DNA of 64,000 nucleotides from Cucumis sativus (Eukaryota > Streptophyta > Magnoliopsida > Cucurbitales > Cucurbitaceae), in contig NC_026660.2 in NCBI RefSeq assembly GCF_000004075.3, positions 434,001-498,000 on the forward strand, written 5' to 3'. This document shows, in pieces, positions 1 through 64,000 of the stretch. Made by a program: the position numbers and the translations under genes. How positions within the stretch are numbered: the stretch's first letter is position 1; each line of letters begins with the position of its first letter. The notes beneath the pieces were generated by a model. It was not told where the DNA came from. It saw nothing but the letters and a program-made list of their open reading frames with translations, and searched no databases.

Positions 1-756
1 ATCTACAAAAGTGAAAACTGCTCCTGCCTAAACTTATGCATATTTAAAAAAAAAAATTAATAATGAATTTAACCTTCCACCTTCCATATAGAACGTTGTA
101 TCAATTATTATTATCAAGTTAAGCTTATTTTCTCGGTTTGGTGTTATTTGATTCTTGTGACAAGATAATGTGTAATAAACTATAAAACAGAGTTTTTTTT
201 TAATCTTATTTATTGGATCTATGTTTTGACTACATAACATTGAATTTTTTTTTTAAAAAAAGAGGTGACAGAGAAGTCTGATTTCGTTTTTAAATTCATT
301 GAATTTAGAGAATATATCTCTTGTTATTCGTCAGAACCTAAGATTACTATTTTTTTATTTATTATTTTACTGTTTTTCAAATTTATGTTTGCTATTCTTT
401 TTCCTATTTTTCTTACTATTGGTTTGTTAAGGAACATTTGGATTCTTAAGTAAAAACTAATTTTAATTTTGGCATAGTTTTTTAAAACATTAATAAAAAA
501 GAACAACAAAACAAAACAAAACAAAGGAGCTTAAGGTGAAATGATGGGTGGAATAGTATACAGTTTAACTTTTGAAACAAAAAGAAAATTAAAGACTAAA
601 AAGAGGTTGAGTCTTTTAAATTTAAAAACTACATAGACGTAATAGTAAAATTTAGAATAATATTGTCTAGAATTTAACCTTAGTATCTCAATGCCCATAT
701 CAGTAGATAAATTGTAATGTTGTTCTAAATCTTCATTTTCAAACTCAAATTGTCAG
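1..756. other. AT-rich DNA upstream of the first visible CYSC1 exon
   Basis: No convincing coding exon is seen here. The stretch ends in a splice acceptor (CAG at 754-756) leading into the first visible exon of the beta-cyanoalanine synthase gene, so at least its right part is intron. The transit peptide and first exon of that gene must lie further left, outside the window. Short open frames here encode only low-complexity hydrophobic or lysine/isoleucine-rich peptides. Confidence 0.6.
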
Positions 757-3190
757 CTCATTGGGAAAACTCCATTGGTATATCTTAACAAAGTCACCGA
801 GGGCTGTGGAGCTTACATAGCTGTTAAGCAAGAAATGATGCAGCCTACTTCCAGCATCAAAGACAGGTAGAGCCACTCTTTTCATAATGCATTCTCTTCT
901 CAATATCTTTGATCGCTTTCATTTATATAATATGTTCTGTTTCCTTTTGTCATCAGACCGGCCTTCGCGATGATCAATGATGCTGAAAAGAAAGGCCTGA
1001 TTACTCCTGGAAAGGTCAGCTTTATCAACTCATAGACTACAAAATTTTACTAAAAATTTTTCTTTTCTGAACTTTGTTTTACGATATAGACGACTTTAAT
1101 TGAGCCAACGTCGGGAAATATGGGCATCAGTATGGCATTTATGGCTACCCTGAAAGGCTACAAAATGGTTCTAACCATGCCTTCTTATACAAGCTTGGAG
1201 AGGAGAGTTACAATGAGAGCATTTGGAGCTGAGTTGATTTTAACGGATCCAACTAAAGGCATGGGAGGTACTGTCAAAAAGGCTTATGATCTTTTGGAAT
1301 CCACACCTGATGGTTTCATGCTCCAACAATTCGCGAACCCTGCCAATACTCAGGTACCTAACAAAGTCCATTTTCCTTAGTTAATTTCTAGGCAGTTCTT
1401 CGAAAGCACGACGAAAAGGCGCTGGTAGATATATGGTTGACCTGAAGATGGGTTTTTTCATTAAAAAAATTGAACTAACAGGTGCATTTTGAAACCACTG
1501 GGCCTGAGATTTGGGAAGATACAAATGGACAAGTTGACATTTTTGTGATGGGAATAGGCAGTGGAGGGACTGTCTCTGGAGTAGGACAGTATTTGAAATC
1601 CCGAAATCCCAATGTTAAGGTATGTGATTATGTGATGAAGTTTTGGTGAACATAGATTAGAGTTTCTTATTAATGGTTGATGTTTTGGTTCATTACTGAA
1701 GATTTATGGAGTGGAGCCTGCTGAAAGTAATGTACTGAATGGCGGTAAACCAGGTATGATCACAATGGTTTTTCAAGAAAAAGTTTCCGACTTCTTTTAA
1801 AAATGGGTTAAGAAATCAGCAATCAAAAATAGAAAAATAATTGATTCATAGATTTATGTGGTTCACTACCAGTGTTAGCTGTGACCATGACAAAAGGAGA
1901 GAGCAATTTTATTATTAAATAGAAAAAAATCAAATTATAAATAAAGAAACAGATCTAGGATTAGAGAGTTTACACAGTGCACTCCACTACACTACGTAAA
2001 TAAAACAAATACGAAAACAACCCCTTATATTTGAAGTCATTTGAAGTGCCAAATAAGTCATTCCAACAAAATGCCCTGTTTATACTAATCCAAAAAGTGT
2101 GGAAGCTTTCGTCTAGATAGCGTATCCATGCTGATTACATTAACTGTGAAAAATAGACATGAAATCTAATATAGGCCATGTTTTTGAAGAAATTCCTTTC
2201 TTGTGTAAAGACATTTAAAAAGGAGACGCTTTGTTTCCATATGCCCGAATTCATGTTCTAATTTTTCAGAAAACAACATGTCATTGGATTGTATCATGTC
2301 GTGTCCGTGCTTCTATTGTGATCAATGGAAAATTCTCTATTGTGGCTCTTATCAATTTTCATTGATTGCTACCTGAGTGGTAAAGAAAACTGATGGGGCC
2401 TGGTGTTGTCAATTGGATTAGGTCCTCATCATATTACAGGCAATGGGGTTGGATTCAAGCCAGACATATTGGATATGGATGTTATGGACAAAGTTCTTGA
2501 AGTAAGTTACTAAAGTTTGAAAATATGTTAGTCAAGGGCCCCTCGATAATGATTTTATTCTTACTTTTTACATTCTTCATATATTCTTTTCTCCTTAAAA
2601 TTACAAATTTACGTATTCTAAAAAAATTTACTTGCCAGGTAAGTAGTGATGATGCTGTAAACATGGCTAGGGAACTAGCAGTAAAGGAAGGACTAATGGT
2701 AAAAAACCAAGCACTAAACTTTTCCCTTTTCCCTTTTAGAATCATACTATAAACTCTTAAAAACCAACTTTTTGGCATCATTTCCCTCTTTTGGTTTACG
2801 ATTATTAGAGCTTCAATTTTCTGGTTGGTTCAGGTGGGAATATCATCCGGAGCCAATACCGTTGCTGCGCTCAGGCTTGCGAAATTACCCGAAAACAAAG
2901 GCAAACTTATTGTGGTAAGAAAAGAAAAGGCAAAAAATATCATTCCCTTCCTGCTTTCTTAAACAATCTGTAGAGATAAATGTATATAGGCTAAGATGAT
3001 CATAACCAGTTGTGAATATTTTTATAAAGATGACCGAATGGATATCGGAATAAGAAGACGGTATAACTTTGTTGTTTGGTTGCATTTTCAGACGGTTCAT
3101 CCAAGTTTTGGGGAGAGATATTTGTCATCTGTTCTGTTCCAAGAACTAAGAAATGAAGCTGAGAACATGCAACCAGTCTCAGTTGATTGA
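757..3190 (+). CDS. CYSC1: Bifunctional L-3-cyanoalanine synthase/cysteine synthase (5' partial, nine exons)
   Basis: This PLP enzyme makes beta-cyanoalanine from cysteine and cyanide, detoxifying cyanide released during ethylene synthesis; in plants it is mitochondrial. Exons: 757-866, 957-1014, 1090-1353, 1482-1619, 1702-1753, 2422-2501, 2639-2698, 2834-2914, 3092-3190, all with GT-AG borders and consistent phase, giving 313 residues. The first exon starts at [13 protein letters not shown]. The PLP lysine lies in PTSSIKDR at the exon 1/2 join. The substrate loop reads TSGNMG and the phosphate loop [10 protein letters not shown]. Ordinary O-acetylserine(thiol)lyases have TSGNTG and GTGGT there, and these substitutions are known to mark cyanoalanine synthases. 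The C-terminus [14 protein letters not shown] is typical. The N-terminal exon with the transit peptide is missing, so targeting cannot be read. The gene converges on the ELM2 gene, with 1.6 kb between the stops. Confidence 0.93.
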
Positions 3191-4795
3191 GTCAATTATG
3201 GTTATTGACTTTAATGGTTTCCATATCATGGGGAAATTACATATTCATCCAAGCTTATGTTAGATGAAAGTCTTGTGGTTCATCTTGTATTGCTTGAATA
3301 GTTCTCTAGAAAGGCGCTGTGAGATATGTCTCTTGTAAGTTGTAATCTCTATAGACCAATAATGTGAAATGGCAAAGGTTCAATTCCTCAACTTTGAAAG
3401 TGTGTGTGATATATGTGTTTGAATTTTCAATTTTGCTCCTAATTTGATTCTATAACTTCAAAAATCTCTAATAATATTTTTACCTCTCAATTTTGTATTG
3501 TAGATTTGTAAAAAATGAGTTGATTTATCATATTAAAATTTTTTAAATGAAACTTCCCTTTTTGGTTCTTAATTTTTAGTTTTTAAAAAATAGATGTGTT
3601 TAGCAATTCATTCCCATTTTTTGTTTTCAAAACAATAAATTGTTTTGTAAATTAAAAAAAAATTAAAAAAAAAACCAAAATCTAAAATGTTTACCAAATG
3701 AGACCTTGACGGATTTTGTATTTTATAAATTTGTGAAATAAAAATGTTCATATGTAAATTTTAAATTTAGTTCATACATAATAGTTTATTGCTGATTTTT
3801 AAAAATAAATTATTACATTTTAACATTTTTACCTTTTAATTTTAAAAACAGCTTCTACTTGAAACTATCTTTTTCTATAAAAATTATTATTGAAAATATA
3901 AAAACTAAAATTCAATCCATACAAAAAACTCGAAAATATATAGTTTAAAAATAATATTTTTACATTGAGAGATAAAAAAAAGGTCCTTAGAAAATCAACT
4001 TTTAAATTTTAATTTTGAAATCCTATCATCTAAATGAAGAACTAATCAATTAATTTTTGTAAACATTAGCTAACATAAAAACGTTGTGAAAATGTGAAAC
4101 CAACTAAAAAAAGAAATTTGTACAAATACTTCTTACATGCTTAGGAAAATTGTAAAAAATAGAACACAAAAATTGAAGTCCAAAATCATTTATAACCAAC
4201 TCAACCATATTCTATACCTCAAATGCTCCCTAATTAAGCACCCTATAAGACCCGAACATCACATGTCTTCAAAAAAATCCAAAACCACCATAGGGTTTAT
4301 ACTGTGATTATAATATTTTTAAAGGGTGAGATGATGCTTGTACGTCTTTTCACATGTCAACATCAGCGACAGCGAATATACAAAGATGAAACTTTAGAAT
4401 GAACAGAATAGCATCCCCTTCGCAACTAGATCTATTTGCCTTCTTTATGAGGGCCTTGCGACCAAGATCCTTATCATTTCTAGGAGACAAATTCTAGCAA
4501 AACAATTCATCAACACTTCAATTTGATCCAAACCGAACAACATAACCCAATACCAAAATTGCTTGAGCCTCTGAATTCAGCTCGTTAATGTAACAATGAC
4601 TCGGTAAATCATGATGCCTCCATCCCCTTAGCTCTCCATTTAGCCATAGGCTACAACTGTAGCTTTCCATGTAACATCACAAAAGAATTTTCCATATCCC
4701 ACTTGACAAAAATGATTAATCAAAAATGCAGATTTCCAAAATCAGAATCAACATTGGTACTCTGTCAAAATCTGTTTTCAAGCGATACCCCAAGC
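3191..4795. other. Convergent intergenic region
   Basis: This is AT-rich DNA between the stops of the cyanoalanine synthase (+) and the ELM2-type gene (-). The first 200 bases are probably 3' UTR of the former and the last few hundred that of the latter. Around 3560-3710 there is a degraded TTTGGT/ACCAAA-flanked stretch that may be an old MITE remnant. No open frame resembles a protein family. Confidence 0.5.
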
Positions 4796-7700
4796 TTATC
4801 GTGGCTTCTTAGGAGAGTAGAAAATGGAGCCAGATGAATTATGCACTTCGTTTCCAAATCCATTGGTTGCAGTTCCGGATTCTGATTCCTCATCACTATT
4901 GATTTCATTTGGCGTAACTCGATTTTGGTGTCCTCTACGACGCAAAAGAAAGACATTATAGTAGTAGCCAACAAGATCTGCCTTGCTCCTAGAAGGAAAT
5001 GACTCAATGATATCTTCCCAATAAGATATCCCAAGGGACGGAGGGTTTGATGACACTATGTCCTCGAATTTTTTCTCATCGTCCACCGTCCAAGCAAATG
5101 TAACTTCTTCCCCCATCTTATCAAATCTCCATTGAAGAAACGCGTCGCCCAACTCAAGCTTCAATTTGTGCCTTTTCTCAGAAACGTGAAATTGGACACA
5201 GCCAACCGAATTGGGGTCCATGCACCCACAAGGATCTCGCCTTCCTCTTCCAATGGGATCCCTTTCAACTAGATATCTGTTCCTTCCTTTCTTCAAGGGC
5301 CAGTCTTGGGTTCCCAACCACTTTAAATCACTCTTGGATATCACACCATTCCATTCCGGGACTCGAGCTTGATAATCTGACCCCAGAGGAACGGGCTTGT
5401 AATCATCTAATGAATCTGTAGGAGACGAATCACTTGCTTTAGAAACAGGTTCTTGAGAAAGATCCTTTTTATCCAAGCTTAATCTCTTCCTAAGATTGTA
5501 AATCGGAGCTGTATCATCATCGTACATACAAGGATGCATCTTCTGGTTTTTCTGCAATAGAGAAGATAAATTGAACCAAATAATAATAAAGACTTTCAAG
5601 CTAAAGTAATAGAAATGATGTGGTCAACTAGGAAGGAGAATAAATAGATGAGAAATAGTAATCTGATCATTATGTTGTTTACATCTGTTAAATCCTTTTT
5701 TTAAAAAGAACATATATGTACATTAATCAATTTTACCTATATAGAAATATTAACTTTTTGTTTCATTTATTCTTCCTTTCCTTCGAATTTAATTCGTTTC
5801 TATACACAGTATAATAAAATTTCAAACATATTGATGCAATAAGAAATTATTTAAACTCAACATCAATAAAGGAACTAATATAAGTTCTAAATTTTAGGGC
5901 ACAAAAATGATTTTAATCTTATTTTGATCCCTAACTTCCACAATCATTTGCTTTCATTTTCTTGTAGTCAATTCTTTCATCTGCTTTCATTGTCTTGCTG
6001 TCAATATTTTTTGGTCCCTAGACTTTGCATACTATCTTTTCTTTATCGTTGTTTAATTTCTATGATGTAAAACACCTCTCATATGTAGTACACTTATAAA
6101 ATTTAGTGTTAGTACTAGAAATAGAGCCTAAGATTAGAAAATTAACAAGGAAAAAAATCTTAGTTAAAAAACCAAAAATAGAGTAGGGTGAAGAATAACG
6201 ATTTAATTATCAATTTATGGTTTATGGTAAAGTTAGTATACATTCTCAATTGCACAGTTCATGAAGGGCATTCTCCAAATTATGAAATCTCGAGTTCTTC
6301 AATGGTTGGAATCAAAATAAGGCAAGGATAAAACTTAAAGAGATAAAATGGTCAACTTTTCTTTAACGACCTTTGTAGCTAGTAGCTACTATGAATGAAA
6401 GATTATTTTTAGTTGGTATTAGCTTTTGTGATAGCGATAGATTGCTATTTAACTAAACTTTGGGTGCTTTTAAATCTCCTCAATTTTGAGGCTACATTTA
6501 GATATTTTAATGGTTGGATAGAAATATTTTTAGTCTAGATTACAAACCATTGTGGATATAGTGGTAAAAATAAAATAAATGACTAAGAGATCATGAGCTC
6601 GATCCATGATGACCACTACCAAAGTATAATATCTTGTAAGATTCCATGACATCTAAATGATGTAGGGTTAGGTTGGTTATCTCTGTCGAGGTGCATATAA
6701 ATTGATCCAAAACACCGATGGGTATCAAAATGAATTCTTAGTCTAGATTAGGTTTTCTAGTTTTTTTGTTCTCCTTTTTAAAGTAACTGAAAATATATAT
6801 TTTTTAAAAAAAAGGTAAAAAAACGAAGAGAGAGAGAGCTAGGGGAGGGATGAGCAACCCCTCTCCCAACAAAAACTAATAAAGCATCGGCTTCCAATTT
6901 TGTAGAATTGGACCTAGGCTATAATTACAAAATAATATTTTGTGCTTCAAGGCACCAAAGAAAAAAAAATAGAATTAGAGTTTGTTTACCAGTTGAATTT
7001 CACATAATTAAGGCAGAAATCAAACAATAAGAGCTAGTTATGAGATTCTTCAAACCATAAGAACGATTAAGTTTTAAAACCACAAAGCTTTCTCCAAAAT
7101 CATAGGGATCAATTTTCCAATTTAATCAATATATTACCAGTTGCTTTGTAAAAAGAAAATCTAATTAAATTTTACAAATTCACTCTGTTAACATGGGGAG
7201 AATCTAAGGGTGTCCTGTGTTTCGTTTAATTTTTCAAGTATTTAATTTTAAAAATAGAAAACATTGAAATATTTAGCAAAATAGATTTTGAAACACTTTC
7301 AAAGTTTATTTTAAATAGTTTTTATAGTAGATATTGACTACTTACCTAAAAACTAATTTCCTATCAAGTTTTCTAAGCACCAAAATGTAGTACCATGAGA
7401 TTAGTTGAGGTGGACTTAAGTTGACCAGAAAATTCATATATATAAAAAACGGTTTTAAATAAAAATGTTTTTTCTTTTTTAATTTTAGCAACCATTCAAA
7501 ATAAATTTTAAAATATTTTTAAAGTTTATTTTAAACAAATTTTTCTAGTGAACATTGACCACTTACCTAAAAATTAATTTTCTACTAGTTTTCTTGACAT
7601 CAAAATATTGTAGAGTCGGACAGGTTGTCCCATGAGATTAGTCGAGGTGTACTTAAGTTGACTAGTACACCCACATATATTAAAAAAAGTTTTATAAAAA

Positions 7701-9265
7701 GCGTTTTAAATAAAAATGTTTTGAAAAACATTTTTTTTTCTAGTGAATCAAATAATCCCTAAATGTTAATCATAGTTATACTTTGGTATTTTATTTAACG
7801 TAGATGATGTTAATCATAGTTATACTTTGGTATTTTATTTAATGTAGATGATGCATGTCCTTCCGGGTTAACTTGACAATTTTGGATATCTGATAAAATC
7901 TTAAGAATTTGTAAATATCACACTGTAGCTACTATTCTATTTCGTGTTTCTAAAAAACAGGCTACTATTCTACATTTCTTAGGGTAAAATAATTCCAAAT
8001 TAATGATGTTTTTTTCTGCTTAGTGTTTCTACTAAAGTACTTCCTCTCAGAGTACTAAAATCATTCATGCATCTGCAATCACCCAACCTAGAAAATGTTC
8101 TCAATGCATTTTTTATACTCTTAAGAACATTTTCAAGCACACTCTGACTAGTGACTACAAGCAGATCAAAAATAAAAAATAGCGGCTGAAGCTTCAAGCT
8201 ATTGACCACAACAGAACAAGGCTAAATGAAATCGATGTCTTAAATAGTTTAATTTTCTTCTTAATAAGGGAACCACTATTTTAAACAGCTAATCCTCCAC
8301 GTATCTTCTTAAGAAGACATAATTATCAGAATTGATAAGATGGATTCTTTAGTTTTATTTACACACAGACACAAGGTCATGGAACCATAAGCAACATAAA
8401 GAAAGACCACTGCAGAAGTTCCTAAAAACTAAAGAGGATCATAACATTAAAAACTAGCACGATAGATATTATGGCAGATAAAGAAAAAAAAATTACTACA
8501 GTGATTCAGCGATAAATTCTAAAGATTAAGTCTTAGCTCCATTTTGGCTTTCACAATGAGGATCTTCAGTTTACAATGACAAGAACATTATTTAAGATGT
8601 AAATATATACTAATCAAAATGCATGGTATGAAAATCATTTCAAGATGGACTGATAATATGAAAAACAAAACAAGACTAAAGCAGCCTAAAAACTACCACA
8701 ATCAGCTTTATCATGAGACAAACTTCATACATGCACAGAGATAGACATTTTTTTATCACCACGTCATGCAAATCAACAATTTTAAATGAGTAAAGATCTA
8801 AATGCAAACAACATGAGCATGTATGTAAAGTACCTGCATGAAAGATTGTTCGCTACTTGAATCAACTTGTCTTTTCAAGAACATTTCCTCTCGAACCACC
8901 AAAACCTGTTTCCAAATCTCTTCATTTCCATATGATTTCCATTTTGACTTTTCTGGTAATGAGGATATTGAGGGATCGCAAGGGTTTCTTGCAATACCTT
9001 TAAGCCAATCAAGCAATCCCAACATTGGTTCCTGCTTACTCTTCTCCTGGACAACATTTGTTTCCTTGACGAAAGGTGGATCAATAATTTGTACATCCCC
9101 ATTTTCAGTATTGCAATGTTCAATATCCTTGAATTTCTTGCTTCTGCGAGGAAATACATCCCCACTCTTCATCCTATCACTCTTCATATCAAATATTCGC
9201 TTGGAAAAATCTGAAATGGAATTGTCGTCAAAGGCAATACAATTCATGAACTCATCTGACAACAT
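4796..9265 (-). CDS. ELM2/SANT-type nuclear protein, ARID1/ARID2-related (two exons)
   Basis: Exon 1 is 9265-8834 (144 aa) and exon 2 is 5551-4796 (251 aa plus stop), joined in phase 0 across a 3.28-kb intron, for a 395-aa protein. Exon 1 carries a conserved box near residues 85-125 (GLLDWLKGIARNPCDP, then SKWKSYGNEEIWKQVL). Exon 2 begins KNQKMHPCMYDD. It continues with an ELM2-like segment from VPEWNG to GRGRRDPCGC, then a SANT/Myb-like helical region around residues 295-355 (ending GYYYNVFLLRRRG) and an acidic tail with SDEESESG. ELM2/SANT proteins join histone-deacetylase or chromatin-remodelling complexes, so a nuclear chromatin role is inferred. Arabidopsis ARID1/2 share this C-terminal half but carry an upstream ARID domain; none was found upstream, so this may belong to the shorter ELM2-only group. 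The start is the first Met of a long open exon. A 5' UTR intron (donor near 10346) is likely. Confidence 0.85.
6543..6737 (+). mobile_element. tRNA-derived SINE with perfect 13-bp target-site duplication
   Basis: This 195-bp insertion in the ELM2-gene intron is flanked by identical 13-mers TTAGTCTAGATTA at 6530-6542 and 6738-6750. Its left part has a polymerase III A-box-like stretch (TGGATATAGTGG, from 6552) and a B-box-like stretch (AGCTCGATCC, 6596-6605) about 40 bases apart, as in tRNA-derived SINEs. The body continues with GTAGGGTTAGG and GTCGAGGTGCA and ends in a short A-rich tail (ATCAAAA). There is no coding capacity. Related 3' parts recur at 7385-7700. Family assignment needs a repeat library. 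Confidence 0.75.
7285..7705 (+). repeat. Diverged direct repeat containing two 5'-truncated SINE tails
   Basis: Two units of roughly 200 bp (about 7285-7470 and 7500-7705) share, in order, TTTATTTTAAA, ATTGAC-ACTTACCTAAAAA, a TTTTCT-A-CA-CAAAAT box, CCATGAGATTAG, CGAGGTG/TGAGGTG, ACTTAAGTTGAC, an A-rich run and TTTTAAATAAAAATGTTTT. The part from CCATGAGATTAG through ACTTAAGTTGAC matches the 3' half of the SINE at 6543-6737. These look like an old SINE-bearing segment duplicated in tandem and then mutated. Confidence 0.6.
7763..7850 (+). repeat. 44-bp tandem duplication (two copies)
   Basis: Units 7763-7806 and 7807-7850 both begin ATGTTAATCATAGTTATACT and end GTAGATG. They differ at one base (ACG versus ATG near the end). 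The duplication is recent and intronic, with no sign of function. Confidence 0.9.
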
Positions 9266-10720
9266 GATTGCCGTTCTCTTTTGGTTTCAACCCAACTCTC
9301 AACCATATTACGAGACACTACCACTCCTTTCGCTTAATTTTCATACAAGAAGTCCTAGTTGCTAGCTCCATTCCTGCCCCACCGTCCAAGCACTACAACA
9401 CACAAGTCAAACCTAGATGTAATCGAGAACCCCTGAACTCAGCAGCCTTCTTCCAATTCCTGTCTTGTAACATCCAAAGTTCAAACTGCAGAGTCTCTTT
9501 TTCACACAACTTTCCCCAGCTCTCTGAATCCAAATACTTGAGTTAAAGTAACTTCAAAAAAGAAGAACACTCATTCCCAATCAAGAATCTAACAAAGTCA
9601 ATTCAAAACAACCTCACCCTTTTATCTGTCAGAATCACTATGTCCTTAGCCAAATCGACGAAGAAATAAAGAACAAGCACCGTTGATGTGGAACAGAAGG
9701 AAAAAAAGAGAACCCAAGCAAGCTTTCGAAAAGGATATCAAACAGATCTTCAACACTACGACCTATTAAAACAAATCCAAGCGATACCCATTTCGTTCAA
9801 TCTACTTCGCAGCACCTTGGTAATCTAATTCAGACTCATCAGCAAACATCCAACATCCTGCCATAAATTGGAATTCAAACCCTAAAAATCAGATGCAATA
9901 CTAAAAAAAAAAACGAACCCCAGGTAATAAAATTTCGAGAAGACGAAAAGACATGACACAAATCAGGTGGATGAAAAGAACAACCACTTGGTAACCACAT
10001 ATTGGACTATCATCAATTGGGTTTCGACGATCAATGTTTTGGCGGGAAAACAAGATTGATCTAGGGTTTATTTTTGAAAACAAAAAGTTAAATATCCAAT
10101 CCATCCCGCCATTGGCGTCATATTTGCAGATATATTGAAATGTCATTATACAATACAAGAGACAAAAAAGCGAAGATGAAGTATTTCTACTTCCGTCCCT
10201 TGACCATAATAAGAGAGTAGAATTCAAAGTGTATGAAGAAAATACAGAGACCCCAATTCAATACAGGGAAAAAGAAGGAATATACCGCCATTTTTAATGG
10301 TGATTGGAAGAGCGAAAAAAGAAAAATAAAAGAAAAATAAAGGTACCTGTTAATAATTGTGTTTGTGTGTGTGTGTGTGTTTTTGGTTTTGGAAGGAAGC
10401 GTTTTCTACGCAACTCTGTCTACTACTTCTACTACTAATCTACCGCCACACATCCTTTAAGTTTTGGCTTTGGCTTTGGTTTTGCCTTTTGGTTTTGGTT
10501 GGTCCTTCTCTCTCTCTCTCTCTCTCTCATTTGGCCATTTTTTCTTATAATGTTCTCCCCTTTTTATAAGGTTTATTTTATGAGGATCTTGGAAAAGATA
10601 AAGAAAGATTGGAATTTTGGAAGGATTTTTAGTTTCTAAACCAAAAAAGAAATAGTGATTTTTTTTTAGGGTTTTGAGGAAGGGGTAGAGCCTACAATTG
10701 GTCACCCTTATTTATAATCA
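9266..10720 (-). promoter_or_regulatory. 5' leader, probable leader intron and promoter of the ELM2-type gene
   Basis: On the minus strand a good splice donor (AACAG then GTACCT) lies at about 10346, and no coding exon joins it to the Met at 9265, so a 5' UTR intron of about 1 kb is likely. Upstream are a GT run (about 10361-10380) and a CT run (10508-10529) that reads as GA on the gene strand, a common plant core-promoter element. Telo-box-like AAACCCTA motifs occur near 9880, 10070 and 10670. Open frames on either strand here have no family resemblance. Confidence 0.45.
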
Positions 10721-11738
10721 AAATTGATGAGCTAACCTTGGTTTGAATTTAACCTTCTGGTTGAGTTAAGGTAAATAATGAGACTTGCTTTTTTCTTTTC
10801 GTCAAAATACCATTTTGCTTACTTTAGGGTTCATTTGATTTTTTTTTTCAATAAATCAAATTTAATTGGACATATTTTAGAAAGAAAGAAAAAACAAGTT
10901 TTCTATGTGGGATAGTCGTAAAAATAACAATTTAATTCAAAATATTTGTATATATAATAACTTTTTAAAAAAATTACAAATATATAAGATCTGTAAAATC
11001 TATCAATATTGATCAATCACCAATAGACAGACATAAGAGTTTATGAGTAATAGAAGCCTATCATTGATAAGTTTTTCTATTTTTTCAATTTTCTTAAAAT
11101 GTTACTATATATATATAAAAAATGATTTTATATGATAAATTTTTTAAATCAATTTGTAGAAAGATGATTTAGAGTGTTTAGTAGTGATCTCTGTAATTTG
11201 TATAATTCTTAAAATTATCATAAGACTTCAAAAGTCATCTACCTTACTTTCACGTTGACATGACTACCAATACTCTTTGTTGACTAAGTGTGATCATTGT
11301 CACGTCAGCCAATTATGACGACTACTTGGAGGAGATTTTTCCAATTACCTCTCGGCTCCATCTATCGTAACCCGTCAACTTTCGTTACAACAATTGTTTA
11401 GAATTACTAATTCATTGCAAAATTATCAAAATTAGCATCTAAAAATTTTCATCTTTCAAAACTAACATCTTTTTTAAAAACTTGTTGAAATAATAGTTAT
11501 TGTCGGTGTGTCTCGATTCGACCATCGAGATTTTAATAATAAGAAAAATGTTAATTTTTACCTCCATACATTGTTTTGAGTTTTATTTATCAAGTCAAAA
11601 TGAACCCAACATTTTCTTAAATTTTCCAATTTTTAAGCAATTTCCCCATGCAGTAAAATTTTCAAATGGTTCCCTCAATTCTGTTTTAATTTTCTAAAAT
11701 TTCAAATGGATTTACCCATTCTCTAAAGGATTTTGCAT

Positions 11739-11909
11739 TGTGATTTTAAAATTTTGTTCAAAACAGTAATAGTAAATAAATGAGGAATGGTTAGTAAAAA
11801 AAAAAGAAACTATTTATAAAATATGTGATTTTAAAATTTTGTTCAAAACAGTAATAGTAAATAAATGAGGAATGGTTAGTAAAAAAAAAAAGAAACTATT
11901 TATAAAATA
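11739..11909 (+). repeat. 85-bp tandem duplication (two copies)
   Basis: Copies begin at 11739 and 11824, both with TGTGATTTTAAAATTTTGTT. They are identical except for one extra A in the poly-A run of the second copy. This indicates a recent duplication by slippage or unequal exchange. Confidence 0.9.
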
Positions 11910-12789
11910 TATCAAAAAAACAATTGAGTTATAAAAAGGAATTTTAAAAATAAAAGAATTGAGGTTCATGCCAAAATTTTAATGGAGTGGAAAGTGTTTT
12001 TTTTTTTATTTTAAAAATAGTAAATTTTACAAAAATATTTATAACTTATACTAAATTTTGTTATTTATAATTATTGATATGGTATAATGATATAATACTA
12101 TATTTCTTTATAGAATACAAAATTTTGCTACTATTCATACATATTTTAATTTATTTTTTTATTTTTAACAATGTTCCTACATATTATAACAAATTTATAT
12201 ATTTTTTAATATTTAGCAAATTATTGTTTTTTCCAAATTATATGAATTTCCCAAATTTCAAATGATTTGCCATTTAACAAATATATTTTCCAAATTTATT
12301 CAAGTTTATTGAACGTTTTTAAATTTTGAAAAAGGTCAATTTTGTGAATGTTGATGTTAATGTTGACTGAGATTTCACTAAAAAACTCAAACATATCAAA
12401 ATTTGGTGAAAGATTTTTTAAAAAAAAGAAAATTTAATAGAAAATTTGGCAAATGTCTTAAATTAAAATTTATTTTCTTAATTAGAATTTTGTATATTTG
12501 TCTGTCAAATTTAATATCATTTTTATTATTTATTGTATATACTTTTCAAAATTAATTTCAAATTATTTCCTTATTCATGTTAAACACAAATTTATTAGGT
12601 AAACTACTTATTTATGTTACTAATTAATGTATGCTTTTTTTATGGAAATAGTTCATTTTTTAATATGAAAAGAAAATTTTTCTAATATGAAATAATTTAA
12701 TAATTAAATATAAACTTATATAACTATTTTCATCACCTTATTAAAAATCTTAGAAAAATTTTCTGGTGTCGACAAGGAGTTCTGTATCA

Positions 12790-13190
12790 TTTCTTTTATG
12801 ATTTGTCACATATATACTACTGTATATATTCAATAATACACACATATATTTTTTTATGTTTTGTGATTTTTTCGTATTGCGTATATATACACATATTATA
12901 TATCTATTCGATTTTTTTTAATTTCTTACACATATGCTACTGAATAATTCATTTATGTTTTGTGGTTTTTTTTTATATATACTATTGTATATATTCAATA
13001 ATACATACACATTTTTTTTCAAGTTTTGTGATTATTGCTTACTGCACTTATATACCACTGTATATATAGATTATATATTCTATCACTATTTTTTTTTTAA
13101 TTCTTACATATATACTACTGCATAATATATATATTTTCTGTAATTTGTTACATATATACTGCTTCATATAGTCAATAATACATAAATGAT
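12790..13190 (+). repeat. Degenerate periodic AT-rich tandem array
   Basis: A motif close to ACATATATACTACTGTATAT followed by ATTCAATAATACA recurs near 12808, 12968, 13050, 13105 and 13150. Between the occurrences lie T-rich stretches and variants of TATGTTTTGTGATTTTT. Spacing is irregular at about 50-160 bp and the copies are diverged, so this is an old minisatellite-like array or a nested low-complexity element. Confidence 0.5.
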
Positions 13191-15161
13191 GTTATCTTTC
13201 AATATACTCAATATACTCTAATGTATTTCGAATACGAAATATAAATTCTTACTAACCTTAAACTTTTGTTCGAAAGATCATTATACCAGTCAGCCACCGA
13301 TGTTATTCTTCACCGTTTATACTTTCACCAATCTTCTATTATTCATCGTCTTTTATAAAGAAAATGGAATCGATATTCAAAGTATTTGAAGAATTAAACT
13401 TTTACCTTTTTTTAAAAAAAATTCTAAACCGTAACCCACATCCCTAATTGCTCTCCTTGTTGGTCCACCTTCTATAAACAAATTGATATAAGAACATTTC
13501 ATTTACAAAATATATACCATATTATTCAATATATACTATACTTAGGTGGAATATATGAAAAACAATGCAAAATGAAGGAAATTAGAAAGTCATAAAGTTT
13601 TCTTTGAACAAAATAACCAAAATAAAAATAATTAAGGAAAAATTTTATTATAATATTACCATAATAGAATTATTCATTTATCATATTTATATAGAATATC
13701 TAATAAATACAAATATTAATCATAGTCCACTTTCCACTTTCCATTCTTTATTTTTTAATATATTATTAATAATAAATATAGGTAAATTAGTCCTTTGGAC
13801 CTTATATTTGTGTAAATTATTAGTCAGTTTAGGATATTTATGAAAAATTTAAGAAACTCATGTCAATCTTGTAATATAGTATACAATTTTAGGCTATATG
13901 AGTTAAAAACTCAAGCGTTGAATGTGCCCAAATATATAAAAGCATCACAATCACTATAGTTTAAGAAGAAGATTTGGATGTTATCTGCGGCACCCATTCA
14001 ACAAAATTTGGATTTTTCAAAGTTAGCAATTTAAGATTTGAATTTTAAAGAACTTTTAAATTAGGATACATATTTTCAAATATTGTAAAAGTATGATATA
14101 AGTTTTGATAGAGAGTTAAATTTCGATAAGATTTAGTATAATTTCATAATTTTTTAAAAAAATTATAGAACTCCAAGGTTAATACTCGTGAATATTTCAA
14201 TAAGAAAGCCAAATCAATCGATGGTATTGAAAAAGTTAAAGGTTGATCTTGAATCAATTGTACCAAGAATAACTAAGTTTTCAAGAAGTGTGTTAGTTTT
14301 TAAGATGAAAACTTATCTGTGTTATTACTGACCATTTTCCTATCAATTACTTTGCTTTTAAAAGAAAATTAAAAAGGAAAAGATTGAGTAAACTTCGGTT
14401 ATATAAATTTTGATCTTCAAAATCGATGGAGAAAGCCCAAAAGAATTGTTTATTTGGCTATTAGTTGAAAATGTTAGCTTTTTATATAAATATGAGTGAT
14501 CATCTTGACCAACAAACACACAAAAAAAACTATTTTAACAAGTTTTAAAAAATGATGCCAATTGTGAAAAGAAAAACTAAAAAAAGAAAAGGTTATTTTC
14601 GACAATTTCATTTCTCATTCTAGAGTTCATCATTTATAGCAAATTGATATTAATAAAAAAATTATTTAGATATATAACAAAGCAAACAAATTTGTAATAA
14701 AAACACTTTTCAGAAAAAATAATTATTAAATAGATGAGACCTTTTATTTTAAAACACTATTTCTATCCAAAGTGTTGTAATGAAATATGACTTTTTCAAA
14801 AGTTGATGGCCATAATAATTAGTTAAACAACCAAATTTGAGTTCTTAATCTTTTACTTAAATGTCTGAAACTCGAATTGGATCTAAATATGTAATATAAT
14901 ATAGAAATTAAGAAACGTCATCCCAATGCTAATGCTAATAGACTCAAAATTAACTCTAAAATAATAACAAAAACATGTTTCCGACTCCGTGCTAAGATTT
15001 TATGTCACCATTTCGAACGTCGAGTATGAAACAATCTGACTCTACGAGGAAAAATAGTACTTGCAGCTATGGACCCTATATGCAAATTTACAATATTAAG
15101 GTACCAAAAAAGAAAAAAAAAGAAATCAAATGACTCTCCCAAAGAGTTTAGTCAATCTTCT

Positions 15162-17608
15162 TTAGGTTGGATGAGAGTACATTGGATTATCCTTTCCCAT
15201 CCACTTTCTCATTCTTTCTGACGTTTCCTCCACCTGGAAAATTGATATATTTTAGTGATCGATTTTGTTGACAAAACAGATACAAACAAAATTCCAAAAT
15301 CTATCCAAATATCGATAGAATAGGAAGTTTTTGTTTATCAATAATTTATTAATTTAATAATTAGTATAAAATTAAATCTCACCTCCTTGTTCCAATTGGT
15401 TTTACAAACAATCAACAAAAGAATCATTGTTTGCAAGAATGTCCCACATATCATACCAATCCATATTCCCTAAAAGAATTTAAAATATATTATCACACAG
15501 AGGGGAAGAAAATTCAAAATTTCACGAACTTATAACTTTTGAAACCATATAAATTTAACTCTCATATCGTATTAAAACTAAATTAGGTGAAAATTAAACG
15601 ACTCATAGACTTTTTTTTTTATTTACAATGTAACACTTGTTAATTAATGTCAGGTTAGATGATTTTACCTCCACACCTAAACTTGTTTTGTAGCCAAGGA
15701 GGAAGCCAAAAGGAAGGCCAACAACATAATAACAAAACAAATTAATGTAAGCCACCAAAGCTTGCCATCCTCCTCCAACAGCCACACCTGGAAGTTTTAC
15801 CATATAATTATCATAACACACATCCTTTTTCTTTCGAAACCAAAGTAACATTATTTCTCTTCTTTTTCAATCATATATACCTGATATTACTGGTTGAACA
15901 CTATTGAGCACCATCGTTATACCTAAAAGGTAAGCCAAGTGAGAAACTGCCTCTTGCATCTCTTTACTTTCTGTAAATATGATTGCAAAATGGTTTTTCG
16001 TTGCCAAGATAAGCGCTGCGAAAAAAAGTCCAATGCACAACGACTCGACGATTGTCACAATGACCGAGTACTTTGCAGCCCTCGGATGTCCCGATCCAAG
16101 TTCGTTTGATACTCGAACGCTGAACAAGAAGAGAGAATGAAAAACTTCCTTCATATGGAAGAATAATTTTGGTAGGGGTTTCAAAGTTCTAACCTCATGG
16201 CTGCATTGATCCCTATGAACAACATGCCTTCCCATCCATTTAGATTCATGCTGAAATAATAAGGATCAAAAGAATGTATGTAGAGGTTTGGTTAGTAACA
16301 ATTGTTGTTTTCAGTTTCAATTTTAGTAATTTTTCAAAATTGGAGAGGGATGTGTGAAAACTAATTACCAAATAGAGAGTGAACCAACAGCAATAATAGG
16401 ATCATCAAGGTGGCCAGTAAGGACAATAATGGTCATGAAATACCAAATCTCCAAGCAAAGCATAATTGCTGAAGCAATTGAAAGCTTTACAAACTCCCAC
16501 AAATCCTTAAAAGCCAGCAACGAGAGCCCTTTCCAACACTCAGTACACCACCCAACAATATAAACCACCTGAGCCAAGGAGATTCCCCACGCAGACACGT
16601 CGTAAGCCGCGGCTGCTCCGTCCGTCCCCCAATTGAACACTTTGATGAACAAAATTAGAAGCCCAATGTGGAAAATTAGACCCCCAAACCCGATCCAAGC
16701 TAGAATCCCAACTCGGCTCTGCGCTTGCAAGAACTTTTGAGTCGGAAAGTTTATAGCCAAAGAGAACATTTGAGGAATTATTTGGATTGAGAATTTTCCC
16801 GCCATGTCTGCGATTTTAGGCTCTTGACCGAGGAGCTTGAGGATTGGAGAAGCAAAAATGTAGAGTGGTAGAAGAACGATGCATGCACAGAAAAGGATTA
16901 TCCACGAGCGTTGCATGTAGATTCCTAGCATGTTCATTTGGCCCGCGCCAAATGCTTGTCCACATAGCGTCTCGAGGGCGCTCCCCATGCCAAGCTACGG
17001 GGAAATGAAAAAGACAACGGACAATTAAATAGTCATATTCAATGGTTATTATAGCATGCAATTGATAACAATTTCATTTTTATGATGAAATTTTTCATAC
17101 GATCAGCCGAGCCTACATTCTTGTTGTATTATCATTTAGTCTAAGAACATTTAGCCAATAAACCATTCTCGTTCATGGCTAATTAATTAAGATATTAGAT
17201 TTATTTTTCATACCCTCCTTTGAATTTTGAAAAAGGAAAAAAGGTGATTAGAGGGGGACAAAAGGAGTTACTGACCAAGAAGCCAAAAGAGAAATTGGCA
17301 ATAACATTCAAGGAAATGGCAATGGCAGAGAGCTCCAAATCACCAATATGACCAACAAAGATGCTTGTGAATGAGTTCATTCCATAATTGCACAAAATAT
17401 TGAAAGCAATAGGACCAGCAATCCCCCAAAGCTTGGTTGACTCAACCAAACAAACATATCTAGCCTCCTCGAACGTCCCCACCGGCGAATAATCCTCATC
17501 GATCGATACGATCAGCCCCGTGGGAGCATGGTGGAGCTCTGCGGTCTCCATGCCATCAAACCTTGCCACAGTTGCCGTTGCCTCTTCTCGAGACTCATTT
17601 TCTTCCAA
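15162..17608 (-). CDS. MATE-family efflux transporter, DETOXIFICATION 33/34/35-like
   Basis: Seven exons on the minus strand (17608-17276, 16994-16369, 16250-16194, 16119-15881, 15787-15669, 15469-15383, 15233-15162) join in phase into exactly 510 codons plus stop, the normal MATE length. MATE proteins are 12-helix antiporters that export or vacuole-load secondary metabolites, organic acids or xenobiotics using a proton gradient. Hallmarks include LETLCGQAFGAGQ in the first MatE half, the RVSNELGSGHPRAAK signature opening the second half, QPVISGVAVGGGWQ, and a C-terminal SERMRKWMGKD tail. The N-terminus (first 45 residues) is hydrophilic and acidic. Similarity to the DTX33-35 clade, which includes flavonoid-related transporters, is from memory; the substrate cannot be read. 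It is divergent from the PPR gene, about 1 kb between the starts. Confidence 0.93.
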
Positions 17609-18612
17609 TTTGGTCCCTATGTTTACTCGTGGGGATCGTTTTTGTTTTCTCTTCTCCTCTTGTTGAAATGTGAGGGGGGTAGTTGTTGTTTGTTGTGTTT
17701 TTTGGGGTTGATGTTTGTTTTATATTTGTTTCCTAAGATTTAGGATGACCATTGAGAGAGAAAGGAGAGGTAGTAGTTTGGGGAGATGGTTGTTTTTGGT
17801 ACAAATCTAAAAGCTATTCTATCCCCAAAAACACGCAAATTTCCAAGGTTAAATCTCACTTAAGTCTCATTTCCTTTTTATCCTAAAATTTTAAAATATA
17901 CGAACTTATAACTTTACTTTTAACCATAATTGTTCCATAAAATTTAGTTTGAATTTTGAAAACTAAAAACTTTGAGATACTCTAGCGATTAAATGGATGT
18001 GTTGTTTGTAAACATAGCCAAATGAATGATTCAATGATTTTCCTTCCTTTTTCTATAAACCAATTACTTATTTAATATTTTTTATTTTTATAATTAAAGC
18101 AACAAAATAAAACCATTGTTTTATGTAATTCGTCTAGAAGATCTCATTAAAAAAAATTAAATTAAATTTTAGACTTATAGATTATTTGATTCAATGGAAT
18201 TACATTAAAAGAAAATTCAATTTCAAGAAATTTGATCGAGTATTTACTTTTACTGTATTTAATAGATGAGGGAGGCCATGTTGAAGGGTTAAAAACCCAA
18301 ATTTTTAAAAATAAGTCTGTTATTCAAATATATAAACATTTTGAGGACATTTTTCAAAATAATCCTAAAACTTTTGTTCGGTTAATATATATAATTATGA
18401 ATTCAAACAAATTCATAATTAAACCAAATGATTTTGGCGATTAGTTCTCACCGTAAATTAACAAATAACAAAAGCCAATGCTCCAGCCTCCTGAATGTCT
18501 TCCGGTGGTCGTCACCGTCCATTTCGAACTGCCATTATTCTTCCCGCCGGCGTCTTTACGCCACCCCTAACACCGACTGAACTTCTCCTCAACTCTCACA
18601 TCCTTTTCATCA
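17609..18612. promoter_or_regulatory. Divergent intergenic region between MATE and PPR genes
   Basis: About 1 kb separates the two start codons (MATE leftward from 17608, PPR rightward from 18613), so both promoters must lie here. The MATE-proximal side has a pyrimidine-rich leader on the plus strand. The centre (17880-18470) is AT-rich without coding potential. No single TATA element stands out. Confidence 0.5.
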
Positions 18613-20463
18613 ATGCTGATTTGGACGTCGACCCACTTTGGTCGTTCTCGTTTGGTCCATTCCTTTTCCTTCAACGTCCTGAAAGCCGCCGCCCCGGTGA
18701 ATTCCATTCCCCATGATACCCTTTTGCACAGCCTTGTTGTGAAGTTGGGATTGGTTAATGAACTGTCTGTACAGAACAAGCTATTGAGAGTTTATGTTAA
18801 GTGCAGAGATTTGGACAGTGCGCGGAACCTGTTTGATGAAATGGCTAGGAGAAATGTTGTGTCGTGGAATACGGTGATATGTGGGCTTGTCGATGGCGGG
18901 TATGGAGGTGAGTTTAAAATGAGGCAGCACTCGATTTTTTTATATTTTAAGAAGATGTTGATGGGTTTGGTGGACCCAGATGGCATCACGTTTAATGGGT
19001 TGTTTCGATCTTGTGTTGTGTTGAATGATGTTGAGAGTGGCAGGCAATTGCATAGTTTTGTTATGAAAATTGGGTTTGATTTGGATTGTTTTGTGGGGAG
19101 TGCAGTGGTCGATTTTTATGCGAAATGTGGGTTATATGAAGATGCGAGATTAGCGTTTAGCTGTATTCTGTATAGGGATCTGGTTTTGTGGAATGTGATG
19201 TTGTACTGTTGTGTGTTTAATTCTTTGAGCCGAGAAGCGATTGAAGTCTTTCGTTTGATGCAGTTGGAAGGCTTTAAAGGTGATGATTTTACATTCAGCA
19301 GCCTGCTAAGTTCGTGCAAGTATAAAGGATCAGGAGAATTGGGTAAGCAACTACATTGTCTTCTTATAAAACAGTCATTTGATTTAGATATTCTTGTGGC
19401 AAGTTCACTTGTCAATGTGTATACTAAAAACGATAATTTATATGATGCTCGCAAGGTTTTTGATGAAATGCCAACTAGAAATTCCGTGTCTTGGACCACT
19501 ATGATTGTGGGGTATGGACAGCACGAATATGGAAAAGAGGCAGTGAAACTGTTCAGGAGAATGTTTAGGAAAGATTATTGCCCGGATGAGTTAACTTTTG
19601 CTAGTGTGCTGAGCTCGTGTGGCTTTACGTCTGGGGCCTCTGAACTGATGCAAGTTCATTCCTGCTTGATAAAACTCGGTTTTGAAGCATTTTTGTCTAT
19701 TAACAATGGTTTGATATATGCATACTCAAAGTGTGGTATAATTGCTGCAGCGTTACAATGCTTTAGATTAATTGCAGAACCAGATTTGGTAACATGGACA
19801 TCAATTATATGTGGACTTGCACTTTGTGGCCTTGAGAAAGATGCTGTTAAGTTATTTGATAAGATGTTATCGTATGGCATTAGACCAGATAAAATTGCAT
19901 TCCTTGGAGTTCTCTCTGCCTGTAGTCATGGGGGATTTGTAAGCATGGGGCTTCACTACTTCAATTTAATGACGAACCAATACCAACTTGTTCCTGATTC
20001 AGAGCATTTAACATGCTTGATCGACCTTCTTGGTAGAGCGGGTAGTCTAGACCAGGCTTTTGATCTTTTGAAATCAATGCCAAAGGAAGCTGGACCAGAT
20101 GCTTTAAGGGCTTTCATTCGAGCATGTAGAACTCATGGGAACTTGAGATTAGCTAAACGGGCAATGGAATTTGCATCAGAGCCAGATGAACCAGTGAACT
20201 ATTCCCTAGTGTCGAATATGTATGCTTCTGAAGGAAGATGGTCAGATGTGGCAAGAATGCGCAAACTGATTAACGATCGTTGTGAACAGAAAACCCCAGG
20301 CCTTAGTTGGGTAGAAATTGCTGGTTATAACCACTTGTTTATATCAGGTGATAGATCCCATCCACAGTCTTTAGATCTCTATGCCATGCTAGGATTATTA
20401 CTAAACACGATGAAGAAGGATTACAAGTTCACAGCCTCTCAGGTAGATATTGTGCCCGAATGA
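18613..20463 (+). CDS. Pentatricopeptide repeat protein, E class (At2g46050-like)
   Basis: A single intronless frame of 616 aa. PLS-type PPR proteins bind organellar RNA, mostly to specify C-to-U editing sites in mitochondria or chloroplasts. Tandem repeats run from about residue 40 to 480, with typical motifs such as NKLLRVYVKCRDLDSARNLF, RNVVSWNTVICGL, NSVSWTTMIVGYGQ and YAKCG. An E/E+ region follows (GLSWVEIAGYNHLFISGDRSHPQS) and the protein ends about 30 residues later, with no DYW deaminase domain. It would therefore need a partner deaminase if it acts in editing. The N-terminus is rich in Arg/Ser and poor in acidic residues, compatible with an organelle transit peptide. A Met in another frame at 18495 is not part of this frame. 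The match to At2g46050 is from memory. Confidence 0.92.
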   Translation: MLIWTSTHFGRSRLVHSFSFNVLKAAAPVNSIPHDTLLHSLVVKLGLVNELSVQNKLLRVYVKCRDLDSARNLFDEMARRNVVSWNTVICGLVDGGYGGEFKMRQHSIFLYFKKMLMGLVDPDGITFNGLFRSCVVLNDVESGRQLHSFVMKIGFDLDCFVGSAVVDFYAKCGLYEDARLAFSCILYRDLVLWNVMLYCCVFNSLSREAIEVFRLMQLEGFKGDDFTFSSLLSSCKYKGSGELGKQLHCLLIKQSFDLDILVASSLVNVYTKNDNLYDARKVFDEMPTRNSVSWTTMIVGYGQHEYGKEAVKLFRRMFRKDYCPDELTFASVLSSCGFTSGASELMQVHSCLIKLGFEAFLSINNGLIYAYSKCGIIAAALQCFRLIAEPDLVTWTSIICGLALCGLEKDAVKLFDKMLSYGIRPDKIAFLGVLSACSHGGFVSMGLHYFNLMTNQYQLVPDSEHLTCLIDLLGRAGSLDQAFDLLKSMPKEAGPDALRAFIRACRTHGNLRLAKRAMEFASEPDEPVNYSLVSNMYASEGRWSDVARMRKLINDRCEQKTPGLSWVEIAGYNHLFISGDRSHPQSLDLYAMLGLLLNTMKKDYKFTASQVDIVPE

Positions 20464-21753
20464 ATGCCAAACCTTGGATGATCTCAGGTTGGACACAAAT
20501 CAAAATCCATTTCAAGGTCCAGCACTTGACCGGCTACACATGACTTCAATTGGTACATCTAATCAGCCATAGGTACATGATTTCAGATACTAAAAAAAAG
20601 TGTTTGGTATTAGGAATCAAAATAAAGTAAGTTGAAATTTGATGTTTTCTCTGTTTATAGCATTGTAGGTGAGCCCACTGTTGTAAAGTAGCAAAGTTTT
20701 CCAAACTGCTTTCCCATTATTGTAAAGGAATGAAGTCTTCCAAAGTGGTCGTAGTTCACGCTTGATAAAGAAAAGGAAGGAGTTCATTTTGATAGACCAA
20801 TGACGTGTGGTGTTAAGCTATAGTTCAAATATCCATTCATGTTGAAGTTAATTTGTTGGTCTTGACTTTAAAATAACTCTTCGACTAAAGTTGGGTGTGG
20901 ACCTCGAAGCAAACAAAATACTCTGCATATGGCCATCTAAGAAGCATATACATTTTAGTTTGGCTTGCATGATGTATTATACATTGTTGTACACTTGTTA
21001 GCGCAATTGATGTATTGGACTCTAGTTCTACAAAGCCAATATACGGTAAAGTAAATCTTTGCTAAATATTTAAGTCAATGTGTTTTTGTAATGTTTGTGT
21101 CCAAGATTTTCTAGAAAACAAAGTACCATCATGTCTGTATTGTGTTGTAATAGTGTCTGCTTCTTAGTTTTCAACTCCCTGTAGAGGGAATAAGGATGTA
21201 AACTGGAACAATTCAAATTAGCTCCCGAAACCAATGTTCAGTTGAAAAAATAAACAAACACAGCCGAAATTTTCAAAAGCGAGTCAGCCATTTGAATGAA
21301 ACCAGCAAAATCTATCCAAATTGAACCAAATGAGCCAACTAATATTTTCAGTTTTTCATGGGTTTTTTTTTTTTTCATTTCAGGAGGAGCTTCCTCAAAC
21401 AGCAGAGAACTGGGTGTACATCAGCTGTCCAGATTTGGTGATAAACTCAATTATAAGATTTGTTCAATAAGAATTGAAATAGTTACTAAGGCATGAGCTT
21501 AACCAGTTAACTTCTCAATGATTCCCAAAATAAGGGATGATTTTAACCAATCTAAGTTATGAATATTCACAATTCATGTCTTAATTTTCCTACCAAAAGA
21601 AGAAATTTTCCTACCAAAAGAAGAAAGAATAAGTAAGAAAAATTGAACCTGTGGAGCTGTGGACGATAATATACAGTAAATATGACCGATAAATTATACT
21701 TTGAATGTCTCCAATTGGCTGCAACTCGCAAAATCGCCTACTATTTCGACTTC
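20464..21753. other. Convergent intergenic region between PPR and TMEM8-like genes
   Basis: It is bounded by the PPR stop and the minus-strand stop at 21754-21756. It probably contains both 3' UTRs. A direct doublet of TTTTCCTACCAAAAGAAGAA lies around 21586-21625. No coding region is supported. Confidence 0.5.
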
Positions 21754-24700
21754 TTACTGTACATTTCTAGGCGAAGAATCCTGCCTAGCCAATTCATAAT
21801 TTACATTTGAACCTCTTTGGATCTCACCATTGAGAACGACAGAAGAATTTTCACCGTCTGAAATTCTTGCTTTCGAACAGAGGAAAAAGAATGACGACAT
21901 GTAGATAGTCAAGTGCCAAATGCTGCAAACAATTCGACAAATCGAAACTTAGAGAAATACATAGATAGGGAAGAGAAGTGGGGTTTTGCGGTGTACCTAT
22001 GCCAAATCCAATAGGTTTCAGTGGTTTCCAAATTCCAGCTTATGGCAGCCATAGCCAGTGCTGTGAAACCTGCCATCATAAACCCCCATCGATATCTTCT
22101 GTACAGAGTCTTCAAAAGATTGTGTCCCCATGCTTTGATAGATTCCCATCTGCACACGTCGTCGTATTAACGGTTTCTAAATCACTCTCAAATATGACAT
22201 AAGCTTAAATTTTGTTTATTGCTAGACAATTAAAATTTATACAACACCAATTCAGATTTTTTTAGAATTTGTAAAAACCAAGTATTTGTTTCTTAAATAT
22301 CTCACCTTCTAACCATGGCACTTTAATTTAGTGTTCCTAGAAATATTTAGAACTTTCTTGTTTACAAACTCTCTATTTCTCTCGAAAACATTCGATTTCT
22401 TCTCTATGAAATTTTGTACCTCCTTCTCTCTACAATTTTTTTCCCTTCTCTTTAATATTTATTTTCTCATAATATTGAAGGAAGTGTTTTCAGGTATATC
22501 TTAATCTTAGTAACGTTTGATAACCATTTCATGTTTAGTTTTCTGCTTTCTCACAATTGTTTATTATGACTCTTTGCTCTGTTGAAGAAACATTTGAAGT
22601 TTTAACCAAGTTGTGAAAAAAAAAAAATTAACCAATTTTTTATTTTAGTTTTCAAAATTGACTTGGATTTTGAAAACATTAATTTATTAAGAGTAGATAA
22701 AAATACAAAGAAACTCATAAGTAGAACTTGTATTTATAAGTTAAATTTTTAAAAATCAAATGGTTATCAAACAATGCTCAAGTATGACTAAACATTGTAT
22801 TGTTTATTAAAAAAGAAGTTAACTAAAAGTGCAAAATAAACAACACAAGTCAAGTAGAGAAGATTCTCACCTGCGAAGCATATTCAAAGAAATTCCCACA
22901 GGAAGGGAGAACGATCGATACTTGGTTGATAACTCAATAAGCCATCCGACAAGAAGACCGAGTGTACCGATTGCTAGCACAATAGCGATATTGGAGGACC
23001 TGTAGAAGTTCAACATTTGGTCACCCTAACTGATTACTCTTTTCATCTAAAAGTGCAGGGCAGGGCAGTCCATGTGTAGCATTTTAGTTTACCGTGTTGC
23101 CTTGGTTATAGCCATGAGAGCAGTTAGGATTGCAACAACAGTATGGATCGCCCTTTTATGAACTTCGTCGATTGTAGCTAGGTACACGAAAGTGCTAACG
23201 ACAGCCATGAAAGAGAGCCAGAAGTCCAAAAACTGAAAATTATCAGGTCATCAGTCCATCATTAGATTGGTTTCTTTGTCCTTTGCTTGTTAGTTTTCTA
23301 ATTCGGTTTGGAATCGTAGTATACAATGTTCTGATATGCTTAACAGGCAAAGACTGATATAAGCAATAAGGAAAAACTTGTACCTGCAATACATTGAATG
23401 ACAATGGACACCAAGTGCCCACATCACATGCATGGTATAAACCACTTGAAATCCCACTTGAGGTAAACAGCACCCATTCTGCAAGAGCCTGCAAGAACAA
23501 GCTTTTATGGATTGGGGAAAAAACAAATACTTTTGGAATTCAGAGGAGTTGTTAGATTTACCCTTTGTCGAAGAGCCCAAAAAGCAGGAAAAATGGCAGC
23601 AGCATTTGATGCGATCAGAGCTATCGATTGTTGCACATGCCCTGCATCGGTACCGAGCAAATGTATCACAGTTGCAGGGTAAATCCTTAGTTGATACTAA
23701 TATTTAAATATGTAGCTTCAGAAATGATGATTAAAACTTATCTGATGACAATCTGTGGATTTCATATAAAGCTAAAAGTAAATTTTACCTCTATGGTTTA
23801 CAATCTCAACGCTGCAATCAAAGCCTCCATGATTTCTATCACAGGAACAAAAGCTGGAAGAGAAACAATAACGATACTCTCAGTTTACCAAGCTAGCGAA
23901 TTCCAAAGCTAAAAGATCAGAGCACGAAAGTATGTGGTGTAAGGGTTGATAAAGCACACCTATACGTTGTGGCTCCACTGGCATCAAAAGCATATTCACA
24001 TTTCCCATGGGATGAGCATCTGTTCGGGCATCGCTCAAGCACAACTGACATAATTGTCTGATCTTCAGCCACACTTCTGTTGACTGTATGCCTTAAACCA
24101 AAAGCCCAAGTTCCTTCACTAGCATATAATATATGGAAATCTATATTTACATTACTTGAATTATAGAGGGAAAGGAATGTTGAGCCACCACTGTTGCTGG
24201 TTTGGTTTTTATAACAATAATCCCAGTTATCAAGAGATGGTAATCCACCAAATCTAGCATAGACTTCATAATCCATTGTCTTAGATGCTGACAATTGAAA
24301 GTGAATATTTCCTCCAGCTGCGCCACGAGGAACATCCAAAACAAAATACGTCCAAGCATAATTCTGCTGTCCATGATTTGAGGTGTTGCTTAGAAGCGGT
24401 TCAACAGCGAAGTTCGGCTCTTCAAAGTGCTGTTCTTTGATTGGCATAAAATACGATTCAAAAGGGGATGAACCTCTTCGAACAATTGCCTGCAGAAATG
24501 CAAATGAATTGAGAACCCATTTACTAGTTGGGAATGGAATATAAGAAACAGGGATCTAGCTTGTATTTTCATGTTTTTTTTATTTACTTGCACAGATACA
24601 ACTCAAACTTAGATCAGAACCTATTACTAAAATAACATTACTTAGATAGATGTAGAAGTTGCTTGGACTTATTTTTTTCTCCATTTTCCAATTTAGTAAT

Positions 24701-27700
24701 GGTGCCTTTTTCCATTTTTTTGGTTTTTCCACAATTATAGAGTTCCAATATTTATTAAACTTGACAACGAAATGTTTCACTTTATTGGACCTAAATGAAA
24801 AATGAAACACTAGAAGCTGAAGAACAATAATGAAGGAACAAGGAAGAAGCTATTTTTTTATTTATGATCCTACCTGAAGGACGTATCTGTTCCATGTACA
24901 ATTAGGTCCAGTCTTTCCATTGGGGCATTGAAGCACATATGATTCCATGGAATAACAAACTCTTGTATTGTTAATCAGAACGCTGCCAAGTTCTTTAGAA
25001 AGATTAAGAGGGGCTATGGAGATATACCATCGGCCAACTTTTGGAAAATGAATAACCAAAGGACCCATGTTTAAGTTACTGGAATAATCATGCAGGGCAG
25101 CTGAAGGAATTGAACCAAGACGAGCAAAGCCCATCAAACTAATCCCACCAACATTACTAGAGTTATCTGACTGAGTTAAGTTGAGCCTCACGTCTGTTGC
25201 TGAAATGATCAGCTCTTCTGCCACACTTTCTACATCCAAGTAATACATTTTTGTTTCACCGTCTCCAAGACAAGATGTTTTGGAGGCACTACATGCAACC
25301 AAACTTTCGACTGTTTGGTTATATAATATAGCTTCTAAAACATTTTCAGCTAGATTACGACAATCAGATAAAGAACATAAGAGCGGTTCGACTGTTTGAT
25401 TGCAATACTGCCCAAACATTGTGGAGGGTGAACACCCTTCCACTGTAACATTGGCAGTGAAAGTATATGAAGAGCCACGGACTATCTGCAATGCAAGGAG
25501 ATTAGTTTCTGTCAGTTCATTACATTTGATGCCATAAATGAATGATATTTTCTTCGTCTTAAAAACATTTTTAAAAAAATTTACACACGATTAGTCAATA
25601 ATCCCAAAATTTGCAATTTGCATGTGTGCGCAAGCACGTACCATCTTCGATTGTGTTCTTGAAGACCCAATGCCATTGAAAAGACCAAAATACCAGACTC
25701 CTGGAGGTATCTGAACTAAATAAACGATATCAATGTCACCAGACAAAACCAAAAAACAGAAAGAGCAATGTTCGAATCAGGGAGTTTCTAAAACCAAGGG
25801 AAGTTGCAGTCAATATTAAAAAATAAAAATAGGCATTAGAAAGAAACATCTTATAAGAGTGCAAAAAAAAAAAGCTTGAAGATATTATTTGATAATTAAA
25901 CTATACTTACGCTAAGTCTAATAACCATTTGGTTTTGGTTTTTGGTTGTTAAAAATTAACCTCGAAAACACTACTTTCTACTTGTTGATTTGCATTGTTG
26001 TATTATCCACTTTTTAGGAGTGTTTCAAAAACCAAAGCAAATTTTGAAAATTAAAAAGAGTAGTTTCAAAAAATTATGATTCTGTTTTTTGGAATTTGAC
26101 TAACAATTCAAATGTTTAGTTAGAAAAGTTGAAAACCATGGCAAAGAAGTTATAAGAAAATAAGCACAATTTTTTACAAAATCAAATGGTTATCAAACGG
26201 AGCCCAAACTTTTCATTCCCAAAAGAGGTACTCTACATTTTTAATTGAAAAAGAAATTCTCAGAATACCTGCTCATTTGTCAACTTTACTTCGATATATT
26301 GCTGCATTGGATAGCATAGCTCCAGATTTTGATGACCTTGGATTCCCTCAATTGAAACGTTGGTCAAAGGAGCTAACCCTGTTGCAGGAGATAACTTCTA
26401 AAAACCACTTAAAATAAAAATCATAGCCTCAAAGGGTTAGTGTAATTTAGAGTGGTTAGCACCTTTCTTTCTATTCCCAAATATGGTTTTCAGAAAAATG
26501 AGATTTAAGCCTATTTACGTTACTTTCTTTTATTTCAAGGAAAGAAAAAACAACCTTAGAACATGTTACTAAATATACATCCTAGAGATAAAGTGCTCAA
26601 AGTCAAACACAAGGCTAAGACATCAGACTAGAACCACAAAATGAAGCTTGCTTTAAGTTAAAGCCAAGTCAAACAACCTGAATCTATTATGGAAGTATTT
26701 GAAGCATCTGGCAATGGGGGGCTGCCTTCTCTGAAGCAAATAATAGGCAAAACACGCTTGGGCAATTTTCTTGCTTTTGTGGTGTCCTGAAAACATTGCA
26801 TACGGTAAGAAATACTAAACCAGAAAACCGAGATACAAAGAGAGATTGCAATTGTAATGACTAATAACATACTTGCAAATCTAGCACAAATTTTTATAAT
26901 AGAAAACAATTGAAGGACTACAACTGCAGCAGCAGCGTCAAAATAGCTCAGAGCGAGCACATAATAATCAACACAGGCAACTGGAAGTAAGAGGACAATC
27001 ATCATCAGATATCAGAGTTTAAGTAGTTTTAGTTTCAAACTCGGTTGGGTACTTACGAGATCTACATCTGAGTTCAATGAAATAGACAATGATGAGAACC
27101 ATGGCGGCAACTCAACTGGAACAGGGAAAGAAAACAACAAAATTACAAACATAAAAAAGGGTGAAGAGAAGAAATTTGGAATACTCACCTCAAACAACAA
27201 ACTAAATTCCTTAAACTCCTAATCATTTATCATTTAAGATCTTAAAGTAAAAAACCTGAATTTGCTAACACAAAAGTTGTAAAAGAATGAATGAATAAAA
27301 TCTTTCCATAAACAAAACCCTGATTTCTAGACAGAAGACCACAGTATGGCTTGAAAATCCTTTCCCAAGACCATTTGATCATCCTCTCCACTGTTAAGTG
27401 TTAACCGCAGAAACAGAGCTGACTTTGTATAGACTACATAACCTCCATTGTTTAATCAACTTAAAATTTGTAACTCTGTCATTAAATACAGTTGAAGATC
27501 GATAATTAAAGATCACATCATTTTCAGACAAAAAAAATCAGCAACACAGGCCAAATTTCGGGATTACATTAAACTCAACAGCGATCTATTTCATCAAACA
27601 GAACCTGATCATAAACTAAAACCCCACCAAAATTCTTCAACTGAAACGGAGACCTCTCCTCGGGGTACCCAGAATTGAGAACAAAAGCTTTCAGGCTGAG

Positions 27701-28353
27701 CGGGCTAACTAGTCCTAGTCTCTTTTACATCTTCACCTCTTTCATCTTCTTTTCATGCTCAAATACGACTCCTAAATCCCGGGGATAAGATCTCATTCGA
27801 CTCCCTATCTAGAAATGGAAATTAACCCAGAAAAACATGAGAAAACAAGATAACAAATCCCACAAAGTTCCAAAAAGAACTAAAATTTAAAACTCCAACC
27901 CTGACCTACCACTAATCACCATCTATCCGGTGATCAATTCACAGCTTAAATACACACAAAAAAGAAACCAAAAAGAAAAAAACAATAATAATAAAATAAA
28001 AAGAAAATCGGTGTCACTACTTCACTAGCTTTGAACAAGTAAACAAAGAACTAAGAAACTCAACAAATTGTTGACGTAATGAAGCAATCAATCAGTCAAT
28101 AAAAAAAAAAAAAACCACATGGAACAAAATAAAGAACCCAGAACAGGATTTAAAGATAAAAACACGTACCTCTAAAATAACGGAGTTGAAATGGCTGCAA
28201 CTGGGTATCGGGGTAAGTAAGGCTAGAAACTGTGAAGGTATTGTGAGGAGGAAAATCGAGGAAGGAATGAGAGGAGCCAATGAAACTGGAGAACAACATG
28301 AAAAGACATAGAATCGAAGTGACAAGAGTGGGCAGAATCGAATTGGAAGCCAT
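21754..28353 (-). CDS. TMEM8-like seven-helix membrane protein with EGF-like module (At2g46060-like)
   Basis: Fourteen exons (28353-28170, 27115-27057, 26786-26678, 26378-26269, 25710-25642, 25485-24874, 24489-23960, 23853-23789, 23641-23562, 23488-23384, 23232-23093, 22999-22871, 22149-21997, 21922-21754) keep phase throughout and give 837 aa. Order: signal peptide (about residues 1-30); a large extracellular region with many Asn-X-Ser/Thr sites; an EGF-like module near residues 538-578, split by an intron (CPNRCSSHGKC, then SFCSCDRNHGGFDC); then about seven hydrophobic helices matching the DUF3522/TMEM8 family, with signature CDVGTWCPLSFNVLQFLDF across exons 10-11. The C-tail (about 50 residues) is polar and cytosolic. 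Animal relatives are linked to GPI-anchor-processing phospholipase or adhesion roles; whether that holds for plants is unknown. The gene converges on the PPR gene. Confidence 0.9.
22515..22772. mobile_element. MITE-like insertion in intron 12 of the TMEM8-like gene
   Basis: The left end GTTTGATAACCATTT (22515-22529) is the exact inverse of the right end AAATGGTTATCAAAC (22758-22772), bounding about 258 bp of non-coding DNA. The inner part includes GTTTTCAAAATTGACTTGG. The same right end, with a degraded left end, occurs at 25916-26198 in another intron of this gene. Size, perfect 15-bp terminal inverted repeats and lack of coding point to a MITE. Confidence 0.7.
25916..26198. mobile_element. 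MITE-like insertion in intron 4 of the TMEM8-like gene
   Basis: The right end AAATGGTTATCAAAC (26184-26198) is identical to that of the element at 22515-22772. The left end (25916-25930, GTCTAATAACCATTT) is the same inverted repeat with two mismatches. Inside are TTGGTTTTTGGTTGTTAAAA and CAAAAACCAAAGCAAATTTT, which give the element further self-complementarity. About 283 bp, non-coding. Confidence 0.65.
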
Positions 28354-28701
28354 AATGAAGTTGGAGGATTATTCCCCCTTTTGTTTAAAATTAAAATTAA
28401 AAATTAAAAATAAAAATTTATTGTTTGAATAAAATTGGGGAGTTGAAGGATCATAGGATCGAGGGGGAGGAGGGGGGGAAAGGAAAACAGAGGATTCTTA
28501 AAAGATGATGAAATAATGGGAAATTTGGGTTATTCGCATCGTAAAGAACAGAAAAAAAATAAATGGGTTTTTCTCCTTTTCCTCGCTTTTTTGCAAATTC
28601 TTCGTCTTTCTGACAGAACTCTCCCTCCGGTGGTCTTCTTTCCTCCTTTTTTTTCTTTAATTTTTGGGCGTTTTTAGACTTACAAGTTTGAAGTTGACTG
28701 T

Positions 28702-28743
28702 GTTGATCGTTGATCGTTGATCGTTGATCGTTGATCGTTGATC
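28702..28743 (+). repeat. Perfect heptamer array (GTTGATC)x6 in the TMEM8-like gene promoter
   Basis: Six uninterrupted copies of GTTGATC cover 42 bases, about 350 bp upstream of the minus-strand start codon at 28353. On the gene strand the unit reads GATCAAC. Each unit contains the core TTGATC and a GATC step. Confidence 0.95.
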
Positions 28744-31700
28744 TCCCCCTCAGTTCTTCAACTCCACGCGCTCCTAATGCCCCATTTCTCACGCTCTCTC
28801 TCCTCCTTCTATATGTGTATATTTATATTTCATTTAGTTCATACGTATGTGAAAATATCATTTTTAATTTTCAACTTTCTTTATTATTTGATACTCACAA
28901 ATTGAAACAAACAATTATTTGATCTGATTTTAAAACTATGGTTTTCCATTTGATTTATGTCAAGACCGAGAAAGTGAACAAAAATCACAGCGAAAAATGA
29001 GACGAAAAGCTAGAATTATAACGTAAACGAGAAAAATAAAAATTAAATAGATAAATAATTATAGAATAAAAAAAGTTTATTAAATTTATAAACTCAGAAT
29101 ATAATAATTTGGGTAAGACTTAGAATGGAGAATGAAAATGATAGAATGAGAAAAACATTACGCTAACTTTGAACAATTTTTTTTTAATATTATTAGAATA
29201 GGAGATTACTTAGACCATGTAATTGAAATTACAACGTCAACAAAAAAAAAATACATATGTTTTGGGTTTTGAAATCTTTTAGAATATTATAAAACGATTT
29301 GATTATGTAATATAATTCAATGGTCAAAATATTTACCATTTTTAGACTTTGTTTATTTTATTTTAAATACACATATTGGTTTCACTTTCACTTCACCGGA
29401 TGCGTTTGGAAGAATTTGAGGAAATAAAAAATTAATTATGTCAATGTTGTTTTAGATATAACAAATATGAAAACAATGCATTTAAATGTATTTATAACTA
29501 TAACTTTACATTTCTTTTCAATTGCTTAACAACTCTAACTCATGATAAGTACTAATTAGTAAATAAACGTTTCTTTTCTAAAAATAAATAACTTATAATT
29601 CCAGCGGTTTACGGGTGCTTGACGACAACGACGAACTAATTTCCATACATGGTTGGTCTAAAGTTTATCTCGTGTTGTATAGGGTGAAGTTAATTCTTTG
29701 AAGCAATGGTGATGTGATAGTTCTATGTTAGAGAGTGTTTCTTCTATACATATCTTGAATGTATTAGTCGTTGGAGATAATCAATTACATTGAATGATAG
29801 CGTTATTGATTATTTTAATATTCAACGTAGTAAGGATACTATTTTCTTTTTGGTAAATTTGAAATTATATTCTAAATTTAGTCTTGATTTGAAATAATCA
29901 TTTAATTTAATTGTGCCCTAAATTGACAGTGATGGAATCAAATTCAAACTTTATCTTTCTCTTTTTTTTTTTAATAAATCTATATTTTTAAATTAAATTT
30001 TATAATCTTACAAACATTGGTAATTAAGTTTGTTTAACATAACTTTTTAGTTGTAATATCCCTTCTTTAACCTTCATTTTTTTTAATATGAACACTCGTA
30101 AACTTGACGAAGTAAAATATTTATAAATTTATTTTCAATACAATAATTATGACAAATTTTGATAATAAGAGCTTTCTATTGTAACGCTAACATATGAATA
30201 AGTTATCTAGATAAAGAATATATTGTATTGATAGAGAAAAATATATAAGAAAAAGTGAGGATGGGATCAAAATAAATAATTTTGGAAAGAGGGATTAAGT
30301 GAGAAGAAAAGGAAAACAAAAAGTCATTTTAAAAAGGAATGATGCGATAAAGAAAAGAAAAAGAAAAGGAAATTAATTAGGCCTCTATTTAACTTATTCT
30401 AAAGTATATTTCACTCTAAATTATTGAATTTAATATATTTGATGGTTCTTGATATTTTCACTACATTATAAAAAAAAAGTTACAAAAAAATAAAAATAAG
30501 CAACAAAATAATATTTATTTATTAATTTAAAGTTAAGAATTTTGTTTTTATAAATATCCCTTTCAAGATTAATATTTGATCTACATTTTATGTCAACATC
30601 CACATTTTCAATTATAGTTAAATGTTATTCTACTTTCTACACTAAGAGAGAATATAGAGAGACAAAAGGAGAAAAGATGTGGAAGAATTCCAATAAAGAA
30701 GAAACTACAAAGCTTAAATGGAAGAAAATATTAACGTCAAAGGTAGAATGTTATTCTATTTTGTTACTACTAAAGATTTAAATGGAAGATAAAATTAATA
30801 GTCAACATGAGTATAACAAGAATATTAAATTTTTATCAACATGTCAATACTTTTATTAATATCTTCGTGTTTTCGTTGATTTCATATATTGACATTAGAG
30901 AGCATAAATCTACGTCTTAATTCGTTGATTTAAAGAATTTCATATGAAATGTTTACGTAAAAACTATTTTATTAAAAAACTACTACTACTCATTAGACTT
31001 TTCAACTCATCCTTCCCTTTTTATCTTCCTCGTCGAACGACTCTTGAATTTTAACTAGAGTTGGCTAATTAAAAGAAGTTTTCGCTCCTCCCATCTACAT
31101 ATTGTGACGTGTAGCTAGAATTGGAGGTTTAATAATTTTTAAAAGGTATAATTCAGTGTATTTTAATTGAGGTTAAGTTTCGAGTTCAAAGAGAAATTTG
31201 ATGATAAACTTACATTGTATGCTTGGGGCTTACATCGTCTAAATTCATGTAGAGGTATTCCGGGACAAAATATGAATACAAATACGAATATAATATGATA
31301 GCATACATTTTAACTTGTTTAAAAAACTTAAAATATAATTTAATTGAAATTTTTGTTTTTATAGTTTTTTAGTCAACATATCAATAATTTATCAATATTT
31401 CTATCGACACGAAAACTACAACATTTTTATATAATTTCTACTAATAAACCCATTACTTAGCTTCTTCCTCTAACGAGATAACAAGATTTGCTATGTTGTC
31501 CAATATGCTTTTATATACCTTTTGGAATAAACCAACAACAGGACCCTAAATTTTGCTTTTATAATTATTTGGGTATCATTTCTAAGTTCCCACTCTCTTT
31601 CTTTTACCTATTTTTTCTTAATCTCTAGAAAACAATTGTTTTTGTTTATCAAATCTAAGTATTGAGAAAACAATAATTCTGACTTTGTCCTTTGTTATAA

Positions 31701-31956
31701 CTATTTGGGCTAAAGTTTGGGTACTCTTTTCGTATATAAATACGATCTAAACCATAGACATAAAACATTGTAATCTAAATGGATCAAAGTGGAAACTTAT
31801 TAAGAAAAGTAATATAGATATATAAATACAAAAAATCACAATCTAACAATAGAGAAGAGATGTATTTGTGAGAGAGCAATTGTATCATTTAGTCCTATAA
31901 AATTTCATAAATTCCTATTTTGTTTCATCTATATTCCATTTAATATGGTGTAGTCC

Positions 31957-32028
31957 TATAAAAGGAGTCTTGTTGCCCACATTCAAGAGCTTTCTCTAAC
32001 ATTTATCAAATAGTTTCATTTAAATATG
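31957..32028 (+). promoter_or_regulatory. Possible promoter and first exon: TATA box, short leader, ATG followed by splice donor
   Basis: TATAAAA at 31957-31963 is followed by a CT/CA-containing leader, then an ATG at 32026-32028 directly followed by the donor-like GTAAGT (32029-32034). A T-rich intron-like stretch follows. The first good acceptor (TTTCAG, ending about 32344) would open a frame of only about 14 codons, beginning GCGGGAGAAAATAAG. No recognisable protein results, so this is either a tiny or non-coding transcription unit or a coincidence. Confidence 0.25.
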
Positions 32029-33572
32029 GTAAGTTAATTATAAATTATGTTGTATGCTCACTTTTTTTTTTTTTTTTTTTTTGCTTTGATATTTGAACGT
32101 CTATTACACACGTTTTCATTACTAGTAGAAGAAAAAAAAAGGTGAACAAGGACAATTAGTGAAATTGATTTAAGGAAGCCATGCTCAAACTATGAGGTAT
32201 CAAAATAAAATTATGTCCAAGCTAATGAAACATTTTCAATCTATTGTAATTTATAGAGATGAGAATGTAAAAAGAGAATTTATGTAAGTGGCAAGTATTT
32301 AATTAAATTGAAAAGGAGCATAAGAATTAAAATGGTAATTTCAGGCGGGAGAAAATAAGAAAAGATGTGAAAAAGAAAAACCACTTTAATTTACAAAAGT
32401 GGTTAGAAATTAATAATAAAAGAACAAAAATAGTGTTTCCCTTTTCAATCAAGAGGTTGGAGTTGCCAACTATTAATACTTAAACCACCTATCTTTTAGA
32501 TAGATAGATATGCATTTCTCTTCATTATTATTATTATTATTATTTGAGTTCACCAATCTCTTTCACTTCAAGCATGCAACTGTTCATGAAAATATGTGTC
32601 CTTAAGTACAGCACACCCTTGAAAAAATATATGTATGTTAAAATTAAAATATCTTATAGGATATTGCGTGGGGATAATAGTTATCATAAAGTACAGCTAA
32701 ATATTACAAATACTATCTATGGTTGCTTTATAATTATTCTACTAAAATCGTCTTTTCATGGGATAACCATATTTCAAACACAATTTTATAATTTTAAAAT
32801 TCTTACGTATTTACTTATTAAATTTTGACTTTGTTTCTTTTAAAATGTTACAATGTTACTATTTCTTTTATTTTCAACGTTTCTAACTAATTTTCAAATA
32901 GAGAGACGGTTTTAAATAACAAATCACTCAAATTGTTTTTCAAAATTAGCAGGCAAAATGGTTAAATGATTTCCTTTTTTTTCTTTTTTGGATTTTTTAA
33001 AAAATAAAAGGTTTGACCGACTATTTACACTTCATAAAATAAAAACAATAAAAAAAATTTGTATTATACTTTTTGTATAAATATTTTATTTTTGATAATT
33101 TTTTTTAAAAATTTGTATTTACAAAAATAACAAAATATTAAAACTATTTACAAAATATACACAAAACTTTCAACCTTTTAAGTTTTTTTTAAAATTTATT
33201 TTGGTTTTGTTTTTTTATTCATAACATTTTTGTTTGTCATTTAGCTATACTTTAAAATAAGTTAGATGTTTTGGTATAGATGAAAAGATCCCATTATTTA
33301 TAAACTTAAAATTTTAGATTAACTTTTAATTAAATAGTTGTGAAAGGTTGTGTACCTTAATTAATTCTAAATATAAAATTAATTAATAAATGTTGACACT
33401 CACGTTAAAAATGTACTAAACAAATTGAAACAAAACTTAAATCTAAACCATAAAATTATCATTTTAAAATTTGAGATTTAAATTGAAATCAAATTCAAAA
33501 CTTCAAAACTAAGATTTATAACAATTTAAAACTTAACAACTCTAAGTAGAGACTAAATTCAAATCTAAAGAT

Positions 33573-33575
<3 letters not shown>

Positions 33576-33641
<66 letters not shown>
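33576..33641. repeat. (AT)n microsatellite, about 33 units
   Basis: An uninterrupted run of TA dinucleotides covers about 66 bases. It is flanked by A-rich and T-rich intergenic DNA. Confidence 0.95.
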
Positions 33642-33645
<4 letters not shown>

Positions 33646-34677
33646 GATATATTTGTCCCCAAACGATGTATATGAGTTCTTAAACTTCACAAATGTGTCT
33701 AATAATATGTACTTGTGGTTTGTCCAAAATTCTAAATAATCTAACAACTCCATAAATATTAGTTTTTGTATACAACTAAATAAAAAGTGAGGAGAGTACA
33801 TAAAATCTTCTAAAATCTATGACATTTAAAGACACGAGATTAAAACTTTAGAAGCCTAGTAAGTACTTCCCAAAATTAATAACTTATAAGACAAAGAGAC
33901 ATTAAAGTTCAAATAGGAAAATGTAAGCTAAACTCTAAAAATAAATGAAATGAAATCCAAGACCTCTACGATAGACTTGTATACGTATACATATATATAT
34001 GTGTGTGTATATATATATATATGATGATGATGAAGGTGGAATTTGCTGTCGATGTGGACCCAACAAGGTAAATGTAGGCCCATTCTTTTATTAATATTCA
34101 TATATGGGAAAAACATCACTTGCCACGTCATCTATTACCACAAGCCCAAAAAAAGCAACCCAAACTCCATTTTTTTAAAAAAAAAAAAAAGAAAGAAAAG
34201 AAAGAGTAAAAAAAAATGGGTAGAGAGTAAAATTACGAAAGTAGCCATTAATTTGACTAAACACAATGTCTCGGTCTCCCTAAAACACACCCTATGAAAT
34301 CTCCTGCTGTCCACGTTCATGAGCTACGCTAAACTCACCGCCCCCCCACGCAAGGCCACAACACAGACAGCATCATCGTGCATTACGCAGAGAATAACAA
34401 TATCCAAATTAAAAACTTTTTTAAAATAATACTAGTAATAAATTAATATTATTAATATTAATAATAATAATATGTTACACCAAAAAGAAAAAAGAAAAAA
34501 GAAAGAAGAAAGAAGAAAGAAGAAAAAGAAAAAATAAAAAAGAAAAACGAGAAATCCTTCACAACCCTAACAAACAATTGTTTCAAACACGAAGAAGAAA
34601 AACCATCACAAATAATTTCCCACCACGAAAACCAAAACCCAAAGTCCTAATTCCAAATTCAAATCCAACTTCTTCTT

Positions 34678-36074
34678 TTACATCAGCGATTTCAATGACC
34701 GCGCTTTCACCGGCTTCCTCATCCGTTTTTTCCCGCCCTCGCCCTCACCGTCGCCGTCCTCCTCCTCATCGTCCTCATCGTATTCCACATAATCCAACTC
34801 CTCCATGTCAGACGGTGACGGCGTCGTCGCATTGCTCCGAATTCCCGTCGTATTTTCGCTCGATTTCCCACCGTCTTCCTCTCCTCCCCTATCCCGTCGT
34901 TTCTTCCCCCACAGCGGCCCGAATCCAGAATAATAATAAAATTCGTACGGATTTGATCCACCCGCCGCTGCATTAACCGCCTTCTTCGAACACCTTGCCG
35001 GTCGTATCCGCCGCGATACCGTACCTCCGGTGGCGGATTTTTTCGAAATCGAGCAATTATCGAGAGTAGAGTAATAATTATTCTCGCTAGACCTAAGAAA
35101 TGAACGGCGGTGGTGGATGTCGGAGCTAAACGAAGAATAATCTTCCTCTTTAAATTGTTTCTTACATTTCAAACTGCTATCGACTAATTTCTCGAATCCG
35201 TTTCCATTTTCATCAAAATCTTCACAATAATCCCCATCCTTATCCGCCATTACTTCATTCCCGTTGGTAATAACAATATTATTATTCGATAATTTCCCCG
35301 ACTCCTCCATCATCGACGAGACGCTGTGATTCATATATATAAATAAAATTTCAAACACCATCTTCAAAATCCACACAGGCAGACAATAACAATCAAACAT
35401 CCAGAATATCTCTCTCCACAGAAACGATTTCAGATTATCGTATGAGTGTTTAGTTCGTCACCCATTACGCAAGGGAAAGAATCACACACACAAAAAACGA
35501 AACAAAGCAAAACAAAAGACCAGAAACAATGCAAAAATAAATATCAGCAAGAAAAGTAACAAGTAAACTCACCTCTCAACAGCTCCGACAGAATCGCCGA
35601 AGCTAGCATTTTCATTGAAGCTATCTTCAGCCTCCTCGAGCTGCAAAAATGAAACAAAGAGAAATAGAAATGAAAGTAAGTAAGATTCATTACCCTAATC
35701 GCGAGAAGAATGAGGATAATTTTTAGGGTTTTGGAATGAACCCTAAAGTGGAAGGGGAAACGAAGAACCCTAAAAAGAGAGGGAAATAAAGAGAAAAGAG
35801 AACAGGTAAATTAATAGCAGATCTAGAAGAAGAAGAAGAGACTGAAGATTTAAAAGAATAAAGAATAAGAAATTTCTCCATTTCTTCATATCTCTCTCTC
35901 TCTATATATATATTAAATATAAACCTGGTTCGTGTCGTGTTGGTGAAGAGGAATCACATCCCATGGCGACTGATTCAACTGACAAATGTGCGTCTGAAGA
36001 GCTTCAGGAACGGAGGACGACTCCATAGCCGAAAACAACAGTGGCGATAACTTCGCGTTCTTCCGGATCCTCAT
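34678..36074 (-). CDS. Uncharacterised plant protein (three exons, 287 aa)
   Basis: Exons 36074-35925, 35640-35573 and 35323-34678 join in phase into 287 codons plus stop. I recognise the N-terminal block (MRIRKNAKLSPLLF, then QTHICQLNQSPWDVIP) as a conserved plant signature but know no function for it. The middle is rich in Ser/Asn/Asp. A conserved core near residues 175-210 contains RRIRPARCSKK and NPYEFYYYSGFGPLWGKKR. The C-terminus has an acidic run (about residues 255-270, Asp/Glu/Gly) followed by a basic tail KKRMRKPVKARSLKSLM. No membrane helix or signal peptide is seen; the basic clusters are compatible with a nuclear protein, which is inference. The start is the Met of the conserved block, preferred over an upstream in-frame Met at 36158 that heads a hydrophobic, Phe-rich, unconserved stretch. 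Confidence 0.82.
35723..35775. promoter_or_regulatory. Cluster of three telo-box-like motifs in intron 1 of the uncharacterised gene
   Basis: TTAGGGTTTT (35723-35732), AACCCTAAA (35739-35747) and AACCCTAAA (35766-35774) lie within 53 bases in the first intron, close to the 5' end of the gene. Telo-boxes are known plant promoter elements, found in growth-related genes and bound by Myb-type telobox proteins that can recruit Polycomb. Function here is inferred only. Confidence 0.4.
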
Positions 36075-38100
36075 GACGGAGAAGAAAAAACGAAGAGAGA
36101 ACAAAAAAGAAAAAAACCAGAAGCAGATTCCAGAACACAAAAGCGAAAACGGCCACAAAAGATTATATAAATTTGTACATAATCCGCTCGAAAATTTTCT
36201 GACGAATTTTCTCTTATTTTCTCGGGTGAGAAAAAAAAAAGAAGAAAAACTTGAAGATGGAAAAATCTCTCTCCCTCTCTCCCTCTCTCTTATTCTCTCT
36301 CTCTTGTTTTCTTGCAGATCTCACACACAACTCGATAGTCAGGGTTTAACTTTCTGTTGCTTTCTCGGCCCTTCATATGTATTGATATATTAATTTTCAC
36401 TTCACCATTTTACCCCTTTATTCTCCTCTTATTTACAATGAAAACAAAATTAACAAAGCTGCCGCTATTACACGTCACCTTACTTCTCGTCCTAAACCTT
36501 TATTTATTGCTTAAATAATACAGATAATCTTCCATTTCACCCTCTTCAAATTAACCATTTATTTTACTCTCTACAATCTTACCACTACTGAGTTGTGAAT
36601 ATTTGCCTAACATTTGACTTTCTTTTCTTAAATAATACAATTTTTTCTTTTTTTTTTCTTTTTTATAAAACATACATTCAAATCAATCCAAACCAACTCA
36701 TACCCTGTATTGTTACAAGTTTTAATTTCTTTTACAAAACTTGAGGAGTAGGAGTGATTTTTAATCAAACCTATTATTCTAATGAAATGTGTGTATTTAT
36801 ATATATATAGAGAGAGAGAGTGTGTGTGTGTTAGATACATATGTTATATTATTCTATATGTATTTTGGGAAGAGGGGAATCCTCTGGGGTGGATTCCACA
36901 GGAAGATTGTATAAGGATAGTTAATCGGCGTTGGTTGAAGGTGAAAGGCATAAGATAAATAGGAATATGGCATGAGTGGTTGGTAGTGGATAACTCCGGG
37001 GGAGATAAATTAGGTGGAAGGGAAGGAGAGAGGAGGGAGGGGTAGTTTAGGAAATATGTTTAGAAAAGTAGTATTTATTTTATATTAATAACAAGAAAAT
37101 TGAATTCGTGAAACCTAACATTGAGAGAGTAGGGAGCGTGTGAGACACGGGGTTTGGAAAGCGGGTTGGGTAGGAAGGGATGAGGAGTGGCGGACACAAT
37201 TTGGTCCACAATTAAAAGGGGGTTCCAACCCAAGTAAAAACTATACCATGTTTAAGCCTCTAACCTTCTAACCTTACTATTTTTTTCTCTCCTCCTAATT
37301 CTTAATTTTATTTTCTCCTTTTATATATATATTTTTTAATATTATAGAGGGTGCCAAAATTAAGTATCAAGAAATGTATTCAATATTATAAAAGAAAATT
37401 AGGCAAAACTATTATCTATAATTTTACTATATTTTGCTATTTTTTTAATGTATTATACTATATTATTTTTTAAAAAATAAAAACTATTTATTTTTATTTT
37501 TCATTGTATTTAAATACAAATTTGGTTACGGTTTATAAATTTTGAAATTCAAAATTAGAATTTGTGAGTTTATAATTTCTAAATAGAAAATTAAAAATAT
37601 TTATTTATTTTTAAATAGCATCTAAAATGAAGTATATAAAACACATTTTTTAATTGATTTGGTTGATTTTTGTTTTTTAATATATAAAGGAAGAACCAAA
37701 TGCAATTAAATGAACCAAATTGTTGTAGAAGAAAATTAGTAATTAGATTGTTTGGGAAAAAAGAAAAAAGAAAAAAAAAAGGAAATATGTTTAGATGAGT
37801 AGGTCCCTGAGGTAGGCAACAAAAATTGACGGTTGTGATGGGGATATAATCATAAGGTGGAGGACACACCATCAAATTTTCAATTCATTATGTTTCCGAA
37901 GCAGGTGGGAGTGACGTGGCAACTCCAAGAGTTTTGATTCCAACGTGGCCTATACATTCTATTCTAAAGCATTCATTTCCCATCTAATTTTAATCTTAAA
38001 TCATCTTTTTCTTTTTTAAATGAAAGTTAATTAATAGTATTCTCAGCTTAAATCATTAATCCATTTAATTAAAAACAAAAATTATACATATAGATTGAAG
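36075..38100. promoter_or_regulatory. Upstream region of the uncharacterised gene and AT-rich intergenic DNA
   Basis: The first 250 bases hold the leader and core promoter of the minus-strand gene, including a long CT run on the plus strand (36266-36304; GA on the gene strand). Further right the DNA is AT-rich with short (AT)n, (AG)n and (GT)n runs near 36800-36830. A G-rich patch lies at 36870-37230. No coding region is supported. Confidence 0.4.
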
Positions 38101-39310
38101 ATTTGGTTAACGATCAAGTATTAAACACTGATATTAAAATTGAATTGGTGGAATAAGAGAAGAGGTCTGAAGTGAGGTTATTTATATTACTGCTCATTTG
38201 TGGGGAATCTTTGACAAGGGGCGAAAACTGAACCCAATGCATGGTATTATGTGAGTGAAGAATGATAATGTCAATTGTCTTCAAATTCAGTGTAATTGTT
38301 TGACATACTCCATATTTGTCAACAGTTAATTTAATGCAAACCTCGTCACAAGAAACTACATGGTAAAGGTAGGTATTGGTGTGGTGGATGCCGTTTTTGC
38401 AATTTCTTTGTAAGGAAAGTTATTTATAAATCATACAAGTTACTTAGTGTTGTTGTGATGATGTACTCCAAATTTTTAAAAATAAGTTTAATGAGTTTTA
38501 AAGCATATGAATGGTTTGGGAATGGTTTTTTTTTTTTTGAAAAGGTGAAAACATGAATTGTTTGTTTCATTGTAGAATTGTTGGTTGGGCCTTGGGGATG
38601 TAAATTAAAAAGAAGAAGTTAGGATTAATATATGTATATAGGTTTTAGGGGTTTTTACTTCTATAGGGCTCTTCTCTTCTCTTTTTACTGTACTTTCGCT
38701 TATGTGATGGACACGTGGTAAAAAATAACACTTTTTAAGATTCTAATTTTGGTTCTTAATTATTTACTACTTTTCTTTCTTTCCTTTTTTTTTTTTTTTT
38801 TTAAATTTTATTTCCAAATTCTCCATTATTTTCTCTAATTCATTATTATATTCTCTCCTTTTTTTTTCTTCTTTTTTTAAAAAACATTTCTTAATCAAGT
38901 TCCCTCTTTCTCTTTCTTTGACTATATGTTCTTATAGCTCCATCTTCTACATCACATATTTTAAACAACATTTTTAGTATTTATTAGTTATCATATGCTT
39001 TCGTTGACCTAATAAATAATTAGTTCTTATAGTTAAATGAAAAACACAAACACACGTACACAACTAAATGATCTATAAGAATATATATACATTAGTTTAT
39101 AGAGGTAAAGTGGATAAAAATTATCTCTTCATTTCAGTAAAGAAGATCGAAGCTACACTAATGAGAAAAATTTAAGGTGTCAAATGTATTCGACAAAGAA
39201 ATGATATTTTGAATTTTGATGAAAGAGTAAATAGGGTTACAATCGAACATGATGTAGTGATAAAACTAACGGCTCTCGATAAAACTTTAGATTATTTGAG
39301 ATGAGACTCC
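38101..39310 (-). repeat. 3' flank of LRX copy A, duplicated beside copies B and C
   Basis: Segments here recur elsewhere in the LRX cluster. The stretch from about 38110 to 38790 (AAAATTGAATTGGTG, CTTCTCTTCTCTTTTTACT, AATAACACTTTTTAAGATTC) matches 48980-49290. The stretch 38940-39310 (ATCGAAGCTACACTAATGAG, then GAGTAAATAGGGTTACAA) matches 44760-45068 and 54370-54796. So the duplicated unit extends at least 1 kb past the stop codon. A has about 400 bp (38243-38665) that the C-side copy lacks. Confidence 0.6.
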
Positions 39311-41175
39311 TCAATAACCGGGAAACAACGGTGGAGGCGGTGATGCATATTCGAAGCCAATATTTGGTGGGAGAATCACATCTTCAAATGACGGTGGTGG
39401 TGAAGAATCGGGAGGAGGAGGAGATGCAATCGGAGGTGGTGGAGATTGAACTGGTGGCGGTGGGGAGTAAACAGGTGGAGGTGGAGGAGAGTAGACAGGT
39501 GGTGGTGGAGAATAGACTGGTGGTGGTGGAGAGTAGACAGGGGGTGGTGGAGAGTGGACGGGGGGTGGTGGAGAGTGAACCGGTGGTGGTGGGGAGTGGA
39601 CAGGAGGTGGTGGAGAGTAGACAGGGGGTGGTGGGGAGTAAATCGGTGGAGGTGGAGAGTGAACTGGTGGTGGTGGTGAGTGAACAGGAGGTGGAGGTGA
39701 GGAGATCGGGGGTGGTGGTGAATGAACAGGGGGTGGAGGAGAGTGGACGGGGGTGGTGGGGAATGAACCGGTGGTGGAGGAGGGGAATAGACTGGTGGTA
39801 GGGGAGATTCAGCTGGAGATGAAGTAGGTGTTTCAGTGATAGATGGCGACGATGGAACAGAGGTCTCACTTGGAGATGGTGGAGTCACAACTGGAGGTGG
39901 TGGAGACCTATATCTTGGCGATGGAGACTGATCGTATGGATCCTCAAAGGTCGACGGCACACCAGGAGAACTCGACCCACCACCACAATTTCCACAGTCC
40001 ACTGATTTCTTCAAGACAGTGCTACATTTGTTTGCATCTTTCTGCATAGGTCGATTTGCCAAACAATTTTGACTATCGTCAAAGAGCTTCTCTGATCCTT
40101 TAGATGTAGCACATGCCGCATCTTCTCCATCAAAGTAATTAAAGGAGAAAGTGAAGTTAGCCAATTTAGGCAACTTGCAAAGATCACCAGAGACAGAGCC
40201 CCTCAGTTCGTTGTTGCTAACGTCCATAATCTCCAAATTTTGGAGGCCAGACAATGATTCTGGCAATTGGCCTATGAAGCCATTGTTGCTAACATCAAAG
40301 ACTGTGAGATTGACGAGGTTTCCGATCTCAGGTGGAAAACAACCACTGAGCTTGTTACCGATGAAGAGAATTTGGTTGAGGTTAGACATTTGGCCAATGG
40401 TGCTAGGAATGCAGCCATGGAATTCGTTGTTGGCGAAGGAGACAACAGAGACGGTGGAGTTTCCAATGGTTTCAGGAATTAAAGAATTGAATCTATTGTT
40501 GTTCAAGAAGATGGCGTCAAACTCGTTGGTGAAAAGTGTGGAGGGGATTTCTCCTTCGAAGTCATTGTACCTGAGATCGAGGTACTTCGCACTCGACCAT
40601 TCGAGGACAACAAGTGGAAAGTGACCAACGAAGCGGTTGTTGCTGACATCAAACTCAAACATAAGTACAAGCTTTGAGAAACTAGAAGGAATGATCCCAC
40701 AAAACCTGTTAGAGTTAATATGGAAGAGAGCCAAATCGGTCAAAAGCCCGAGTTCCGGAGGCAAGTACCCTGCAATGTCACCGTCATTCAAATCAATGCC
40801 AGCCACAACCTCAATTTTTGGGTCATCAAGCGCTGGAGCACAGAAGACACCGTTGTAAGAACAAACATTGGCGCCAACCCAATTGACGGTCATGTTTTTT
40901 GGGTCGGAATAAACAGCTAATTTCCACGCTTGAAGAGCTACATAAGCTTTCTTCAACCTCTCATTTGGAAAAGTGTCAGGAATGTCAAGTTCATATTTGA
41001 AGTCATCGGGGAGTTGATCGTGTTCTTTTAGAGTCAATAGTTGACGTTGAGTAATATATGAAACTTCGGCTTGGGAGACAGAGAGAGTGAGAGATGGGAG
41101 AGAGATAAAGAGGAAAAGAAGAAGAAGAAGAAGAAAGCAGGCATGGTTAGCTTGCTTTCTATGAAGAGAAGCCAT
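39311..41175 (-). CDS. Leucine-rich repeat extensin (LRX), copy A; 1-nt deletion in the extensin region
   Basis: LRX proteins are cell-wall proteins: an N-terminal LRR domain binds RALF peptides, and a hydroxyproline-rich extensin part anchors the protein in the wall. The protein starts at MASLHRKQANHACF (41175) with a hydrophobic signal peptide. An N-terminal cap with Cys-containing NWVGANVCSYNGVFC follows, then about ten LRRs (residues 110-345), a Cys-rich hinge (SVDCGNCGGG) and Ser-Pro4 repeats with VYS/VHS spacers. The tail is PPPSFEDVILPPNIGFEYA, ending PLFPGY, with the stop at 39311-39313. The G run at 39749-39753 has five bases where copy B has six. This 1-nt loss shifts the frame, so the open frame runs on into a His/Leu-rich nonsense stretch to 39376. 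With the base restored the length would be 621 codons. It is a sequencing error or a recent break. Confidence 0.85.
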
Positions 41176-44100
41176 GGTGAAATGGGTTGTCGCTGTGTTG
41201 GACTATGGGATCCCAAAGTTTCCCTTTTTAAACCCAATTTCTTTAACCCTTTTTCTCGTTTGCAAATGATTTTTGTGGATTGAGATTCTATTTCGCCTTT
41301 CTTCCAAATCAAAATCCTATTTTTTTGGATTATGTTTGGTTGTGGTCTTTCCAATATTTTCTTTTTTCTTTCTTTAGGATATAACTTCGTCAATTGGATT
41401 AAAATGACAAACATCGCTGGACTTCATTGAGAGAATTTCTCTTTTTCTTTTGATTCCCACTAATATCATTCTTACTTTACATAACAAAATTTGCTTCATA
41501 AACATTCAGATAATATAAAAATACAACAATGTATAACCCTATATAACTCATATTTTATGTCTAATACATCCTTAATAAATACCAAATTTTACTATCTTTT
41601 CATTCAATAATATTCATCTTCCAAGTAAGTTTACTAAAAAAAACAAACTCCAAATGTTACGTAAACCATTCACTGGGAAGGAAAAAAAATTAAACATATC
41701 AATTACTAGTAATAAACACATGAGACTAAATAGGTTTATAGTATAAATATATAAATTTCTTCATGATTATTTTAAACATGACAAAATTAGAGATGAAAGT
41801 CTTGATATGAAGGGTCAAATTATTTAATTTATCACAAATGTATATTTGATGTTGAAATATATATTTGGGGTGTATAAATTTGAATTCATAATGGTTAGGT
41901 ATAATTGAGTTGCTAATTATTATAAATGAGAAAAAGAAAAATACGAATGAAATTATAAAAGCAATGTCTCGTCCCTATTTGTGGAAGGCAGAAGACTCGT
42001 TGGATGAAAAATGAAATCAACGCCTATAAATAGGACACGTAATGAATAGCGTGAATTCCAAAAACTTTCTTACAAAACCTATCGTTTTCACTTGCCGCCG
42101 TTTCACCCATTTATGTATTTCATTTCCTATCGCCTATCCAACAACCGCCGTCTTTCTTCCACCGGAAAAAAAGCATCCTGAAGGCTGAAACCTACTCTAC
42201 CCGCCGATTCATTACTTTACCTATTGCATTTTATGACCACTTCCTAAATTTTAAATTCGGTTCATCTGCTATTTACTGAAACATCCTGCCATCCCATCTA
42301 ATCCTGTTTTGGTGGAGTAATCTAGCTCGATCGGGTTGAATTAGTGCTCTATTTTCAAGATTTCGAGTTGAGATGGATACATTTACTTGCCCATTTATCC
42401 TCGCAGGTTCTTTCGTTCTTCATTGATCTGATGATGTGTTGTTTAAGTTAATTTGGTATTTTATTTTGTGATTTGATCGAGCGGTGAAGTAACTTTTGAG
42501 GAATTCCTAAAATAAGATAAAGATAAAGTGATGCTTTTGGTTCTGACTGTTTGTCAATGGAAGATTCTCAAATTGTTGTTCTGCTGCCGAGAGCTTTTTC
42601 CATGTCAAAATTCAGTACTCAATTGAGAAAGAAACTCATATTCCTTTTTTTCTTTCTTTCTTTCTTTTAATTTTTGAAAATATTCTCTATCCTTTTCAAG
42701 TTATTACTTCTCAATTTCTCCCAATTTCTTTGAACATCAAGTGCCTCTCAATTTTCTTAACGTCAAGGTTTAGATTTATAGAACTTCTACTCAATTCAAT
42801 GGATGGATTGCAACTCATCTTCTAACACCAAATATTCTGGTTAATTATATATTTTTTAAAACAAAATGAAACGCTTTGTTTCGTTTTTGTTTTGTTTTTA
42901 TCATATCAATTACCTAAACTATGCAACTCAATGGTGGGTAATTTCGAAATTATTTGCAATCTCCAGCTTTTTTTTCTTTTTTCTTTTTGAACTCTTTCCT
43001 CTTCTTCACCACACGGCAATTTTACCGATCAGTTCAACTCCAATTGATTTTTTTTTCCTGTTAGTGTGTATCAAAACTATAAGAGTCAAAGCTGTCAAAA
43101 GGCAAAAATTCATGATCAAGAAAAAGGGCCATATGGAAGTGGAGATTGAGAAAGGAATCCAGAAAAAAACGACCCAAAAAGATTAGAGAGAAACCAAGGA
43201 GAAAAAGAACAAAGAACGTTTAGGAAATGAAAATGTAGGAAAAAAGAAGTGAAATTGAGATTTGGATGAACGAAAAAGTGAAGAAGAAGAAGAAGAAAAT
43301 TAAAGAAAACTGAGAGAGAGGAGATGGACGAATTAGGAAGAAGAAGAAAGAGAACAATTTTTCTTTTTCTAAGGAGAAAACTCCACATAACACCATAGAA
43401 AAGAGCCCACATGGAAGGGGTTGCAGGTGCTGGGTGACACCCTCCAACACCAAGTTTTATGCATTATTTTTTACGGTGGATTGTTAAGATCAGTTCATAA
43501 CTTGTTCGATTCCATAATTTCTCCTAACTCACAACTCTTAGCTGTTTATTAAGTTTAAGATTATTGCTATTTTCTATGCCAAAGTCAGTCTCATTAACAA
43601 GTCGTCCCAAGTTCAACTTTAGATTCTATCTAAGCTCATTTATTAATCTGATTGAAATATATAGCTTGATAATACCATGCCTTTATTATAGGTATTCAAC
43701 CACCAACTCAAACATGCATATGTATGATTTTTTATATAGATAATGTTACGTATAAAATTTGGTAACATCTCTTTCAAGGGACGAACCCTTAATTCTTTCT
43801 AGTTATAAGGTACGAAAAGAATAACAAGCTATATGTTTGTCTTGTCTGCCTATGGTAGCTTTATTATAAAATTTTGGATGTATCGATCTATTCAAGGTAC
43901 AAGTGGTTACAAACAAACATTAAATTGGTATATAATTCTTCAATGTATAATAAATGCATGAAAAAAAAGAGAGAAAGAAAAACTAAGGAAATACTTGCAT
44001 TTACCTTTCTTAAAATAAAATTTCTCATTTTAGAGAATATGAAAAAAAATTTAATTAAATGGAAGTAGTAATTAATATAGTGAACAATCCATCGATTCAT

Positions 44101-45068
44101 GTGACTTCATGTTAGATGTATAATAACAATTATTTCATTATATATATATAATTGACAAATTAATTACTCAAACAATTTCTCTCTTAACACTGATAGAGTT
44201 TTTTTCTGAGAAAACTACAATTTTATAACATTTAAATATTTCTTTTCATGTAACTTAACTTTTAAAAGTCAATGGTAATTAAATTAAAATTATATAGTAT
44301 CTATTTATTATATGGTAAAAAAATTAGTATTTAAAAAATAACAAGATCTACAAAATTTAGTGCTATTTTCTTGACTAATAAATTAAAAAAAAAACTATAA
44401 CTCAACTTGGTTAAAAGTAGGTTAAGAATTAAAAAGTTTATGGATAGAATCTTACTATCTCTTACAACACTAAAATTTTTTAACTAATTTGAGATCTTTA
44501 GTAAACAGTAAAATTTTGTGAAAAAAAAGAAAGTAGATTAAGTTGAAATATGTCATTGAAGAAGGCAACCGTTAAATTTTTCTCCAATGGTTCAAATTTT
44601 TTAACTTGTAAGTTATTCTGATATTTGTTTTGTTTAACCTTTAATAACATACATTATGAATTTTTAGTATAAACCACATGAGATGGGGAGGGTTTTCAAC
44701 TGATTACTTTTAAAACTAAAATAGAAAGACATGTAGCAGTTTGGTAGCATATTTTAAGCAACAATTTTAGTACTCATTAGTTATCATATGGTTATGTTGT
44801 GATAACACACTTAATATATGTATACAACTAAAATATATATAAATATATATCTAGACACTTTAGTTCAAATAGTTAAGTGATAAAAATTTCTCTCTTCATT
44901 TGAGTAAGAAGATCAAAGCTACACTAATAAGAAAAATTTTAAGATGTCAAATGTATATGACAAAGTTGTAATATTTTGAATTTTTATGTAAGAGTAAATA
45001 GGGTTACAAGTATAGTCATGAAACTATTGGCTCTCAATAAAACTTGGGATTATTTGAGATGAGACTCC
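41176..45068. other. Promoter of LRX copy A and intergenic region up to copy B
   Basis: A TATA-like GTTATATCC (minus strand, 41378-41386) lies about 205 bp upstream of the LRX-A start and is conserved at the same place in copies B and D. Homology to the other LRX promoters continues patchily to about 41890. At 42060-42410 a GC-richer patch with Pro/Arg-like codons ends in ATGGATACATTTACTTGCCC..TCGCAG/GTTC, resembling a first exon with no partner. The 43100-43430 region is GA-rich. The stretch 44690-45068 is the 3' flank of copy B. No other gene is supported. Confidence 0.45.
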
Positions 45069-47079
45069 TTAGTAACCGGGAAACAATGGTGGAGGCGGTG
45101 ATGCGTATTGGAAGCCGATATTTGGTGGGAGGATCACATCTTCAAATGATGGTGGTGGTGAAGAATCGGGAGGAGGAGGAGGAGGAGATGACGTTGGAGG
45201 TGGTGGAGATTGGACTGGTGGTGGTGGAGATTGGACTGGTGGTGGTGGAGAGTAGACAGGTGGCGGTGGAGAGTAAACTGGTGGTGGTGGAGATTGAACC
45301 GGTGGAGGTGGAGAGTAGACAGGTGGGGGTGGGGAATGGACTGGGGGTGGTGGAGAGTGGACAGGGGGTGGTGGGGAGTGGACAGGGGGTGGTGGAGAGT
45401 GAACCGGTGGAGGTGGAGAGTAAACAGGTGGAGGTGGAGAGTGAATCGGTGGAGGTGGAGAGAAAATCGGTGGTGGTGGTGAGTGAACAGGAGGGGGAGG
45501 AGACGAGATCGGTGGTGGTGGTGAGTGAACAGGAGGTGGAGGAGAGGAGACCGGTGGTGGTGGTGAGTGAACTGGAGGAGGTGGGGAGTGAACCGGTGGA
45601 GGTGGAGAGTGAACCGGTGGTGGTGGAGAGTGAACTGGTGGTGGAGGAGAGGAAACCGGTGGTGGTGGTGAGTGAACAGGCGGTGGAGGAGAGTGGACGG
45701 GGGGTGGTGGGGATGGAGTCGAGGTTGGTGGTGAAGACTCAATTGGAGACGGTGGTGATGATGGAACAGAGGTCTCGCTTGGAGATGGTGGAGTCACAAC
45801 TGGAGGTGGTGGAGACCTATATCTTGGCAATGGAGACTGATCATATGGATCCTCAAAGGTCGACGGCACACCAGGAGAACTCGACCCACCACCACAACTT
45901 CCACAGTCCACTGATTTCTTCAAGACAGTGCTACATTTGTTTGCATCTTTCTGCATAGGTCGATTTGCCAAACAATTTTGACTATCGTCAAAGAGCTTCT
46001 CTGATCCTTTAGATGTAGCACATGCCGCATCTTCTCCATTAAAGTAATTAAAGGAGAAGGTGAAGTTAGCCAATTTAGGCAACTTACAAAGGCCTCCAGA
46101 GACAGAGCCTCTCAATTCATTGTTGCTAACGTCCATAATCTCTAAATTTTGGAGGCTAGACAAGGATTCCGGCAATTGACCTATGAAGTCATTGTTGCTG
46201 ACATCAAAGAACTGTGAGATTGACTAGGTTTCCGATCTCAGGTGGGAAACAGCCGCTGAGCTTGTTGCCGAGGAAGAGAATTTGGTTGAGGTTAGACATT
46301 TGGCCAATAGTGCTAGGAATGCAACCATGGAATTCGTTGTTCGCGAAGGAGACAACGGAGACGGTGGAGTTTCCGATGGTGTCAGGGATTAGGGAATTGA
46401 ATCTATTGTTGTTTAGGAAGATGGCATCGAAGTCCTTGGTGAAAAGTGTGGAGGGGATTTCTCCTTCGAAGTCATTGTATCTGAGATCGAGGTACTTCGC
46501 ACTCGGCCATTCGAGGACAACGAGAGGAAAATGGCCAACGAAGCGGTTGTTGCTGACATCAAACTCAAACATGAGTACAAGGTTGGAGAAGCTAGAAGGA
46601 ATGATCCCACAGAATCGGTTAGAGTTAATATGGAAGAGAGCCAAATCGGTCAAAAGCCCAAGTTCCGGAGGCAAGTGTCCTGCAATGTCACCATGGTTCA
46701 AATCAATGCCAGCCACAACCTCAATTTTTGGGTCATCGAGCGCCGGAGCACAGAAGACGCCGGTGTAAGAACAAACATCGGCGCCTACCCAATTGGCAGT
46801 CATGTTTTGTGGGTCGGAATAAACAGCTAATTTCCAGGCTTGAAGGGCTCTATAAGCTTTCTTCAACCTCTCGTTTGGGAAAGTGTCAGGAATGTCGAGT
46901 TCGTATTGAAAGTCAAGGGGGAGTTCATCATAGTTTTTGAGAGTCAATAGTTGACGACGAGTAAGATATGAAGCTTCGGCTTCAGAGAGAGAGATAGAGA
47001 AAGATGGGAGAGAGAAGAAGAGAAAAAGAATAATAAGAAAGCAAGCATGGTTAGCTTGCTTTCTATGAAGAGAAGCCAT
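45069..47079 (-). CDS. Leucine-rich repeat extensin (LRX), copy B; 1-nt insertion in the LRR domain
   Basis: Architecture as in copy A: signal peptide, capped LRR domain, Cys hinge, then the longest fully uniform extensin array in the cluster (about 30 SPPPP units with VHS, VYS, VQS, VSS and IHS spacers, 45180-45720), and tail PPPSFEDVILPPNIGFQYA. The start at 47079 (MASLHRK) is chosen because it is conserved in all four copies. An in-frame Met at 47184 adds 35 polar residues from the leader. An extra A at about 46210 (CAAAGAACTG; copies A and C read CAAAGACTG) shifts the frame after LRR 7-8 and gives an early stop at about 46204. The reading resumes at 46175 and is open to the stop at 45069. 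Removing one base gives 669 codons. The LRR half is almost identical to copy D on the other strand. Confidence 0.85.
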
Positions 47080-47480
47080 GGTGAAATGGGTTGCAGCTGT
47101 GTTTGAATTTGGGACCCATTTCCCCCTTTTAAACCCATTCTTCTTTAACCATTTTTGTTTGTTTGTATGGTGATTTGTTTGCAAATTAAATGGTTTTGTG
47201 GATTGGGATTCTTTTTCGCCTTCTTTGTTGGATTGTGTTTGGTTGTGGTCTTTCCATTCTCTTCTCTTTGCTTTCTTTAGTATATAACTTCGTCAATTCA
47301 ATTAAAATTATCACACACACAATACATCATTAATCCACTTTATTTACACAATTTCTTTTTTTTTTTCTTTTTCTTTCCACTCATTTCATTCCTTTATACA
47401 TCATAAATTTTCATTCAATAAACATTTTCCTAATGTATAATATATAAGTTTCGAAACTTTATATTTTATATCTAGTAAAT
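46140..47480 (-). repeat. Left arm of a ~1.35-kb inverted repeat (LRX-B 5' part and promoter)
   Basis: This stretch (5' flank, leader and LRR domain of copy B) is nearly identical to 58480-59820 on the opposite strand, including the non-coding leader and TATA region. Only a few differences were noticed, for example CTTCTTTGTTGG versus CTTCTTTATTGG in the leader. Beyond both ends the similarity falls to the level seen among the other copies. Confidence 0.8.
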
Positions 47481-49299
47481 CCTTAAACTTTAAGTATATG
47501 TTTTATAAAGAAATGAACTCGTATTGCAACATAAACCAATCATCATAAAAAAAATAGTAATTTCTAGTCATATTATAAATATATACATTTGTTTTTAATT
47601 CTCTTAAACCATGGCCAAATCTGGGTTGAAAGTCTTGATACTAGTGGCCAAATTATTTAGTTTAATTTAAGTATTTGATGTTGAAATATATTTGTGGTGT
47701 ATAAATTTGAATTATTTCCTTGACATATTTTTTATTGTTTTGAATTCATAATGGTAATTAGGCAAAGAAATAACTTTACATTCAACATGCAGCCCTTCAA
47801 GTAATGAAAATAAATATAATATGTGATAACAAAGTTTACACATCTCTTGAATTTATTATTTAACATTTTTTCTCAACAATGAAATAATTGAATTAATATT
47901 GTAAAATTTTGTCCATCTCCTAAAAAGAAACTTCACATGGATGATGATAGGCAACAAACATTACAATAAATTATACCCAATGTCGAGTGATCAAGGTTTG
48001 GGATCAAATATTCAATTTTAGAAAAGAAAAAATGCTAATTAAATCTGTTGATGGTTTGAAAGATTCTACTCTATTGAGGCGAATGACTTGTTTTTATTCG
48101 TCCGCTCATATATTAAGCTGCGACTTAAGGACGTTTCAAAGGAGGCTTAAAGAATATTGGAGTTACACTTACTTTAACCGTACATATATTATAAGCTTAT
48201 AAACATAATATATTAACATTTAATGATATGAATAATTTGAGTAAATTCTAAACTTTTAGATAGATAATTAAATAACTTTAACAAAGATTGAACAGAAAAG
48301 AAGGATTGATATGATGAAAACTATAGGACTAAGTTTCTAAGGATACTATTTGTTTTCCTCGTCTCTTTTTTAATTAAATAAACTACATTTCCTAACTATT
48401 TTTCTCTAATTTTTTTATAGTTTAAAATTTAAAAATTTTAAATCACTTAATTTTCTCGTTCTATATATTTTTTCTACGCAGGAGTATTAGCGGCAAAACT
48501 GAGTGTAACCTCACCTTATAGTGTTTTGAAGTTAGCTAATCTTTTTTAAATGTTCTGTTTTCGTTTTGTTCTAGAACTCATAATTTGGCAGCGCAGTTGC
48601 GAACTACATCGTCGTCTTGGTTCAATGTTATATTTTCTTTCCTGGGGGCTTTAATAAGCCCTTTTCTGCTTTGGATGATGAAAGTCATTGGTGCTTCCAG
48701 AGTTGTGATATCGAAGGTTCATAGTCCACTGTTGTTAATGGGAAGCCTTTGTAATGAGTTTTCTCTCGGTTTATATATTATTTCCTCTTAGAAAAACTGG
48801 GATGAATGTTAATTTTTTTAAAAAAAACAATTTAAATGTTAAATCATGTTTTTATATATATATATATATAAGTGAAATTAATGGTATTGTCAGGTTAAAT
48901 GTTTGTATAGCAGACTCAATTTAGGCCATGTGCTTTTAGATTTAATAGTTTATGTTATAGTTTGCAATTTGTAATAGTTTTATTACTTTTAAAATTAAGT
49001 ATTGAACTTTAATATTATAATAAAATTGAATTGGTGTATGTAATTAATAAAGGAATAAGAGGTCCAATATTGAAAAATTGATGTGATTATTCAATTGTGG
49101 AGAATCTCTTAGAAAGGGCGAAAAGGTAATGCATGAGTTATAGGGATCTTCTCTTCTCTTTTTACTATTCTTTCGTTTATGTGATAGACACGTTCTCGAA
49201 AATAACACTTTTTAAGATTCTAATTTTGAGTCTTACTTACTTACTACTTTTGCTCTTTTTTAATTTTACTTCCAAATTCTTCATTTTTTTTTCTCTAAC

Positions 49300-49330
<31 letters not shown>
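47080..49330. other. Promoter of LRX copy B and AT-rich region up to the retrotransposon
   Basis: TATA-like GTTATATAC (minus strand, 47280-47288) lies about 205 bp upstream of the LRX-B start. From about 48980 to 49300 the sequence matches the 3' flank of copy A (38110-38790), so this end belongs to the 3' flank of copy C, cut off from it by the copia insertion. It finishes in an ATT microsatellite (49300-49330). A GC-richer patch at 48575-48790 has a 68-codon frame of unknown nature. No gene is supported. Confidence 0.45.
49300..49330. repeat. (ATT)n microsatellite, left of the copia insertion
   Basis: About ten ATT units immediately abut the left LTR. The same microsatellite continues on the right side of the element at 54245-54300, showing that the element landed inside it. 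Confidence 0.95.
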
Positions 49331-49331
<1 letters not shown>

Positions 49332-49460
49332 GTGGGAATATTCTTTATTCATAAAATATTCTGTTTTCTACAATCATATCAATTGTTACATAAATAGCTA
49401 AATTACCCAAATTAAATAAAGAATGTAATATAATTAGTATAAATTACATAATATACATTA
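49331..49460 (-). repeat. 3' LTR of the copia element (left on plus strand)
   Basis: It begins TGTGGGAATATTC and ends ATACATTA on the plus strand. It differs from the other LTR at five positions (C/T, T/A, A/G and a TA/CC pair). The inner edge is uncertain by a few bases because ATTAAT is shared with the flank. Confidence 0.9.
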
Positions 49461-49463
49461 ATA

Positions 49464-49475
49464 CCCTCCCTCAAA
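49464..49475 (-). promoter_or_regulatory. Polypurine tract of the copia element
   Basis: On the minus strand the sequence TTTGAGGGAGGG lies three bases before the 3' LTR. This is the usual plus-strand primer position in copia elements. Confidence 0.75.
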
Positions 49476-49476
49476 C

Positions 49477-51366
49477 TCAAGGTGGTAGAGTGACGATCAA
49501 CTTGAGTTTGGTAAGTAATTGACAGAACCGATTAGATGGCAAAGCTTTGGTGAAGATATCCGCAGGTTGTTCAATAGTAGAAACAGAACGTAAGAGGAGG
49601 GTGTTGCTTAAGAGGTGGTGACGAACAAAGTGACAGTCATTTTCAATATGTTTTGTACGTTCATGAAACACATCATTGTGAGCAATCTGAATGGCACTAC
49701 GATTGTCACAATGGAGGAGGGTAGGACCATGTTGAGGGACACCCATATCAGCAAGGAGCCACCGAAGCCATATAAGTTCAGCTGTAGCATCAGCCAGAGC
49801 ATGATATTCAGATTCCGTACTTGAGCGAGAGATAACACTTTGTTTCTTACTACGCCATGAGATGAGAGAATCACCTAAGTAAAAACAGTATCCTGTGGTG
49901 GATCGTCGATCAGTAGGATCCCTAGCCCAATCAGCATCAGAATATCCATACAACACAAGGGAAGACTGAGAGGAGAACTGGAGACCATGTCCCAAGGTTC
50001 CTTTGACATAGCGAAGTATGCGTAGAACATCAGTGAAATGAATTGTTCGAGGAGTAGCCATAAATTGGCTGACAATATGAACAACGTATGCAATATCTGA
50101 GCGAGTCACTGTTAGGTATATAAGACTGCCAACAAGTTGCCGATACAAGCTTGCATCATCAAGAGGAACTCCATCAAATGGAGTTAGATGGACATGGGGA
50201 TCTAACGGTGTTGAAGATGTGTTGGAGTATGTAATTCCTGAGCGAGCTATCAGATCAGATGCATATTTCGCTTGAGATAACAGATAACCATCTGAACGGT
50301 GAGAGACTTCAAGACCGAGAAAGTAGTTAAGAGATCCAAGGTCTTTCATCTCAAAATGTTGACCAAGATATTGTTGTAGGTTGGATATGGCATGTGGATC
50401 ATTACCAGTAATAATCATATCATCAACATAAAGAAGGAGAAGGACAATACCATGGTTTGTCTGTCGTGTAAAAAGAGCATTGTCGTGAGAGCTGGAGGTA
50501 AATCCAAGTTGAGTAATGGTGGAGCTAAACGTGGCAAACCAAGCTCGTGAAGCCTGTTTGAGACCGTATAAAGCGCGACGAAGGAGACACACCTTGTTGG
50601 GAGGAGGAGAAGTGCCCTGAGGTGGCTTCATATATACTTCTTCAGAGAAGTTGCCGTTAAGAAAGGCATTTTTGACATCCATCTAAAGAAGAGGCCACTG
50701 TTTGGCAGCAGCAACAGCTAACAGGCTGCGAACAGATGTCATCCGGGCAACAAGGGCAAATGTTTCTTCATAGTCAATCCCATATTATTGTGAGTACCCT
50801 TTGGCAACAAGCCGAGCTTTATAACGTTCAATAGTTCCATCAAAGTGAGTTTTGATTTTGTAAATCCATTTGCAACCAATGGGTCTTTTACCGGGAGGTA
50901 AGTCAACATAGTCCCAAGTGTGCGTCTTTTCAAGAGCTTGTAATTCTTCATCAATTGGTTTCTGCCATACTGGGTTAGTACTGGCCTCTTGATAAGAGGT
51001 GGGTTCAACAAGAGAAACAATGGTGGAAAAACAATGGTAATCAGTGAGATGAGTGAGAGGTTCTCTTAGCCGGGTAGAGCGACGAAGAGGAGTAGCAGGT
51101 GGAGATTCAGGAACATCATCGGAGACAGACGGTGGATCTGGATTCGCAGTAGCAGGTGAAGATTGTGCAATCTCAGTATCCAATGTGGGTTCAGAGAGAG
51201 GAAAAAGGTCAACAGATGTATTGGTAAAGAAGGAGTGAGGACTAGAGAAAGAGGTGTGGAAGGAGGACAAGCGAGAGAACATAGTGTGTTCCCAAAAGGT
51301 GACATGTCGAGATATCCGGAGTCGGTTGGAAAGAGGGTCCCAACGGTGCCATAGCCAAGGAAACAA
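49477..51366 (-). pseudogene. Copia reverse transcriptase and RNase H region (broken)
   Basis: The frame 51366-50785 carries the end of the integrase region and the start of the RVT_2 reverse transcriptase domain (WDYVDLPPGKRPIGCKWIYK), then hits an in-frame TAA at 50785-50787. A second in-frame stop (TAG, 50683-50685) precedes the 401-codon frame 50682-49477. That frame has the polymerase core with catalytic YVDDM, the chromodomain-free copia connection, and RNase H (SDADWA, STESEYHAL, HCDN). The domains are intact apart from the stops, so decay is moderate. Confidence 0.85.
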
Positions 51367-52560
51367 CAGAGACGGGCACGTGGTTCAAGCTTATTGTGTT
51401 CATGAGGATGTAAAAGAACGAAGCAGGCACTACCAAAAACTTTGAGTTTAGAGTAGTCGGGAGAAATACCATATAGTCTTTTGAATGGAGAGGTGTTTTG
51501 AAGAACAGAAGAAGGGAGACGATTGATGGTATATACTGATGTAAGGGCAGCTTCACCCCAGAATTTTTCAGGACAAGAGCAGAAAGAAGGAGGGCACGTA
51601 CTGAGTCAAGAATGTTACGATGTTTTCGCTCAGCACGCCCATTTTGTTGAGAGGTATGAGGGCAAGAGCGCTGAACAATAGTGCCCTGTTGGGAAAGAAA
51701 AGAAAGAAGGATGGAATCTTTGTATTCCAAAGCATTATCAGTGCGAAGAATTTTGATGGGAGAGGAAAATTGAGTGCGGATCATGTTAGCAAACTCAATA
51801 TATGTACGAGACAATTCAGAACGATGTTTTAGAAAGTAAATCCATGTAAAACGAGAGTAGTCATCAATGAATAAGACATAATAGCGATAACCATGAACAG
51901 TAGTAGTTGGGGCAAGACCCCAAATATCAGAATGCACTAGATCAAAAGGTTTATCACAATTAGAAATGGATTGAGAAAAAGATAGGGCAGGTTGTTTAGC
52001 AAGTTTGCAATTCAAACAATTAAAAGGAACAAACTTAGTAAGATTATTCAAATTGTTAACAGAAATTAAATGACAAAGTTTTTCAGAAGAAGCATGACCA
52101 AGACGAAGATGCCACTGATATGTGTTAGAATCAGTGACTGAAGCAGAGATGAAAGAAGGAGATGGAACCCGAAGTGATATGAGCTCAAACAATCTTCCCA
52201 CTTTGCGACCCGTTCCAATCGTCTGTCCCGTCTGCGGATCCTGAACCTGACAACCATTGGGAGAAAAGGAAACATTTAAGCCAAGATCACATAATTGACC
52301 GATAGACACTAGATTAATGGCAGGTTAGGAACACAGTAAGTATGGGAAAGATGTAAACTGGGAGTATCAATGGTACCAGTATGAGAGATGTTCATACAGT
52401 TACCATCAGCAGCATAAATAGGAGGTAAAGATTTTGTAGGGCTAGAACTAGACATAAGAGAAAAGTCAGAGGTCATATGATTAGAACAGGTAGAATCAAG
52501 AAGCCAACGATTACCTGACGAGACAGCAAGAGCAGAGGATGATGAAATTAGTTGATTCAA
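51367..52560 (-). pseudogene. Copia protease and integrase region (broken)
   Basis: The protease frame (52560-52309) has the catalytic Asp in LLDSTCSNHMT. It is cut by a 1-nt shift at about 52309-52318. The next frame holds the zinc-binding GAG-pre-integrase part (HLRLGH, then CLNCKLAKQ) and the integrase core, with the three acidic residues in SDIWG, RTDNALEY and NGRAERKHR. A second 1-nt deletion near 51578 shifts the frame downstream of the core. A short deletion near 51343 changes it back toward the reverse-transcriptase frame. Confidence 0.8.
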
Positions 52561-52566
52561 TAAGCT

Positions 52567-53592
52567 CTAAAGATCACTTATCTGAATGAGGGATGAATCA
52601 TCCGAGGTTGCAGCAACAACAGATGAGGGACCAGGTTTGGTAAAGTTTTTCTCTTTTCTGGAAGTGCCAGGAGGTCGGGGTGGTCTAGTAGGGCAGTTAT
52701 CCAGAATGTGACCATGCTTATGGCAGTACCTGCACTCTGTTTTAGGACAGTTAATAAATTTGTGACCAGAGAGCTTACAATTCTTACAAAACATATTTGA
52801 GGCTCTGTTGGGAGTGTATGTGCTGGCAAGGACAGCATCAGATTGTTTAGTAGAATTGATGCCAAGGCGCTTTTCTTCAAACAAAATTTCTTGAATAGCT
52901 GCATCCAATGAGGGTAAGGGATTCCGATGTAGTAAAGCAGCTCTAACAGATTCGTATTCTTGGCGTAATCTCATAAGGACTTTAATAAGGCGAAGATGAT
53001 CTTTGCTGATGCTCGCTTGATCAAGCTGAGTCCAAATGGGTTGAAGAACTGCCAAATATTCATTGACAAACTGACCAATGTCTTGATGCAAATTTACAAG
53101 AGTATTGTGCAGTTGATAATAATGGGCTAAACCAATAGATTTGAAGCGTGTAGACAAAAAATCTCATAATTGTTTAGCATCATCAAAAGCATCAAATTGT
53201 GCATGTATAGCGGGAATAGAAGTGTTACCAAGCCAGGTGATAATTTGATGATTTTTACTGTTCCAATCTTCGAGGCGTTCAATGAATTTGTTATCTCCTT
53301 CCTTGTCCTTGTCTTGTGCAGTTGGTTTGATTATGTCGCCAGTTACAATGCGCCATAGTTTTCTTCCAATGAGAAAACTTTTCATTTGATTTGCCCATGT
53401 GATATAATTTGTTCCATCAAGTATTGTACTGATGGGTCTAATGATATGATCTCTCTCCATTCTAAAAAAAATTAGAAGCTCACTTGTACTAGCAACTGAG
53501 TGCGCAAGAACCTTAACCACAAGTTTTGTATAAATTGGATTTGCGGCTGAGGTTAACAACGAAGATTTTCGACTAATTTTCAACTGATTCAT
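52567..53592 (-). pseudogene. Copia gag region (broken by stops)
   Basis: The first frame (53592-53164) carries the N-terminal gag part (LDGTNYITWANQMKSFLIG). An in-frame TGA (53164-53166) stands where related gag proteins have Trp. Gag continues in 53157-52567 with the UBN2-type region and two zinc-knuckle-like motifs, one a perfect CCHC box (CRYCHKHGHILDNC). It ends at TAG (52567-52569), beyond which the same frame continues into protease. Confidence 0.85.
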
Positions 53593-54101
53593 GGCTGGGA
53601 TTCGTCAAATTTGGAGTTTGCGATTGGAGTTTGCGACTGGGTGGTTATCTCCACGTCTGAGTCGCGGCTGAGATGCGACGGCGAGGACACGACTCGATTC
53701 GAGGGTTTCGCGGCCAGGATTTATCTTCACAGCTGGGTTGTCTGACGCGGACAGAGGTTCACAGCTGTGAACAGAGACGAAAATGAAGACAGACGACTGA
53801 TCTGAGTAAGGATCTTTACAGTAGAGATCTGGGCGGCGGTGATGATGAGGCTTGGGTGCTTCGCGAATGGAGACAAATCGGAGCAGGAACGTACCCAAAC
53901 GCGACTGGTTCTTGGGCCGAGGTTGGTTCGAATGGTGCGACGCCGAGGCTGCAACTTCACGGAACGGCGAGCGACTGGTGCGACGCTAAGGCTGCAGCTT
54001 CACGGGACGGCGAGCGGCTTGTGCAGAGATCCACCTCACGGTAGAGATGAACCGACAAAGATGGGCGGCGACGGCGGCTTATACAGTAACCCTAGGTTAG
54101 A

Positions 54102-54114
54102 GGCTCTGATACCA
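54102..54114 (-). promoter_or_regulatory. Primer-binding site of the copia element
   Basis: On the minus strand TGGTATCAGAGCC directly follows the 5' LTR. It is complementary to the 3' end of initiator tRNA-Met, the standard primer for plant copia elements. Confidence 0.92.
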
Positions 54115-54244
54115 TGTGGGAATATTCTTTATTCATAAAATATTTTGTTTTCTACAATCAAATCAATTGTTACATAAATAGCTAAATTACCCAAATTAAA
54201 TAAGGAATGTAATATAATTAGCCTAAATTACATAATATACATTA
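54115..54244 (-). repeat. 5' LTR of the copia element (right on plus strand)
   Basis: 130 bp, 96% identical to the left LTR. It should carry the element promoter, transcribing leftward. Confidence 0.9.
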
Positions 54245-54315
<71 letters not shown>

Positions 54316-54796
54316 TTTCAAGTATTTCTAATTAATTAAGTCCCCTCACTCTTTCTCTATTTTTTAAGTTCATCTTCTTGATCACATATTTTAAACAACA
54401 ATTTTAGTAATTAGTTAGGTTGTCATGACACACTCAAATATATATACATATATATATATACATATATATATATACATATATATATATACATATATATACA
54501 TATATATATATACATATACATCTATATATATAAACAACTAAATGAAATATAAAAATATATATACTTTAATTCAAATAGTTAATTAAAGTGGATAAAAATT
54601 TGTCTCTTCATTTCAGTAAGAAGATCGAAGCTACACTAAGAGGATAAGAGGAAAAATTAAAGATGTTAAATGTATGTGACAAAGTAATAATATTTTGAAT
54701 TTTCATGAAAGAGTAAATAGGATTACAATTGAACAAGATGTAGTCATAAAACTAATGGCTCTCAATAAAACTTCAAATTATTTGAGATGGAACTCC
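54245..54796. repeat. ATT and AT-rich compound microsatellites and 3' flank of LRX copy C
   Basis: (ATT)n spans 54245-54300 and grades into (AT)n to 54317. A compound array of TATATATA blocks separated by CA (units near 10-16 bp) spans about 54437-54532. From 54590 to 54796 the DNA matches the 3' flanks of copies A and B (AAGAAGATCGAAGCTACACT, then AGAGTAAATAGGATTACAA). Confidence 0.8.
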
Positions 54797-56687
54797 TCAG
54801 TAACCGGGAAACAAAGGTGGAGGCGGTGATGCATATTGGAAGCCGATATTTGGTGGGAGGATTACGTCTTCAAATGAGGGTGGTGGTGAAGAATCATGAG
54901 AGGGAGGCGGAGGAGGAGATGCAGTTGGAGGTGGTGGAGATTGAACTGGTGGTGGCGGTGGAGAGTACACAGGTGGTGGTGGAGAACGGACTGGTGGGGG
55001 TGGAGAGTACACAGGTGGTGGTGGAGAATGGACTGGTGGGGGTGGAGAGTACACAGGTGGTGGTGGAGAATGGACTGGTGGAGGTGGAGAGTACACCGGT
55101 GGAGGTGGAGAATGGACCGGTGGGGGTGGAGAGTAAACGGGTGGTGGTGGAGAATGGATCGGTGGAGGTGGAGAATAAACGGGAGGCGGTGGAGAATGGA
55201 CCGGTGGAGGTGGAGAATGGACTGGTGGGGGTGGAGAGTGGACGGGGGGTGGTGGAGAGTGAACCGGTGGTGGTGGTGAGTGAACAGGGGTGTGGAGGAG
55301 AGTTGACAGGGGGTGGTGGGGATGGAGTCGAGATTGGTGGTGAAGACTCAATTGGAGACGGTGGTGATGATGGAACAGAGGTCTCGCTTGGAGATGGTGG
55401 AGTCACAACCGGAGGTGGTGGAGACCTATATCTTGGCGATGGAGACTGATCATATGGATCCTCAAAGGTCGACGGCACACCAGGAGAACTCGACCCACCA
55501 CCACAATTTCCACAGTCCACTGATTTCTTCAAGACAGTGCTACATTTGTTTGCATCTTTCTGCATAGGTCGATTTGCCAAACAATTTTGACTATCGTCAA
55601 AGAGCTTCTCTGATCCTTTAGATGTAGCACATGTCGCATCTTCTCCATTAAAGTAATTAAAGGAGAAGGTGAAGTTAGCCAATTTAGGCAACTTACAAAG
55701 GCCTCCAGAGACAGAGCCTCTCAATTCATTGTTGCTAACGTCCATAATCTCTAAATTTTGGAGGCTAGACAAGGATTCCGGCAATTGACCTATGAAGTCA
55801 TTGTTGCTGACGTCAAAGACTGTGAGATTGACTAGGTTTCCGATCTCAGGTGGGAAACAGCCGCTGAGCTTGTTGCCGAGGAAGAGAATTTGGTTGAGGT
55901 TAGACATTTGGCCAATGGTGCTTGGAATGCAGCCATGGAATTCGTTGTTGGCAAAAGAGACAACGGAGACGGTAGAGTTTCCAATGGTTTCAGGGATTAG
56001 AGAATTGAATCTATTGTTATTTAGGAAGATGGCGTCGAACTCCTTGGTGAAGAGTGTGGAGGGGATTTCTCCTTCAAAGTCATTGTACCTGAGATCGAGG
56101 TACTTCGCACTCGGCCATTCGAGGACAACGAGAGGAAAATGGCCAACAAATCGGTTGTTGCTGACATCAAACTCAAACATGAGTACAAGGTTGGAGAAGC
56201 TAGAAGGAATGATCCCACAGAACCGGTTAGAGTTAATATGGAAGAGAGCCAAATCGGTCAAAAGCCCAAGTTCCGGAGGCAAGTGCCCTGCAATGTCACC
56301 ATGGTTCAAATCAATGCCAGCCACAACCTCAATTTTTGGGTCATCGAGCGCCGGAGCACAGAAGACGCCGGTGTAAGAACAAACATCGGCGCCTACCCAA
56401 TTGGCAGTCATGTTTTGTGGGTCGGAATAAACAGCTAATTTCCACGCTTGAAGGGCTACATAAGCTTTCTTCAACCTCTCGTTTGGGAAAGTGTCAGCAA
56501 TGTCAAGTTCGTATTGAAAGTCATCGGGGAGTTCATAATGGTTTTTGAGAGTCAATAGTTGACGACGAGTAAGATATGAAGCTTCGGCTTCTGAGAGAGA
56601 GACAGAGAAAGAGGGGAGAGAGAAGAAGAGAAAAAGAATAATAAGAAAGCAAGCATGGTGAGCTTGCTTTCTGTGAAGTGAAGCCAT
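54797..56687 (-). CDS. Leucine-rich repeat extensin (LRX), copy C; 1-nt insertion in the extensin region
   Basis: It starts at MASLHRKQAHHACF (56687; two-copy-conserved leader precedes it). It has a signal peptide, capped LRR domain of about ten repeats, Cys hinge SVDCGNCGGG and an extensin array (54900-55320) dominated by alternating VHS and VYS spacers, with tail PPPSFEDVILPPNIGFQYA and stop at 54797. The 21-base repeat unit at about 55282-55303 (ACAGGGGTGTGGAGGA on plus) has 22 bases, so the frame shifts. The LRR frame then runs on as a Thr/Ser-rich stretch to 54894, while the true extensin reading continues in the next frame. Removing one base gives 629 codons. The regular VYS spacers would offer tyrosines for wall cross-linking. 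Confidence 0.85.
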
Positions 56688-58859
56688 GGTGAAATGGGTC
56701 GTCGCTGTGTTGAACATAAGACCCCATTTTAGCCTTTTTAAACCCCATTCTCTTGGTCCCTTCCATTAGTTACATGGTTGCAAGTAATTTTGTGGATTGA
56801 GATTCTTTTTCGCTTTCTGTCATGTCTATTTCCTATTTTTTTTGGTTTGTGTTTGGTTGTCATCTTTCCATCATTTTTGCTTTCTTTAGGATATAGTTTG
56901 TGGGTTAGATTGATTAAAATTAGGAGACAAAGTATAGGCTCTTAATTAATTTAATTATGTTTTTGTCTAAGAGGGATGCTTAAATTATTATACATCTTTG
57001 TACTTAAAACATATCCAATTTATTATCTAAACTTTTCATATAATTTGTAAGTTGTTCTTGGTATGCCAATCTAATCAAGGTACTCTTTCTAATTTTTCTA
57101 AGTTGACTTGCAACACAAGAATGCATATTTAAGTATACTATAATGTCTAAATTAATCATGAAATGTTTAGTTTAGGTAAGGATACACAATATTACTTAAT
57201 TATCGCATGGAGTGATGGAATAAAACTATTCTACAAAGTACATTGTATGATAAAATTAGACTAATTTAATTTCTTTAGCGCTTTGCAGCTAGATGTTTCA
57301 AGATTAGTACGTAGCGTTCTAATTTAAAGATTTGTATATATATTTAACAAAATGATTTGCACTTTTACTAATTTGTTATTTAAGTTTAGAAACATTTTAG
57401 TTTTTGATTTGTAAAATTTCACATTTTAATCCTTAAGGTTTGAGTATAATGTCAACGAGATGGAGTAAGGATAGGATGACTTTCTTTGTCGTCTCAATCA
57501 CACCACCTTCCATTTTTATTATTCCCCATTTCCACCAATTTTATTGTTTAGTATATTTAAAAGGATTACTTAAATACTTTCTTGAAGAAAGTTTTGAATT
57601 GAATAGTTAGTTTTTTTTTTTTGTCATGAATCCTACTCTACAGTTAATTCTTCCTATTAAGATCTTAAGCCTTTTTAATTAAATTACATATAAAGTTATT
57701 TAATTATCACTTTAGTAATAACTCAAACATATCGAGTTATTCGTAACGATATTCTTTAAAAAAAAAGTTTACTACCATTCAAATATATGCATATCCTATG
57801 AATGTGTGCGGGTGTTTCATATATATATTGACAATAAATGGGACGAGATCGGGATGGAGAAAGCATTTTTGACATTAAAAGAAATTAACAACCTAATTAT
57901 AGGGTGGCTTCAAAGAAACATAGCAAAAAAATTTATAATAACAGGACTTATGTCATTACATTTTCTTAAATTGCAAAAGTAGCAAATTTAAAAGCATATA
58001 ACTCTCTAATAATCCTCCGATAGGCGTTTGATAACCATATGATATCATTAATTACTTTTCGTATTTGCAATAAGCAAAAAGTGCCATGAATTGTTTTTTT
58101 CTAAATGTTTTTGTCTTAATTATACCTCACGGTTATGAATTCAAAAAATAATTCTCCAATGAAATAATTCAAATCTATACACCCAATTTAAATTCCAACA
58201 TCAAATATTTGAGATAACTTGACCAATGGTATTAAGACTTTTAATTCTGGTTTTGCTATGTTTAAAATAATCATAAAGAAATATATATGATTATACTATA
58301 AACTTATGCATATCTCTCGTATTTTTTTGTTACAACACTATTGACTCCACGACCACTTGATTTATGTTAAAATGATAAAAAAAATTGAATTCTATGGATT
58401 CATTTGGTTTATGTTAGATTTAGAGTTCATTTTCATTTAGCAAAGTTAGTAGAAAGTTCAATAGCTTATATATTATATTATTTGATACAAAATATAAAGT
58501 TTATACATTATGTGAATGTTTAATGAATGAAAAATTGTGATGTAAAAAGGAATGAAATGAGTGGAAAGAAAAAGAAAAAGAGAGAAAATGTGTAAATAAA
58601 GTGGATTAATGATGTATTGTGTGTGTGATAATTTTAATTGAATTGACGAAGTTATATACTAAAGAAAGCAAAGAGAAGAGAATGGAAAGACCACAACCAA
58701 ACACAATCCAATAAAGAAGGCGAAAAAGAATCCCAATCCACAAAACCATTTAATTTGCAAACAAATCACCATACAAACAAACAAAAATGGTTAAAGAAGA
58801 ATGGGTTTAAAAGGGGGAAATGGGTCCCAAATTCAAACACAGCTGCAACCCATTTCACC
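56688..58859. promoter_or_regulatory. Divergent promoter region between LRX copies C and D
   Basis: Copies C (-) and D (+) point away from each other, with 2.2 kb between the start codons. The D-proximal 380 bp is the outer end of the inverted repeat shared with copy B. Around 58140-58260 and 57780-58080 are weak matches to the far-upstream regions of copies A and B. The middle is AT-rich with no coding potential. Confidence 0.5.
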
Positions 58860-59820
58860 ATGGCTTCTCTTCATAGAAAGCAAGCTAACCATGCTTGCTT
58901 TCTTATTATTCTTTTTCTCTTCTTCTCTCTCCCATCTTTCTCTATCTCTCTCTCTGAAGCCGAAGCTTCATATCTTACTCGTCGTCAACTATTGACTCTC
59001 AAAAACTATGATGAACTCCCCCTTGACTTTCAATACGAACTCGACATTCCTGACACTTTCCCAAACGAGAGGTTGAAGAAAGCTTATAGAGCCCTTCAAG
59101 CCTGGAAATTAGCTGTTTATTCCGACCCACAAAACATGACTGCCAATTGGGTAGGCGCCGATGTTTGTTCTTACACCGGCGTCTTCTGTGCTCCGGCGCT
59201 CGATGACCCAAAAATTGAGGTTGTGGCTGGCATTGATTTGAACCATGGTGACATTGCAGGACACTTGCCTCCGGAACTTGGGCTTTTGACCGATTTGGCT
59301 CTCTTCCATATTAACTCTAACCGATTCTGTGGGATCATTCCTTCTAGCTTCTCCAACCTTGTACTCATGTTTGAGTTTGATGTCAGCAACAACCGCTTCG
59401 TTGGCCATTTTCCTCTCGTTGTCCTCGAATGGCCGAGTGCGAAGTACCTCGATCTCAGATACAATGACTTCGAAGGAGAAATCCCCTCCACACTTTTCAC
59501 CAAGGACTTCGATGCCATCTTCCTAAACAACAATAGATTCAATTCCCTAATCCCTGACACCATCGGAAACTCCACCGTCTCCGTTGTCTCCTTCGCCAAC
59601 AACGAATTCCATGGTTGCATTCCTAGCACTATTGGCCAAATGTCTAACCTCAACCAAATTCTCTTCCTCGGCAACAAGCTCAGCGGCTGTTTCCCACCTG
59701 AGATCGGAAACCTAGTCAATCTCACAGTCTTTGACGTCAGCAACAATGACTTCATAGGTCAATTGCCGGAATCCTTGTCTAGCCTCCAAAATTTAGAGAT
59801 TATGGACGTTAGCAACAATG
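58480..59820 (+). repeat. Right arm of the ~1.35-kb inverted repeat (LRX-D 5' part and promoter)
   Basis: Reverse complement of 46140-47480, nearly base for base through promoter, leader and LRR domain. At the inner end copy D reads GACGTCA like copy C, whereas copy B reads GACATCA, so the B-like tract ends at about 59735 or soon after. Confidence 0.8.
58652..58658 (+). promoter_or_regulatory. Conserved TATA-like element of LRX copy D
   Basis: GAAGTTATATACTAAAG lies about 205 bp before the start codon. The same block with the flanking AATTGACGAAG is present in the promoters of copies A and B (minus strand) and altered in copy C. Conserved position across paralogues supports its use. Confidence 0.5.
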
Positions 59821-60963
59821 AATTGAAGAGGCTCTGTCTCTGGAGGCCTTTGTAAGTTGCCTAAATTGGCTAACTTCACCTTCTCCTTTAATTACTTTAA
59901 TGGAGAAGATGCGGCATGTGCTACATCTAAAGGATCAGAGAAGCTCTTTGACGATAGTCAAAATTGTTTGGCAAATCGACCTATGCAGAAAGATGCAAAC
60001 AAATGTAGCACTGTCTTGAAGAAATCAGTGGACTGTGGAAATTGTGGTGGTGGGTCGAGTTCTCCTGGTGTGCCGTCGACCTTTGAGGATCCATATGATC
60101 AGTCTCCATCGCCAAGATATAGGTCTCCACCACCACCAGTGACCTCTCCACCAAAATCGGTTGACACCCCTGTCTCAGAAGTGGATACTCCACCATCTCC
60201 CATTGAGACCTCTATTCCTTCGTCACCACCATCTCCAATTGAGTCTTCACCACCAACCTCAGTTCCATCCTCACCACCACCCCTAGTTCATTCCCCACCA
60301 CCGCCGGTCTCCTCTCCTCCACCCCCAGTTCATTCTCCGCCACCACCGGTTTCCTCTCCGCCACCACCAGTCTCCTCTCCTCCACCACCACCACCGGTCT
60401 CCTCTCCTCCACCACCAGTTCACTCCCCACCACCACCTGTCTCCTCTCCTCCACCACCAGTTCACTCCCCGCCACCACCTGTCTTCTCTCCTCCACCACC
60501 AGTTCACTCCCCGCCACCACCTGTCTTCTCTCCTCCACCACCAGTTCACTCTCCGCCACCACCGGTCTCCTCTCCTCCACCACCAGTTCACTCCCCGCCA
60601 CCACCGGTCTTCTCTCCTCCACCCCCAGTTCACTCCCCTCCACCACCGGTCTCTTCTCCTCCACCACCAGTTCAATCCCCGCCACCACCAGTCTCTTCTC
60701 CTCCACCACCACCAGTCTTCTCTCCTCCACCACCAGTTCTCTCTCCACCTCCACCAGTCTCCTCTCCTCCACCACCAGTTCTCTCCCCACCTCCTCCCGT
60801 CCTCTCTCCACCACCACCTGTTAACTCACCACCCCCACCAGTCCAGTCTCCACCACCACCTGTCAATTCTTCTCCGCCGCCATCATTCGAGGATGTAATC
60901 CTTCCACCAAATATCGGTTTCGAATACGCATCACCGCCTCCACCACTGTTTCCCGGCTACTGA
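58860..60963 (+). CDS. Leucine-rich repeat extensin (LRX), copy D; 1-nt insertion after the last LRR
   Basis: The only copy on the plus strand. MASLHRK start, signal peptide, capped LRR domain identical to copy B over most of its length, then an extra A at about 59826 (AATTGAAGAGG; the other copies read AATTGAGAGG). This ends the first frame at 59855. The second frame, 59857-60963, holds the hinge (SVDCGNCGGG), a linker not seen in the other copies (SPPKSVDTPVSEVDTPPSP) and the longest extensin array of the cluster, mainly VSS, VHS, VFS and VLS spacers and almost no Tyr, then the tail PPPSFEDVILPPNIGFEYA. Removing one base gives 700 codons. Its LRR half groups with B, but its extensin half is distinct, suggesting a mosaic. 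Confidence 0.85.
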
Positions 60964-62613
60964 GGAGTTTCATCTCAAATAATTTCAAATTTTATTGAGA
61001 GCCATTAGTTTCATGACTACATGTTCATTTGTAGCCCTATAATCCTTCATAAAAATTCAAAAAAAAAAATATTATTTCTTCATCATATACACGACATCTC
61101 TAATCTTTATTCTTTTATATTGATGTAGCTTTTTCTTCGGCTTGAAATGAAGAGACAGATTTTAAGTGCTTAACTTGTTCAACCTCACATGTCATCTCAT
61201 CATAATGTATGCTTCAGTGAATTATTTTAAATAATAATCATAATAATGTATTTGAAAATTTGTTTTCTAAAACCTATTTCTGAAAGAAGAAAGGATGAAT
61301 AACCTAAAAGGGTATCATTAAGAAAGAAGAGAAGAACATAAAGACATACGTAATGGTAATTTTATAAAGCAATTCAATTAATAAAACTATTTAAATCTGT
61401 GTATAAGAATACTTAATTACTAATATATGTGTCATTATTTGGTGGTAATTGGAAAAAGTGAGTGAATTCTATTGGAAAGAATAAAACGAAATATGTTTCA
61501 ATAAGATCTGATGACAACCATCAATAGAGGAAGAACTAACAATCAAAATTTTATCTTTTAATTGAAAAAATAATTAGATGATTTATAAGTACTTTCTTAA
61601 TTTTAGTTTTCATAATGATAACGAAAGAACAATTGAGATTATGTTTGAAGATGATACCAAAATTATTAATTTAATGACTCTAAATTTACAATTTATATGA
61701 TAATCAATTATAATTCACATTCACTATCTATATATATATAGTTTTACGCTCTTTAATTCAATTTTAATATCTAAAATTTTCTTATTTTCATGGTACGAAC
61801 CTATTTTAATGTTTAAATTCTAATCTTTAAAAACTATGACATTAAATAGTTTAATCATATCTTAAAATTTTGTTAAAGAATCAGGATTTTTTTTCTACGA
61901 TATTCTCTCCCCATCCTCTACATATATCTCTAATCCTCCTCATATATTGTAATTGAACATCTCTTAAAATGGAACCTCAAACTTAGATATCTATAACAAT
62001 TTTTATAATTTCAATGTATGTATATATATGGATGTCTAATTATCCATAATTGCACAACAATTAACATCCAATTTAGAGTTTGATAATATGATTGCCATTG
62101 TCCAATATTTTAGTTAACTTTTACAATTCTATTTTTGTTTTTTCTTAGATGGAGAGTATCATTTCCTATCTATTCAAACTTCTCATCAAAATTTATAGAA
62201 ATCATAACAAATCAAATCCCATAATTTATTGTCAAATTTCATCACAATTAAGTAGGAAGAAAAAAAAGATAAGAAAAACCTGTCCAACAACTTCATCTAC
62301 TAATTCCTTGACCGCCAAGAAATGGCAACGTGCAACCTCCATTGTTAACCGCGAAAATCCTTAGATTTCCATATTGCAGTAACCCAATAAGCGTTAGATC
62401 CAATTCTCCATTATCCCTTTTTTAAGGAAAATAAACAATAAATTTTCTTTTTTCTTACATCCATTCGCCAATTTTAGCGGTTGGTTGCTTCCTTCGAGTT
62501 CAGTCTCTCCTCTTTGACCCCGATTGCCCCATTTCTCAAGTTCTCATAAAAAAAACTCCTTCTGGGTTGTCTTTTGATTGTTACCTTCGAATTGGGTCCT
62601 TACGACTTCGGCC
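60964..62613. other. AT-rich intergenic region between LRX copy D and the cysteine-rich protein gene
   Basis: The first 200 bases share the LRX 3' flank with the other copies (AAATTTTATTGAGAGCCATTAG). The rest is AT-rich, and the last 150 bases should hold the leader of the next gene (pyrimidine-rich, from about 62460). A 71-codon frame at 62149-62364 has no recognisable features. Confidence 0.45.
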
Positions 62614-63900
62614 ATGGCGTCGCAGGCTGATTACATGGATAAAATGCAACTTCGTCAGAATTACAGAAATTTCTGGCATACTGATCTCACGGGCACCATT
62701 GCTGCCAGTCCACCTTGTATGTGTTTGTTATTTTTTGTTTGATTGCTTAGATTTTTGGGATGAATCAATTATGAGATAAGAATGTTGGAAAATGTGGGTT
62801 TGTCGTTGATTCTTTAGTTGGGTTTTCTTTGTCTGTTTTATTCATGAGATCGGGCAAAAGTTACGTAAAGCGAATCACGTTGATTTTGGGTGAAATGACC
62901 GTTCCTTTTCCATATGATTAAAAATGGCGCGGCTGATGCTTCATTTGCTAACAGGGTGTTCTTTGTTTGAGGGCTTTTCTTATTAGAATACTCATTTGTT
63001 CTTGTTAAATATCTTGATCTTGCTTGGCCAAGGAAATGCATATTGGTTTATTTTAGTTTCACTATATTAAATTTCAGCATTACTCAAATTTCTCACCAAC
63101 CATACAGGGAGTTCACCTTTTCTCCGTATTCTTGTGTATGATCCCAAACATTAACGTTACTTTTATTCATTCTGTTTTGCAGATTGTTGCTTTTCTGTAT
63201 TCTGGTAAGGTGTTTGTTCTCTGATGAGTTCTCTGTCGTAATTTCAATTTCAGTGATTGAAAAGCTTTGTTAAGTTTATGGCTGTGTGTGTTCTTAATTC
63301 TATAGTGCAATGAAATATTTCTGTTACTTACACGTGATAAACAAAACTGAGGGACTGTCTAATTGGTTGTTACTTCTAACATTCATGACAGTAAAGTTGT
63401 AAAGTTGTGTTTGGTTTAACTTTTCAAATGTTTAATTTTGATAGAAAAAATTGTAGTGTTTCCACTCAATCTAATTTTTGAAACACTCTAGAAGTTTATT
63501 TTAAATCATTTCTATCAAAAAGTTTAAATAAAAGAGAGTTCTTTATAAAACGTTTTTTTTTTTCTTTAATCAAATCCAAAGGGCCCAAGTATGTGTTACC
63601 TTTATGTATAGTGTTTAAAATGGCTTTGGTTTCTACTTTGATATGGTTTTTCTTCTAACTATTTTTTTATTTTGTGAAAAGTTCCCCATGTGTTTCTTAC
63701 CTTCTGCGCAAACGAGCTCTTTACGATGATATGTCGAGGTATTTTTGACGAACTTTGTAATTTTACTAGAAAGATAAAGTTCGTATCACGTCTGATCTTT
63801 TTGATTTACCTATCATAGATACACATGCTGTGGTGGCTACATGCCTTGCAGCGGCAAATGTGGAGAAAAGCACTGCCCTGAAGCTTGTCTATGCACTGAG
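62614..63900 (+). CDS. Small cysteine-rich protein, possibly PLAC8-like (3' partial, four exons visible)
   Basis: Exons 62614-62716, 63183-63204 (22 nt), 63682-63738 and 63819-63900 join in phase to give the first 88 residues. The gene continues past the window after a donor at 63901. The start MASQADYMDKMQLRQNYRNF is a strongly conserved-looking plant N-terminus. It is followed by PYCCFSVF, CSPCVSYLLRKRALYDDMSR and a second Cys cluster, YTCCGGYMPCSGKCGEKHCP, with about 14 Cys in 88 residues. Paired Cys motifs before a hydrophobic segment are typical of PLAC8-type membrane-associated proteins, but I hold that assignment loosely; zinc binding is equally possible. The ATG context GCCATGGCG is strong. 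It is tandem with LRX-D, with 1.65 kb between. Confidence 0.8.
63405..63590 (+). repeat. Dispersed repeat fragment shared with the 7.2-7.3 kb region
   Basis: TTTTTGAAACACTCTAGAAGTTTATTTTAAAT and its surroundings resemble 7214-7345 (ATTTTGAAACACTTTCAAAGTTTATTTTAAAT), including the upstream TTTCAA-T-TTTAATTTT. The two sites are 56 kb apart, inside introns of unrelated genes, so this is probably a non-autonomous transposon remnant. Confidence 0.45.
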
Positions 63901-64000
63901 GTATGGTTGTCGAGCGAGGACCATTATCTCCTTTGAGCCTCTAGCTATCTCTCTCTATACAGATTCTTCTATGTGATCTAATTTAAAGCATTCTGTGTTT

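Follow-up and report, generated by a model that had tools for sequence, protein, structure and literature searches.

Four leucine-rich repeat extensin (LRX) genes, designated here A to D, are clustered within 22 kb of the window, by which we mean the whole stretch of cucumber DNA analyzed (64,000 nucleotides, positions 434001 to 498000 of the 31.1-Mb contig C6). D alone lies on the opposite strand. From the start ATG to the terminal stop, the genes are as follows:

41175-39311, minus strand: LRX copy A, 1865 nt, one base short of a multiple of three.
47079-45069, minus strand: LRX copy B, 2011 nt, one base over a multiple of three.
56687-54797, minus strand: LRX copy C, 1891 nt, one base over a multiple of three.
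58860-60963, plus strand: LRX copy D, 2104 nt, one base over a multiple of three.

The copies share a common architecture, i.e., a signal peptide (called by eye from the hydrophobic start), an LRR domain, a hinge, a Ser-Pro extensin repeat, and a conserved C-terminal tail. Pfam LRR_1 was found in every copy, LRRNT_2 in every copy but A, and LRR_8 in C; in B, LRR_1 and LRRNT_2 lie in the upstream part. The Ser-Pro(3-5) extensin repeat and the tail are present and open in 4/4 copies; as assembled, the tail is in a different frame from the start of the LRR part.

A previous sequence-only reading had proposed that each copy is broken exactly once, and this was borne out: the length of each is not a multiple of three, there is one frame switch per copy, and both the start and the tail are intact. 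The codon counts then given (621, 669, 629, and 700 for A, B, C, and D, respectively) agree with the measured lengths. In all four copies there are no stops before the switch and only the terminal stop after it, and the open stretch on both sides amounts to some 160 codons or more, which is beyond chance. Neither nonsense changes nor multiple lesions were found in the two frames composing each gene. The breaks map to the following sites:

39749-39753, minus strand: break in A, a short G run within the extensin repeat, read from the sequence.
46207-46211, minus strand: break in B, one base more than in C and D, inside the LRR domain, placed by alignment.
55282-55303, minus strand: break in C, a 22-base unit in a 21-base repeat (the long unit near 55286-55291), at the start of the extensin repeat.
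59826-59827, plus strand: break in D, an extra base at 59826 relative to B and C, late in the LRR domain, placed by alignment.

The breaks in B, C, and D (three of the four) each consist of an extra base. Homopolymer error was considered as the sole cause and rejected, as only the break in A changes a run of five or more. Searches for papers on LRX pseudogenes, cucumber LRX genes, and the 9930 assemblies brought up no printed account of these breaks.

The genome was searched for relatives (226,625,048 bases in 88 contigs), and the matches listed yielded a set of 13 LRX or LRX-like loci, namely A to D, L005 to L008, and L031 to L035, with two weaker matches on contig C7 near 5.22 Mb left out. 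Comparison with solved structures, which covered A and D, returned the pollen LRX structure 6qwn as the best match for both copies, with 454.6 bits for A (LRX2, 344.7 bits) and 460.1 bits for D (LRX2, 351 bits), the top matches being 6qwn, 6tme, and 6qxp. The LRR-part DNA of B is 100% (rounded) identical to that of D and 97% identical to that of C. The four best other LRX loci match the vegetative LRX2 best, one of them (L008) by a narrow margin only. Judged from these similarities, A to D look like pollen-type LRX (PEX) genes and, from the matches listed, they also look like the entire pollen LRX set among the loci found. By analogy, their secreted LRR domain would bind RALF peptides while the extensin repeat would anchor the protein in the pollen tube wall. 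They resemble known pollen LRX/PEX proteins (Arabidopsis LRX8 to LRX11; PDB 6qwn and 6tme; watermelon ClaPEX1) in the LRR domain, hinge, extensin repeat, and tail, and the length of D (2104 nt) is close to that of the ClaPEX1 cDNA, reported as 2,076 bp (PMC8442748). A PEX protein of cucumber, XP_011656352.1, is cited in the same paper. Unlike those genes, each assembled cucumber copy has its frame broken once, and the four copies lie within 22 kb with one on the other strand.

With all four copies broken, no pollen LRX would be left among the loci found, despite the part that their relatives play in the fertility of Arabidopsis and watermelon. Arabidopsis lrx mutant combinations are described in a review as losing fertility, more so with more genes lost (PMC7733995), and silencing of watermelon PEX1 is reported to reduce seed set (PMC8442748). 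An inbred, selfed line without any pollen LRX would be surprising. A and C, as broken, retain the whole LRR domain; that line 9930 has lost every full-length pollen LRX and is nevertheless fertile, with at most secreted forms lacking the extensin anchor, is something we regard as very improbable.

The history of the cluster was examined through its coding changes. Relaxed selection and several lesions would be the criteria for pseudogenes; what we found was a dN/dS of 0.12 to 0.19 for the six pairs of A to D over about 425 codons (the B-D pair resting on five changes), no nonsense change, and one lesion per gene. Changes private to B, C, or D comprise 15 synonymous versus 6 nonsynonymous, where 78% nonsynonymous would be expected without selection (P of about 2e-6, in a test that takes no account of transition bias). 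Most of these fall in C (13 synonymous to 4 nonsynonymous), and those in B (1 to 2) and D (1 to 0) are too few to speak singly. Taken across whole branches, the substitution pattern shows a lasting coding constraint on the cluster, with which a very recent loss would be compatible.

All four genes could be real, very young pseudogenes, their loss resulting from selection having been relaxed across the cluster or from null alleles carried along in a linked sweep. The assembled chromosome does contain the breaks, and the genome matches listed include no further assembled copy of the LRX cluster that would contradict them. What speaks against such a recent collective loss is the absence of nonsense changes together with exactly one one-base indel in 4/4 copies, the coding constraint through the history of the cluster, the lack of any other pollen-type LRX as a substitute among the loci listed, and the report of a full-length cDNA for watermelon PEX1 with a seed-set phenotype when silenced (PMC8442748). 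We consider this scenario highly unlikely.

The alternative is that the breaks were introduced by the assembly, which is almost certainly version 3.0 of cucumber line 9930. The published account of that assembly gives 226.2 Mb in 85 super-scaffolds with an N50 of 31.1 Mb, seven of them being chromosomes, built from PacBio reads with Canu and FALCON and then corrected twice with Pilon at minmq 10 (PMC6582320). According to the same source, Pilon corrected 156,931 indels versus 49,157 substitutions, 30,546 homozygous small indels remained thereafter, and 9930 is a highly inbred line, whose PacBio reads are public under SRP139269 (PMC6582320).

Two loci that appear to have been assembled twice illustrate the errors that remain in such an assembly. 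The first 100 kb of unplaced contig C18 (1-100000; loci L009 to L018) looks like a low-quality second copy of C3:26902501-27002500 (L019 to L028). The largest aligned block between them, 74.5 kb of the 100 kb on each side, contains 226 indels as opposed to 37 mismatches; 187 of the indels are one base long, and 147 of these 187 lie in runs of four or fewer. Bases are missing in C18 at 200/226 indels and in C3 at the other 26. A further block of 18.2 kb has 8 mismatches and 50 gap openings, with a repetitive stretch between the two blocks left uncounted. As the indels greatly exceed the substitutions and the line is inbred, these differences were read as uncorrected long-read error.

The second case concerns an extensin gene, L039 (C6:4582200-4584000), which seems to be duplicated on unplaced contig C44 (49000-51000, L041). 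Over 1.78 kb, the two show 0 mismatches and 13 gaps, all 13 being bases missing from C44. The extensin gene at 4.58 Mb of C6 has one frame break, and C44 has one base fewer exactly there. Since the second copy lacks the break, a one-base frame-breaking error on the chromosome within an extensin repeat is likely from this comparison, although it is possible that an error in C44 fell on the break by chance (about 13 gaps in 1780 places).

The error rates obtained from these sources were applied to the cluster. From the published residual rate alone, 1.06 indels would be expected over the four genes, with a probability of 0.023 for four or more and of 0.003 for at least one in every gene, and therefore a local excess must be assumed. 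With the rates from the C18/C3 comparison, the probability that every one of the four has a break ranges from 0.06, if only the bases missing in C3 are counted, to 0.81, if half of all indels are. The direction of the indels counts against error and in favor of young pseudogenes: extra bases account for three of the four breaks, whereas most of the unpolished errors in C18 are missing bases, and with an extra-base share of 26/226 three or more extra bases out of four would be expected with P = 0.006. The profile of C18 may, nonetheless, be unrepresentative of a polished chromosome. The local excess could be supplied by two causes, unplaceable reads at B and D and the extensin repeat at A and C.

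The placement of short reads was assessed with the 100 bases on each side of each break, compared without gaps with the best other place within the window. On one side, B shows 0 mismatches to D over the flanking bases, and on the other it shows 1 mismatch to C; the flanks of D are identical to C on one side and to B on the other (0 mismatches each). Short reads would be hardly placeable at these two breaks because the sister copies match the flanks with 0 to 1 mismatches, and the minmq filter presumably left the errors in B and D untouched. The flanks of A and C, in contrast, are distinct, with 10 and 36 mismatches per 100 bases for A and 11 and 3 for C; here the breaks lie in the extensin repeat, which has a GC content of 0.57 to 0.58 in both genes versus 0.44 to 0.45 in the LRR part. 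The previous proposal that polishing was defeated by near-identical copies thus holds for B and D and not for A and C.

Other LRX genes of the same genome provided a comparison for the extensin repeat. A dispersed, vegetative-type LRX on contig C2 (L006 and L030, C2:946776-951600) has three frame switches, all inside its extensin repeat, with the LRR part and the tail clean of frame breaks; the best match to it elsewhere in the genome is at 75%. Near-identity as the sole cause was therefore rejected, given the distinct flanks of A and C and this gene without near copies that is broken three times. Among loci with a long extensin repeat (A to D, L005, and L006), 5/6 are broken, whereas no break was found in any of the six loci without one (L007, L008, and L031 to L034; ends not compared with those of relatives). 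The contrast is informative for A, C, and L006 only, since the breaks of B and D are in the LRR domain. The partial LRR gene L035 and the extensin-like locus L038 were left out of the tallies, introns or decay not being separable from error in them.

Six extensin loci were also considered. Two of these (L036 and L037) are open, L039 has its single break, L041 on C44 has many, and L040 was unscored for want of a repeat frame passing the filter. The sixth, L038 (C7:13719400-13721500), has an in-frame stop and, after it, a change of frame, which may reflect either true decay or error. The sequence-only reading had further held that breakage falls in the only multi-copy genes here and that the single-copy multi-exon genes are flawless. 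The first does not hold across the genome, where single-locus relatives are broken too (the LRX on C2 and the extensin gene L039 on C6). For the second, a partial check showed that a 630-codon PPR frame at 18571-20463 in the window is open.

Collectively, we consider it very probable that all four breaks in the cluster are residual assembly errors. A to D would then be intact in the plant, the breaks being single-base PacBio errors that survived short-read correction. At B and D, errors would persist where the sister copies prevent short-read placement; at A and C, they would sit in a GC-richer, internally repetitive extensin segment, as in the dispersed LRX on C2. We infer both that the breaks are errors and the cause at each site. 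The preference for error over pseudogenization is well supported by indirect evidence, i.e., the loci assembled twice, the selection on the coding frame, the assembly history, and the fact that, otherwise, every pollen LRX gene found would have been lost. The earlier view of long-read errors rather than gene death stands to that extent, its stated cause fitting only B and D. The situation is similar to the residual indel errors that fragment genes in long-read assemblies (as in the Kastor paper, PMC12007338), in that small frame-breaking indels occur in sequence that is hard to polish. As a difference, near-identical paralogues account for half of the breaks here, and the other half fall in a proline-codon repeat.

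A mixed origin, in which most of the breaks are errors and one or more (that in C, or that in the G run of A) is a real frameshift allele, is also conceivable. Polishing should have been more effective at A and C, whose flanks are sufficiently distinct for short reads, and the C site, inspected by eye, also has a substitution relative to its sister copy and is not a simple homopolymer change. On the other hand, the extensin repeat is also broken in the C2 LRX, which has no near copies, and the extensin gene L039 is broken where its second assembled copy on C44 differs. We judge a mixed origin to be unlikely, if less so than the loss of the whole cluster. Finally, the breaks might be real and tolerated through frameshift decoding or splicing around the site, as could be suggested by a downstream frame that is open and conserved in 4/4 copies. 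The four sites, however, are at different places with no common slippery sequence by eye, and at the B and D sites no break is present in the aligned sister copies, which makes tolerance of this kind the least credible of the readings and exceedingly improbable.

In the likely event that the breaks are errors, the finding is mainly an assembly warning. Models of the pollen LRX genes in a crop reference may then be split or incorrect, and surveys of the family relying on them could count LRX pseudogenes that do not exist. Further extensin genes of this assembly, and its segments duplicated on unplaced contigs, call for similar caution. If the breaks were real, a fertile plant without an anchored pollen LRX would contradict the Arabidopsis picture and tube wall integrity would have no need for anchored LRX here.

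Further features of the cluster were noted, two of them with defined ends:

45799-47440 (B arm) and 58501-60140 (D arm): inverted near-identical tract, 1.64 kb, 98.78% identity, 16 mismatches and 4 gap bases.
49331-54246, between B and C: Copia-like element with 132-base terminal repeats, 96.2% identical (5 mismatches, no gap).

The inverted tract extends from upstream of the genes to the hinge, and a 93% match between B and C (45342-47103) runs on into the extensin repeat. From these alignments, B looks like a mosaic, which could have arisen by gene conversion or by a switch during assembly. A differs from the other three copies by 0 synonymous changes in codons 351 to 400 and by 1 to 2 in codons 401 to 428, compared with 5 to 11 per 50 codons before, and codons 351 to 428 of the LRR/hinge part may represent a patch homogenized among the four copies near the hinge. 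The Copia-like element retains only open pieces of reverse transcriptase and integrase. Elsewhere in the window, a tandem duplication of 86 to 87 bases with 98.9% identity is found at 11739-11910.
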